The position numbers and the translations under genes are program-made. Below are positions 1 through 64,000 of a DNA stretch of 64,000 bases, one piece after another. The DNA comes from Haliotis asinina. Lineage: Eukaryota; Mollusca; Gastropoda; Lepetellida; Haliotidae. Position 1 is the stretch's first letter. Every line of letters starts with the position of its first letter. The stretch lies in assembly GCF_037392515.1 (NCBI RefSeq), contig NC_090291.1, forward strand, positions 14,324,501 through 14,388,500, in the 5' to 3' direction. Under the pieces are notes generated by a model. The model searched no databases. It saw only the letters and a program-made list of their open reading frames with translations, and was not told the origin of the DNA.

Positions 1-900
1 AGAGCTCAAGTTATCGTAAGTCCCACACCTAACGTAGGGTTACGACATCAGGGTGCTAAGATCACTTTAATGAACGAGGCTTTGGGTCTTGGAACTGTAA
101 TGAGCTCTGAAAGAACATTATTTTTCGGGCCTTAAACACTGTGATGGCATCTGGAAAAAGCCTCAGGTTCCATAGCCTTAGCATTGTAATGAGGTCTGAA
201 TGAACATTATTTTCCGGGGGAAATCCACGGCGAACGCACTTTAATGCAGATAAGTAGTTCTTATCTGCCAGGTCTTTTCAGTGTAATGGAATCAGCCGGA
301 TATTTCAACTTTATGGACCGCCGTACTACAATTAGGCATCTAAACAAACGCTGTGTTCGTCGCCTGATGGGGCCTGTTCAGTGGAATTGAGTCGGGAAAT
401 GGCAGATACCAGGACCATTGGAATGGAAGGAGCACACAGCAGACAGCCCGTAAGGCTAATACGGGGGTTGATCGTAGTAACTGCATTTAGATGACCCTCT
501 TAAATAAACAGGTCAAATCTTTGTCTTTGCTGCTTTCTGTGAATGAACCGTTTGATTATTCCCAAACAGGTGTCCAGTCGGTTTATACATTGGAGGCATT
601 TTAGATAGGTCGCTTCATCAGGTTTTAGTCTGTTCCTTGTCATGAAGTTCATCTGAACATTTATAGTCCAAACAGGGTATATCGTTTTCAGGCCTTGGGA
701 ATCGTAAGAGCAAACATAGAAATACCTCTCCGGTTAGCCTGGTACCAGTTACAGCGGGATAGACAATGAAATGGGATTTATCCGTAGTTACAAGATTGGG
801 GTCTGTTTTCTATCTGATTCAGTAAAGACGGAAATAAATACACCGCGAAGAATCCCCCAAAGTTGCATCATTGCCATCAGTTTCAGTGAGATGGACAAAA
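1..900. other. Left-edge sequence without a recognised gene
   Basis: No convincing exon is seen apart from the one starting at 914. Two stretches, about 95-135 and 185-225, are imperfect direct copies of each other, sharing a 'gaacattatttt' core. Motifs of the type 'cagtgtaatgga' recur further on, so this may be an old degenerate tandem repeat. It should also hold the next intron of the minus-strand gene represented at 914-1107. Confidence 0.35.
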
Positions 901-913
901 CAAGTGTCCTTAC

Positions 914-1107
914 GCAGGGTATTCGGTTGCGTTGCTGGACAACATGAATGGCTGTGAGAAGTCAGTTTGTTGAGGGCAGTTTGCGACGAATTTCCAGATG
1001 AAGCGTTTGTCTCTCACGTTGGCCTCTTCCAAGTCATCATCAATGTTGACGTCATCAACGTCACTGGACACGACAGCAGGGATGATCAGGACGACCAGAA
1101 GTAGAAG
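914..1107 (-). CDS. Internal exon of a secreted precursor (signal peptide, acidic propeptide, KR site)
   Basis: Read on the minus strand, the acceptor 'tgtacttcag' is followed by an open exon that ends at a strong donor, gtaagg (phase 2). It starts with a hydrophobic run, LLLLVVLIIPAVVSS, as in a signal peptide, then an acidic stretch (DVDDVNIDDDLEE), a dibasic RDKR and the start of a mature part, FIWKFVANCPQQTDF. This is the layout of a secreted peptide or small-protein precursor cut after KR. The start codon must lie in an upstream exon (coordinates above 1107), and the rest of the gene runs off the left edge. I do not recognise the mature part. The exon call rests on splice signals plus composition, without homology. 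Confidence 0.45.
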
Positions 1108-1137
1108 CTGAAGTACACGTTAATCAACATTATACAT

Positions 1138-1236
1138 AGAAGGATCTAATGTGGTTACATATACAAGGATCTAAAGTGGTTACACGTGGAAGGATATCAA
1201 GTGTTTACACGTAGAAGGATCTCAAGTGGTTAAGGC
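1138..1236. repeat. 25-bp tandem repeat, four units
   Basis: Four units of about 25 bp, each with 'aggatct' followed by 'gtggttaca', start near 1141, 1166, 1191 and 1216. They are imperfect copies and lie just upstream (minus-strand sense) of the precursor exon at 914-1107. Confidence 0.7.
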
Positions 1237-1239
1237 ATC

Positions 1240-1440
1240 AACAACTTGACACGTCCGGGTCAGAATCGGCCTTCATCAGCCGGTGATTATCGTAAGAGCC
1301 GACTAACAGGATCGGGTTGGACAAACTTGCTGACTTGGTTAACATAATTATTATATTGTATCCCTATTGCGTGGATGGATGCTCATGATGTCAATCACCG
1401 TGCTGTCTGGTCCAGATTGATTATTTACATATTGTGTACA
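1240..1440 (-). repeat. Fragment of the abundant 'cggtctgtaaataatcgagtctgg' repeat
   Basis: The reverse complement contains the hallmarks of a repeat seen at least ten times here: 'tctggaccagacag', 'catgagcatc', 'aaccaagtcagc', 'cccgatcc' and 'gttagtcg'. The copy is interrupted and diverged. Confidence 0.55.
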
Positions 1441-2049
1441 AAAGCTACACTTGTGGCAAGCATAGCTACAAAGTCTTAATATATCTGTTATACTACGAAT
1501 TAACCAGAAATCAATTGACTGTATCGCTATGCACAGTTTTCTGATTGTATCAAATGGCCGTTCTATAAACTTTATGTGTCCATCATACAAATCTGTGTCG
1601 TATGTCTGTGTTTGTGAATGACCTAGAATCTGAGAATATAAAGGAATAGTAACTGGATGTATAATTTTGGGGAAAAGAATTCTGAAATGATATAAGTATC
1701 AATCTGCTGAAGCAAAATTCAGTGCAATAATACACCTGCGTTTTTTGCGATCACGATTAATGGTCCGCTCGCACCACAAGCATATATCTTACACCAAAGC
1801 TCGACATTTATGCTTTCATCACTGTACACGCTTGTATTAAAAATACATACCTAACATAATGCAACTGGAAAATTCTTCAAGAACTGTAAGGTCACACTCG
1901 TTCACTCACTATGTCACTAATATTAAACACTGACAATTTGTCGCTTTCTAGCCCACTCGCGTTCCCTCACCCACCATGTCTATGCACTCTGCACATACGA
2001 AGTTGACTGAAGTATATATCCGGTTACCCTTTAGTTATTACTGGCCATT

Positions 2050-2212
2050 GTCGGGGTGGTGGGGTAGCCTAGTGGTTAAAGCGTTCGCTCGTCACGCCGA
2101 AGACCCGGGTTCGATTCCCCACATGGGTACAATGTGTGAGGCCCATTTTCTGATGTCCCCCGCCGTGATATCGCTAGAATATTGCTAAAAGCGGCATAAA
2201 ACCAAACTCAAT
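2050..2212 (+). mobile_element. tRNA-derived SINE, plus copy
   Basis: The head carries Pol III box-A-like 'tagcctagtggttaaagcg' and box-B-like 'gggttcgattcccc', spaced as in a tRNA. The body ends with 'gatatcgctagaatattgct' and a 'cactcact' tail. Further copies occur at 3572, 9025, 9427, 11378, 15674 and 46808. The tRNA-like head does not fold as a complete functional tRNA gene, so this is a SINE. Confidence 0.8.
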
Positions 2213-2214
2213 CA

Positions 2215-3310
2215 CTCACTACTGGCCATTGTCCTTCATCAAAACACCATTCACACTTATCCACAATTGAGATAACCTAACTATGAACGAAAGAAAAAAA
2301 ACCCATCAAGGTGCGTGTATTTAGTTTTCATAGTTTACAGTTCGTCGGATCATCTCATCGTCCTTGAATTGAAACGTAGAACTTTATGACTACCGACTTG
2401 TCCGTGGTCGTATCAACAGTGTGGTAGAGAATATCGTTTATACATGTAGGTGGTCTACTGTAAAGTTCAAACTATGAAACTATATGACATGGTCATAGAC
2501 TATAGTTTACGGTAACAAAAACTGCTTTTATTGCATATTTCAGAATTTGTACCACTCCCTCTTACCAATTCGATACGTTCGAAAACGGAATGTGTAATAA
2601 AACGTTTTCTTTCCCCTGTGCTGATGAAACGTGCAACAAAACCATTCCTATTTGTTGCCAGTTTTCAACAACATTACTGCTGTGTGACAGCAGCCTTGAA
2701 AAAATCGCGTTGGACAGAACAAGTCTTTTAAGTCATGATTAACTGTGAGGTGTCAAGGAACAGACACATACAATTTTTGCCAACTCTGTGAGAGGCGAGT
2801 GCGTGGGCCGGACATGCTTATTCTTTTACGGAACACTTGAAGTCAAAACTGATTTTCAGTTTATTTAAAAAAAAAAAAAAAAAAAAAAATCCCTGCTAAT
2901 TTACCTGTCAAAGAAAAGGTTCGACATCTTTCGTAGGATATTCACGACGAGGCGATATGACGTTATGCTTTGTGTACATTTTAGGCTAAACAAAAAAGTG
3001 AAATGTTTCTCGGGCATCGGCGCGTCACTTTCATTTGTGCGCGTAACATTTTTATTGCCATTTGAAAATAAATATTATTGACTTTGCCGTTATTTATTTA
3101 TTCATTTATTTATTTATACTTGACAAAGATCTGGTAGAACTGAAACATTTGCAAAACATAAGTTCACGTGTGGCTATCACGGCCTTTGGGTTTGTAGGTA
3201 GAAAGACAAAAGGTTTCAGCTCTTTCTTGGTGTATACCAATAAGGTTAACTAAAACCAAATCCCAGAATATCTAAACGAAGATCATTGATTCTTACATGC
3301 CTATCATACG
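2215..3310. other. Intergenic DNA
   Basis: Nothing gene-like is seen. A run of 23 A residues (2867-2889) and AT-rich low-complexity DNA near 3090-3120 are the only notable features. Short ORFs have no splice context or familiar motif. Confidence 0.4.
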
Positions 3311-3317
3311 AACAGTA

Positions 3318-3475
3318 ACCCGTCAAGATATGGGTTAGAACTAGTCTTGAGCAACCCATGATGGGACTTTCGGGATCGGCTGATAAGGTTCTCAGATACG
3401 GTTGACACATGTCATCTTAGCCCACTGGGGTATAATGAAGTTCACGATTGTTGATCACTGGTCTTTGAGACGCGA
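3318..3475 (-). repeat. Diverged copy of the 'cggtctgtaaataatcgagtctgg' repeat
   Basis: The stretch 'gggttagaactagtcttgag…gggatcggctgataagg…gacacatgtcat' is the reverse complement of the common family consensus (setting 'gacatgtgtcaaccaagtcagcgagcctgaccacccgatcccgttagtcgcc'). Confidence 0.5.
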
Positions 3476-3571
3476 TTTTTTACAAATCATCGCCTCTTAG
3501 ACGCAGCTTTGCTTAATGTGAGGCTAAACAACAAACAAACAAGCAAAAGAGCAAAATATCTACTTCAGCAA

Positions 3572-3732
3572 TGAGTGAGTGTGTATACCCTACTAGAGCA
3601 ATCTTCTAGCAATATCATGGCGGAGGACACCAGAAATGGACTTCGCACATTTTACCCATATAGGGAATCGAACCCGGGTTTTCGGCGTGACGAACGAGCG
3701 CTTTACCCACAAGGCTACCCCACCGCCCAACT
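3572..3732 (-). mobile_element. tRNA-derived SINE, minus copy
   Basis: Reverse complement of the SINE at 2050-2212: 'gaatcgaacccgggtt' is the box-B region and 'aaggctaccccacc' the 5' head. Both ends are recognisable, so the copy is close to full length. Confidence 0.75.
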
Positions 3733-4315
3733 TCTGCAGTGATGTGATTTACTTCACTTACCTGACGTCTCATGATGCTTGACAGCTGATGGTTTGTCAT
3801 AATCAAACAGAGTAGCAGTTGTCTTTATATAGAGAAGACAGGATGTTTGGGGACACCTGTTTACTATGTTATGTGTTTAGTCGAGCATGCACATTGACCC
3901 TGCTACTCATCATGACGAGGCGAAATATACGGACAAATTGATCACGAAAAGAGAATTCAAATATCAAAAGGGAGGATTTCAGGATCAATCCTGCTAATGC
4001 ACATTTTTGTGTTTATGACGCAAATGTCACGCTGGGTCTCACGTCAAACCAGACAAAGGCAGAGCCCAATTAAAGGGTAAACAGTCACGTTTTTGTGCGA
4101 TAACCATGAGGATTGAATAGCCCCAAGAAGTTTTACAAGAGGTTTTGTGTTTTTGTCAAAATATAGATATGGGCAGATAACGTTCAGAAATTTTCAAACG
4201 TGCAGATAGGTCGCCCCCAGGGGGCGTGGGATGTGGTTTGAACTTTATCACCATAGCTTTAGTCTGGATTGCTTGTACACATGTATTCCACTACACTACA
4301 TGTAGAGTATGACCT

Positions 4316-4865
4316 GTGTTAGGATTGGATACCACCAATGCCTGTCGAAAGAGGCGACTATCAGGATCGGATGGTCAGGCTCGGTGGATACATGTCATAG
4401 TATCCCTGTTGTGTAGAGACATATTCATTAAACCCATTAAGAAAATACACATGCACACGCCACCAAAGGTCTGCAAGAGAAAGTGCAATAAAATTACGTA
4501 AAACGTTACATATATGACATGTGTTCACTCCTGCTTTCTTTCAACATATACCTTTACAACGCAATTAAACAATTAAACAATCAGGACGTGCTCGTATGAC
4601 GAGACTGATTTGTCTAATGATTGAGCTGTCTGACAATTGGAACGTCTGATTCTTGGGAGTGAACCGTTTCCTGTAATCTCCGAAACCTGCTGGGGATACC
4701 AGGCGTGAATAGCCCTAAAAAGTCTCGCCATAGCCAGCCAGGCAATGGAGTTCCAGATGTTCAGCAGTGAAGTGGCTCTCGGGCTTAATAAGTTAAGACG
4801 ATCACTGGATTGTGCGGTCCAGCCTCGATTATTTACAGAACGACGCCGAATAGCTGACAGGAACG
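4316..4865 (-). repeat. Fragments of the common interspersed repeat
   Basis: Fragments at about 4316-4430 ('aggcgactatcaggatcggatggtcaggctcgg') and 4800-4865 ('ggtccagcctcgattatttacag') are minus-orientation pieces of the same family. The DNA between them has no recognised content. Confidence 0.45.
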
Positions 4866-4869
4866 TTAA

Positions 4870-7395
4870 AACAACAAACAAACGTGTACATGTTCCGGCT
4901 ATTTGTATGACTTTTGTAGATAATATTTTCTAAGGCAGACAAATAAACTAAAGCTTATTTTGGTTACGAATAAATTCTGTTTTTTACATGCGACTTTCTA
5001 TCGCAAAACACACAATCCCCAAGCTAAAGCGAACATTTATGAAAACAACTTGAAGTCTCCCATAGTCCAGTGCTATCTTGTGTCACTACCGACCTTATAC
5101 AAAGTTCCGGGTAACCGTCAATATACAACACATTATCGGAGACACCTGGGCGTGCGAAATCTACACATCTTGTTCATAGCGTGAACGTGAAGTGTATTAA
5201 GACATAAACTTTTTTAAAAAAAGAAATAAAGGAGTACATCAAAGAAAATACACGTCAAAGGAAACTAGTAAGTCTTTTTCAATGGACATGGAGCTATGAA
5301 ACGTATTAAATTATGTAATAAAATATTAAATTTGCATTCTGTTTACGTGAGGAGTATGAATTATCAATTTGTTCAGAAATGCACGATTTATCTTTATGCT
5401 GCATATTCGCTTCAAAAGGCATATGAATGAAAGCATCAAGCCATTATCGTAAAAAACAAATATTGCTCAAACCATGCGCACCAGGGGTATTCTGGGTGTG
5501 TTTGAGTCACGACTGAACAATGATTGGTGAGCAAGCGATTATCGCTTCAGCAATCTCGAACATCTGGATGGCAGTTACAATGCCATTCGTTTACTTACGA
5601 GCACACAAGGCGAAACACTCTTGTTCTGTCTGTATGACAACAGCTTGTGAATAATCGTAGAATTGTGATCATTAATAATGAAGTTATCTCAACGTTCTTT
5701 GACTTACCGCACTTCCCTTTCGTCTCTCCTGTTTATGCTTCATCCATTACAAAAAATAGCAAATATCTTCCGTTGGTGTTACATAGCACTATGGCACGTC
5801 TTGCTTTTCCACCAAACTTGGCGAAATGCTCATTTATCACCTACAGTCTAGGGTACGCCGTTATGCTTCATAACATTCAGGACAGACACACATCGTGAAC
5901 CCTCCATTTGGAGCAAATCTGAAATATAAGTTTGGTCTTGACTTATTTTGTTCTATGGTCTTGGATTTTGTTCGATAGTTGATATTTCTAAAAGTTCTTT
6001 CACTGTTTGGACATAAAATTGGAGGCCCCACACCATGATATTTTTCAGATCCACCAACGATTATTTTAACGTGTTGGAGTAAAATAAGCAGCAATGTGTT
6101 CTTCGTGAAAAAACGAAATTAATAATGAATACGTTTTATGGCGTGGCGACTTCTTCACCACAGATGCGACGTGTCGGCATAGACTGTTATCAAGAAAGTA
6201 ATACACAACATTATGCACAAGGAGAATACATACGTGAGAGATATGTGGGTATTTCCCGTTGAAAAAGTTCATGTACAGTGTTCTGACATAGTGCTTAGTT
6301 AATTGATGATGGCTACGAAGCCAGATGGACGAAGAGTTTGAACGGGTTACCATTGGTTGACCTTGATTAGATGAGGGTAAGTTGTCGGGTCGTAATATCC
6401 TTGATCCCTGGTAGTTGGTAGGATGACTCGTTTGATGTTGAATGCCGCCGAAACGTCGTATTTATTACGATAAAGAAGATACCCCCCCCCCCTCCATCAT
6501 CCCAGTTTCTAAATAACAAATAAAAGAGTTTGAAAAGAATACACGTCTGACGTTTACATAGGCGAGGAAACTTAATACTGCACATAGTTGAATATCGATA
6601 TTGATCACACAGATCGATAACCGTGAATTTAATGTCGAAGGATTCTCGATAAATACCTTGTAAGCAAAATGCAAAAAAACATCTGATGATAGAAAAGTGA
6701 ATACACGACGTTATCGATAACCCAATTTTCATATCGATAATCATTATTAATTTTCCTGTCGACCACATTTTCGATTATCGTTCATTTATAAAATTTAAGC
6801 TAGCCCTTACTGCATGTAACAATCATGTTAATCCTTACACTACACGTTTACCATCTTATGAGTTTAATCTGAGAGAGCTGGCTGTAATGTGCAATGGAAC
6901 CATAATTCATTGTATGATCATATAGTATGTTAATATATATACTACAAACCAAAAGTATGGGAACACCACCGGTATAAACTTAAACGTGGGGAAGTCATTT
7001 ATTCTCTAAGGTAAATGTAACTTTAAACGACGAATTCCATCATGATGATTCCATATCTTTAGTTTGTGGTGTAAAAGTATTCCGGCTCTGTGGCAATAGA
7101 ATGTAAATCTAGGCAATGGGGACGCTATGAAATGTGTCATTAAAGACAGCGAGCCTGCAACCCATTCCCGTTAATAACCCCTTACGACAAACAAGGGTCG
7201 CTGAAGATCAGTTCTAACCCGGATCTTCACGAGACGTATAATGCGTTGTAAATGATGGCAATTGGTTGTAAATGAAGGTTAGTCGGTAGAATTAAATTGT
7301 TTAACTCATTTTGTTAGTCGACACATTTATATTTTTCTTGTTTCTTGGAAAGTACTTATACTATAGCTAAAATGTTAGTAATACGCATTCTGACC
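4870..7395. other. Intergenic DNA without recognised genes
   Basis: I looked for splice-bounded exons, signal-peptide starts and domain motifs on both strands and saw none. Open stretches are short and lack family features. A C-run occurs near 6481-6494. A repeat fragment with 'cgttaataaccccttacgac' lies at about 7166-7232 beyond it. Confidence 0.4.
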
Positions 7396-7397
7396 AA

Positions 7398-7536
7398 GGG
7401 CCCTTTTCACAAAACATCCTTTACTAAGGTTAACATTAACTCCCATTCTGTAACAAGACTTAGGTAACCTAAATGTAATGTTAAATAATGGGAGTTAAGG
7501 TAACCTTAGTTAAGGTTGCTTTGTGAAATGAGCCCC
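7398..7536. mobile_element. Foldback (MITE-like) element with arms of about 50 bp
   Basis: The left arm starts 'gggcccttttcacaaaac' and runs to 'taactcccatt'. The right arm is its imperfect reverse complement, ending 'ttgtgaaatgagcccc'. A short loop separates them, so the whole element folds into one long hairpin. It has no coding capacity. Such 'ttcacaaa…cta(a)ggttaa…actcccatt' foldbacks are common in mollusc DNA. Confidence 0.7.
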
Positions 7537-7712
7537 AGGTCGTACAAGTTTTATGGTCCTGCGTCCTTTGGGCCCGCCGATTTCCAGAGTTAAGAGCACA
7601 ATCTGGCGCTATCTGATCTTGACACAATAAAATCGCGTTGTGCAACTGCGTCTGATTATCACCTGCTAAATCTCACGCAGGCTCTGACAATCCCACTGGT
7701 AAAGAAGGCAAG

Positions 7713-10700
7713 ATGTCTCTCCTTGTAACTGTCTTGGCAGTATTGCCTTTATTTGTTGGTACGTACACAAATACATATGTCTATTAATGTCAGTTGGCAT
7801 AAATATATTATATTGTACACAAGAATGGTTTGTGTACTGAACACAAACAATTATACCATATCGAAATTATTTTAACAGTACTGTGACACGAATGAATGAC
7901 ATGTGAAGAACGTTTCTAAACGTCACACTTTTGCGACTGGAATAGTGAGTGAGTGGCGTTAGTTTTACGCCACCGTTTAGTATATTTTATATATCATATA
8001 TAGCGGCGATCTGTAAATAACTGGGTCTGGACTAGAAAATTCAGTGATCAACAGCATGATCATCGATCGACGTAACCGGGAACCGATGACATGTGTCAAC
8101 CAAGTCAGCACACCTGACCACCCGATCCCGCTAGTCGCCTTTGAAGACAAGCATCGGTTGTTGAAGATCAATTCTAACCTGAATCTCTACGGGTCACTTC
8201 TCCATACACTATTATTGACTTGTATAGTCCGTTTGGGTTAAAATAAAAACGATGAATGAATAAATATCTCAAAATAGGGAAAAGTGCACAAAACATAAAA
8301 AAAGACACCTGGTCGTGAAATCTCGGAACCATACACGATCTGAAATTTGACGTTTCATGATCGATCGCAGAAAACGTTGTTTAAGAAACTATCATGTAGT
8401 ATTGTGCTATGTTCACGCTTCACACCGAGGGGCGACAAACGGCTGGTGGAAAATCACCAGCACACATTCAAGTGCAACTCATCAGCAGTCAGGTGAGATG
8501 AGACCAGCAAGTCAGACGCTGTTCCGTCACCCGTATGTCACCCCAGGGTGTGATGCGTGAACATAGCACAATATTACACGTGATTTCCCGTGATCAATGC
8601 AAAACGTCAGATTTAAGATCCTCTTGGATACAGATGTTTTAGGGCCTCTTATTTATGCTTTGTGCACGCAATATCAAGTTATTTATTCATTTGAATTCTT
8701 ACTATATGATATGCTTGGCTTAACCGTCAACCCGCTTAATATGTCTTTGCGACAGGTCGAGCATTTTACACTATCCATGGACAAACAACCCCATTAGGGC
8801 CGATCCACTGAAAAATGTGGAATAGAATCCTTCAACAGAGATTTATGTAATATTTTTTTAGAAATACATTTGTGTAGAAAGGACTTTTCAAAGCGATTCA
8901 TCGAAGCTATGAAAGCTTGTGCATGGACCAAAGTGAGTAAACGAGCATGGACATGTCAGTTATATAAGAGGGACTGTTACGACCTAACAGGGAACTCATT
9001 AGCAAGTTACAGCTTTACACAAGCAATATCACGACGGAGGACACAAGAAATGTGAGGAATCGAACCCGGGTATTCGGCGTGACAAGCGCGCGCTTTACCC
9101 ACAAGGCTACCCCATCGCTCCGAGTTAAAACCAAAGTAATCATGACTTCCTCTTCAGATGCCGCTGTGGATCTTACATCACCGTTAGTGTTTGATCCAAT
9201 ATTCTACGTCAACACTAACGCTGACCTCCACCATTTGGGGATCAACACTGAAGCCGCAGCTAAACAACACTGGCTGTCGAAGGGGATCAGCGAGGGAAGA
9301 CAGGGTTGTGGTAGCTTTCACTCAAGACAGTATCTTAAAAGGTAAAGCTACTTTCAATCTGAACATATTTCAAGTTAAATATTTGTTGAGTAGTCTAGCC
9401 ACCTAAACCACTTCTAGTGACCATGTGAGTGTGAGTGAATTTAGTTTTACACCGTATTTAGTGATATTCCAGCGTGGACGCCTGAAATTGGTTTCACACA
9501 TTGTACTAATTTCGGGAATCGAACCCAGGTCTACGGCAGGAGAGCTAATACTTGAACCATAATAACTAAGAGACGGGTTCCTTTACTTACCCCTTCACTG
9601 TGAGAATGGTGCATCGCTGACCCCATACGGTTGTAATATCGAATCACTAAAAACTTGATTTTGTCAGAAGTGGTGTATACCCTATATCTATCTATAGCTA
9701 TTAAATATACTGAACATCATTGAAAACGCACCACCCCTAAAATTGTGGATCTCTAAGAGCAGAAGTGAGCAATCTATGTAAATTTTACATATTTGTGTAG
9801 ACCAATGTTTGATAAAGAAAAGAAGCAAAAAACAATCAAGCAAATCAGTGAAGATTTAATGCAGCTAACAATGAAATAAAGATGGGGTCAAAATGGAAAG
9901 TCAGTAGCGTGTATGACCCCCGTTAGCAGCAACACAAGCTGTGCAACGTCTCCTCATTGAACGGATAAGTCTCTGAATAAAGTCCTGAGGCACTGCATTC
10001 CACTCTTGCGGCAAGGCATTGTCGAGTTCCCCAAGGTTGTTGATCTGCGGACGACGTGCGAGGCGTTGGCCGATGTAATCCCACAAGTGTTCGATGGGTG
10101 ACAAATCTGGTGACAATGCAGGCCAATGAAGTAGAGGAATGTTGTTGTTAGCCAGATACTGTATCGAAACACGTGCAGTGTGGGCTCGTGCATTGTCATG
10201 TTGAAATGTGTGCAGATCTTGATGCTGGTGAAAGAAGGGAACGACGTTGTTCTGAAGAATGTTGTCACGGTAGTAAACGGCATTCACTCTGCCACGACAA
10301 ACAATCAGAGCGGTTCTGTGGTGATAACTTATCTCTCCCCACACCATAATGCTGCCTCCACCCCACCGATCGGTTTGCACAACACAATCCTGATGATAAC
10401 GTTCACCCCGTCGACGCCATACCCGTAGACGCCCGTCAGCATTTCGCAAGTGAAAACGCGACTCGTCGGAGAACACCACACCATGCCAACGTCGTAACAA
10501 CCACACACGATGCTGTTCAGCCCATTGTCGGCGTTCACGGCGATGCCTGTCAGTCAGGAGGGGTCCAACGTAAGGGCGTCGACAACGTAACCCTGCCGCA
10601 CGGAGACGGCGTCGGACGGTGGAAGCGCTGATCAAACCACGTCGACCCTGGACAGCGTTGGCGGTTCTGGCAGCGGGCAAGGTTCGATCCCGAATATGGC

Positions 10701-13222
10701 GCCGTACAATGTCTCGATCTTGACGAGGGGTGGTAACACGTGCCTGACCTGGGCGTTGCCGGTCCCTGCTGGTTCCTGTTTGTTGGTATCTGTTAGCAAG
10801 CCTCAGAATGGTCGAATGATGACACCCAAATCGTCGTGCAATGTTTCTGCTTGAAGCGCCGACCTGCAACATACCCAAGGCCTGTTCTCGTTCCTCTGGT
10901 GACAATCTTGGCATGGCGAAAAAACTTTACTTACGAAAGTACTGCGAAAATGAGAACGGTTTTGTGCCGAAGGTCATTTATACCCCTGAACAGCATGCTT
11001 TCTGCATGCAATTTGTGCCCTTCGTGTGTGATGTGCATGAATTTTGTTGTTTTCATGTGATGTGTTCGATGATGTGTTCGAACGATCCGTTTTTTACTGT
11101 AGAGCGTTATTTACGATCTAGTGTGTTATTATCAAAATTCCCACCATTAATTTTCCATTTCCAAAAGATTCTATTGCCTTATTTCAAAATTTACAGGTGG
11201 TGCGTTTTCAGTGATGTTCAGTATACAATGCCTGATTTATGTCGGGTACTTAAGCATGTCGGGTTTCGAAAAAGCATAATTTTCGTAGCGGTTTGTAGAG
11301 TATATGAATTGATGCAGTAATTACGTCTTGTCTTCAGGAAGCCATGCTTGTTGTAAGAGACGATTGACGGCATAGTGAATGAGTGAGTAGTGTTTTACGC
11401 CGTTTGTAATAATAACCCAGCAATATCACGGTAGGTAAGACCAGAAACTAGCGAACGCTTTAACCACTGGACTACATGTACTCCTTTCCCTCCTTGTTCC
11501 CCTTGTTAGTCGCATCTTACGACAAGCATGGGCTTCTGAGACTAATTCTCAGGGATTTTCACGTCGCCGAGCAAGGAAATGAGAATGATACCGCTGTTTT
11601 GTGCAAACAAAAACAATACATTTTGGTGGAAACTATAATAAAAAACGTAAATGTATATTCAACAGTGTTGATCTTGTTTTACCTTTTCACCTTTTCATAT
11701 CATGTCTATAAATTCTTTCACACATGCGATCACTCCAGAAACTGCTGAGTGTAGGCATGAGATGACAACCGTTCACATATGTGTTATTGATGACCCGGAA
11801 CTCCATGGGTCATCCAAAACAACATACTTCTGCTATCATTTTTGTAAATATTGAGGGATTGGGGAGATACATCATAAAAGTGATCTACCTCATGTCTCCT
11901 GTAATCCCAGGTATTCGGACCTTTCCAAGGCCTTTGGCACCGACTATCAGCAAGCTGTCGTACACTACTTGAACCATCAAAGTGAGAAGAGGGTGGGGTA
12001 TGTTGAGGGAGGCTACAGCGGAAGATGGACAATATCAAACCACGACCACGACCTCTTCATCAGTGCATCTGGGAGGATGGGAGGAGCCATTGACAGCCTG
12101 GTTTGGGACAACAAGGAGTTCATCAATGCCTGGGATCACGGCAGAGAGCTTCAGATGGCGACAAATACTCATCCCTACGGGGAATGTTTCAACCCCACAG
12201 AAGCTGGAGGTAGAGATGACGGCATCGGAGCAAGCACCAAGTCCAAGATTATAGATATATCAGCACACGGGAGCACCTTGAAAACAACTGTATGTATTCA
12301 GTTTGTATTGTGTCACTACATTCGTCATACCTCCATACCATTAGAGCAAAAATACAGGAGTGCTTAACTGAGTTCCTCGAGTGTTTATTAAATACAAATC
12401 AGTTAACAAGTAGAGTCATATTTTGAGAATGTTAAATCGCTCCGCAACAAGCCACTCAAGTATATATAGATCGTCGATGAACGGTAAAACACGTGAGATA
12501 AATCACAGGTTATATATACTTTCAGAATGTTGCTCTCGAACAGAAAGGGTCAGATTATGATACGTAAAAATAGGCCCTGTTCCCCAACATCAGCATGTTG
12601 AAAAGCTTGAATGTATCATCTTGTGTTTAAGAATCATCCAGCGTTCTGGTTACGTCATGGCGACCATGAAGCCCCGGGATCGAAAAACAGGGTATGCTCA
12701 GGAGGCGCACCTGCAAGAAACACAGTAGATACTTATGATTACGACTTCTCCAAAAACGTTACTATTGGCTGTGCAGGCATGTCACATTGCATCAAATTTG
12801 AGTCGATGTTCACAATTGCCGGTCAATGGCCGGCAGGAGTTACGTCCCATAATTTTGAAGCACCAACCGGCTACATGACGAAGGACTTTCGTGTCTTGAA
12901 AAGTTTCAATTTGGGCACAGGGCGGATACAGCCTTACGCGAGCAGTCAACCTGTTGTTCTTGCAACATCAGATCTAAAGCATGCTATGGGAGCCTACGCC
13001 CCTGCTGGGCAGGACACGGACCAGCCACACTACTACAGTGGAAAACTCTTCAGCAGTGCCTTTCCCAGCGGAACTGGTAAATGGGGATCGGTGTTTCGAA
13101 AGAATGCTTTCCCACACGGAAGCTCCCACAAATTATTCTATGTCACCTACATTTGTGTTGGAAGCCTTGACCAGGTTTCTGAGTGCCTAAGAAAGGTCCA
13201 TGCCACTTACCCCAAGGTTTAG
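7713..13222 (+). CDS. Secreted protein with bacterial-type tandem helical repeats plus a sandwich-like C-terminal domain (4 exons)
   Basis: Proposed coding exons are 7713-7758, 9137-9341, 11911-12289 and 12632-13222, about 406 residues. Exon 1 encodes a signal peptide, MSLLVTVLAVLPLFVG, ending at a gtacgt donor (phase 1). Exon 2 keeps that phase, though its acceptor has a poor pyrimidine tract; an alternative start is ATG 9142. Exons 2 and 3 join through an AG|G arginine codon in the middle of the second of two repeats, FDPIFYVNTNADL…HWLSKGISEGR and FHSRQYLKRYSDL…AVVHYLNH, which supports that splice strongly. Exons 3 and 4 join in phase 0 (…STLKTT/NHPAFWLRHG) across an AAG acceptor. The C-terminal part (DLFISASGRMGG, LVWDNKEFINAWDHG, TIGCAGMSHCIKF, FEAPTGYM) looks like one beta-rich domain. 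I recall the 'FDPxYYL…YPDL…YxxAxxHW…G…EGR' repeat mainly from bacterial secreted proteins. Substrate unknown. A Tc1 element fills much of intron 2, and SINEs sit in introns 1 and 2. Confidence 0.7.
7945..8190 (+). repeat. Common interspersed repeat in intron 1
   Basis: A near-complete copy running from 'gtgagtgagtggcgttagttttacgcc' through 'cggcgatctgtaaataactgggtctgg', 'gatcaacagcatgatcatcgatc' and 'ccgatcccgctagtcgcc' to the '…atctctacgggtc' end. It lies within the first intron of the secreted-protein gene. Confidence 0.7.
8348..8610. mobile_element. Inverted-repeat foldback element
   Basis: The left arm (about 8348-8426) includes 'tgtagtattgtgctatgttc'. The right arm (about 8546-8610) has the reverse complement 'gaacatagcacaatattaca'. 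Outer parts of the arms ('gacgttt…catgatc') also match. The centre of about 120 bp is unrelated. No ORF of note. It lies in intron 1 of the 7713-13222 gene. Confidence 0.6.
9025..9121 (-). mobile_element. SINE fragment abutting a coding exon
   Basis: The piece 'ggaatcgaacccgggtattc…aaggctaccccatcgctcc' is the tRNA-like head of the SINE in minus orientation. It ends about 15 bp before the proposed exon at 9137, so the acceptor region of that exon is SINE-derived or SINE-adjacent. Confidence 0.7.
9427..9575 (-). mobile_element. Diverged SINE copy in intron 2
   Basis: 'gtgagtgaatttagttttacaccg', 'gatattccagcg' and 'gggaatcgaacccaggtct' mark a minus-orientation, more diverged copy of the same SINE. 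It lies about 130 bp before the Tc1 left end. Confidence 0.6.
9708..11223 (-). mobile_element. Complete Tc1-family transposon with terminal inverted repeats and TA target duplication
   Basis: The element is 1516 bp. The left end reads 'tactgaacatcattgaaaac' followed by 'gcaccacc'; the right end is its near-exact reverse complement, giving terminal inverted repeats of about 28 bp with one mismatch seen. TA dinucleotides flank both ends (9706-9707 and 11224-11225), as expected for the TA target-site duplication of Tc1/mariner elements. It carries one open transposase on the minus strand. It sits antisense inside intron 2 of the secreted-protein gene. Intact ends, target duplication and ORF together suggest recent arrival. 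Confidence 0.93.
9901..10914 (-). CDS. Tc1-family DD34E transposase, open reading frame intact
   Basis: 337 residues, the usual Tc1 size, cutting and pasting its own element at TA sites in the nucleus. The N-terminal part (about residues 1-110) is a paired helix-turn-helix DNA-binding region: LSPEEREQALGML…NIARRFGCHHSTILRL, an RQRPGQARV hook, then a second HTH near ISASTVRRRLRAAGL. The catalytic triad is visible as D150 (VVFSDESRF), D240 (FQHDNARAHTA) and E275 (LSPDLSPIEHLWD), with 34 residues between the last two. The WGGGSIMVWG motif typical of the family is at about 184-193. The ORF is uninterrupted from ATG 10914 to TGA. The nearest flanking gene is on the other strand. Activity is not shown by sequence alone. 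Confidence 0.95.
   Translation of the reverse strand: MPRLSPEEREQALGMLQVGASSRNIARRFGCHHSTILRLANRYQQTGTSRDRQRPGQARVTTPRQDRDIVRRHIRDRTLPAARTANAVQGRRGLISASTVRRRLRAAGLRCRRPYVGPLLTDRHRRERRQWAEQHRVWLLRRWHGVVFSDESRFHLRNADGRLRVWRRRGERYHQDCVVQTDRWGGGSIMVWGEISYHHRTALIVCRGRVNAVYYRDNILQNNVVPFFHQHQDLHTFQHDNARAHTARVSIQYLANNNIPLLHWPALSPDLSPIEHLWDYIGQRLARRPQINNLGELDNALPQEWNAVPQDFIQRLIRSMRRRCTACVAANGGHTRY
11378..11570 (-). mobile_element. SINE copy followed by a repeat fragment
   Basis: 11378-11475 is a diverged minus-orientation SINE ('gaatgagtgagtagtgttttacgcc', 'cagcaatatcacggtagg', 'gcgaacgctttaaccactgg'). From 11500 to 11570 comes a piece of the other common repeat ('ccttgttagtcgcatcttac', 'gacaagcatgggcttctgag'). 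Both lie between the Tc1 right end and exon 3 at 11911. Confidence 0.6.
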
Positions 13223-13245
13223 TAAATCCTAGTGTTCTTGTACTG

Positions 13246-13251
13246 ATTAAA
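13246..13251 (+). terminator. Poly(A) signal ATTAAA
   Basis: ATTAAA lies 24 bp after the TAG stop of the 7713-13222 gene. It is the commonest variant of AATAAA and the only candidate close by. Confidence 0.5.
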
Positions 13252-13363
13252 GTGCTTCAAAAACTCTATTCTGTGCATGAAGTGCCTTGTTTTCTTTCAC
13301 GGTCCATCCTCTGTTAGTTGGTCGGGTTGTTGCCTGAAGCCACAGTCTGCAATGTTATAGGTT

Positions 13364-13545
13364 CATAGTGGCGGTCTGTAAATAATAGAGTCTGGACCAG
13401 GAAATCCAATGACCAATAACATGAGCATCGATCGAAAATCCGGATATGATGACACGTATATACCACCCAATCTCGTTTGTCGCCTCTTACTTTAAGACTG
13501 GGTTACTGAAAATCAATACTATCATAGATATTCACGGGCTTCAAG
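13364..13545 (+). repeat. Common interspersed repeat
   Basis: 'agtggcggtctgtaaataat', 'gagtctggaccagg', 'catgagcatcgatcg' and 'gtttgtcgcctcttac' identify a plus-orientation, 5'-truncated copy. Confidence 0.65.
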
Positions 13546-13971
13546 ACTTGGTATAAAACTTGGTTATACCCGAACTTGGGTAACTTCTCCCTGATTCTAT
13601 ATCAGGTTCTTGTGCTATTCCAGTAGCGTTCTCTTCAAAAGAAGCGGGGCACCTTTGTCAGGTAACCGTAGATAATCCGCTATGCCACAGGACTTGAGAG
13701 ATCAAATACATCATTATTATCTTGCCAATTTGTCAACGTCGGGACAATCAGGTCTGAAATAAATATATATTTTAAGACACTTTGCAATATCGGCTGGCGT
13801 GAACGATCATTTACGTAGTGTCATCTTGATTAGTGAGGTGAGTTCAAATTTAACGTCACAGTATCTCAACTGTAACAAAAGGTCTAAGTAATCCCCTCAG
13901 AACCAGCAACATATAACACTAATGCGCTATCTTAAGGGGTGTGCCGTTAAAATACCATTACCGTGATACAA

Positions 13972-14255
13972 AATGTGACCCATAATATATCACTTTAAAC
14001 GCTAAGTATTGTGACCCAATAATAACTGTCACTTTAAACTCTAAACGTTGTGACCCAATAATAACTATTAGTTTAAACTCTAAACATTGTGACCCAATAA
14101 TAACTGTCACTTTAAACTCTAAACATTCTGACCCAATAATTACTATCACTTTAAACTCTAAACATTGTGACCAAATAATAACTGTCACTTTAAACTCTAA
14201 ACATTGTGACCCAAAAATAACTGTCACTTTAAACTCTAAACATTGTGACTTAATC
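13972..14255. repeat. 39-bp minisatellite, about seven units
   Basis: Units of 39 bp built on 'gtgacccaataataactgtc' plus 'actttaaactctaaacatt' recur with 'gtgaccc' near 14011, 14050, 14089, 14129, 14167, 14206 and 14245. As 39 is divisible by three, the minus strand stays open as a 13-residue repeat. I take this as a by-product of the period. A related two-unit copy lies at about 54360-54425. Confidence 0.85.
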
Positions 14256-16050
14256 AATAACAATACACGTTACACAAAACACACTTCCATAACAACTAGT
14301 GTAGTGACGAGGACAATTACTGGGATAAATGCAGTTTAAAAGGGACAGATTCGCTTTGTTCTTGCTTCATATTAAACTCGACACTCAGCAATGCCCCAAC
14401 TGTATGGCAGTTATAGGTGGTTAAAGCTTCTCGTTTCAAGCCAAAGATCATGGTCCGAAGTCCCCCCCCCCCTCTCCCCCCGTGATATTGCTGAAAATTG
14501 CTAAAAGCGATGAAAGTCACAACTCACACACTATATGAATATATATGAATATGTAGTTTACTTAGTCATTTCGATGAAAGTATAAATATGAAAGTCAAAA
14601 TATTCTTTAGAATCCGCATCGTGACGACTTGTGTCAATATCTGATTAGGAACCTAACCATGGATAGTATTGACACATTGATGACGTCAGGTGGTCTTCTT
14701 TATATGCACCATCAATCCTTTGTATATGTCGAGGTCACGACCATTTTGTTGTCATTCAACGAATTTCAACTGGTAACATGTGCGAAATAGCGGTCATCAT
14801 TGTTGACAATTTTGACAGATCTGAAAAAGCAAAATCCTGTCATTTATCACGTATATTGGCTGTAAAAGACGATGATAAAAATATTGCATTATGTGACAAA
14901 TACTAATGTGGCTGTTACTACAGATGTGTAAAATATGAATACAATGTGATCGATATTGGGCTAAATGATGGTAACTAGCATCAAAAGATGAAAAACAACA
15001 TGGTGTGAGTGCGTTTAGTCGGGAAACTGACAGTGTATAAAAATGTTTCTAGTGAACAGATGTACGTAGTATGTTCAATACAACGATAAAAACGAATTAA
15101 CTCATTCACTCACTCCGCACCATAAACATCTGCAGACTGAAGTAAATAAACATATTTCTTAATTTTCATCATTGTCTTTTATTCAAAACAATTTACTTGG
15201 CTTTCAAAAGGCTACGTAAACATTGACCCATAGATTATGATGTCGGAATGCATCTGATCTTAAATCGAATCTTTTTAACAAAGAAAAGTTTCATCAATAC
15301 AGATACTTTAAACGTCAATCATTTATGTTTCGCATCATGACACCTGGTTTGACATAATTTGAATACCATTGCGAGCACGCTCAGACATGAAATATTCATA
15401 TGACTAAACAATATACTAAATATATGCAAATATATTTGACTATTTTGCGTTTAATATGTAAACAGTGGTCAAAATTTCGTTGGAAATATAACGGAAAAAT
15501 AATGATCGGGTCTTGAGATTTTCCGCGTTATCTACCAAGTACTCTTGATTCATGCATGACTATGCTACAGCTAACGCCCCTTGTGAATTATTTATTTACG
15601 AAATGCCGGCATGTGTCTTGACACGAATCAAAAACAGGTCATTGCGACGAAAAAGAATATTATCAACAGTACTAAGTAAGTGGTTTTGCACCACGTTTAG
15701 CAATATTCCAGCAATATCACGGCGGGGGACACCAGAAGTGGGCTACACATATTGTACCCGTGTGATGCATCTGCAGTATTGACTCAATATACAAAGGTTG
15801 TCACGAAACATCGATTTTGTTAGGAATAAACATCGCTATTGCGACAAACATAATTATATCGTCAGCACGGGTGGCCAAGTCATCTCAGACTTAACGAGTT
15901 GCTTCCCTTGGCACCGCAGAAACCTTCAATCTTGCTTTCGAATTATAGTACGACCAGATTACGTCGAAGTGTTAAACGTCTCAACGTATAAACATGACCT
16001 TCACTCCGTTAGACTTCATTCCACCTAAGATGGAGAGCTTATAGCTGAAA
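14256..16050. other. Intergenic DNA, with a SINE fragment at 15674-15770
   Basis: AT-rich sequence without recognised exons. A C-run occurs at about 14461-14480. The piece at 15674-15770 ('agtaagtggttttgcaccac', 'gcaatatcacggcgggggac') is a truncated minus-orientation SINE. No other content is recognised. Confidence 0.4.
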
Positions 16051-16117
16051 TACTGATGGAAGCGGCGTTAAGATTAAATCACGCACTCATCATGACAATA
16101 AACGCCATCAACGCCTC

Positions 16118-16226
16118 AAATATCATCATAACGATAAATATCATCATAACGATAAATATCATCATTACGAAAAATATCATCATTACGAAAAATATCATCA
16201 TTACGATAAACATCATCATAACCCGA
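16118..16226. repeat. 18-bp tandem repeat
   Basis: Six imperfect units of 'ataaatatcatcataacg' and variants. The period is divisible by three, so both strands stay open as repeats (IIITIN- or MMIFIV-like), which explains the long ORFs here without any gene. Confidence 0.8.
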
Positions 16227-16329
16227 AAGATGATCGATACGTCATTTAGTGAATTAGTTGGAATCGTACATTTGAGCCTACTGTTAAAACGATTTCGCTC
16301 ACATGCATGGTTCATGGTTTAATGACGTT

Positions 16330-17310
16330 GTTACAATCCCGGGCCCCGTTCCACAAAGCTCTCTTATACCAAAAATGTCCTATTTTTTCTCGTGGTGACA
16401 GTCCGAGAAAGCCACATTTTAAAAATGACTATTGCCGGGAAGGCCACATTTCAGTTACATGGATGTAACCGGCAAAGCCACATTTCCAACAGGTTAAGTA
16501 GTTAATGGATTATCGTAACCTGTCAAAAAGTGTACACGCATAACGGGTTGGTGATGGGTAAACAGATTATTACAAGTTTGACACTGGTTTAGCATGTATT
16601 TCAGTGGTTCTGTAATATATCTGTCACATCGGGTTTGTTAGTGCGTCCGATTATGCCATAATGCAGTGCGATAATGGAACATGTGGTGAAGTGATACCCA
16701 TGATTGAACACCGCTGTTAACGTCCGTACCTTTCTTGACATACACATAATGTCTGTTTAAAAGGTTCAAATATTGGGTATATTGGCCAGAGAGATATGTA
16801 TGGCAGAGAGTGTGTGTCTGTAGGGTGTGAGAGACTGGGTGTGGAGTGGGAGTGGTTTCTAGGGTGGGATGGAGACGATGTGTCGGTATTAGGATACTGA
16901 TAAACCTTTCTGATCAGTAGGTTATATCGTTTATACTTTCTGTAATGAAAGGTGCAGTGCAGGTTAAATAACTGACCTTTGGCACACTTCTTATATGTGA
17001 AGAGACACTGCTTATGTACTTATCACTATCTGTTATTATTGTATATAATATACCTATTTTTATATAATATTGTGCTAATTATAGAAACAAAGCATGGAAT
17101 CTGAATAAAATTATGAGGAAACATGTCTTGTTTTGTTCAACGCGGTAACGGTTTTGAATCACATGTTTTGACAGCATAGCCGACAGAGCCACATTCTGCG
17201 TTCACGCAATGATAACTCAGTATTGCCGGGACAGCCGCATCAGCTGATGCCATCTGAGGCTTTCCCGGCCTCCATCCTTTCTCGTAGCATTCGTACTTCG
17301 AGGGGTTTGT
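16330..17310. other. Intergenic DNA with recurring 'gccacattt' motifs
   Basis: Between 16400 and 16490 a motif of the type 'ccgggaaggccacattt' occurs three times, and 'gccgggacagccgcatcagc' plus its approximate reverse complement appear near 17228-17270. They may be the ends of a diverged repeat element, but I cannot define it. No gene is seen. Confidence 0.3.
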
Positions 17311-17319
17311 GAAATGGGG

Positions 17320-17776
17320 TGTATGAGTGAGTTCAGTTATACGTCGCACTCAGCAATATTCCAGCTATATGACGGCGGTCTGTAAATCATCGAGTCGAGA
17401 CCAGACAATCCAATGATTAACAGCATGAGCATCGATCTGTTCAATCGGGAACCGATGATGTGCCAACCAAGTCAGCGAGCCTGACCACCCGATCCCGTTA
17501 GTCGCCGCTTACGACAAGCATACTCGCCTTTTATAGCAAACATGGGTTGTTGGAGGCCTACTATATCACTAAGTATTGTCTACAATCACTAACGCAGGCT
17601 GGGTTCTCTAAACTCATGAGCATCAATCTGCACATTTGTAAACTGATGACATGTGTCAACCAAGTCAGCGAGCCTGACTACCCGATCACGTTAGTCGCCT
17701 CTTACGACAAACATAGTCGCCTTTTATGGCAAGCATGGTTTGCTGAAGGCCTATTCTACCCCGGGACCTTTGTGAA
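17320..17776 (+). repeat. Two tandem copies of the common interspersed repeat
   Basis: A near-complete copy (17320-17560, 'gagtgagttcagttatacgtcgc' to 'ttttatagcaaacatgggttg') is followed directly by a second, 5'-truncated copy (about 17600-17776, 'catgagcatcaatctgcaca' to 'attctaccccgggacc'). They are the best-preserved examples of this family in the window. Confidence 0.8.
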
Positions 17777-17779
17777 ATG

Positions 17780-19015
17780 GAACCCAGGTCAATTGTGTTT
17801 TATCATAAACATTTTTCTAACATGCTTCACTTGCTCTTCAGCTATTTTCAACAGCAATGTATGTCACGATCGGTATCGCTGGCGATCGTTTGCTCAAAAT
17901 AGTTCGTAAGTAATTAAACGGTGGATTAAGAGTCAAGTTTTTTCCCCGATTCCTGAATGTTAGTTGACTGAAATAAAATTTATAAATTTCTGCAACATGT
18001 CTATGACACGAAACTATTGTATTGACATAAGGCACGCAATTCAGACATATACTGGTGTCTAACTACCTGTACCCTGCGTTTTCGGTTCTTTGATTGATCC
18101 AGTTCTGGTCTACTGAACATGCTATTAAACACTGGCACCACTTTGTGACTAGTTGAATGGCCATTGTGTACAGTAATTAGTGTCACTAAGCGCGCGCGTG
18201 TGTGTGTTTAAATTGTCCATTAAATTTAGACACAGTCAAGTTATTCGAATATTTAAAGGAAAAATTCTAATGATACTAGGTGTACGCCAAAAAAAGACAG
18301 GTGTATTGTCTTCACCGATGGCAACATTGTGTACATGTCTTCCCATTCACGCGATCAATCGATCGATCGATTTAAAACAATGACGTCTTCATGGGATTAA
18401 AAACGAAAACTTTTAAGTAATTCTACAATAATATCAGTAGCCGTATCTCACATTCTTGAAATTAGGACGGAGTGCGGATTAAGGTTCAGTTTAGCATACA
18501 TAGTTGTCATTTTTAGCCTCGACATGGTCCATGATAAAGTGAAGTATTATTGTCCCGTCAACTGAACCATCTGCCGTAATCAACCAATGCCAGGTAAGGC
18601 CCTTTACAGGTAAATATTTGTGACACTCCCAGATAAACACGTACTTGACACCAGCACTGTCACTCTGTGAACAGTGTTCGACACATGCTCAACTGCGGAA
18701 CATGAATACGCCTTAATTAACCCCAATCTGTATCGATTGACTTAAGAGAATTTCCATGTAGATGAATACACGACAATGTACATGCTCTCCGATGCGTTAG
18801 AATTCTTCTAAATTACATAAATAAGATTACGTGTTTGAAAACAATGGGATTAAACCATCGTGTATTATTCTCTGCATAGCTGTTTGATGTTCACGGTTAC
18901 ATTATATATTTTTCAAAGACAAAACAAGCTATGCATTAGGCACCCTGGTAATGAACGTAATCATGTATTTAACACAAGTATACTAGTCGTACGGATGACT
19001 GATAAACAACAAAGA
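17780..19015. other. Intergenic DNA without recognised genes
   Basis: No exon, RNA gene or mobile element could be supported. Small features are a GC/GT-rich patch at 18190-18210 and 'gatcaatcgatcgatcgat' at 18353-18372. Confidence 0.35.
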
Positions 19016-19020
19016 GAGTT

Positions 19021-19150
19021 CTATGGATATACAATGTTTTTATTATAAAATTAATATAAGCAACGTTTCGGTGTAGCTACTGGCGCCGTTATCAAGCATG
19101 CTACACCGAAACGTTGCTTATATTCGCTAAGACGTTGTATATCCATATAG
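19021..19150. repeat. Long perfect-stem hairpin with 'gcaacgtttcggtgtagc' arms
   Basis: Inner arms 19053-19077 and 19100-19124 are exact reverse complements over 25 bp. Outer arms ('ctatggatatacaatg' and 'cgttgtatatccatatag') also pair. The loop reads 'tactggcgccgttatcaagcat'. The sharp symmetry suggests the terminus of a mobile element or a foldback element. I see no protein gene attached and no hammerhead core. Confidence 0.75.
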
Positions 19151-19154
19151 CTAT

Positions 19155-20150
19155 CCAAATTATTAATCACACAAACTTATAAATCCCACGAAACCGGTTA
19201 ACAAATACAGACATCGAGGTGATATAATAAAGGAACTTTTGAACACATTGTTATCATACGTTGTTCATCATTGTGTCATGCTTGACTTTGTTTTCTTATT
19301 TACGTAAATATGTAGCACATACCGGTACTGGCGATATGGGTTTGTTTTGCACCGTTGCTTATTATTGAGCGAGTGTGTCAAAGTTTTATTTATGCTTGCG
19401 TGGTTTGAATTCTAATCGAAATATCAGAAAGTGGTAAATATGTAGAAATACTTTGTCTTTCGGGAGCAAACAGGCAATCCTGTGATCAGGACCCGTTCAC
19501 ACCCATGTTATGTTTGAACGAGATTCTTATGAAAGATGAAGTTCCTAAAACATTTATCCAGTCGCAGAAGACTGATTTGAAAACTGCGGATTGTTATCAT
19601 TCTGAATAAAGACTGAGCAAAGACATCTGATACCAGATGGCTTGGAGGATATTTTGTGACATGGTGAAATATTCATCCAAATATGGTTATTTTTTTATTA
19701 TGGTTAATTTTTGTGTTTGGTATTTTGAAGCATTCCGATTAATATTAATATCATGACAAAATTTACGTTTAATGTTCAAGCATGATATACATCATATTTG
19801 TTTTTATTAATATATAAATACACTTAAAGTATTGTCTTTTCAGCTTGGATAATGGAAGCATACATGATGCGTAACGTTTAAAGAACTCTTCAAATAACAA
19901 ATCTAACCTTTTTGGAGTTAGTAACAGCTAGTGGGTTCATAATCAAAGCAACGTTTTCAATAACTAAACTGCGTATGTCAACTAAATGTGATGTGTGACT
20001 TATCCTGACTGCCTAGTACAACGTGTGATAAATGCATACATTCTAAACACTAAGAACACATACTGTGCTGTGTCCCCTTACAAAGAACATGGCCTGTTAT
20101 GAGTCCCGATGTGCTTCTAAAGCACTAGAGTGCGTCATAAACAACGAAAT
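19155..20150. other. AT-rich intergenic DNA
   Basis: Nothing recognised besides AT-rich low-complexity sequence near 19690-19830. Confidence 0.35.
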
Positions 20151-20160
20151 GCCTGTCGGT

Positions 20161-20168
20161 TATATAAG
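20161..20168 (+). promoter_or_regulatory. TATA box
   Basis: 'tatataag' lies about 40 bp before the in-frame ATG at 20203, a plausible position for a core promoter with a very short 5' UTR. Confidence 0.4.
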
Positions 20169-20202
20169 CCTTAGTCGATGTCGGCCCTTCATCCTGACAA
20201 TT

Positions 20203-20622
20203 ATGGATTTCATGGACGTTTCATCATCACCTTCATCCCTAATGGACTCGAGCTTGATGGACGCTCTTCACGGGATAGAACCCTTGTCAGTCTCCACGCC
20301 TACACCGACAACGACATTGGCTCATCCACCCCCAGTGCCAACACCTCTACCTCCACAACAGCCAGCTCAAGTACCTGACCAGCAGAATCATCTTCCGCCT
20401 CTTCATCCCAACCTGCAGAGGCTGGTGGAAACAGTGCTGTGTAGGATCTGTTTCAAAGCGGCACCGTCGACAAAGATGGACTCCGTACCTCATGCGGTTC
20501 ACTACACGTGTATGTATTGTGGAGATATTGAGATGAAGCGTTTCGCTGACAAACATAACGTGCTGTGTTCTGGAATGGCTGTCTTCCGAGCATTTGAACT
20601 CTGCTGTGAATGTCATCTGTAA
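20203..20622 (+). CDS. Possible single-exon gene: Pro-rich region plus Cys-rich, zinc-finger-like tail
   Basis: 139 residues from ATG 20203, chosen because it follows the TATA box; the frame is open further upstream. Residues 1-30 are Ser/Met/Asp-rich (MDFMDVSSSPSSLMDSSLMD). Residues about 35-65 are Thr/Pro/Gln-rich and low in complexity. The last 65 residues hold CRIC…YTCMYC…LC…LCCEC, three or four Cys pairs that could bind zinc. I recognise no named domain. An imperfect copy of the 3' half follows at 20640-20805, so the Cys-rich part was once duplicated in tandem. No introns are visible. It could be a small gene, a terminal exon or a retained fragment. Confidence 0.4.
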   Translation: MDFMDVSSSPSSLMDSSLMDALHGIEPLSVSTPTPTTTLAHPPPVPTPLPPQQPAQVPDQQNHLPPLHPNLQRLVETVLCRICFKAAPSTKMDSVPHAVHYTCMYCGDIEMKRFADKHNVLCSGMAVFRAFELCCECHL

Positions 20623-20639
20623 AGACTGCAGATATTTTT

Positions 20640-20805
20640 ATCCACTTTTAGATCCATTTACCGAGCAGTACCGTCAACAAAGACGCGCCCCTGACGGTTG
20701 ACTACACCTAAATGCATTGCGGGTCTCCAACAAACATACCGTTTAGTGTTCTATGGCTGTCTTCCGTTCATTTGAAATCTGCTGTGAATGTTATCTGTAA
20801 GACTG
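20640..20805 (+). repeat. Degenerate tandem copy of the 20203-20622 3' end
   Basis: 'gcagtaccgtcaacaaagac', 'tctatggctgtcttccg', 'catttgaaatctgctgtgaa' and 'tgttatctgtaagactg' match the Cys-rich end of the upstream ORF in order, with losses. The copy is not open in any one frame. Confidence 0.6.
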
Positions 20806-20809
20806 TGGT

Positions 20810-21535
20810 GCTTTTAGAGACTCTTAAACACCCCAAAGGTCAACATGTAAACAATATATTAAATTTCATCAATTACAAATATCACTTTTATGTATGTTTA
20901 CAATTTGAATTGGCTCCAAAGTCCATGTTTGCCGCCATTCCGAGAGGTGAGTGAGAGGCAAAATATCATGTTGTGTGACGTTGTTGATAACCGTCCTTAA
21001 CTGCAGAAACAATATCAAGTGAACGTGATTCGGTGAGGAAATGAGTGGGCTGGTGAGTAATTTTCTGTGACATCATCGTAGTCCCCCAAACAGTATCTTT
21101 ACTTTAGATAAAGTATGGCTGTAACGTTGCTTTGTGTGGCCTTAACCTCCAAAACGTGAAAACATAATACTCTCAGGTGAAAATCCCCACTCTTATACAC
21201 TTGCAATGTTTAGAATAACTCTCAGCCAATGAATTTTGATAATTCCAAATAACCAAAGAACATTGCTGTAGCAAATCAGGAGCAATGTCACTGTGTGGGT
21301 AATCCAAAATAATAGTCCCACTGCGGAATTCGACTTTTCTATAAATCTCTAATTTAAACACATTCTGTGTTTTTTTACTAAGCAAAATATAAATAAACTG
21401 ATACACTATCAAGTCACGACAATTGTACACGTGATAGAGCACACTTGTTCTTGTTCAGTTCATAAATCCTAACAGCAGATTAGGAAGATCTATTCCATTT
21501 AGCACACAACAGGGTTTCCTAGACAACGTCACAGG
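20810..21535. other. Intergenic DNA
   Basis: No recognised exon or repeat. It leads up to the downstream end of the broken class II cystine-knot copy at 21541-22260. Confidence 0.35.
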
Positions 21536-21540
21536 TCACG

Positions 21541-22260
21541 TGTCAATGGCGTTAATGCCATTAATTTTGCATTCTTCATTTCGGAGGCGACACTGGAAAA
21601 CATAAAGTTGCTTTAAAGCAATAATTGTCTTCCACTAGGCACAGGGACTATATACTTCACTTTGAAAACATACCTATAAATTAAAGAAACAAAAAAAACA
21701 AACAAACAAAAACAAAAAAAAAAAAAAACATGCATGAGACATTTGCTAACGTGAGTTCTTCTGAGACATATGCTAAGTGTGTGAAGTATACTATTCTCCC
21801 ACTGACCCAATGGACGGCTTATTATTACAGTATTCTAGTGACTTGCAGTGTTCCAGTTACTTGCTTACCCCGACACCACCTCCGATGTTTCATCTGCAGA
21901 TTCTTGTGTTTCTTATTCCAGACTCGCACATCAGACCATTACAGCAGGTTCTACCATTCATCACATTGCAGGTTTGTCCCTCAGTCTGGCACTGTGGAGT
22001 AAAATCCACCAAACACACTATCATCAGGAGAATTGAAGTCCTCACGGCTTTATACGTCACAGTATTTCAGATTGACAAATTGACCATGGGCACACACGTG
22101 TATGTTGGCACCCAGAACAAGGAAGACAACTCTTTACGTTATGTTCAGTGAATTGCATTCAATTTATGAATTGAATCTTTACTTACAAAACCATGCGAAT
22201 CGTAAGCCAGAACTGACATAATGAGAATAATTGCAAACCACGTGTTCAGAATCCCTGTGA
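21541..22260 (-). pseudogene. Copy H: broken class II double-cystine-knot gene
   Basis: Three parts of the class II gene are recognisable on the minus strand in the right order: the end of a signal-peptide exon (…VLAYDSHGF before a gtaagt donor, near 22196-22250), a knot-1 exon (21869-21991, CQTEGQTCNVMNG…) with good splice sites, and the beginning of a knot-2 exon (from 21592 downwards, CRLRNEECKING…). The copy is broken, with about three breaks, and is treated here as a fossil. Its intron sizes and splice sites match the intact class II gene D 5 kb to the right, which marks it as an older duplicate on the same strand. A 3' A-rich tract (21690-21731) lies within the intron. Confidence 0.85.
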
Positions 22261-22439
22261 TTATGGAGTAGAACTGAAAATAGACACACCACTTGAATAA
22301 TATAATTATAGATGGGTACCATAGAATCAAATTCGTAGTTAAGGTTAACGATGCTCACAATACACCCTTTATTGTAACATGCCGACAGAAATGCTGACCC
22401 GATGTACACTAGTATTCGCACTCTCTGTACAGAGTGCCT

Positions 22440-23810
22440 AAAGCCTTAGTGATCGTTTGGTAATGCCATATACCATTTTTAAGACATCGATACTACGTTG
22501 TATTATTGATGACACTTAGTAATGCTCATTCTGTTACATTTTGGGGTGCCATCAAGGATTCACAAGCTCGCTTTCAGGGTAGGGCAGTTTAGGAGAGTAG
22601 GGCGCTCTAAGCAACTACTCTAAACCATCGCGACCGAAACAGCGTATTTATACACACCCCAATCCAAGGTGGTGGCCAATCAGCATGTCATACGTGACAT
22701 GTCTTATCTGCTCCCAGTCTGTCACAGACACCGATACGATCTGATTCCATAGTATGACGATAATTGTAGATCATTAGACGAACGTGTTAATGTCATCAGC
22801 ACTAACATCTACTCCCTCTGTATCGGCTTCGTTAGGTACCAATACAATGTAACACGCTGCTCAGGTACGAAAATGGAGGTTTGGTGTTCAGCGTCGCGAT
22901 CATTAAGGTCGGAGGCTTATACCCACCGTCTTTCCTTCCGTATAAAGCTTGAGATTAAACTACATATAGCGGTAATTTTAGACAACAAACCCATTCAATC
23001 CTAATAAATGATCATGAAAATATAATGTTGGAATATTTAAGGAAATGATCTTCCGACAATGTGAGTAAATTGCCCCAATGTACTTAAAATGGCATTGATT
23101 AACAGCTCAATATAGAAATAACATTTACTAATGTGATTTTGCTACAACCGGCTTTATGAGGTGTTTACGTATTATATCATCACAGGCATAATTATGTAAT
23201 CATGCTACACTGCATTGTATTATTCCTTGCCGCTCAAAAATATTTACAAAATGTTTACGTTACGATAGCTCTAGCTGTTTTAGCGCCGAAGGTGTTGATA
23301 TGTATATTCTTCTGTTTGGTAACAAGTGATATGGTTCGTATAGTCGCAGAAACCAACACATTTTGCGTTAGATCTGTTTCTATTAAACCCCGTTCTATCC
23401 TTGAAGCTCAACTGATCGTCATCGACACGTGTCGGTGTCAACGATTTTATCTGACTGACAGATGTGTATGAGATATCCATGCCAATACGTTTCCATCTGA
23501 TCAGTTAGTAAGTTTAGGTGTATAACTACTACAAAGTATACTGTATATACAATGTATTCACCATTATATAGGGCGCTAGTAAGCGAAGGTGCCTGGGTCG
23601 TTCCATATTGTGACCGGGTGTAAAACCTTGTAGTTAACATTACGTGCAGGGGTTTTCAGTGCTGCCACAACCCGTAGTGTGCAGCATCAACTCATCCGAT
23701 GGTAGGTAGCCAGATGGTGGACACACAAACACGTACAGTCACCTAGTTGCGGGTATTGTAATGTGCAGTATAATTGGTCAGTATACTGTGTTTATGTGTC
23801 CCAACTCACC
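22440..23810. other. Intergenic DNA without recognised genes
   Basis: Short ORFs only, none with motif or splice support. Confidence 0.35.
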
Positions 23811-23814
23811 CAGC

Positions 23815-24463
23815 TGCAAACGGGTGCCTTGTGGGGATGAGACTGTTTGATCAGACTGTGTCAGGAACCTGGAGGTCCATTTTGAAAGTGATCTCTCAAT
23901 GGAGCATCATGTTAGTACGATCTGTAAAGCATGCCATTTTCATTTGAGAAATATTGGCAGTATCAGACATCTCTTGACCACTAACTCAGCTCACATGTTT
24001 TAGAGAAGTCTAGTCCTGTTGAAACTGGACAAGTCTACTATAATATTTAGTATGCTAGTTGACATATCACAGGAGGACTCCTCCAATCTTCAGAGGATAC
24101 AGAACATGGCGGTAAGGATTGTGTCAAGAACAAAGAAGTCCGCGCACACTTTACATTGGCTTCTCGCACACGCACCTATGTATAGGTACTAGCATACCAG
24201 TGCTACCATGGATCATCCCCATCATATCGATCTGGTCGAACCCACACAAGTGTATAAACCATTCAGAGTCATTCGTTCCGCAGATCAGCATCTCGTCCAC
24301 ATCCCAAAGACTAACTTCAAGCAATTTGGCCAAAGTTTTTTCAGTTATAATGCTGCAGTTCTGTGGAACAAACTCCCAACTGAACTCCAAGGAAACGAAA
24401 CACTCTCGCTTTTCAAGTTTCAGTTAAAAACATACGTCTTTCGACAGTTCTACCTGGACTAAA
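23815..24463 (+). mobile_element. 3' fragment of a non-LTR retrotransposon (CR1/L2-like LINE) reverse-transcriptase ORF
   Basis: In shifting frames the plus strand reads VRNLEVHFESDLSMEHHVSTICKACHFHLRNIGSIRHLL, then LQRIQNMAVRIVSRTKKSAH, then SFFSYNAAVLWNKLPTELQG…LFKFQLKTYVF. These are the C-terminal signatures of CR1/L2-type LINE ORF2 (NLGV…HI…C…HLRNI, LQ…QN.AARIV, F…AAP.LWN.LP…FK..LKT.LF). Several frame changes and stops show that it is dead and 5'-truncated. The 3' flank to about 25608 may be its 3' UTR. Confidence 0.8.
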
Positions 24464-24469
24464 ATCTAT

Positions 24470-24920
24470 TGCCTTGTGTTTTGTGTCCCATTGACAGAGT
24501 TAATACTGTAATAGATTTGTAGCGCTATGAGCAAACATATATAGTGTATAGAGCTCCGCTCAACAGGCAGCATGAGCTAAATACTCGCAACTAAGTTGGA
24601 TAGGTGGAAAAAATATGCCCGAAAAATACATTCGTTCATCAGCGCCTTGAGGATGTATTATTTTGCATTCATATATGTGCTATAAAAATAACCTGTAAAA
24701 AATAACAATTTTTCATAATCAGTACAGACACCAGAAACAAGGTGTTCAAGAGATCACAGAAGGCGTAAACCAACCTTGCAACACGTAATTTGTCCGACTA
24801 TCCAAGTTTTAAAGTTCATACCATGTAATGTTTTCCTAGAACATATGCAAAACGTTTTGCTTTAAACTGTTTGAGTTTCGTGCCTACCAGTCATGCACAT
24901 AATTCGAAGTTCCTATCCAT
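24470..24920. other. LINE 3' flank
   Basis: No gene recognised. Possibly non-coding 3' sequence of the LINE fragment or unrelated intergenic DNA. Confidence 0.3.
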
Positions 24921-24922
24921 AC

Positions 24923-25300
24923 AATCATTTTGCATAATCCGTGTCATACACGAATAAGAAATACACATTAAGTCTCCACACTTTCACACTCTTGTCTTTA
25001 ACTTGAACACACGCTTAATCGCACATATTTGGTTGGACACATGGCGGGGACTTGGCAGTTGACGTCTTCTGATGTATTTATGACCGTGCAAATCATTTTG
25101 CATAATCCGTGTCATCCACGAACAAGAAATACACATTAAGTCTCCACTCTGTGCATGTCCTTGAACGTTTTCACACTGTCTGGTCTTTAACTTGAACACA
25201 AGCGCATTGAGATTATGTACGTCTCTCCAATATTTGGTTGGACACATGGCGGGACTTGGCAGTTGACGTCTTCTGGTGTATTTATGACCGTGCAAACGTC
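24923..25300. repeat. Two imperfect direct repeats of 165-210 bp
   Basis: Both copies contain, in order, 'aatccgtgtcat', 'aagaaatacacattaagtct', 'tctttaacttgaacaca', 'tatttggttggacacatggc', 'cttggcagttgacgtcttct' and 'gtatttatgaccgtgcaaa'. The second copy (from about 25088) carries extra internal bases. Long minus-strand ORFs here are repeats of the same sequence and do not look like a gene. Confidence 0.8.
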
Positions 25301-25514
25301 TAACCATCTCGATGTGTTTCTGTTGGGGGTTTAGTATGGTGATCTATCTTCAGGTGTTGGTTGGTGATCTGTAGCCCGTGTTTTACTACTGTGTTGTTTT
25401 CTCTGTCTGGAATGTTTTAGCTTTGCTGGCTAGTTTTACATTCATATATGTGATTCTCTATTATTTCTATTGTCCATCGTAGACAGATTTTAATCTCCCA
25501 AATGTTTTCACTTT

Positions 25515-25608
25515 GTACTGTATAAGGTGGTTTCGTCCCGATATGGCTGCGATATTAGCGATACTCACTCACTCACTCACTCACTCACTCACTCACTCAC
25601 TCACTCTA
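25515..25608 (+). repeat. Mollusc retroelement-type tail with (ACTC)n microsatellite
   Basis: 'gtttcgtcccgatatggctg', 'cgatattagcgatactc' followed by about eleven ACTC units. The same kind of tail ends many mollusc SINEs and LINEs, so this is probably the 3' terminus of the LINE copy that starts near 23815. Confidence 0.55.
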
Positions 25609-25609
25609 T

Positions 25610-26640
25610 TTGAGTTAATGTAATTACACTGACATCACACATTCAAATGAATGTTACATTGTGTAATGTACGCAATGGGTCAATCTTAAAAAATAAAGAA
25701 AACGAATAAAATATATACTCTTCAAAAAAGTAGGGGATAATGAACTTTCAATTTGGATAGGAAGTGTAAACGCTAAAAACGTTTCGCACCACCATTTTCC
25801 TCTATTACCACCCCTAAACACAACGCGTGATATGCACGTGCACAACGCGCTAGCTTCATACATTTGCATGGGGTAACATTCTTGATTTTGACGGTTTTTC
25901 AAGGTCGAGAAATCACTTAGAATATTAAGTTTGACACTCATCTTGCATCACACATTTGTAAGTGTTTGTGTCTAGTCGTTTGTTTTAAAAAGAAAACCCT
26001 ATACATGCAAATGACATGCTATACACCAATCTACTTCCGAAAGCGACTACATTCCAAATAACTATAGTTGTAAGGAAATGCAAACAGTGATGCACTCTCA
26101 AAACATTCCTTAATATCATATCAACATTGATTGACTCCGACTATTAGGCGACCCCACCATTCGTTATACCTTTATGAATAGCGCAACGATTTTGCATTGC
26201 ATACTTATAGCATTTGCTGACTTAATATACAATATGTAAGCTCGTACAATTGCCACCTTAAGGTGTGATATATAAATGAAAAGAGTTATTTTGTAGCATC
26301 CATGCAGTTTGTACGAATAATTTGCAATGTGTGGACCCTGGGTGGCATATAGATATTGGTATTCAAGTACAAGACAAAATAATGCGGATGGCAACTTCTT
26401 TGTATTGTATACACAAACTTTCTGGGCATTTCCTTAACCCTTAGTGAGGTGAATAAAGTGGACATCGACAATATTTGTCCTTTGCTTGCAGACATATGTT
26501 GTGATGAACATGTTCCCTTCCAACGTAGATCATTATGTGTGTGATACAGGATACAGAATACACATATACGTCATTAATATTAACCCAGTGATTTTTATAA
26601 AGAGAATATAAAACACATAAGGCACATTGAGTTTGGTGCG
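25610..26640. other. Intergenic DNA
   Basis: No recognised gene. It separates the LINE-derived region from the 3' end of class II gene D. Confidence 0.35.
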
Positions 26641-26647
26641 TGATAAT

Positions 26648-26653
26648 TTTATT
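26648..26653 (-). terminator. Poly(A) signal of gene D
   Basis: AATAAA on the minus strand (tttatt on plus), about 90 bp past the stop of gene D. Equivalent signals follow gene F (57203-57208) and the E copy (42204-42209) at similar distances. Confidence 0.65.
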
Positions 26654-26743
26654 TAAACAAAGACAATATATTATCGCCAAAGCAACTTATTGACCATTTC
26701 AAAAGGCAGGGACGTCAGTTCTTGATCAATCATCATATGTCAT

Positions 26744-27834
26744 CTACTGACACATCATCTTGTTCATTATTCCAGGCATACAGCGGAGTGAGCCACAGCA
26801 TTTCATGGCGTCGATGCCATTAATTTTGCATTCTTCATTTCGGAGGCGACACTGTGAAATAATAAAAAGACAGTCACACATTATGAGTATAATATCAACT
26901 AACTGTGTCAAGTGTAATATTTAGTACATCTGTACATGCAGAAGTTCCTGTCCCGATATTATATAAATAGCATTAAGTTAAGAATATTACAACGTGTGAT
27001 ATAAAGTAAAATTGAAATTAAATACTACTCACAATTTGGTTTTATATTTTCATTGTAAATTATGTACAATTACGATTTGACAAACTCGAGAAGACAATAT
27101 CTGGTTCATTCTGGTTGGGTGAAATATAAGCTTCAGATTCTCCTTATTAACCTAAAAAACAATAAAACAGTTCTTAGTTATTCACTTACCCCAACGTTTT
27201 TCTTGCAGATTCTTGTGTTTCCTATTCCAGACTCACACATCAAGCCATTACAGCAGGTTTCACCGTTCATCACATTGCACATCTGTCCTTCAGTCTTGCA
27301 CTGGGAAAAAACACATTCAAGGATGTCATTTTCTGTGCTATGAGGGGCTCGACATTTCGGATCATCTTCTTACGCATTTATCAGCTGAATGTAAGCCAAG
27401 TTTCAAATAGCGACACAATTTCATTTGAAAATAGCAACAGCGATAAGACATTACAAACGTGGACACATGCAAAACCAGTAACTGATTGCAACTGATGTGA
27501 AAAGCAATGGACCTCTGGAAGCCTGAATAAAATTCAGACTCACTTCTAAATAAGATTCAAATGTTCGGTTTTAAGTACGCTCAAGTCGAACTATTTCATC
27601 CACAGCAGATGCAGAATGGATGCTCTGACACTGGTTTCGACTTGTACTAGCAATCCTAGCGCTATGGTGATCGTAACTCTCATTTCTTAGAATAGATCTA
27701 CTGCAGTCGGAATTAGATCCTACAGCCTAAACATTAGCTACTGAAATTAATAATTTAGAACTCACAAAGCCATGCGAATCTTGAATCAAGGCTGATGCTA
27801 CGAGGATTAGAGCAACGCACACTTTTGACATCAT
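26744..27834 (-). CDS. Gene D: class II secreted double-cystine-knot peptide
   Basis: Coding exons, all on the minus strand and in phase 0: 27834-27766, 27300-27190 and 26851-26744; 95 residues. Exon 1 is a signal peptide (MMSKVCVALILVASALIQDS-HGF). Exon 2 is knot 1, CKTEGQMCNVMNG…CC…C…C, spacing C-x6-C-x7-CC-x4-C-x9-C. Exon 3 is knot 2, CRLRNEECKING…CC…C…C, spacing C-x6-C-x9-CC-x4-C-x9-C, ending CQ-stop. The two knots are joined by a short KKNVG link, the shortest in the cluster. A 5' UTR exon (ending 28168, gtaacc donor) and a TATA box lie upstream. The CC-centred six-cysteine spacing is that of inhibitor cystine knots; folding, target and role are unknown. Likely secreted, with a mature form of about 72-75 residues. 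It faces gene A, 7.4 kb away, head to head. Confidence 0.9.
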
Positions 27835-28167
27835 TGTAACACAGGAAAACTGAAAACAAATTTATTTGTGATCCATAATATGTTTTCCAACGAACTGTAT
27901 ACAGACAACAAATACACATAACATTGTATTAATGGGCTTAAAGTACAGTTTTAGAAAAGAAACCAATCCAAATGTATACTTGCGTGAATTTTCTGTTTCA
28001 ATCATACTGCTAATATCAATTACTGTGTTTGATATGTAAAGGACAAAAACAACAATACTGAGTCAGGTATGGGAAATGTATGAACATTCTTCAGGTTATG
28101 AAATACTACATCTTGAGAAATGAAAACACTTTTGATAACGACTAGCATGAAGTATACACAGGGTTAC

Positions 28168-28227
28168 CTTTTCTGCTGATCACCTGAGAGAAGATGACTC
28201 TTTGACGGTGGCTGGTGTATTTATACC
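28168..28227 (-). promoter_or_regulatory. Gene D core promoter and 5' UTR exon
   Basis: TATAAATA on the minus strand (28225-28218), then a non-coding exon ending CAGGTGATCAGCAGAAAAG at a gtaacc donor (28168/28167). The same layout occurs at gene F (TATAAATA 59170-59163, donor after 59113) and, on the plus strand, at copy G (40026-40078). The 'tgatcagcag' core is shared by all. Confidence 0.75.
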
Positions 28228-28235
28228 ACTGGAGC

Positions 28236-31200
28236 TCGACAATTAACCTTTAGCCTGCTGAATTAATTTCAGCATAAGGCGCTGAGAAGAGGGTGGGAGA
28301 TTTCAAACAGTCGGTGTGTCACTAAATAAGGAACAACTGAAAAAATATTCAGCCCATTAATACTAGATAGAAAAATAAACATTATTATCAAAAAATATCC
28401 AGACAATTTCAAACGTACAGATATTAATTGCAAGACAAACATAAATAAAGTAAATTTTATTGAATTTAACTGAACTGCTCGATTGACAGCCGGATGCATT
28501 TTATATTAGGAGCCGTATAAATTGTTCAATTATCGCAAACCGATTTCAATATTCTTACTACTGATATTTCATAAGTATCTGACTTTAATTTCGTATATTT
28601 GTATCGGCAAATATCCGCGCGACGACCAATTAAAAATTAATTCTGAAAAAAATAATCGAAAACGTTCGTCGTAAACAAATCATATTTTCGATGCCATGAC
28701 AGGTCTCACTGAAATGGCACGATTACGTTTATTTAAACGTGTCATGTCATGAAAATAGCAGAATAAAATACATGATTTATAAACATTCATGAGTGCAAAT
28801 TTCAAGTGTTATGGTTCAATAAGTTTTGCACAAACCCGCAAAAAGACGGTGTTAGATCGTGTTACACGTACGAAAAACAAACATGGCGCGCTTCGTCCAA
28901 CTCCTTTATAAAATATAGCTTTTTTAGTCAGAAGAAATATTACAGAACTCTTCTGTGTAAGACCTGGCGAAAGAGGGAGCATTTCTCATTCTACAAGTGT
29001 TCCATGTATCATTTTCCGTTTAGTATGACGAGAGACATATGAAAATTAAGATCGTGAAATCTAACTTGTTTTCTAGTAAATGCAAAGGTCACCGGATGTG
29101 ATGTCACAGACAGGGATTGTCTGAGGAAATTCATTCGTTATTGAATATTAACAGAAAAGTTGGAGATATTTCGTCTAACAAACCCAACTTTAGCACAAAT
29201 AACTGTCTAAAATGATTAATCAGAGCTCATAGATTTTTCTTGGTGTATTTTTTACTATATAATTCGCAAATAGCCGAACCAGTTTGACCTTGTATGCTCC
29301 CGTGACCCGGAAACAGTAGTCGATCAACACTGCCGATGCAAGTTTTTCAGCATCTTTATTTGAATGTTTGTTCATATTAGGCACATTACTCTATTGTCCA
29401 CTGAATATAATGACAGCAAAGATATAATTGTGATGCATGTTGATCCTAGCTCATTCTGTTTTTTGACATGGTCCGACACAAAAACGTTTACAAACATCAT
29501 TCTCAACAACAGGTGCGCGGATATGGGCGTGGCATTTGTGTTTCAAAATAACATTCATGCTTTTCTTTTTGTGACGATTTAGTGTAGTAGCAACTGCAGT
29601 ATACATGTTTTATTAACTAAAATATATTTTCAGTTATAGTTTCACATAACATCGGAGATGATTTGATAAATATTGCGTTCAAATTACATGATTGGAAAAA
29701 TTATATGTCTCACTTCAGAACAAGTTGAATTACATTCATAATTTTATGCAATAAATTAACGTTCTTGTTGAATAATTATGATAGATTTGTCAATGTTTTA
29801 TGTTTCATAACTGGTTACAACTTTAAATCTTTTCATATGTTTTCAGATGTTAATTGATATTAATAATATAACAATTATTTTTCTCTCCAAAATACACAAG
29901 GGCAAAGACACTTAAAGTCTGTCAATGCATTAGCAACGTGTAAATAACCAAATTATAATTAATGTCTTTCAGTAATGTTGAAAACTGACAATTTTACACA
30001 ATTCTTAAATACAACTACATGTATGCCATAAAATATATGGATAGATGTTACATATTATTTTGTGTATTTTATTTCTTTATAATATCATGCCAAAATGTAC
30101 ATCAAATACAAATGGGTGATGAGCTATTTTTGTTTTCAACAGTACCACTTTGTTTACTGAATTATTTTGAATCGCACATGACTAATGTCATTTATGTTGT
30201 TGCAGTAACAGTATATTTATCAGAAAATGTTATCATTTGATAAAAAAAGAAACCATATACATATAATAAGTTATATTGTCTCTGGTGAAAGTAAACAGGC
30301 TTCATGTTCTGTAAATATATATTACTCTACCTTATTGTCTTTTCCTGGGTCTAGGAGCAATGTCACAATATCAAATGAGTCTATTGAACTTTCAAGGATT
30401 GTTTCTGTTTGCTGAAGTGTCTGATGGTGATACTCCAATTATTTAGTGTTCAATAGCCTAAACCATCATAAAACAAGAAACATCAAGAACAGTCTTCTTT
30501 GAATAACAAAATGCCAAGGTCTTTGGTTTAAGATCTGGAAGCATTTGATATATATGTCTTTGTCATATAAGTATTGCAATGAAAAAAATCTAAATTGAAA
30601 TCATAATGAATAGTTCCAAACTGGACAACAAAAACCACTCACCGCAGAGCTCAGTATTAGGAAAAAAGAAATCTACTTGTCCCTGGTGCCACCACATGAT
30701 TACCTTGATGCCACAGACTAACACAGGTTGCACCTCCTGCTCAGCACTTAATTATCTGTCACTTGTAGTTTTGATATTCCATATTCAAAACATCACTACA
30801 ACAAAATTATTCTAGGTCTGGTATGATAATTTCATATTACGTCATAAAATTTCATCACAAGAAAAAAATGAGTCTGTCTTTCAATCACTGTCAGTGTAAT
30901 CACTGCTCCAAGAGTTTGGATCATCAGTCTGTTATAACAGTAAAATAAGAACATAGACACTTTAAAAAGTATGGCCATAAACATGAGGTACATTTTGCAG
31001 TTCAGATTGCACTAGTGCAATATCTAAAAGCTTTATGGAGCCACGGACTGAGCCACATGACATGATTTTTTTTACACAAATATGCACACACGTCAAACAA
31101 TTTGATCTGAAACATTACCTGCATTATACTAGGTAGAATTAACTCCGAAAGCTCTGCCGTTTGGAGTAACAAAATAATTTCAATTTTGCTCCAAATTCGT

Positions 31201-32680
31201 GAACAAAAGATGTGGTGTTTAGCTGTTTTAATGTCTAAAATAAATACTGATTCTCTAAGACGATGACAGTTGTTTTCTAAGCAGTAATTAATTTTTATGA
31301 AATACATTTACTGTACGTTACATTCTCACACTAGCTCTGGTTTCGTTCGTTTCTGCACAAGGAAAAATGATTTTTTTCATGACATCTTCAATCATCAAAA
31401 TTGTACTTCTTGTGACGATATACACAGAACATTATAATGTTATTGTTACGACACACTGACAATTTATAAGTCTCCCCGTGTCAGAACATTCTTCGAAAAA
31501 AATAGACCGCGAAAATCATCGACTTCGGATTTGCTAAACTAAAGATCAACACATCGACGGCTAACTTGAGGAGAAATACTACAACACAAGCAACAAATGA
31601 CAACTGCTATTGAACACAACTAACAGTAAATAACTGAGGATGACTGAAAGGTAATTCTGGTGTATAGTATGGATCTTACGTGAATTTGAATCCGTTTAGA
31701 AAATGTATCAATGGTCGTTGTCAAACTCGTTCATATTTTACTTCCACGAGTGCCATGCCGTGTACGTGCTTCCGGTTTCATCAAGGGTGGGTACAATTAC
31801 AAATATTGTGATATTGTTTCATGATCTGCATTATATAGGTATTGAGTCGTTTTCTTTCAATGTATATGTGTTCAGATTCTGCGTATGAACGCGTTTTTTC
31901 AAACAACCTTCGTATCTTGTAACTTAGAAAGACCGCGAGTTTGGCCACGCCCTTTCGGGTCACCTACGGCTGTCAACTTTGTGAATGTTGGAAGGTTTAT
32001 CAAACAAAATCAAAATAAAATCGCTAAATATGGTAATTTCTGTGCAGAGACAATAACATTTACCTATTAACACCGTGTAATTAATTCCAGATAAAATAGT
32101 TGGATATGTCAAAAGGATGGCACATTCCCTTCGGCATCACGATGCATGTGGAGTTGTTTGTTTACCGCCGTTGCCATGATCGTTCCTGTTCGTCCAATCG
32201 ATGATGTAACATTGAGATTGGTTTTGTTTATAATTATTTGAGCCGAAAGTTAGTAATTTTTAGAAAATGGGAAACTTATGGGCTTTCTCTTCGTCAAGGA
32301 ACAAAAAATATGGATTAAACTATCAAAAAATATTTCATTATGAAGAAAATATTAGACTGGGTACCACACGATGGTGGTGCGCTGGAAGTCAACAATGGCC
32401 GTTACTTTCGACTGCGTGCGGAGAAATTCGGCGATCTCATTTTTATTTAGCGGGCGTTTCGTTTTAAGGTATACAAACGTATTGAACATTATGTATTTAA
32501 AAAGGTGAGAATTAGTACATTCCATACATAATTCATGTGACACGTAAATCCGACTCGTTGAATAATTATTGCAAGTTTTATTTGGAGATGTCACTATCCT
32601 GCACTCCTGTCGAATGGGTTCGACGGCAGCATTGAGAGGATTAAGAACACTGAGTTGAGGATGACACATTAAGGGAACAG
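28236..32680. other. 4.4-kb AT-rich stretch without recognised genes, probably an insertion
   Basis: No splice-bounded exon with a family signature was found. At genes E and F the TATA box is followed within 30-50 bp by a monomer-like element. At gene D the match stops just after the TATA box (near 28235) and resumes only at the left edge of the satellite (about 32680). The stretch between looks inserted. I see no terminal repeats or target duplication. One weak motif is noted separately at 32282-32430. Confidence 0.45.
32282..32430 (+). other. Weak FLYWCH-like motif
   Basis: One frame reads SSRNKKYGLNYQKIFHYEEN then IRLGTTRWWCAG, resembling the 'Y.F…G..YWRC' part of FLYWCH zinc fingers. The following C…H residues are not clearly placed, and there is no splice support. 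It may be a remnant of a gene or DNA element, or chance. Confidence 0.2.
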
Positions 32681-32687
32681 GTGTGAC

Positions 32688-34695
32688 AAATGTAATCTTG
32701 GATCTGTTACTAGTCTGTCAGTCACAGCCTTCGATAAAATCTGACGCTACTGTTCATAGGTAAATCAGCTTCATCAAGGATGGATATCTTTACATGTCAA
32801 GATTACAAATGTAATCTTGGATCTGTTACTAGTCTGTCAGTCACAGCCTTCGATAAAATCTGACCCTACTGTTCATAGGTAAATCAGCTTCATCAAGGAT
32901 GGATATCTTTACATGTCAAGATTACAAATGTAATCTTGGATCTGTTACTAGTCTGTCAGTCACAGCCTTCGATAAAATCTGACCCTACTGTTCATAGGTA
33001 AATCAACTTCATCAAGGATGGATATTTTACATGTCAAGATTACAAATGTAATCTTGGATCTGTTACTAGTCTGTCAGTCACAGCCTTCGATAAAATCTGA
33101 CCCTACTGTTCATAGGTAAATCAGCTTCATCAAGGATGGATATTTTTACATGTCAAGATTACAAATGTAATCTTGGATCTGTTACTAGTCTGTCAGTCAC
33201 AGCCTTCGATAAAATCTGACGCTACTGTTCATAGGTAAATCAGCTTCATCAAGGATGGATATTTTTACATGTCAAGATTACAAATGTAATCTTGGATCTG
33301 TTACTAGTCTGTCAGTCACAGCCTTCGATAAAATCTGACGCTACTGTTCATAGGTAAATCAACTTCATCAAGGATGGATATTTTACATGTCAAGATTACA
33401 AATGTAATCTTGGATCTGTTACTAGTCTGTCAGTCACAGCCTTCGATAAAATCTGACCCTACTGTTCATAGGTAAATCAGCTTCATCAAGGATGGATATT
33501 TTTACATGTCAAGATTACAAATGTAATCTTGGATCTGTTACTAGTCTGTCAGTCACAGCCTTCGATAAAATCTGACGCTACTGTTCATAGGTAAATCAAC
33601 TTCATCAAGGATGGATATTTTACATGTCAAGATTACAAATGTAATCTTGGATCTGTTACTAGTCTGTCAGTCACAGCCTTCGATAAAATCTGACCCTACT
33701 GTTCATAGGTAAATCAGCTTCATCAAGGATGGATATTTTTACATGTCAAGATTACAAATGTAATCTTGGATCTGTTACTAGTCTGTCAGTCACAGCCTTC
33801 GATAAAATCTGACCCTACTGTTCATAGGTAAATCAGCTTCATCAAGGATGGATATTTTACATGTCAAGATTACAAATGTAATCTTGGATCTGTTACTAGT
33901 CTGTCAGTCACAGCCTTCGATAAAATCTGACGCTACTGTTCATAGGTAAATCAACTTCATCAAGGATGGATATTTTACATGTCAAGATTACAAATGTAAT
34001 CTTGGATCTGTTACTAGTCTGTCAGTCACAGCCTTCGATAAAATCTGACCCTACTGTTCATAGGTAAATCAGCTTCATCAAGGATGGATATTTTTACATG
34101 TCAAGATTACAAATGTAATCTTGGATCTGTTACTAGTCTGTCAGTCACAGCCTTCGATAAAATCTGACCCTACTGTTCATAGGTAAATCAGCTTCATCAA
34201 GGATGGATATTTTACATGTCAAGATTACAAATGTAATCTTGGATCTGTTACTAGTCTGTCAGTCACAGCCTTCGATAAAATCTGACCCTACTGTTCATAG
34301 GTAAATCAGCTTCATCAAGGATGGATATTTTACATGTCAAGATTACAAATGTAATCTTGGATCTGTTACTAGTCTGTCAGTCACAGCCTTCGATAAAATC
34401 TGACGCTACTGTTCATAGGTAAATCAGCTTCATCAAGGATGGATATTTTTACATGTCAAGATTACAAATGTAATCTTGGATCTGTTACTAGTCTGTCAGT
34501 CACAGCCTTCGATAAAATCTGACGCTACTGTTCATAGGTAAATCAGCTTCATCAAGGATGGATATTTTTACATGTCAAGATTACAAATGTAATCTTGGAT
34601 CTGTTACTAGTCTGTCAGTCACAGCCTTCGATAAAATCTGACCCTACTGTTCATAGGTAAATCAGCTTCATCAAGGATGGATATTTTACATGTGA
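32688..34695 (+). repeat. Satellite-like array: 17 monomers of 118-119 bp
   Basis: 'tgtaatcttggatctgttac' recurs at 32691, 32810, 32929, 33047, 33166, 33285, 33403, 33522, 33640, 33759, 33877, 33995, 34114, 34232, 34350, 34469 and 34588. Monomers are nearly identical, differing at three main places: gacgct/gaccct, cagctt/caactt and the length or content of the 'ggatatttttac' T-run. Each junction holds a perfect hairpin, CAAGATTAC-aaat-GTAATCTTG. No ORF runs through it. Diverged single copies lie just upstream of class II genes F, E and (reversed) copy G, so the monomer is an amplified promoter-proximal element. Near-identity suggests recent expansion or gene conversion. Confidence 0.97.
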
Positions 34696-34699
34696 CGTA

Positions 34700-35415
34700 A
34701 TGATTCCTTGCTCACGTCAAGCGTGGAAGCAGCTGACTACATTATGAATACATAATGGCGAATACAAAGTAGCGAATATTTATACAAAAAGAACCTGTTA
34801 AAATATTACAGGTTTAACACATGTTCTTAAGGACTTCGGCACTGCAGGATATACTGCTCTGTTGATATGTACGTTGTAAATCCATGACATCCATTAAATT
34901 CATGAATCGGCATAAAAGGATTTCCTTTGTTTATTACAAGATAATAGAGAGTTTAATCGTCGGATTTAGAATATAGGGAAAATGAGGAGGATACAATAAA
35001 CATATTTCGTTTGGTAGGAAAAAAGATAGTGTTGTAATATATTGAGAACACGTAAATTCGACACCTTTTGAATTTGAAGCTCAGACACCAAGACGTGTTT
35101 GTACTGAGATATTTGTTTTACGCAAGGGCAGCAGATATGTTTCAATGTTTTTATTGATCTTACGAAAAGTTTAAAAACCTAATCCAAGTTAAAACCACAA
35201 TGAAGAAGAAGTGTGTTGCAATTCACAGCATCCACTACAGATTGTAGTCTAAAAATCGGGAACTTTTGTTGACTCTTTCCTCGGGAGGACCGAGTCCTCG
35301 GGAAAAAATATAGGAAACACTTGACTTACTTATTCCTCACCGCCTTACATATCATTTGATCAGTCCGAATTTACGAAAGAGCGAAACACACGGACAGTAG
35401 TTTGCCATTCCTCGT
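34700..35415. other. Intergenic DNA between array and gene A promoter
   Basis: No gene. Parts align by eye with the E/B and F/C intergenic regions: 'cagctgactacattatgaat' resembles 43960-44000 and 59350-59400, and 'aatatattgagaacacgtaa' resembles 44155 and 59551. This is homologous spacer between head-to-head genes. Confidence 0.5.
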
Positions 35416-35420
35416 CCACA

Positions 35421-35645
35421 TTTCAAGTTCAGAGAAACGTCAGTGACACACGTCAGGTGAATCCCGATAAATCATCAAGATCTACAACTGATCAGAGGAA
35501 CGTTACACTTTACCGTCAGATCATGAACTGATCTTAACGGATGTCTGACATGAAATGCAAGTTCATCAGCAGCGCAGGATATGGGTAGAAATACATGTGT
35601 TTGCTAAGCATTCGACATTCTCAGTTTGATTCTTCAGCCGAACAG
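35421..35645 (+). promoter_or_regulatory. Gene A promoter module and 5' UTR exon
   Basis: Shared with genes B and C: 'ttcaagttc', a CACGT patch, 'atcaagatctacaactgatc' with CTGATCAG (35488-35495), then AGATCAT, ACTGATC, a TATA-like 'gggtagaaatac' (weaker than in B and C), the initiator TCAGTT (35621-35626), and the non-coding exon ending 'gccgaacag' at a gtatgt donor (35646). Confidence 0.75.
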
Positions 35646-36063
35646 GTATGTATGATGAACACTTGAGTGAAATAAACGTGACCGCGTTTTGAACGCATTA
35701 TAATTCTATTGTAACTTAAACTGAATGTTTGAGGAAGGTTCAGTTGCAACTTCAAAGGCAAGGGTGTGGGACTGAAAACCAAGTCATAATTTGTAATTTA
35801 AAAATGTGATAATGTAACTCTGCACATTGTTAGTGCACATTTGAAACATGCGCCATGTACACACCTTTCGATTCTATGACTTTTTGCCACCATTCTGTCT
35901 CTTATCTAACTCAGCACAGTTTGTTTATGGTACCGTTTAACAGATATAATGATGTAATATCTTAATGAGCCTCCACAACAGTTTTACACGATTAGATATT
36001 TTAGGAAGTATGAGATATAGCGTGTAATGCATTCTCCTTTGTTTCAGAGCCCCCTAACATAAA

Positions 36064-37720
36064 ATGATGATCAAAGTGTGTCTTGCTTTGTTCTTTGTGG
36101 TGTCACTTTTGGTAAACAATGCCTTTGGCTTTGGGGTAAGTGTTCTCATTTCACATACTCTTCTTTCTAACAAGCATAACATTTATTCATGAGAACATTG
36201 AGATTTTATAGCAATGGTTGTAAACTATTCCGAATTATATCCAATCTGTAACTCTCATCCAAATGTCTACCGGTATATTTGTGTTAGTTAGAATTCTGAT
36301 ATCTTTTGCAACTTCGATTCTGCTGTCATGATTTACAATTCTATCATACATTAATGTTCACCTCAACTATCCCTTTTTACTACCGTTGAATATCCACATT
36401 ATTATTGAAATGTGTCACACCGCAGTAGTAAACTCCATTTTGCAACCTTAGCTTTTGCTTTATGCTTTTAATATGCATTTCGTTATAAGAAAAATATGGA
36501 TGATTTTGTTATTTCAGCTCTTTTCATAGTTTAACATATTTGCTTACGTACATATATTTGAAAGACGTTTGGGGTTTTTCTTGGTATGGTATAATTATAC
36601 AAACAAATCAATACCCATATCAACATTTTCCTTCAGTGTCGAAACGAGGGACAAACATGCAGTTGGATGAATGGCAACACTTGCTGCAATGGCTTGACGT
36701 GTCAGCGCGGAATTGGTAACATCCAAACATGCAGACGAAACTATGGAAGCGGTATTGGCGGCGGTATGGGGGTGAGATAGGTTATCAGATAATTGTCACA
36801 CTGCAAGATTAAGTCGGGAAATGTACTTCTGGACCAGCAAGAATTTAAAATGTCCGCACGTGTCAACAGAAGAATATTTGTGAGATACCGATAAGATGAA
36901 GTTCTTTTTACGTGAATTTGAACGTCTATTCTTAGAGCCCATCAAATCCACCATAGCACACCTCTTAAGGTAATTGTTTGGTCGCGAACATTGCATACAG
37001 ATACAATGTAGTAAGTAAGTGAATGAGTGAGTTTAGTTTTACGCCACACTCAGCAGTATTCAGCTATATGGCGGCGGTCTGTAAATAATCGAGTCTGAAG
37101 TCCAGTGATCAACAGCATGAGCATCGATCTGCACATCTGGGAACCGATTACATGTGTCAATCAAGTCAGCGAGTCTGACCACCCGATCCCGTTAGTCGCC
37201 TTTTACGAAAAACATAGTCGCCTTTTCTGACAAGCATGGGTAGCTAAAGACCTATTCTACCAGGGACCATCACGGGTCAGGTACAGTGTAGTTATGACAT
37301 TTTTGTTAAAGGCATCAGTTCAGTGCATCGTAATCTATTTTTACAAACATGCATACATAACTTATATCTATGTAATCAGGTTCCCATGATATCCTTCATA
37401 GCATTTCTCATTTTAATGTGTATATTAGTTGCACTGCATACATGCATAATGTACATGCACTTACGGTACGTCTGTTAAAGACATCAATCACATGCATTCA
37501 ATTCACTCTTTTTCACAGTTACCTTATAATCATCGCGTTTGATCCACAGTGATGATGTTATCTGTGCAGACACGATATCTGGATATGTTAAGTATTCATT
37601 GTTGTTTTACAGTGCCGTCGCCGTAACGACGAATGTAGGATTAACGGCATGCCTGCAATGTCATGTTGTGCATCTCTCCGCTGTCTGCCTGGATACATGA
37701 ACAGAATGACTTGTCAGTAG
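36064..37720 (+). CDS. Gene A: class I secreted double-cystine-knot peptide
   Basis: Coding exons 36064-36135, 36637-36771 and 37613-37720, all phase 0; 104 residues. Exon 1 is a signal peptide (MMIKVCLALFFVVSLLVNNA, then FGFG). Exon 2 is knot 1, CRNEGQTCSWMNG…CC…C…C (C-x6-C-x7-CC-x4-C-x9-C), followed by the linker RRNYGSGIGGGMG. Exon 3 is knot 2, CRRRNDECRINGMPAMSCC…C…C (C-x6-C-x9-CC-x4-C-x9-C), ending TCQ-stop. The two knots align with each other, so they arose by exon duplication. Start chosen because it follows the acceptor at 36047 and opens the signal peptide; the second Met is equally possible. AATAAA signals at 37776-37786. Intron 2 carries a repeat copy. Secreted, probably disulfide-rich; target unknown. 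Confidence 0.92.
37013..37277 (+). repeat. Common interspersed repeat in intron 2 of gene A
   Basis: Full-length-looking copy from 'gtaagtaagtgaatgagtga' to 'gggaccatcacgggtc'. Genes B and C lack it at this position, so it inserted after the class I genes separated. Confidence 0.8.
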
Positions 37721-37775
37721 CTATAACTGATACATTTGTCTCAGCATCACCAAGTATGTCCATGGAATGCATGAA

Positions 37776-37786
37776 AATAAAATAAA
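37776..37786 (+). terminator. Overlapping poly(A) signals of gene A
   Basis: Two overlapping AATAAA hexamers in 'gaaaataaaataaaaatg', about 55 bp after the stop. Gene C has one AATAAA at the equivalent place (62438-62443). Confidence 0.7.
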
Positions 37787-38029
37787 AATGATTTCAAACA
37801 TCTCAGACTTGTGTTGACCTGTGTACTGTTGTATTTATCATATAGAGACATTCTGACACTTTTACCTCAATATTATGATATGTGTACATGGCATGCATCA
37901 CAATACATGCGATTTCAAGCAGTCGAGAATTGTTTGTGTTGTCCATATGTACAGATGTAGTTAAAAAATGTAAGAATGTTTAGTGGACAGTGTATTTGAC
38001 CTGCATGGCATCACAAGATGAAACCCAGA

Positions 38030-38220
38030 CCCGTGAAGATTCGGATTAGAATTGATCTTCAGTTACCTATGCTTGTAAGAGACGATTACCGGGAGACTGT
38101 GATCACTGACTTGATCGACACGTTATAGTACCCCAACTGTGAGGATTGATGATCATGCTGTTGATCATTGGGTTGTCTAGTTCAGTTTTGATTATTTACA
38201 GACCGCCTCGATATAGATGG
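38030..38220 (-). repeat. Common interspersed repeat
   Basis: Minus-orientation copy: 'cccgtgaagattcggattag', 'gatcatgctgttgatcattg' and 'gattatttacagaccgcc'. Confidence 0.7.
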
Positions 38221-38224
38221 AATA

Positions 38225-39840
38225 CTCTTGAGTGCGGACAACAAACATCCAACCTTTACGTAGCGTACATAAAATGATATTATTCTTTCTCCTAACACAC
38301 TGGATGTGGAAACGAAAAACTTGACTCGTTACTTTCATTCATTACACGCTTTCTTTAAATGAAAGTCTTTGCAAGTAAACATATGTATTATAGACTGCTT
38401 TATATCTGAAGATATATGTTCTGTTAGATGCTTTAAAACAGAAATAAATCAACGTCAAATTCTCGCACGCCATATGTATGTTATTACAGACGATATCTTC
38501 AGCTGTTAGGCATTCCTAAAACACCAAAATTACTTTCGTAATGTCAGATTGCAGGACCATGATACATGTAATTCAAACTGTTTTGATTCAGTTTCGTATT
38601 TTGTTTTTTTTTCGTTCCGTTCATCATGTTTCTTTGAGATACAAACCACACAAAGACTTCAAGTCAAATGTATATGGAACCCATTTCAAAGTTGTATAGG
38701 AATTTCCTAGGTTGTAAATTCCTGGGTATGATAACTGATCAGTATGAAACCTACTTCCCCTGCATCAAATATTCAAAGAATAAATTCCTGAAGGCACTAA
38801 ACGTGTAGAAATGTTTTTAATAATTATTCGAATTGAGGATGCGATCAGCCATCGCTGCTTCATTTGTATGGAGCACCAGTCTGTTCGAAGCAAAAAACAT
38901 TTTATCCGATCAATTATTTCAGCCCATAGCTAGTAATTAAGTGCATTTTAATCATTACATCTATAATGCTATTTTTCAGTAATTATTATAGCTGTCACTA
39001 GTCATGCATTCATTCAATTTCCTGTAATGTTCCTTAATGGTTAATTGTATTAATCTCATGTTCATGTAAACATTATATTGTATTTACATGTAATATGTTG
39101 CAGAAATGATATCTGCCCCGTGTGGGATTTATTTACCCCTCTTAATCTGGCTACACAAAATAAAGAACTCTGCCCCAAGACTGGCCCTTCTGTCACCTTT
39201 GGGACTTGCCCGTTTACACAAATATTGTGAATTAACAGTCTAATTTGAGCATTTTAGGATATTTCCAGATTTTCTATCTTGCCTGCAGACCTTTAAACGT
39301 GTCAAATAAACACCTCCGTTTCACGGAAAATTCTTGAATAACAAATTGATCTTGCTTCTGGGTAACAGGACATCGTCTCCTGTTGGTAACCCACCATGTT
39401 GGAATTTTGAGTAACAACACTCAACAAGTCTGTAACACCACATTTGATACCATACAAAGACCTCTATCGGTTTTGAGCCATTTTTGTTACAAATGGTTCA
39501 AAATTGGTGACAACAAATGGTGACAAAATTGAACTTTCCAGAAATACGCTCTTCAAAGTCGATATAGCCTAATGACAAGCTGTTTATCCCGGTAATTCAT
39601 GCAGAGTTGTGGAAACCGTTTAGATGTTAACTATCAAGAGCATAATATGGCCTTCGGTTTTTACCTGCACCATAAACATTGTTAAATCGGTAATATTTTT
39701 AGAAGATTCTTTTTAAAATTGTTATTATGGACATGAATTTTGTTTGTGATGTCTTTTCAAGATCGTTATTGTTGATTCTCTCCTCCCTACATGTAATTGT
39801 CCTCGACTGTTTCCACGTTGAGAGCACGTTGTAAGATCAA
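38225..39840. other. Intergenic DNA without recognised genes
   Basis: AT-rich; no exon or repeat family identified. Confidence 0.35.
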
Positions 39841-39844
39841 TAAT

Positions 39845-39970
39845 CAAAATGACATATGTACAGGTATCATTTCATAATGAAGCTGATTTACCTATGAACA
39901 ATGGTGCCAGATTGTGACGAAGGTAGTGACTAACAGACCGGTAATATATCCAAGGTTACAACAAACACCT
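39845..39970 (-). repeat. Diverged single copy of the satellite monomer upstream of copy G
   Basis: The reverse complement reads 'ttgtaaccttggatatatta…ggtctgttagtcac…ttcgtcacaatctgg…attgttcataggtaaatcag', matching the array monomer in order. It ends about 60 bp before the TATA box at 40026, the same relation to a class II promoter as at F and E but in mirrored orientation. Confidence 0.75.
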
Positions 39971-40025
39971 GCTCTCTTAATGTAACACCTGAATCTAAGT
40001 TCGCTTAATTGTCGCGTTCCAGTGG

Positions 40026-41078
40026 TATAAATACACCAAGTCATGTGGAATCTTCAGGCCTGGTTATCAGCAGAACAGGTAAAAGCATGTCGTTAACACA
40101 ACTGTTTCCAGTTCTCAACAAACATAGATGTATATAATTTTAAGAGTTAAGGCATCGTTATGCATAGACATGACATGTTTTTGTACACCGTAATCAATAA
40201 TAACAGCATGAAACAAGCTGAGAAAATGTATGCAGATTTGTGTGCAATATTGTTGTTTTCTTTTCTTTTATATATCAAACACAGTAATTGATATTAGCAG
40301 TGTGATTGGTACAGAAAAATAACGCAAGTATACATTTGTGTTGGTCTTTTTTCTAAGACTATACCTTAAGCCCATTAATACAAAGTCATTTGTATTTAAA
40401 CCTAAAATATTTGAGTGTGTGAATGAGATAAGACTTTAAGTCACCATCGTTGAAACCTGCTGTGATGGCTTGATGTGTGAGTCTGGCATAGGGAACACAA
40501 GGATCTGCAAGAGAAACGACGGCAGCGGTCCCGGGGAAAGTTCATCCTGACGATCTGAACTTCACATTTTCCCCAAACCAGTATGAATCAGATATTGTCT
40601 GTCAGAGGTACGATGTACATTCATCGTAACATATGTAAATCGTCCTCCAGATTATAACTTCTTTTATAACGGTTACGCAAGGACATGCAATGTTGGCTTG
40701 GAAAAATAAGGAAACTTGAACTTAGAGAGAAAAACTATGTATGGAGATAAAGGAAAACAGGCAATTGGAATGTAACTAAAACATTATGTCACTTTAGTTT
40801 ATTCCTTATCATATCGAAATTTAATACATTTTAAACTTTATAGGATTTGTTTATGTTATATCCACCACCAAGTACAAAGCGAAGTTGTGGTTTTAATTTG
40901 ATCACATTTGTTTATAGGATGTCTACTGTGTTTATAACAACTTCATTGTTTGTGTGTGTTTTGTTCGCAGTGTCGTCACCGTAATGAAGAATGCAACATT
41001 ACTGGCATCGACGCCATGAAATGCTGTGGTTCACTGCACTGTATGCCTGGAATAATGAACAAGATGATGTGTCAGTAG
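40026..41078 (+). pseudogene. Copy G: broken class II double-cystine-knot gene on the plus strand
   Basis: Recognisable parts, in order: TATAAATA (40026-40033), a 5' UTR exon ending 'tcagcagaacag' at a gtaaaa donor (40079), part of a knot-1 exon (about 40450-40540, ETCCDGLMCESGIGNTRIC…), and a knot-2 exon (40971-41078, CRHRNEECNITG…MMCQ) with good acceptor and stop, then AATAAA at 41159-41164. The copy is broken, with several breaks, and is treated as a fossil. The knot-2 exon alone is clean and has a near-twin at 54974-55081. It is the only class II copy with a promoter on the plus strand, so an inversion occurred in the cluster's past. Confidence 0.8.
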
Positions 41079-41169
41079 ATGACATATGATGATTGATCAT
41101 GCACCCACGTTTGAAAGTGTCAGTAATTTGTTTGTCGATGACCTCTTTTCTTTGTTCGAATAAACTTGA

Positions 41170-42020
41170 CAGACATCGATCTGAACGCATCTTACATGTT
41201 TTATCTTCTTTTTATGATTTGTAGCAAACAAAATATAATATTCATTTTGTGTGCTCTGAATTAGGTAACAGGTTAGACAAGGTGGTTACAAGGGAGAACG
41301 CATGGTTACATGTTCATACAGTGTGTAAATGTCATGTCGGATACATTTGCAATACAAACCACCCAAACGCGTGGCAAGATTATAAGCTAAACGAACGGAA
41401 ATACAGTGTAATACATCAGCACATGCTGTTAGGAAACTCATTGTGGTACTCATAAAGGTGTCGAAGGTACAATGTACTAAGTCAGTCTACGGATAATACA
41501 ATGTATCGTTACGAATGGGGTGGAATTCGAATATCCATACAATATCCGATGTCCGTTTCCGGTGTCCCGGCAGTGATATTGCTGGATCAAATACCAATCA
41601 TTCTCGTAAAAAGGGTGGAAAACGGAGAAGCATATAGCTATATAGGTACATCTCAAACATCTACGATAATGACCTAATACGAATACATTCAACGACACAA
41701 GTTACGTTTGAATCTGTGCCTTAGTTGTCATGCTATTACCCTCGCGTTGAAAGATATTGAGGTTCCAAGATCAAGTTCAACAACAGCACTCAAAATGTTT
41801 TGAATTACACAATTGAATGTATACAATAGACGAAGTTGCACGCCACTGTACAGTCACTATATTAACCTTCAGAAAACCATAGCTTGACTATTGCTTTGTA
41901 TTCATATATTTCTTGTACCACTTCTTTCGTCAGACGATATTAGGATTTTATACTTGCCCATACTCTTGAGACGTAATAAAACTTAAAATGCATTGCTTTA
42001 ATGTTTCAGGTCCACCCACG
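41170..42020. other. Spacer inside the duplicated block
   Basis: No gene. The sequence from 41250 to 41700 has a close counterpart at 55270-55700; both keep similar short ORFs only because the DNA is duplicated. Confidence 0.5.
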
Positions 42021-42026
42021 TATATA

Positions 42027-42098
42027 ATGATGCTCAGACTGTGTCTTTCATTGTTTCTTGTGGCATCACGTTTAGCAAAAAGCTTGCCCAGTATTTAA
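42027..42098 (+). pseudogene. Relic of a class I signal-peptide exon
   Basis: After an acceptor-like 'atgtttcag' the DNA reads MMLRLCLSLFLVASRLA, clearly the class I signal peptide. The rest of the gene is not attached. It is broken and treated as a fossil. A sister relic lies at 57008. Confidence 0.75.
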
Positions 42099-42282
42099 AC
42101 AGAGGAATGTTCTGAGAATACATACATGAAATGGGCATAATATATCTCTTTCTTAAACAAAGTATGAAAGAATAAAAAGAACACAGACGTGAAACACCAT
42201 GCTTTTATTCATAGGACTTTTATTAAATGACAAATCATATGACTCCGTTGTTCAGTGTGCAAGATTAATCAGTAGACGACAT

Positions 42283-43396
42283 CTACTGACACATCATCTT
42301 GTTCATTATTCCAGGCATGCAGCGGAGCGAGCCACAGCATTTCATGGCGTCGATGCCATTGATTTTGCATTCCTCATTCCGCAGACGACACTGTGAAATG
42401 GAAATATACATCGGTGTAACAGCAACCAATCCTTTTAAAAAACAACCAACAAAAAACACCACAAAATACAACAACGACGACAACAAAAACCCATACAATG
42501 ACGATGTCAGGAACACAAATAAAATCATATATTAAAATTTACACTTGAAGACATATCTGCACATCGGAACATTTACTAACGTGAACAAATACTGAACATC
42601 TGATAAATTGTACCTAGGTAGCCAGTATGGTCTAGAGATACATGTGAGTGCAATACCAGTCAAGGCATATAATTTGTTACGATGAGGTGGAAAGTGTCAT
42701 ACAGGAATAATTACTAGACAACAACGTGTTCACAATACGCGAAAGAAGACAAGCTAATCATGGCTAAATTGTACACCATAGGTTGTAGTTTCTAATCTAC
42801 CCCAGGGCCACTGCCGATGTTTTTCTTGCAGATTCTTGTGTTTCCTATCCCAGACTCACACATGAGGCCATTACAGCAGGTTTCACCGTTTATCAGGGAT
42901 CATGCATGGTCCTGCCACATAAGCTATGCAGAATGAAACCCCTTAAGGAATAATCATTAAACATGTGTGTGAGTCCAAGAGACACCGACATAATACTTGA
43001 TTTATCAGTACTACACACTTGTACATATACACGAGTGGTAAACATCTATCAAAGGAATCACTTCTCGCTTTCCTTCCACTCCAGGGCTTAAATGAAATGA
43101 ACTGAATCTACAATTCCCGTTCCCTCAATCCCTACCGTAATGATAATCGCAATAAACACGAACCAGGCATTAGGTCCGTTTTAAAAAAATGTTTAAACTG
43201 ATCCTGGGCGATATTCAACTCCCTAAGGCAACATTCATTTACAGAAACCTACAGCAGTCGCGGCACTTCGGGGTTTTGTTATGTAATCTGAAAGTTAATG
43301 ACAAGTATCGCGGGATTTAGAACTCACAAAGCCATGGGAATCTTGAATCAGAGCTGATGCTACGAGGATTAGAGCAATGCACACTTTGGACAGCAT
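42283..43396 (-). pseudogene. Copy E: class II double-cystine-knot gene, incomplete
   Basis: The signal-peptide exon (43396-43328, MLSKVCIALILVASALIQDS then HGF) and the knot-2 exon (42390-42283, CRLRNEECKING…MMCQ) are clean and carry good splice sites. The knot-1 exon (ending near 42800, …CKKNIGSGPG) is recognisable but not whole. About one major break; treated as a fossil. Its close twin, gene F, is whole. The TATA region upstream is also weaker than in D and F. It faces class I gene B head to head, and a poly(A) signal lies at 42204-42209. Confidence 0.8.
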
Positions 43397-43799
43397 TGTG
43401 ATAGAGAAAACTTGAAACGGAAGCTCATGTACGTTACCCTTTGTTTCAGTATAAGTTAAATAAGCATTTCATACGAACCTCAAATATATTACTTTGCATT
43501 CGTAGGCTTGGATTTCAGTCATAACAAACAACTACATGTGTAAAATATGATGCGCTTGAATCATATTGTTAATGTTAATTATGATGATAAATTTAAAGAC
43601 CCACTGACCCAATGCCTTGACCCATGGAATAATAAATCTAAATCTGTTGGATATGGAAAACATTTCTGTAACCGACTTGCATTTCAAATTTAAGATACAA
43701 GGATTTACCCGAGCAGCTGACAGCCTGGAATGAAAATACTTATTTGACTCAGTTGGCGTATTTAATTCATACTACTGAGAGGTGTCAATTGAACATGAT

Positions 43800-43915
43800 A
43801 CATCAAATTAAAATTTGCATCCAATAATAGTCTGTCAATCATCTTTTCCGATACAATGTGACTGCACTGAACATAGATGAAGCATGTCGATCTTTAAAGG
43901 GTATCGTTACCTGTA
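43800..43915 (+). repeat. Single-copy homologue of the satellite monomer upstream of copy E
   Basis: 'tagtctgtcaatcatctttt', 'gatacaatgtgac', 'actgaacatagatgaagc' and 'taaagggtatcgttac' match the array monomer in order with substitutions and small gaps. Confidence 0.7.
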
Positions 43916-43919
43916 CTAT

Positions 43920-44585
43920 TAGGGTTATCTTCTCACGTCGTGCTCTGAACGCGGAAACAGATGAGGACAATTACATGATCTTCGGAGCGAATACATAATA
44001 ACGAATTTGAATGACATCACCATGTAACAGCTTATGGTTGATTTAAACAATTATGTTATGATAATATTTAGCTGCTAAATTCATGCATAAGCAAAACATT
44101 AATTAAATATTGCAAAAATCACAAGAAAATAGAAAGTGAGTGTGGAAACCTGCAATATATCGAGAAGTGAGCCCGACACGTTCTGACGCACTGTTTTCTT
44201 TTTATGAATACAGCGTTATATATTGTGTTTCAAGATAACAGATCTATCTAAGGAGAACCTAAATTTCTTTCACAAAATGTTTTTTTTTATCTTTGGGAAA
44301 AGCACAACAGAGGAATCTTGTGTTTGACCTACACGTGCTGTCATCACACATTCGCCATGGTGTTCGATTAGAAGTAGTCTTACTAGGTATTGTCTACTTG
44401 AACAAGCTACAAAAACAGTGGAGAGAATGTCAATTGAAATTTCCTGACATCATGGCAGCTTACTTATTATGAGTAAAAGGTTTCCAGATGTGAAATATGG
44501 GTAAATATTTCACATTTTGCCGTTCCAGCTACCATACTAGTTTCCTGTCAGAACATTAAACAGGCACTTGCATGCAATTCTTCTT
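43920..44585. other. Spacer between head-to-head E and B
   Basis: No gene. It matches the F/C spacer (59310-59960) through most of its length by eye, and parts of the D/A spacer. Confidence 0.5.
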
Positions 44586-44589
44586 CCAC

Positions 44590-44833
44590 TTTCAAGTTCG
44601 ATGAAGCATCATTGACACACGTGTCATGTGTGTCATGATAACTTATCAAGATCTACAGCTGATCAGAGAAACGTCGCATGCTGCTGTCAGATCATTAACT
44701 GATCCACCTGATCGCTGACACGAAATGTGACACATCATCTGTTCATCAAATCATACGCAGCTTGGGAAATGTGTATAAATTGAGGTACTTGCTAGGCAAT
44801 GTACATTCTCAGTTTGATCCTACAGCTGAACAG
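44590..44833 (+). promoter_or_regulatory. Gene B promoter module and 5' UTR exon
   Basis: Same layout as gene A: 'ttcaagttcgatgaagc', 'atcaagatctacagctgatc' with CTGATCAG (44659-44666), then AGATCAT, ACTGATC and CTGATCG, TATAAAT (44774-44780), initiator TCAGTT (44809-44814), non-coding exon ending 'cagctgaacag' and donor gtatgt at 44834. Confidence 0.8.
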
Positions 44834-45079
44834 GTATGTGAGATACACTCGAGTGAGTTAAACGTGTCAGCCATCATACATTAAATACATTAAATTACAT
44901 ACATTAAATCACACACATTCCGTTCTCGCAGAGTTGTGTAAGACAACTATATTTTAGCTACTGTAGGAGTACTTACTATAGTCTGCACTGGGGTTTTGCA
45001 TTATTGCATATTCATTGGCACTTACAAGATTTAAATTGTATTGCATTGTATATTATTTCAGGAGTGCCCAAGCCTAACA

Positions 45080-46617
45080 ATGATGCTCAAAGTGTGTCTT
45101 GCTTTGTTCTTTGTGGTGTCACTTTCGGCACAATACACCTTGGCCTTTGGGGTGAGTGTCCTAATCTTCTTTTCTTTGTAATTAATCTTCGTCTGTGTTA
45201 ATATGGAGATTTCAAATCTGATCTGGCTGCCTTTAGTTTGAGACTTGTTTCGACATGGCAAAAGGAAACACAAATTATATCACATTGGGCCCAATATACC
45301 ACGTTTTGGTATGGGATGGTATGGTATGCTGTTCCTAACCTCCAACGGTAACTTTGCTTTCGTTCATACGTCTTTGCATGATTTTGGTCATGAAAAAAAT
45401 CTAATGTGCATTCTTTCACCTTAACAATAACTTGTTTACCGTATATCAATACCCACGTAATTATACGGAGAAATTCCTGTTGTTACCACAACACTGATTT
45501 TTGTTGGTAATACAATGCAACTATGCCTTGTTTAAAGAAGTCTAAATTGTTGTTTGCCTAAATTATAAGAAGGCTACACCAGACTTCTTCTTGTTGATTC
45601 AGTGTCAGAACGAGGGACAAACATGTAATGTGATGAACGGGAACACTTGCTGCAATGGCTTGACATGTCAGTATGCAATGGGCAACATCAGAACATGCCA
45701 GAGAAACATTGGAGGTGGTGTTGGCGGTGGTATGGGGGTAAGTTACCACACTGTAACAGTTGCCACACTTTAGACGTTAAATTCATAAATGCGTGGGTTC
45801 ACCTTTTTCAGTTACTCGTATCCAACCCTTACAGCGAGGTTACGAAACTTCTATAAAAGTCATCCTGTTCAAATATTGTAATTTCAGTCTATTGTAATCT
45901 ACTTTTGTCATGGATCCAGATGATCCCAAGAGATGACTCTATACTTGAAGATGATGCGGTGTGTGGACTAGTCTTTCAATCAAACCATGCCCTTTGTACC
46001 CATTGAATCCCAAAAAGCACGCCCCTCAAACTGGTCACTTGAACGCGAAATTACTTGCATATTCTTACACGTACAGCTTAGTTACGAAACTTGTATAAGA
46101 GTCATCATACGTATATACTTTTAAATATTGTAATTTCAGTCTATTGTAATCTACTCTTATCACGGATCCAGATGATCCCAAGAGATGACTCTGTGCTTGA
46201 AGATGATGCGGTGTGTGGATGTGTTCAAGAAAATATTCCGATTATGTTTTACAGTCAGTTTGTATGCTATGTGCCCACAGAACCCTTCACAGCATGCCTT
46301 ATCTGAATGCTGCATTACTTGCAATGCATAGATGCATAATGAACACTTCGGTACGATAGTTATGTTAAAGGTGTAGATCATAATTATGCTTTCTATTCAC
46401 ATTTTTCAAAATTAGCTCTAATCATCGAGTCTTCTGAGTCGAGTGAAGATGTTCTCTGCAGACTACACGATATGAAGATGTGTAAAGGTATTCATATTAT
46501 GTTTTACAGTGCCGTCGCCGTAACGAAGAATGCAGGATTAACGGTATGCCTGCCATGTCGTGCTGTGCATCTCTCCGGTGTCTGCCTGGATACATGAACA
46601 GAATGACTTGTCAGTAG
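45080..46617 (+). CDS. Gene B: class I secreted double-cystine-knot peptide
   Basis: Coding exons 45080-45151, 45603-45737 and 46510-46617, all phase 0; 104 residues. Signal peptide MMLKVCLALFFVVSLSAQYT, then LAFG at a gtgagt donor. Knot 1 is CQNEGQTCNVMNG…CC…C…C with linker RNIGGGVGGGMG. Knot 2 is CRRRNEECRINGMPAMSCC…C…C, ending TCQ-stop. The cysteine spacing equals genes A and C, and the mature peptide differs from C only in the linker region by my reading. The first acceptor is at 45061. Intron 2 contains an internal duplication of about 140 bp (45832-45970 and 46078-46218). It pairs head to head with the incomplete class II copy E. Role unknown. Confidence 0.92.
45832..46218 (+). repeat. 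Duplicated segment in intron 2 of gene B
   Basis: Two copies (about 45832-45970 and 46078-46218) share 'gttacgaaact', 'tattgtaatttcagtctatt' and 'gatgatcccaagagatgact'. Gene C has a single version near 61864-62000. Each copy contains a good acceptor-like 'tgtaatttcag'. Confidence 0.75.
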
Positions 46618-46639
46618 ATACATACTGACACTTTGAATT

Positions 46640-47595
46640 CCCTGTGTCCTATTTCGATATGTGTGCATAAAATGCTTATTTTGAACGTTTTATATTTGTT
46701 GTTGTTGCCCAATGCACACGCTGTCACGGTAAAATGGATCAATTGCATATGGTGTTGACACCGTCTTTAATCTTGAAACACTGAGATTTCAACAAAGACG
46801 AGGGATATTGGGGTAGCCATGTGGTTTTTAAAAGGCGCTCGCCCGTCACGTCAACGTCGAGGGTTCGATTCCTCACATGGATACAGTGGTATCTGGTGTC
46901 CACTATCGTGATGTTGCTGGATTATTGAGAAAATCGACAAACAATTAAACTCACTCAACCTTAAAATCAAACCATGGGAAGTAATTTGCCTCAAATTTAA
47001 CTCTGTGTAGGTTGAAAGTCGTTTAAGTGAGGACACTGCATGCAGCCAAAGCTATACACATGATAATCATAAGACCTTGATACCAGCTTTATACTGGCTA
47101 TGTGATGTGTAATTCCAAGAAAATGTGCAAGTTATACCGATTTCAATGTTCAAATAATTAATGCAGTGAGGGTTACATGTTTCTTTTTAATCACTAGTGG
47201 ACAAGAAGAAAAAACGTGTGATGTAGAAAAGTCACACTTTGATGACAGCGGAGACAAACTCGACAGTACGAATTCTATAATAGGAATATTAGTTTTGTTC
47301 TACATCACGTGTTACACATGCTTCAATCTGCATGTACTCTGAAGTTAGTATTCTTAGATATAACAGGCTAATCACGATATTTTCTGATCTTTTTGACGTC
47401 AGAAATTGAACATCTCAAACCAAAGTTTAAAAATAAAACAATCAAAACTCTCTAATCCAGTTTCCTGTACACAACTCAGTCTGAATTTTGCGCGATGTGT
47501 TTTGAAATGTCGTAATCGACCACTGTTCGAGACTTACGTCTCACAGATATGACACGTGGTATTATATAGGATACATTTAGAAAGAACATCCCTGT
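46640..47595. other. Intergenic DNA with one SINE
   Basis: The SINE is at 46808-46957. An inverted pair 'cacgtgtgatgtagaaaa'-like and 'tagttttgttctacatcacg' (about 47212-47310) suggests a small foldback. No gene. Confidence 0.4.
46808..46957 (+). mobile_element. tRNA-derived SINE, plus copy
   Basis: 'ttggggtagccatgtggtt', box-B-like 'gggttcgattcc', 'ctatcgtgatgttgctgg' and an 'aaactcactcaa' end. Confidence 0.75.
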
Positions 47596-47602
47596 CCCAT
47601 TT

Positions 47603-47818
47603 CTATTCACAATTGCGTGCCAAGAACGTCCATTCAACAAAGTTCACTGCCAGTAAATCGTTTGAGACTTCATTATAAGTCACGTTAGACAAAGCACACT
47701 TATGTACAGTAAATCCCGTGTGTTCGTATTCTGCCGATTTACACAGATATTTAGTTTCATCAAGACACTGTTTTATACAGTCATCCATGCTCCATATCAT
47801 CAGTACCCACTCACCCAA
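47603..47818 (-). CDS. PAN/apple-like exon of a secreted protein (terminal exon?)
   Basis: The minus strand reads MDDCIKQCLDETKYLCKSAE, then YEHTGFTVHKCALSNVTYNE and …FVEWTFLARNCE-stop. The pattern C-x3-C-x7-C-x5-Y…C-x-L-S…C is that of PAN/apple domains, small disulfide-bonded modules that bind proteins or sugars. The open frame extends upstream to about 47827 without a clean acceptor, so the 5' boundary is uncertain. It may be the last exon of a gene whose first exon is at 49902-50214 on the same strand. That link is inference; the splice phase could not be settled. Confidence 0.45.
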   Translation of the reverse strand: MGEWVLMIWSMDDCIKQCLDETKYLCKSAEYEHTGFTVHKCALSNVTYNEVSNDLLAVNFVEWTFLARNCE

Positions 47819-47950
47819 TGTTGTATCCTTTTATTCCAAGGCCAGGATAGCGACTGAATGTGCGTCCACTCGGGTTACCTGGAGTCAGAAATTAAACAGC
47901 ATGGCAGAATGTGTCTATCTCCTTAATCTAATAGACGAGTGATTACCGGA

Positions 47951-48287
47951 TTGTTCCGTAAGGGAACAGCCACGATAAGCTGGGTTTCACATGGGGTTGC
48001 TCCGTAAAGGAACAGTCATGATAATCTGGGTCTCGCTTGGGGTTGTTCCGTAAGGGAACAGTCATGATAATCTGGGTCTCGCTTGGAGTTGGTCCTAAGG
48101 GAACAGTCATGATAATCTGGGTCTCGCTTGGGGTTGTTCCGTAAGGGAACAGTCATGATAATCTGGGCCTCGTTTGGGGTTGCTCCGTAAGGGAACAGTC
48201 ATGACAATCTGGGCATCGTTTGGGGTTGTTCCGTAAGGAAACAGTCATGATAATCTTGGTCTCGCTTGGGGTTGGTCGGTAAGGGAA
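47951..48287. repeat. 46-47-bp tandem repeat with a palindrome per unit
   Basis: About seven and a half units, with 'tccgtaag' or variants at 47954, 48001, 48047, 48092, 48138, 48184, 48230 and 48276. Each unit holds the inverted repeat GTTCC-gtaag-GGAAC followed by 'agtcatgataatctgggtct'. The unit at 48092 is shortened. Confidence 0.9.
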
Positions 48288-48464
48288 TCGGACTCCCGGC
48301 CCGCAAAGCCTTCGTAGTGGTACAACCTATAGTGAGACTATATTAAATCTCTGGCTTACGAATGACGTGATGGTACTAACACTTTGTGGACACGGTCCCT
48401 GATTCTGAAAAAAACCCTAATAATCTGACCATGCTTGGAGCCAAATTTGATTGGCAAGATTCAT

Positions 48465-48928
48465 GAAAGTTTAGTTTTAAGCCACACTCGGCAATGTTAC
48501 ATTTATATGGTGGCGGGATGTACATAGTAGCGTCTGGACCAGATAGTCCAGTAATCAACAGCATCAGTTGTAATTTGGATAAGATGACATTTTTCTATCA
48601 AGTAAGTGAGCCTGTCGACCCGGTCCAGTTATTTGTCTTGAGTTTCGCCAGGTACGCTATACGTTGACTTTCAGAACAAAACACAAATGCAAGTTATTAG
48701 CGTGCCTGAAAGTAAATATTTCAAATATTTTACTCAGTAACATTAACTATATTATGTGAGCGGTTTGTAACATTGCAAATCTGATCCAGACAATCAAGTG
48801 ATCAACAGCGTGATTCCACTGGTTGGAATAGAATGACATAAGCCAAAGGTCAGCTAACATCCTATTAGTCCCCTCTTACGAAAAAACAGGAGGTGCGGAA
48901 GATCAATTCTAGCTCGGGTCTTCACAGA
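48465..48928 (+). repeat. Two diverged copies of the common interspersed repeat
   Basis: 48465-48645 ('gtttagttttaagccacactc', 'agcgtctggaccagatagtc') and 48755-48928 ('gtttgtaacattgcaaatc', 'gatcaacagcgtgattcc', 'cccctcttacgaaaaaac'). Confidence 0.6.
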
Positions 48929-48929
48929 T

Positions 48930-49895
48930 ATGATTAGACTGTACTCGCTTATCGAAAAAGATATAATTCACTGCCACGAGATTCTGCAGATTGAGCTCTC
49001 ACCAGACATTGGCAAACAGGTAACGTACATTTTCGGCATCCCGCAGCTGATGCAGAATAATATTGGTTTGGTGGACAGAGGCACCTGCCTTTGTAACACA
49101 GTGCGTCATTTTCACATCTGGCGCCAGGATTGCATGAGGTGTTTAATGAATCCTGAAAAACTATAGGGCAAAGGACATATATTCACAGCAAATGTTACAC
49201 AGGTAGAAATGACTACAATAGCAATCAAAGTAGCCGAAGTGCATCCTAAAATAATTTTTCATAATTTTTGGTGGAAGTGTTTGGAGGGATATTGGTTTTA
49301 CCCCCCACTGTGCACCCAACTGGGCAGCGATGAAAGGGGACAGGTTACATGTGTCTATCTACGAAATATGAATGAGATGTGTATCCTCTTAAATACCTAG
49401 TTCAGAACAGATAAATGTATGCTGATTGGCTAAAAGTCTCGCTGATGTGAAAATATAGGAAGGTAGGCATGTCGTAACTGCTGGTAAGGGAGCTTGGGCT
49501 TGTAACATGATGTATTGGTTGTCTATTTAATACTACACTTCAAAGGCTTGGTACCTGATCGATCTGCATACATCCTGTCGTGATAATCTAGGACTAGTAA
49601 AATTTTGTGCACACACTTATGGATGACGTTCACGTGATTTGGTAACAGAAAAGGTAAGAGTCATATTGACATTCATCCAACATGTGGCTGAGAACCGGTT
49701 CTGATGGAAGTACAAGGTGTACTCAATGGTCAATTCGGGATACCGCCATCGTGCCACATACTGATAACCATCCTTCGTCACCCATTTGTAGAATAATGTT
49801 AATATGTCAATATTAATATATCGAATTTTGTTTTATTAAAGCTCACGCGTATACATATAGTTCAGATGAAGAAATTACAACTTACAAGATCGAAA
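48930..49895. other. Intergenic or intronic DNA
   Basis: No recognised exon. It may be intron if the exons at 49902-50214 and 47603-47818 belong to one gene. Confidence 0.35.
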
Positions 49896-49901
49896 CCTTA
49901 C

Positions 49902-50214
49902 CTTGCTTCATCACTTGTCTACGAACAGTATAAATATTGGATGTGGTGTTAGCTGATCCTTCAGGTGACAGAAGTGGTGCTGTTAGCCATGAACATTTGT
50001 GCGACATTGAGTCTTTCAGCACCATCACACAAACCTCCTCATCCAGGCACCGGATAATGCACCTCAAAAGGCCCGGTCTACCATCATCTACAGACCAAGC
50101 GGTCTGACTGAGCATTTCCGTCGAAATCATCATGGTTGAATGCTTCAAGCCATACCTCTTCATTGAGGAACTGTATGCCGATGCAGACACAACCAAGAGC
50201 AATATGCCTAGCAT
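49902..50214 (-). CDS. First coding exon of a secreted PAN/apple-like protein
   Basis: On the minus strand ATG 50214 opens a signal peptide, MLGILLLVVSASAYSSSM. Then comes a cysteine module: LLRCIIRCLDEEVCVMVLKD, HKCSWLTAPLLSPEG, ending with IYTVRRQVMKQ at a strong gtaagg donor (phase 1). The C-x3-C-x6-C…C spacing fits the PAN/apple-like modules common in mollusc secreted proteins. ATG 50214 was chosen over an upstream in-frame Met because it starts the hydrophobic run. Downstream exons should lie at lower coordinates; the exon at 47603-47818 is a candidate. Function unknown; extracellular. Confidence 0.55.
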
Positions 50215-50299
50215 TGTGGATGCGTGTCTTTGCTTTTGCTCTTCCTCAGCTAAGTGTGGGGATGAAGTACAAAAGAAGCACTTTATCATAAGAAAAATA

Positions 50300-52195
50300 C
50301 TCCACGAGACGCTGATGTCAGCACTTTGTGTAGTAATCGTGTATAATTAACCAAAAGCCATAAATCTGGCGCTTCAATGTTGAAAATGATAGAGGACGAA
50401 ACGATTTAGCAAAAAGGACACAGAAACAAATCATTTCACGAGACGTCCAGAAACTACTTTGCTGTAATGCTGCAAAATCTGACATTTTGAAAAAGCACCA
50501 CTCTTCGCTACTGCTTGATTACCGATTCCCCTCTCCAATACACATTTATACTAAATGTCATGAAATTAATGTATTTGGTATCATTTTGCGCAAAATATCT
50601 CCCGAATCTAATTATGTACTAAACATGACAAGTCACAGAGGCATTTGTTTGACACGTTGCGCCCCTTTGTTGCACTGTCTGTAAAACGTTGACTTTTTTA
50701 TTCGATATTCATGTATTCAATTTTGAAATGAAACAGAAAACGAAAATCAATTTATCAGTGGCAAACATATGTTTATAATAGCACAGTGTTTCTATAAGAT
50801 AATTTTCATAGTAAATTTGCACTATATTTATATTAAGAAACAAACAAAAATGGGTTTTATCAGAGGGTAGTTACAATTAAAACGGCATACCCAAATGAAA
50901 CTTGATAAAGGGGATAACTCTTGCCAAAAATATTATGAAGTATGATTAGAAGTCCGTTAAAGGGAAATAACTATGTAACATAAACACGCGCTCCTACGGT
51001 CACATCCCGTCGGATCCGTTATGCGCACAATTTCAAACCACAGTATCCAACCTGTCTAAGCGTCTTAAAGCAAAGGAACACGAGAATGAATATATTGATA
51101 GATTCAATTCATTATTTTATTGCATGAAAGGCCGTAGGTACGTATATAACAGAATCTAATCACTGCTCCTTTTGATGACTTCAAACCGTTTCAGTCCAAA
51201 GTGGCCCCATGAATAAGAAACCTAATGAACATAATGATAATCAGTGAGACGCGGATCATGATCGAAACATCAGACCAACTCTGTAAGGATTTTGAAGAAT
51301 CTAAACCAAAGAAACTGACACGTTGTGTAACACACAATCATTCAAATACCCACACAGTTCACTACCTGTTACGAGACAGGAGTACACAGGGACAACCGGG
51401 TACGCGAGAAAGGATGGTGGCAGCACAGCACACGTTACTGAATCAATAATTATTACTTACTCGGCACTTGTGAAAATGCTTCTCGAACACATGGCTGTCC
51501 ATTTCTCTGCACCCCCGAAAAGATCCAGTTAATGTTTTAATATTAATCACATGAGGGAATGCTTCTATGAAATCTGTTGGGTTGATGACTCCATCACATT
51601 CCGTCTTTAATGACATTCACCATTTTGGAAAAAAATATAACATGTTTTGTCAACTTCTAGTGTGGAGAAGCAAAAGCTAGTCTCTTGGCGCCAGTCAATG
51701 CACAGAATCTTTCTGACCTAGGTGTCTGTTGTGGCAGTGGGTAGGACCTGTAAAACTCATATTTAGTGGATTACCTATTACACTGTGATGGATCACCAGT
51801 AAAGATGACGATAAGTGTTAAATGATCGAATGTAGATATCAGATGTCAAGGATAGTGTTACTTGATGTTATCTTGCCTCATTGCTATCACTGAAAAACCA
51901 ACGCACAAACAGGCATGTATTTACACGTTGCTTTGGTGCCTCAAACTTAAAAGTTGTGTTTAGTCGCATTTCACTGCAACATATTCCATCCGTACAGAGA
52001 ACGTGCATGCTATGTTAAGATTTATATACGGAACGTTAGCACGTATCCTGCACTTGATTAAGGATAACCACGAACGCCACATGTTCTACTTTCCCAATAA
52101 TGGCACTGAATGATATTATGATAGTCCAGATATACATGTATGAATAATAAAGTGTGATGCCGATTATAATATTTTCCCTCTGGATAAGTTTCCGT
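50300..52195. other. Intergenic DNA without supported genes
   Basis: AT-rich. Short ORFs only. A possible minus-strand exon near 51455-51525 (acceptor 'gggggtgcag', donor gtaagt) has no recognisable product and is not called. Confidence 0.35.
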
Positions 52196-52202
52196 TGTGT
52201 AC

Positions 52203-52323
52203 TGACTCCACCGTTGTCCCAGTTTCTCTTGCATCTCGCCACTCCATTACCTGTTTGACACGAGAGGCCAGCACAACAACCATTAGAGTTCCCGATCTCA
52301 CATCTCTGCCACATGTTCTTGAT
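52203..52323 (-). pseudogene. Divergent knot-1-like exon
   Basis: After a good acceptor ('cttgcaattcag') the minus strand reads IKNMWQRCEIGNSNGCCAGL, then SCQTGNGVARCKRNW. Aligned on the acceptor and the CC pair, this matches the knot-1 exon of the cluster: -C-x7-CC-x4-C-x8-C, five framework cysteines recognisable. No partner signal-peptide or knot-2 exon was found nearby, and the donor is weak. It is either a distant relative still in use or a fossil; the latter is assumed. Confidence 0.5.
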
Positions 52324-52692
52324 CTGAATTGCAAGCACATTGCTATGTGATCTCATCAGAATCTCAAACAGATCACTGGTCCATTTACTGGCAGCTAGGG
52401 TCCATGCAGGTAGCAAAAACAGAAAGTCACCATTGTCCCTAGTATGGTTAACTACTTTCGGTTGTCTATAACGCTTTTTTTAAATTGTATTGTCCTAATG
52501 TTATGACATTGTTCAGACATAGGTACAAGTTAGATTTGGCGTGTCTGTGATAATCCAGTACCTTAAATTTGAGTACCTTAAATTTGAAATCACTCACTCA
52601 CACACAGTAAACCTATTGGTAGCTCATCTCTACATTGCAACCACGGCATGTTGTCATGCAAAGGAGAGTCAAGAATCATTCAAAACAGGAAC

Positions 52693-53297
52693 TGAGTGAG
52701 TGAGTTTGATTACACGCCCCACCCAGCAATGTTTCACCTATATGGCGGCAATATGTAAATAATCAAGTCTGGACAAGTCAGTCCAGTGATCAACAGCATG
52801 AGCATTGAACTACGTAATTTGGATACGGTGGCATGTGTCAACCAAGTCGGCGCGTCTGGCAACCTGATTCCGTTAGTCGCATCTTACGGCAAGCCTTGTT
52901 TCATTGATGATCAGTTCTAACCCGGATCTAACACGGGTCCAGGCCATGAATCACCATCATGTGAACCCAGTATGTAAAACAACAGTTGCAGCCTGCAGTT
53001 TCATAATGGGTAGTGAGTGAGTGAGTGAGAGCCTGACGCCACAAGTATTTGAGCAGTTTGTGATTTGTCTGCATAATGAGACAGAAGAGGTGGAACGGCG
53101 GCTTCCTTGTTATTTAGCGCCACACTCAACAATATTCCTGCTATATGGCGACTGTCTACACATATTCGATTAAGACCAGACAATCCAGTAATCAACAGCA
53201 TGAGTATCGATACGATTGAATGTGATGATAACTGTCAAAGAGTCAGCGAGCATGGCCAGTCTAATTCTACCTCAGATTTCTTCGTTTCTACGGGTCA
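52693..53297 (+). repeat. Two copies of the common interspersed repeat
   Basis: 52693-52940 is near complete ('gagtgagtgagtttgattac' to 'cggatctaacacgggtcc'). 53012-53297 is interrupted and diverged ('gtgagtgagtgagtgag', 'cactcaacaatattcctgct', 'ttcgtttctacgggtc'). Confidence 0.75.
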
Positions 53298-53559
53298 TTT
53301 AATAAACTTTCAGGACAAAATTGGGGATCGCATTTCCCGTCCCACCACGCCCTCTGGATCGTGCACTTTTCATACGTTTTCCGCTTGTTTCTGGACGCCA
53401 TTTGTTTCTGACAGCATTTGCCCTTTCAAGAAACTGTATATCATTTAACAGGAAGTGACAAATATACTCACAAGACCAATTAAATATGGTTATTGTTGCG
53501 CGATGGCAACAGCTACCAGAAGAAGGAAGAAGCCGCTGTTCATGGTATTCATTGTCGTT

Positions 53560-54355
53560 GACTGGTTCTTACCCTGAAATATTGGTTCACTTTAGAGTTA
53601 TATATTTTTAACATCACATCGGCAATTTTTCAGCATTATGGAGACGAGGAAAGTTATTACTTCGGTCTGATGCAAATATTCAGTGTTTAGTATTTAAAAG
53701 TTAAATGCTTACATGTACTTTTTGTCATGTACAGCTGAGTTGCTAGAAAGAAATAGTATGCAAATGTATCGTCTTTGGGCGTTAATACAAATGAAGTCAC
53801 TTCATTCACCTGGCGAAAGTGTAATGATATGTACGTGTTATTCATGTTACGGTTAAGAATTTACCGTGACAAACAATGTAAGAAATCCCCCGTGAACCAG
53901 CAAAACAGAACAAAGACAAGTCATAAACGTCCAAATTGTATTATTATGCAATGAGAGCAAGGTATACAAAGTCACAAGTCAATTTCACAATACAGATTTC
54001 AAATACAATATAAGTGAGACAAAACATAATATACTAGCAAACTCACCAAAGTCTTGGTGTGAGAGAGAATTCAACTATGCAGAATGTAAACACAGCGTTC
54101 GGTCTGACATCAGTTAATGTAGATTCAGGCTTTGACGGATGCAGATGGTATCACTCCAGAAAATGTCGGTACCGCAACAAGGCATCCAGCCTATTTATAT
54201 ATATTTAACCATTTGCAGAAAGTTCGGGCACAAAAGAATATCGTCAACGCTGTGGAATGCCCTTGATTAAGTCTCCCGGATGTAAACACATAGAAAACTA
54301 GGAGCAGATAAATTCCGGAAAACCAGAATGCTAAAAGTGTTGACCATCTATTGAA
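53560..54355. other. Intergenic DNA
   Basis: No recognised content. Confidence 0.35.
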
Positions 54356-54359
54356 ACGA

Positions 54360-54425
54360 AATGTGACCCATCATAATTATTATTCAAAACACGAAATGTT
54401 TTGACCCAATGGTAATTATCACTTA
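54360..54425. repeat. Two units related to the 39-bp minisatellite
   Basis: 'aaatgtgacccatcataatt' and 'aatgttttgacccaatggta' repeat the 'gtgacccaataataactgtc' unit of 13972-14255. Both loci are followed by similar 'acaaaacacac…ataacaa' sequence, so they are copies of one dispersed element. Confidence 0.55.
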
Positions 54426-54973
54426 ATTAGTAACAAAATATACAGAAAATACACACTCGTAACATTCATAACAAACAAGATGACATCCAAATATCCCCAA
54501 ATTGTTTCGGTATTTGTTGGTATTGCTAATTCTTCAGAGCAAAGGGTGTTTTGTCTCCCAGTGCAAGACTGAGGACCAAATGCGCAAAGTGATTCACAGT
54601 TTGTTGCATTTCCAAAACTGGACTGTACATTCAACGTAACATATGTAAATTATATATTATGTAAATTATAACTGGTATTATAACGGTTACGCAAGGATAT
54701 GCAATGTTGGCTTGGAAAAATAAGGAAATCTGAATTTACAAAGAAACATTATGTATGGATAGAAAGGGAAACAGGCAATGGGAATGTAAACATAATGTCA
54801 CTTTAGTATATTCCTTAATCATATCGCCATTTGTCTCCCCCCAACCATCACTTAACATATTATATTATATCCATCACCAAGTACATGTTGTGGTTTTAAT
54901 TTGATCACAATAGTTTATAGGACCTACATTGTGTTTATAACAACTTCATTGTTTGTGTGTGTTTTGTTCGCAG

Positions 54974-55081
54974 TGTCGTCACCGTAATGAAGAATGCAAC
55001 ATTACTGGCATTGACGCCATGAAATGCTGTGGCTCACTGCACTGTATGCCTGGAATAATGAACAAGATGATGTGTCAGTAG
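54974..55081 (+). pseudogene. Lone class II knot-2 exon
   Basis: After acceptor 'tttgttcgcag' comes CRHRNEECNITGIDAMKCCG, then SLHCMPGIMNKMMCQ-stop, a clean 36-codon exon followed by AATAAA (55162-55167). No signal-peptide or knot-1 exon was found in the 700 bp upstream. It is the twin of the last exon of copy G. Incomplete as a gene, so treated as a fossil. Confidence 0.8.
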
Positions 55082-55169
55082 ATGACATCTGATGATTGAT
55101 CATGCAGCAACGTTTGAAAGTGTGAGTAATTTGTTTGTCGATGACCTCTTTTCTCCGTTCGAATAAACT

Positions 55170-57000
55170 TGCCAGATATCAGCTGAATGTATCTTATATG
55201 GTTAATCTTCTCTTTATGATTTCTGGTAAACAAAATGTAACGTCCATTTTGAGGTCCCTGAATCCTGTGTTCACAATGACAAGTTGGTTATAAGGAACAA
55301 CGCATGGCTGAATGTTCATACAGTGTATAAATGTCATGCCTGGAACATTTGTAATACAAACCAACCCTACGTGTGGCAAGATCATAAACTAAACACACGA
55401 AAATATCATGTAATAAGTCATCACATGCTGTTAGGAAATACAATCTCATTGTGGTACTCATACAGGTATCGAAGGTACAATGTACTTAAGTTAATCTACC
55501 GGATAACACAATGTATCGTTACGAACAGGGTGGAAATCGAATATCCGTACAATACCTGATTCCATTTCCGCTATCCCGGCAGTGATATTGCTAGATCAAA
55601 TACCAATCATTCGCGTAAAAAGGGTGGAAAACGAAGAAGCAAATAACTATATAGGTACATCAATCTCAAACACCATCTATGATAAGAACCCAATATTGAC
55701 CAGGATAAATTGTCAGTTTTTCACGAAGTATGTCATGTTCTTTTTCTGTAAAAACTGTTCCACGCAATATCTGTGATGAATGTCAGTTGAAAATATATAT
55801 TTGAAATCAAGGGCATTGTATGTCACCAGGTGTAATAATATGTATAAGCGAGTATGCCATCGTGAGCAAACCTACGTTATTTTCAGGTTGTTACGGTTAA
55901 TGATTAGCTGTGACAAAAGGTATAAGAAATCACCTCGTGGAACTCGTGGAACATCGTTAATATGATATTTCCTATGTACACCATGTATATACATCTCTTG
56001 AAATTTTCAGTGCCAGTGACATACTGAAAGAAAAACCATGTCAAATGCTATTGTCCCGGATAAGGAATAGTGATAAGTATGCAGAGAGCAGGACTGTCAA
56101 GAGAAATGATGTTATTTTGTCTTCTTTTGTCGTCGTGTTCATGTATGTGGCAGACTTGATAGTTGAAGAACTTAATACCTGGACACACTCTACGTAAAAG
56201 CGAAAAGAGAGCAATGTTAGGCATTTTCTCTTGTACAACTTTCCCATTGAGCTGACATTTGTTCGAAACATGGTCGTATACTTGTAATGATTCAGCAGTA
56301 TATTTCCTCCTTTTGTAATGTAGGGGTTATTCACTTTTAAAATATCAACTTTGCATTGTCCTCCGCGAAACATTCATAGGTATATATGAGGGGAAAAACG
56401 TCCTCAAATAAGGATTGTATGTTCGATTTTTGTCGATAAGCAGATCATGCAGTCATATTCGTCTTCATTTTCTTCTCTGGAATGACCCAATGTGTAGATT
56501 AAACGACACAAGATACGTTTGAATTTGTGCCATCGTTGTCATCCTATTACCCTCAGGTTGATACATATCATCGTGGTTGGACTGACATCATGTAGCATCT
56601 GATATGATCATTCCAAGATCAAGTTCAATAATAATGCTCAAAAGGCTTTGAAGTGTACATTTGAATGTGTACAATGCACGAACTTACATGGCACTGTACA
56701 GTCACTATATTAACCTTCAGAAGAAAAATAGCTTGACTGTTACTTTGATGAATCCCAAGGACATTGTGCTGACAAACTAGTTCAAATCAATGGTTTGGCA
56801 CGGTATAATAACATTCTGTAGTAGAACGAAGACACATAAATCTCCACAACGAATTGCAGCGTATTAGAAAACTGGGTCAACTACATCCCGCTCAGTTACA
56901 CATCTTTCGTCTGACGACATTAGGATTTTACGCAGGTTCATACTATTGAGACGTAATAAAACTTCAAGTGCATTGCATTAATGTTTCAGGCCTACCCAGG
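55170..57000. other. Spacer inside duplicated block 2
   Basis: 55270-55700 matches 41250-41700 and 56500-57000 matches 41690-42020. The part between, about 1 kb, has no counterpart in copy 1 and no recognised gene, so it is an insertion here or a loss there. Confidence 0.5.
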
Positions 57001-57007
57001 CACAACA

Positions 57008-57075
57008 ATGATGCTCAAACTGGGTCGTTCATTTTTTTTCATGTTCCATCAAGTTTAGCACAAACTCTTACACAG
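57008..57075 (+). pseudogene. Relic of a class I signal-peptide exon
   Basis: The acceptor-like 'atgtttcag' and 'acaatgatgctcaaactggg' match class I exon 1, and the rest is eroded. Twin of 42027-42098. Treated as a fossil. Confidence 0.7.
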
Positions 57076-57202
57076 TATGTAAACAGAGGAATGTTCAGAG
57101 AATGTCATGAAATATGTCATGTCATGACTTTATATATCTCTTTCGAAAACGTAGGACAAAGTATGATAAAATATAAAGAACACAGACGTGAGACGTCATG
57201 GT

Positions 57203-57208
57203 TTTATT
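57203..57208 (-). terminator. Poly(A) signal of gene F
   Basis: AATAAA on the minus strand, about 70 bp beyond the gene F stop. Confidence 0.6.
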
Positions 57209-57278
57209 CAGAGGATATTTAAATGACAAATGATATGACTCCGTTGTTCAAAATGCAAGATTAATCATCAGATGTCAT

Positions 57279-58803
57279 CTACTGACAAATCATCTTGTTC
57301 ATTATTCCAGGCATGCAGCGGAGCGAGCCACAGCATTTCATGGCGTCGATGCCATTGATTTTGCATTCCTCATTCCGGAGACGACACTGTGAAATGGAAA
57401 TAACATCATAAGTGCACCATCAACTAATCCTGTCAAAATGAAAAAAAATGAAATAAACCTAATACAATGACAATGTTAAGAACACAAACGAAATGTTATT
57501 AACTTGTGTCATCAACTTCTTTGAGGGGTTTGGTGAGGGGACCAAGGTTTGACATAAGAAGAAGGTGCTACATAAGATTTGCGGGCTATGATTCAGAAAC
57601 CAAATGTACAAAAAAAGGATGTGCTTCAATGCATTAAAATATAATATTATCTGGCTTTATATTTAATAGAATCTTACGTTCTGTGTATCTCACTGTAAGC
57701 ATAGGACAAGCTGGTGAGCTAAAGCCCTTGTGTGTACTTACATGTGTAGCTGTTAATACATGTGTAAATGTGTCATGTGAATGTTTTTGCGGCACAGAAG
57801 CAAATATATACATTCACACGTTTGCAAGGTTGTACGGCTCGAACACCCTGGCAAATCAGCCTACAAGGTTTTGTAGGCTTTGGCTGTTAACCAATCAGAA
57901 TTCGACAAATTTATCTTAAGGGTAATAATAGTCAAGACATATTCTTTATATTACAACGAGGTGGAAAGTGTCATGCAGGAATAACATACATCACTTTTTT
58001 CACAACTCGCGAAAGAAGAATATAATCATGGCCGAACTCTACCCTTTAGGTTCTATTTATTAATTTACCCCAGGGCCACTGCCGATGTTTTTCTTGCAGA
58101 TTCTTGTGTTTCCTATCCCAGACTCACACATCAGGCCATTACAGCAGGTTTCACCGTTCATCACATTGCACATTTGTCCCTCAGTCTTGCACTGGAAAAC
58201 AAAATAACTTTTACTTTGAGGCATGAAAAGCATCAGCAAGAATATACATATGGATGTGATCGTCTGTGTTGTGAGGAACACAACGTTTCTGAACCAGAAT
58301 ACACACTTACTACTTCGTTAGAAGAATAAAAGCAAGGTATTCGATAACTGTATTATGTAAATGTCAAACAGGATAACGTGTAAGATAAAACGTTTGGACA
58401 CAAAGTAAGCCTGTTTTTGAGTGTATCTGATGATATTACCAATACAAAATGGAATACAGAAATACATTCAAAGTTTGAAGTATTCATGTAGTTGTGAAAC
58501 CATGTGCTATAGGTACACCATCCTTCTACAATATAGATGGAGTGAATATAGTTAAACGAATGAATGAATTCATGAATGAATGAATGCATGAATGAATGAA
58601 TGAATGAATGTTCAACGCGCTAAGGCACCCGTAACTTACATACATTAACATACACCTATGGCAGTCGCAGCACTTTGGGGTTTTGGTCTGTAATCTGAAA
58701 GTTAATGACAAGTGTCGCGGGATTTAGAACTCACAAAGCCATGGGAATCTTGAATCAGAGCTGATGCTACGAGGATTAGAGCAATGCACACCTTGGACAG
58801 CAT
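57279..58803 (-). CDS. Gene F: class II secreted double-cystine-knot peptide
   Basis: Coding exons on the minus strand, phase 0: 58803-58735, 58191-58069 and 57386-57279; 99 residues. Signal peptide MLSKVCIALILVASALIQDS, then HGF. Knot 1 is CKTEGQMCNVMNGETCC…C…C, followed by CKKNIGSGPG, a link four residues longer than in gene D. Knot 2 is CRLRNEECKINGIDAMKCC…C…C, ending MICQ-stop. Cysteine spacing is as in D. The start follows the acceptor at 58819 directly. TATAAATA at 59170-59163 and a 5' UTR exon ending 59113 complete the gene. A GAAT microsatellite lies in intron 1. Head to head with class I gene C. Secreted; function unknown. Confidence 0.92.
58557..58611. repeat. (GAAT)n microsatellite in intron 1 of gene F
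   Basis: About thirteen imperfect GAAT units, interrupted by TTCA and GCAT variants. Confidence 0.85.
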
Positions 58804-59112
58804 TGTGATAGAGAAATACTGAAAAGGAAAGTCATGTACGTTAGCCTTGGTTTGAACATAAGGTAACTAAGCATTTCATATAAACCTCAAACATATTACT
58901 TTGTATTCGTGGACTTGGATTTATGCGTACAATATGGTTAACTGTTAATATTGATTATGATGTTAAATTCAAAGGAACAAAAACAAACGTCATCACATTA
59001 GAGAATGTTTGGCGATGTCTTGTCCCAAGGAATAAAAATATCTAAGTCTGGTGGAAATAGAAAACATTTCTGTAACCGACTTGCATTTGATATTTAACAT
59101 ACAAGGATTTAC

Positions 59113-59170
59113 CTGTGCTGCTGATCACCTGAAATGAAGATACTTATTTGACTTAGTTGGCGTATTTATA
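59113..59170 (-). promoter_or_regulatory. Gene F core promoter and 5' UTR exon
   Basis: TATAAATA (59170-59163 on the minus strand), then the non-coding exon ending 'ggtgatcagcagcacag' at a gtaaat donor. The 'tgatcagcag' end is shared with gene D and copy G. Confidence 0.75.
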
Positions 59171-59202
59171 CCACTGGGAGGTGTCATTTGCGCATGATAC
59201 AT

Positions 59203-59305
59203 CACATGCAATCTTGCACCCCATAATTGTCTGTCAGTCATCTTTTCCGATACTGTCTGACTATCCTGCACATAGATGAATGTCGATCATTAAAGGGTAT
59301 CTTTA
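59203..59305 (+). repeat. Single-copy homologue of the satellite monomer upstream of gene F
   Basis: 'acatgcaatcttgcacc', 'attgtctgtcagtcatcttt', 'gatactgtctgac', 'tgcacatagatgaatg' and 'gggtatctttacc' follow the array monomer from end to end. It begins about 30 bp upstream of the TATA box. Confidence 0.8.
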
Positions 59306-59309
59306 CCTA

Positions 59310-59960
59310 CACCATTAGGATTATCTCGTCATGTCATGCTCTGAACGTTGAAACAGCTGAGGACAATTAAATGTCGTGCTGGGCGAATGCGTAATAACGA
59401 ATGTGAATGACATCAGCATGTAACAGTTTTATGCTTGATTTAAACAATTATGGTGTATGTTCTCATAATATTTAGCTGATAAATACACGCATAAGCAAAA
59501 AATAATAATGTAAATCTCAAGAATAAAGAATGAGAGTGTGAAAGGCTGCAATATATTGAGAAGTAAGCCCGATACGTTCGGAAGCTCTGTTTTGTTTCAT
59601 GGTCACAGCGTCATATATTGTATATTTTAAGATAACAACATCATCTAAGGAAAACCTAAATGTCTTTCACAAAATGTTTTATTTATCTTGGGAAAGCTCA
59701 ACAGAGGAATCATGACGGATGTTTGACCTATACGTGCTGTCATCACACATTCGCCATGGTGTTTAATTTTAAAAGTAGTTTTACAAGGTATTGTCTACTC
59801 GAACCAAAAACGCAGTGGAGAGGATGTCTGTTGAAATTTATTATGAGATTATTCATTATGAGTTAAACGTCTTCACACGAGAAACACGTTTTGCCGTCCC
59901 CGATACTATACTTATTTGTTGAAAAAAAAACAGCTTCTACCAAACAGTTTGCTGTCAGAA
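59310..59960. other. Spacer between head-to-head F and C
   Basis: No gene. It matches the E/B spacer, for example 'aatatattgagaagtaagcc' against 'aatatatcgagaagtgagcc'. Confidence 0.5.
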
Positions 59961-59967
59961 CATTCTT

Positions 59968-60215
59968 CCACTTCCAAGTTCGATGAACCGTCAATGATAC
60001 ATGTGTCATGCGGATCATGATAACTTGTCAAGATCTACAGCCGATCAGAGGAACGTCGCATGCTGCTGTCAGATCATTAACTGATCTACCTGATCGCTGA
60101 CACAAAATGTGACATATCATCTGTTCATCAGTTCGTATGCAGCTTGGAAAATGGGTATAAATACAGGTACGTGTTAGGCACTGTACATTCTCAGTTTGAG
60201 CCTACAGTTCAACAG
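59968..60215 (+). promoter_or_regulatory. Gene C promoter module and 5' UTR exon
   Basis: 'ccaagttcgatgaaccg', 'gtcaagatctacagccgatc' with CCGATCAG (60041-60048), AGATCAT, CTGATCT and CTGATCG, TATAAATA (60156-60163), initiator TCAGTT (60191-60196), and non-coding exon ending 'cagttcaacag' at gtatgt (60216). Confidence 0.8.
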
Positions 60216-60795
60216 GTATGTAAGATTAACACTCGAAAGCTAAACGTGTCTGCCATCATACATTATATCACACTGCCAACAAAAATGTTTGTAGATGTTC
60301 GGTTGCTACTTTTACTAAATGCAAGGGAAAGAGTATAGTAAAGACCATCCAATCAACCATTATCTGCAGATTGTTTTGTCTAAAATAGTTTTCCACTTTG
60401 AAAATATAATACTAGCTAGCTTTACCTCCTTTTGTGACACTCTACTTTTATTTATATTACCTTAACAGGGTGATTCAAGGAAGGTTTAGGGAGACATAGT
60501 TCTTCAGTGGTCGAAATGTGTTGAAAAATGCATGACTTTTTGTATATTATTGTTACGTTAACATGTTTGCATACTTGATATGCCAGCACAGGACTCATTC
60601 AGTAATGAATGGTAACTTCTTAGAAAGCTAATTAGATACTGTTCCGTTGTCGCATTGTTGTTTCAAAGAACCATCGTGGCTACCGTAGGAGTAGTTATTA
60701 TATTCTGCACTGGGTTTTTTGCATTAATGCGTATTCATTGGCACATTTAAATTGTATTGCATTGTACTTTACTTCAGGTGTGCCAAAGCATAACA

Positions 60796-62382
60796 ATGAT
60801 GCTCAAAGTGTGTCTTGCTCTGTTCTTTGTGGTGTCACTCTTGGCACAACATACCTTGGCCTTTGGGGTAAGTGTCATAATCTTCTTTCGGATGTAATTA
60901 AATGGCGTCTGTGTGGATATGGAGATTTCAAATCTGAGCTAAGCCCCTTTAATTTGAGGAATGTTTAGAGGCAAAAGGGAAAACAGATTATATAGCAAAC
61001 CCTATATCCCAAGACTACGTTTTGGTATGGGATGGTATGGTATGGCTATACCATTCCAAACATCCAACGGTAACTTTGCTTTCGTTCATACGCCTTTGCA
61101 TGGTTTTGGTCATGAAAAAAAAATCTAATGCCCACTTTTCACCTTAACAATAACTTTTTAACCGTAGTTCAATATCCATGTCATTGTGCGGAGAAATTTC
61201 TGCTGTTCCACAACACTGATGATTTGTTGGTAATGTAATGCAACCATACCTAGCTGAAAGATGTCTAAAATATTGTGTACAACAGACTCCTTCTTGTTGA
61301 TCCAGTGTCAGAACGAGGGACAAACATGTAATGTGATGAACGGGAACACTTGCTGCAATGGCTTGACATGTCAGTATGCAATGGGCAACATCAGAACATG
61401 CCAGAGAAACATTGGAGGTGGTGATGGCGGTGGTATGGGGGTAAGTTTCAGAAATACGTGGCTGAACATTTTTTAGCTACTTCTATCCAACCCTTACATC
61501 AGAGATTTTCATTGCTCATAAGTGTCATGACAGAGAAAATGGCTATTTGTTGGATCCATATTCGTAAGTAATATCTCTCTTTATATGTTTTCCAATCAAA
61601 TCATGCGCTTTGTACCCACTGAATCCTAAATGACACACCTCTCAATCTGTCCATTTGAACGTAATATTTCTTGCATCCTTCTTTTGATTGCTCACAAGTG
61701 TCACGAGAGACAAAAGTGGTATTTGTGGGATATTCGTATTAATATATCTCTTCATATAGTTCTGAATCAAGTCATGCGCCCTGTACCCATTAAATCCTAA
61801 ATAACACACCTCCCAAGCTGGTCATGTGAACGTGAAATTACAGGCATTCATGTACAGCGAAAGTTACGAAACTTTCAAAAAAGACATCATATGTGTGTAT
61901 TCAAATATTGTAATTTCAGTCTGTTGTAATCTACCTTTATCATGGATCAGGATGACCCCAATAGATGATTCTATGCTTGTCGATGATGCGATGTGTGGAT
62001 GTGTTCAAGAAAATATTCATATTATGTTTCACAGTCAGTTTATTTGCTATGTGCCCATAAAACCCCTCACTTAAATGTTACATTACTTGCAATGCATACA
62101 TGCATAATGTACATGCCGTTACGGTACTTCTGTTAAAGGTATCGGTCATATACATTCTATTCACAGTTTTCACAATTAGGCTATAATCATTGAGCCTGAT
62201 CCAAAGTGATCATGATATCTGCACAGACTACAAGATATGAAGATGTGTAAAGGTATTCATATCATGTTTTACAGTGTCGTCGCCGTAACGAAGAATGCAG
62301 GATTAACGGTATGCCTGCCATGTCGTGCTGTGCATCTCTCCGCTGTCTGCCTGGATACATGAACAGAATGACTTGTCAATAA
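60796..62382 (+). CDS. Gene C: class I secreted double-cystine-knot peptide
   Basis: Coding exons 60796-60867, 61306-61440 and 62275-62382, all phase 0; 104 residues. Signal peptide MMLKVCLALFFVVSLLAQHT, then LAFG at a gtaagt donor. Knot 1 is CQNEGQTCNVMNG…CC…C…C with linker RNIGGGDGGGMG. Knot 2 is CRRRNEECRINGMPAMSCC…C…C, ending TCQ with a TAA stop (A and B use TAG). Exons are nearly identical to gene B while introns differ more, which hints at selection or exon conversion. AATAAA at 62438-62443. It pairs head to head with gene F. Secreted; target unknown. Confidence 0.92.
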
Positions 62383-62437
62383 ATATAACTGATACGTTTG
62401 TTTCACCATCACCTTGTGTGGCCATGAAATGCGTGAA

Positions 62438-62443
62438 AATAAA
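62438..62443 (+). terminator. Poly(A) signal of gene C
   Basis: AATAAA within 'gaaaataaaaaaaatat', about 56 bp after the TAA stop, matching gene A. Confidence 0.65.
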
Positions 62444-62449
62444 AAAAAT

Positions 62450-63420
62450 ATATGGTTTCAAACATACCAGCCTTGTGTTGACATGTGCACTTCTGTTGTT
62501 ACTTTCAAAGAGAAGTGTGGTTAATGGCGTCTCTAATATGGACGGCCTTGGAGTTTCGTGTGAAATTATTAGATGAAGAGCCGTGACGAAGCATGCGTCA
62601 AATAAAATTCAGTTTCCTGAAACACTCTACAATGATCAATAATATAGTGATCATTAGATGGCAAAGATCTTGTCAAAATGGCTGCTTGCCTTAGACAAAA
62701 CTATACTGGACAAAATAAGCTAGCGATATTGGTCTTTTTACGATATTTAATCAATGTGTCAATGAATAAAATGATCATTATACATAATTTCAGTGTTTAC
62801 ATATATCCCTGACTATGCTTGTCTAGTAAACAATAATAGTTCTAGTTGGAAATGTTCGTGATCAAAAGAGCACATACTACGTTCGTCTTTCATTGTTACC
62901 CTGCTTGTCTCATCGAGAGGCGTGCCAAGGTGCATTGTTTTCGGAAAGGCACTGGGGGTCAAAGACAACAAACAAACCAATAGAAAAACTTTCTGTACCT
63001 TTTTAGAACATACTTCATCTAACCCTTGTACAAAATAAAACATAACCTATAACCTGTGATCATCTTAAAAGTATTATATTATAGTGTCATCTGCATGTGA
63101 CGGGTGTAGATTTGATTGTGCATTATATGCTAGCAGGAGACGTGTTAACTATTTCCACTGACACTCTTTCTCCATGTGAGGAGTACAGTGTCTTAAAATC
63201 TGAAACACAGCGTCGACGCAGTTTTCCTTATATTTTGTGAGTATCATTCATTTGCTCATGTGTCTTGAATTGACGACAACGTCTCCTTCTGGGATACCAC
63301 ACCCGTTCATATGTAGGTAGACAGACTTCAGAGAACTCATGCATGAAATATACTTTCCAGATGACATGCCTTGAACATTAAACAGAAGAAACAAACCAAT
63401 ATAAAGCATACACTGAAACT
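62450..63420. other. Intergenic DNA to the right of gene C
   Basis: No supported gene. A minus-strand ORF at 63248-63448 begins with a hydrophobic run but has no other support. Confidence 0.35.
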
Positions 63421-63439
63421 GAGAAGACATAGTATATTC

Positions 63440-63800
63440 AGAAGACATTCAAATGGCTCCGTTGTTCAGTAAGCAACCTGAATCATTGCATCCTACTGAC
63501 ACCACCTACTGACGTATAATATATAGGATACTAAACGACCCTCTGTGTAATACCAGTGCTATTAAACGAGTTCTGTTTATTACTAGCCAATATTAACTGA
63601 CAGAAACTGCTGCGAAATCGCCTGCAGTGTGAGGACTCTCAGTCAAGGAAGGTCTAGTAAACTTGCGACAGCGACATGAGTATTGTAACGTCACAACCTT
63701 TAAACATTTGACGTCTTACGTGAAGCCGTAGTACACTAGTGTAATATTGCCCTAAAAATATTATTCCAGGCACACAGTGAAGTGAGCCACAATGTAACCC
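63440..63800 (-). pseudogene. Remnant of another class II 3' end
   Basis: 'tggctccgttgttcagtaag' (63451-63470) matches the DNA just beyond the stop of copies E and F, and 'attattccaggcacacagtg' (63762 on) matches the knot-2 exon of class II genes. Unrelated DNA separates the two pieces. Broken, treated as a fossil. It suggests that the cluster continues beyond the right edge. Confidence 0.6.
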
Positions 63801-64000
63801 TTTGGGCACATTATTGATATACTAACAATACAGTTTTGTTCTGAAATAGATGCTAATGTCATACTCACCAAGCGGCAGATTCTACAGTCGGATGGAATAT
63901 GACATACAAAAAATATATAACCAACTTTAGTGTGTCGTTTGCTCAGTTGTACACCTTAGATACTGGTTATGTACTTACCGTAGTACCATTTCCCACGTTT

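Follow-up and report, generated by a model that had tools for sequence, protein, structure and literature searches.

A seventeen-unit tandem array beside a small-protein gene of the abalone Haliotis asinina, probably grown from a promoter-proximal element

Between two divergent genes of the abalone Haliotis asinina, here called D and A, lies an array of 17 tandem units, and alignments support the view that the unit is the paralogous counterpart of DNA found upstream of the TATA boxes of D-type genes. All positions refer to the 64,000-nucleotide stretch that was analysed (hereafter the window; contig NC_090291.1, positions 14,324,501 to 14,388,500). The array is an unusually readable minisatellite grown from a promoter-proximal element, minisatellites being a kind of repeat already known, and its origin by local tandem amplification of that element is, from the comparisons given below, highly probable. 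This in-place origin is common to the regulatory and the neutral readings of the array. The array and its two neighbouring genes are:

32686..34693, plus strand: array of 17 tandem 118/119-bp units, delimited by TRF and by cutting at the unit start
26724..28225, minus strand: gene D (D-type), with exons near 26724-26860, 27191-27303 and 27753-27840 and a TATA box at 28218-28225; exon limits set by eye
35403..37827, plus strand: gene A (A-type), with a conserved promoter block at 35403-35680, TAGAAAT at 35586 and coding exons from 36063

TRF reported one strong array over 32686-34693, with a period of 119, 16.9 copies and 98% matches. When cut at the unit start, the same DNA falls into 17 head-to-tail units, nine of 119 bp, seven of 118 bp and a final one that ends after ~105 bp, in agreement with the 17 copies of 118-119 bp counted in a preliminary description made from the sequence alone; with 17 such units at 98% matches, the array has the near-identical, head-to-tail build of a minisatellite. 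The 16 full units differ at three places, namely one C/G, one G/A and one T-rich run of variable length that begins with either T or C; with these masked they are identical, and the shorter final unit follows their sequence from its start to the point where it stops. There are no private variants, each variant being present in at least two units, and the variant units are arranged in irregular order. Because the variants are common to several units, we infer unequal exchange, and the pattern would fit its repeated action in a young array. A search of a phage collection gave no match. We also considered an RNA gene or structured RNA at the array and dropped the idea, since there was no Rfam match at the gathering score and no tRNA, and the folds of two units were close to those of shuffled sequence (RNA z-score -1.57, with 13 of 200 shuffles as stable; DNA z-score -1.59, with 19 of 200).

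The genes around the array belong to two types, whose products share a signal-like start and two cysteine-rich domains. The A-type genes are A and the plus-strand copies at two further loci, E and F; the D-type genes are D, the minus-strand copies at E and F, a mirrored remnant G and a decayed copy B. A larger duplication (~40.6-46.6 and ~54.6-62.4 kb) includes the E and F pairs. Gene A has three coding exons, and its spliced product of 104 residues is identical to the NCBI protein P0002 of H. asinina. From 820 candidates, a protein profile search retrieved 2 proteins, both labelled H. asinina, and within the protein collection searched the family is found in this abalone alone. No D-type protein was returned by that search, yet D (26724-28225) and the minus-strand F copy (57240-59170) read open, so these genes may be unannotated. 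The NCBI protein P0001 (149 aa; 45082-62400) resembles exons 1-2 of the plus-strand E copy followed by exons 2-3 of F, which suggests that the neighbouring E and F genes were either merged in annotation or are read through. P0001 is labelled with Toxin_7 by the protein collection's own precomputed annotation; the matches of A and D to Pfam Toxin_7 were below the cut-off (E 0.039 and 0.0036), and the PDB matches to spider knottins were weak, the best at E 0.0016. Titles and the opening parts of abstracts yielded nothing on the array or on Haliotis knottins.

Several of these genes and promoters are altered. The TATA position of A reads TAGAAAT (GTAGAAATAC), and its E and F counterparts read TATAAAT (GTATAAATTG in E, GTATAAATAC in the F copy). 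In the minus-strand E promoter the TATA box is split by five extra bases. No first coding exon can be recognised in G, and exon 2 lacks its beginning in both G and the minus-strand E copy.

The evidence that the unit derives from the same ancestral DNA as the stretches upstream of the D-type promoters comes from local alignment of the unit to the three regions named in the preliminary description, F 59203-59305, E 43800-43915 and G 39845-39970, with 500 dinucleotide shuffles per region and strand as control. The resulting relatives of the unit, together with a diverged one found by profile search, are:

39852..39962, minus strand: single-copy unit paralogue at the mirrored remnant gene G, the closest to the unit; score 120 against a shuffle maximum of 36, 81/105 aligned letters identical
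43804..43915, plus strand: single-copy unit paralogue of the E pair; score 66 against 40, 62/104 identical
59203..59305, plus strand: single-copy unit paralogue of the F pair; score 63 against 36, 62/96 identical
22702..22776, plus strand: diverged fifth copy at remnant gene B; nhmmer E 0.0053, with an exact CCGATACNNTCTGA

At each of the three regions none of the 500 shuffles reached the observed score, G aligning on the opposite strand, while wrong-strand alignments stayed at shuffle level at E, F and G. Chance similarity of the unit to these regions is ruled out by the shuffles, and the earlier statement that the unit can be aligned with E, F and the mirrored G is confirmed. In a BLAST search of the rest of the window the unit matched G at 1.8e-19 and E and F at 0.012 each, with the next best match at 0.51. 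The arrangement of promoter and element (as we call the single-copy stretch) is alike at E, F and, mirrored, at G. The distance from element to TATA box, previously put at 30-60 bp, holds for F (~33 bp) and E (~32 bp) and is slightly exceeded at G (~64 bp).

An nhmmer profile was made of the array unit plus the copies at E, F and G; its matches to those three loci are circular, so that the B match alone counts. The profile found one further place over the inclusion threshold, at 22706-22755 (E 0.0053). This place lies upstream of the decayed gene B, oriented as expected, with a TATA-like stretch ~50 bp away. With 60 shuffles for each comparison, this copy scored above the shuffles with the F promoter and element (52 vs 42) and with the array unit (40 vs 37), and not above them with E (40 vs 49) or G (23 vs 43). 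Apart from this diverged copy, BLAST and nhmmer found no further copies of the unit within the window. If no more than one mismatch is allowed, the motif CCGATACNNTCTGA has five matches in the window against 0.13 expected, and three of the five are in the B, E and F elements; at that stringency it is not kept in the array unit or in G. The remaining two matches, each with one mismatch, occupy corresponding places ~0.32 kb to the right of the element, at 44173-44186 (E) and 59569-59582 (F). A second motif, GTCTGTCAGTCA, is weak outside the array at up to two mismatches: three of its 13 matches are the E, F and G elements, and 6.3 would be expected in the whole window.

The array is more than the element written seventeen times over, as its internal junctions carry a structure of their own:

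32798..32819, no strand assigned: first of 16 identical 22-bp palindromes, one per internal unit junction, the last of which starts at 34576

This palindrome, CAAGATTACAAATGTAATCTTG, has 10-bp arms and is present at 16 of the 16 internal junctions; it occurs nowhere else in the window on either strand. The two array ends lack it, and so do E, F and G, where the longest palindrome arms are 6, 5 and 6 bp respectively. Among 1000 shuffled dimers, 6 attained a 10-bp arm. Relative to the two array ends, the junction contains seven additional bases, CAAGATT, which are the reverse complement of the bases just downstream. A templated fold-back filler added at the first duplication would account for them; alternatively, they may be derived from the ancestral right flank. 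The earlier picture of a multiplied element is thus right in that a homologous element is repeated, and needs amending in that the repetition is not plain, each of the 16 internal junctions carrying a 22-bp palindrome.

If the array grew where it now stands, its flanks should be paralogous to those of the single-copy elements. With the array reduced to a single unit, the D/A intergenic sequence can be aligned with E, F and G across the flanks. Taken alone and compared with 300 shuffles each, the left array flank scored 42 with G (maximum 34) and was not above the shuffles for E (111 of 300 reached the score) or F (192 of 300), and the right flank scored 44 with E (maximum 40) and 39 with F (maximum 35), the match to G being not clear (33, reached by 17 of 300). 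Native paralogous DNA thus appears to adjoin both array edges, on the left by one of the three loci and on the right by two, which gives partial support. With paralogous DNA in both flanks, the array most likely grew in place.

To the left, the homology with G is interrupted by a block that separates the array from the D promoter:

28247..32639, no strand assigned: apparent 4393-bp insertion between the D promoter and the array, with ATTAA on both sides

Homology with G ends at 28246 and restarts at 32640, and once joined, the flanks align with G at a score of 98 (shuffle maximum 34). The sequence ATTAA borders the block at either end and is present once in G. PiggyBac elements duplicate their TTAA target on both sides and end in inverted repeats, autonomous copies also encoding a transposase; the TTAA duplicated on both sides of 28247-32639 suggests a piggyBac-like insertion. 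The block has no clear end repeats, the best end-to-end local alignment scoring 17 and not lying at the tips. In the 5 of its 18 stop-free stretches that were scanned for a transposase, there was one weak match (E 0.088) and none at the Pfam cut-off. The array is now ~4.46 kb from the D TATA box and ~0.89 kb from the A TATA position, and since it lies beyond the apparent insertion it is no longer promoter-proximal to D. The preliminary description had placed a control element in the middle of a bidirectional pair; the array does lie between the divergent D and A and its unit is the paralogous counterpart of D-type upstream DNA, but its present position is not proximal to the D promoter. Elsewhere in the window, a 337-aa ORF at 9901-10914 has Tc1/mariner-type transposase domains (DDE_3 and HTH_Tnp_Tc3_2), and a 203-aa ORF at 12611-13222 has no Pfam match at E 0.01.

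Comparison of the collapsed D/A locus with E and F in 100-bp sub-windows, with 60 shuffles each, bears on whether the element has been under constraint. Sub-windows over the D-side promoter scored 77 and 72 with F (maxima 34 and 33) and 43 and 41 with E (maxima 40 and 34), the one over the first part of the element scored 58 with both E and F (maxima 35 and 34), and those over the A-side promoter scored 63-105 with E and 44-101 with F (maxima 33-39). Sub-windows between these main blocks were mostly within the shuffle maximum or 1-3 points over it, with the exception of 35016-35115, which scored 40 with F (maximum 33). The collapsed D/A locus therefore shares three main blocks with E and F, namely the D-side promoter, the element and the A-side promoter, and because the DNA between them is mostly unalignable, the comparison suggests that the element was kept while its surroundings decayed, i.e. 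that it was constrained. The block is alignable with E and F, yet the element shared by D and G is not more conserved than the introns nearby: these are 86% identical between D and G, as against 77% for the array unit and G, and this pair therefore gives no sign of additional constraint. Moreover, damage or decay is seen in G, the closest relative, in B and in the minus-strand E copy, so the element has also been kept beside genes that possibly do not work.

From these comparisons a history of the array can be proposed. Its starting point was probably a divergent gene pair encoding small, secreted proteins rich in cysteine, with TATA boxes ~1 kb apart and, in order, a D-type promoter, an element of ~107 bp and an A-type promoter. 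Duplication of such gene pairs would have spread the element, the homology being observed and the order of events reconstructed. In the D/A pair, the element would then have been duplicated with a 7-bp filler, which formed a palindrome with the start of the unit, and the duplicated element would have been multiplied and homogenised by unequal exchange, as the variants shared between units suggest. A separate insertion of 4.4 kb would have parted the D promoter from the element, judging from the comparison with G. The unit could represent a putative binding-site stretch of the D-type proximal promoter, in which case 17 copies of a putative protein-binding stretch, 0.89 kb upstream of A, might modulate transcription, mainly that of A. 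A regulatory effect of the array is plausible, and the chance that it measurably influences A or D in cis is, in our estimate, somewhat below even. The enhancer array, insulator and copy-number-variable tuner of the preliminary description are candidate forms of such an effect; in an enhancer array, more units would mean more transcription of a linked gene, whereas an insulator would bind insulator proteins and keep enhancers from contacting promoters. It can further be envisioned, as an unlikely elaboration, that the array arose as a new enhancer making up for damage to the promoters, the TATA box of A having been changed and D cut off from its adjacent element by the insertion; the element would then have multiplied 17-fold, with a new palindromic 22-bp site, present at no paralogue in the window, gained at each internal junction, and array length would set the output of A. 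If true, this would be a natural case of a promoter element becoming a homotypic enhancer array, with the single-copy states alongside.

The same in-place growth could have been neutral, a segment duplicated by slippage or end joining having expanded without regulatory consequence and being promoter-derived only by its location, and we regard this as having close to an even chance. Other multi-unit tandem arrays in the window (TRF: 13974-14261, 39 bp x 7.4; 47951-48287, 46 bp x 7.3; neither with a match elsewhere in the window at E 1e-6) indicate that arrays are not rare here, and recent expansion alone would explain the uniformity of the units; on the other side stands the coincidence of the unit with one conserved intergenic block, a single coincidence and not a strong one. 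An assembly artefact, such that the true number of units is other than 17, is improbable. The units are 98% identical and the count rests on one assembly, but the array is just 2 kb long, with variant units in irregular order, and an artefact would alter the unit count and not the existence of the array. Arrays of 2 kb are within the span of long reads.

A mobile-element origin has to be considered for a mollusc, in view of the satellite-like arrays of the oyster Crassostrea gigas. There, as described in the part of the source available to us, Cg_HINE are non-autonomous Helentrons, dispersed, with arrays between their ends that are flanked by subTIRs, with a microsatellite on the left and a palindrome on the right (PMC7492417). 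As far as that account goes, what the two share is short, satellite-like arrays in molluscan DNA that occur also near genes; the unit size class is similar and palindromes are present in the abalone, but at the unit junctions. The abalone array, in contrast, is abutted by native paralogous DNA, on the left by comparison with G and on the right with E and F, and judged by this flank homology it is not bounded by element ends. In addition, the unit has single copies in orthologous position at E, F and G and, apart from the diverged B copy, none elsewhere in the window. A reading of the array as the central repeat of some non-autonomous mobile element, a Helentron or the like, as in the oyster (PMC7492417, in the part available), is therefore highly improbable, and given the flank homology we set the mobile-element origin aside as unlikely.

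Local amplification of a promoter-proximal element, the origin that we favour, can be set beside several known systems. The spacer repeat units of Xenopus rDNA are promoter-derived. In the portions of the literature available, the rDNA spacer enhancer repeats of Xenopus and mouse resemble the abalone array in being promoter-related repeats upstream of a promoter; they differ in serving RNA polymerase I genes in large repeat clusters, where the abalone has one protein-gene pair. The repeats of maize b1, seven in number, have an enhancer role. They too are a non-coding stretch tandemly amplified upstream of a gene, and they differ in unit size, distance and organism; to our knowledge, that case does not involve homology to a promoter element. 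The b1 tandem repeats are described, in the part of the source at hand, as needed for paramutation (PMC3798267). The nearest general class is that of minisatellites or VNTRs near genes, some of which are tied to expression differences in humans, according to the accessible part of one account (PMC8096271). Like the abalone array, VNTRs in such accounts lie near genes and are built of tandem units that measure from tens of bases to about a hundred, and many of them vary in number; the difference is that for the abalone unit a single-copy source can be seen at paralogous promoters close by.

The unit of a tandem array near a gene often has no visible source; here, single-copy relatives stand at three neighbouring paralogous promoters, together with a decayed fourth. 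With these relatives in view, the passage from a single element to seventeen becomes open to comparison and testing. Should the array vary from animal to animal, it would amount to a natural dosage series for a single cis element next to a member of this small-protein family.
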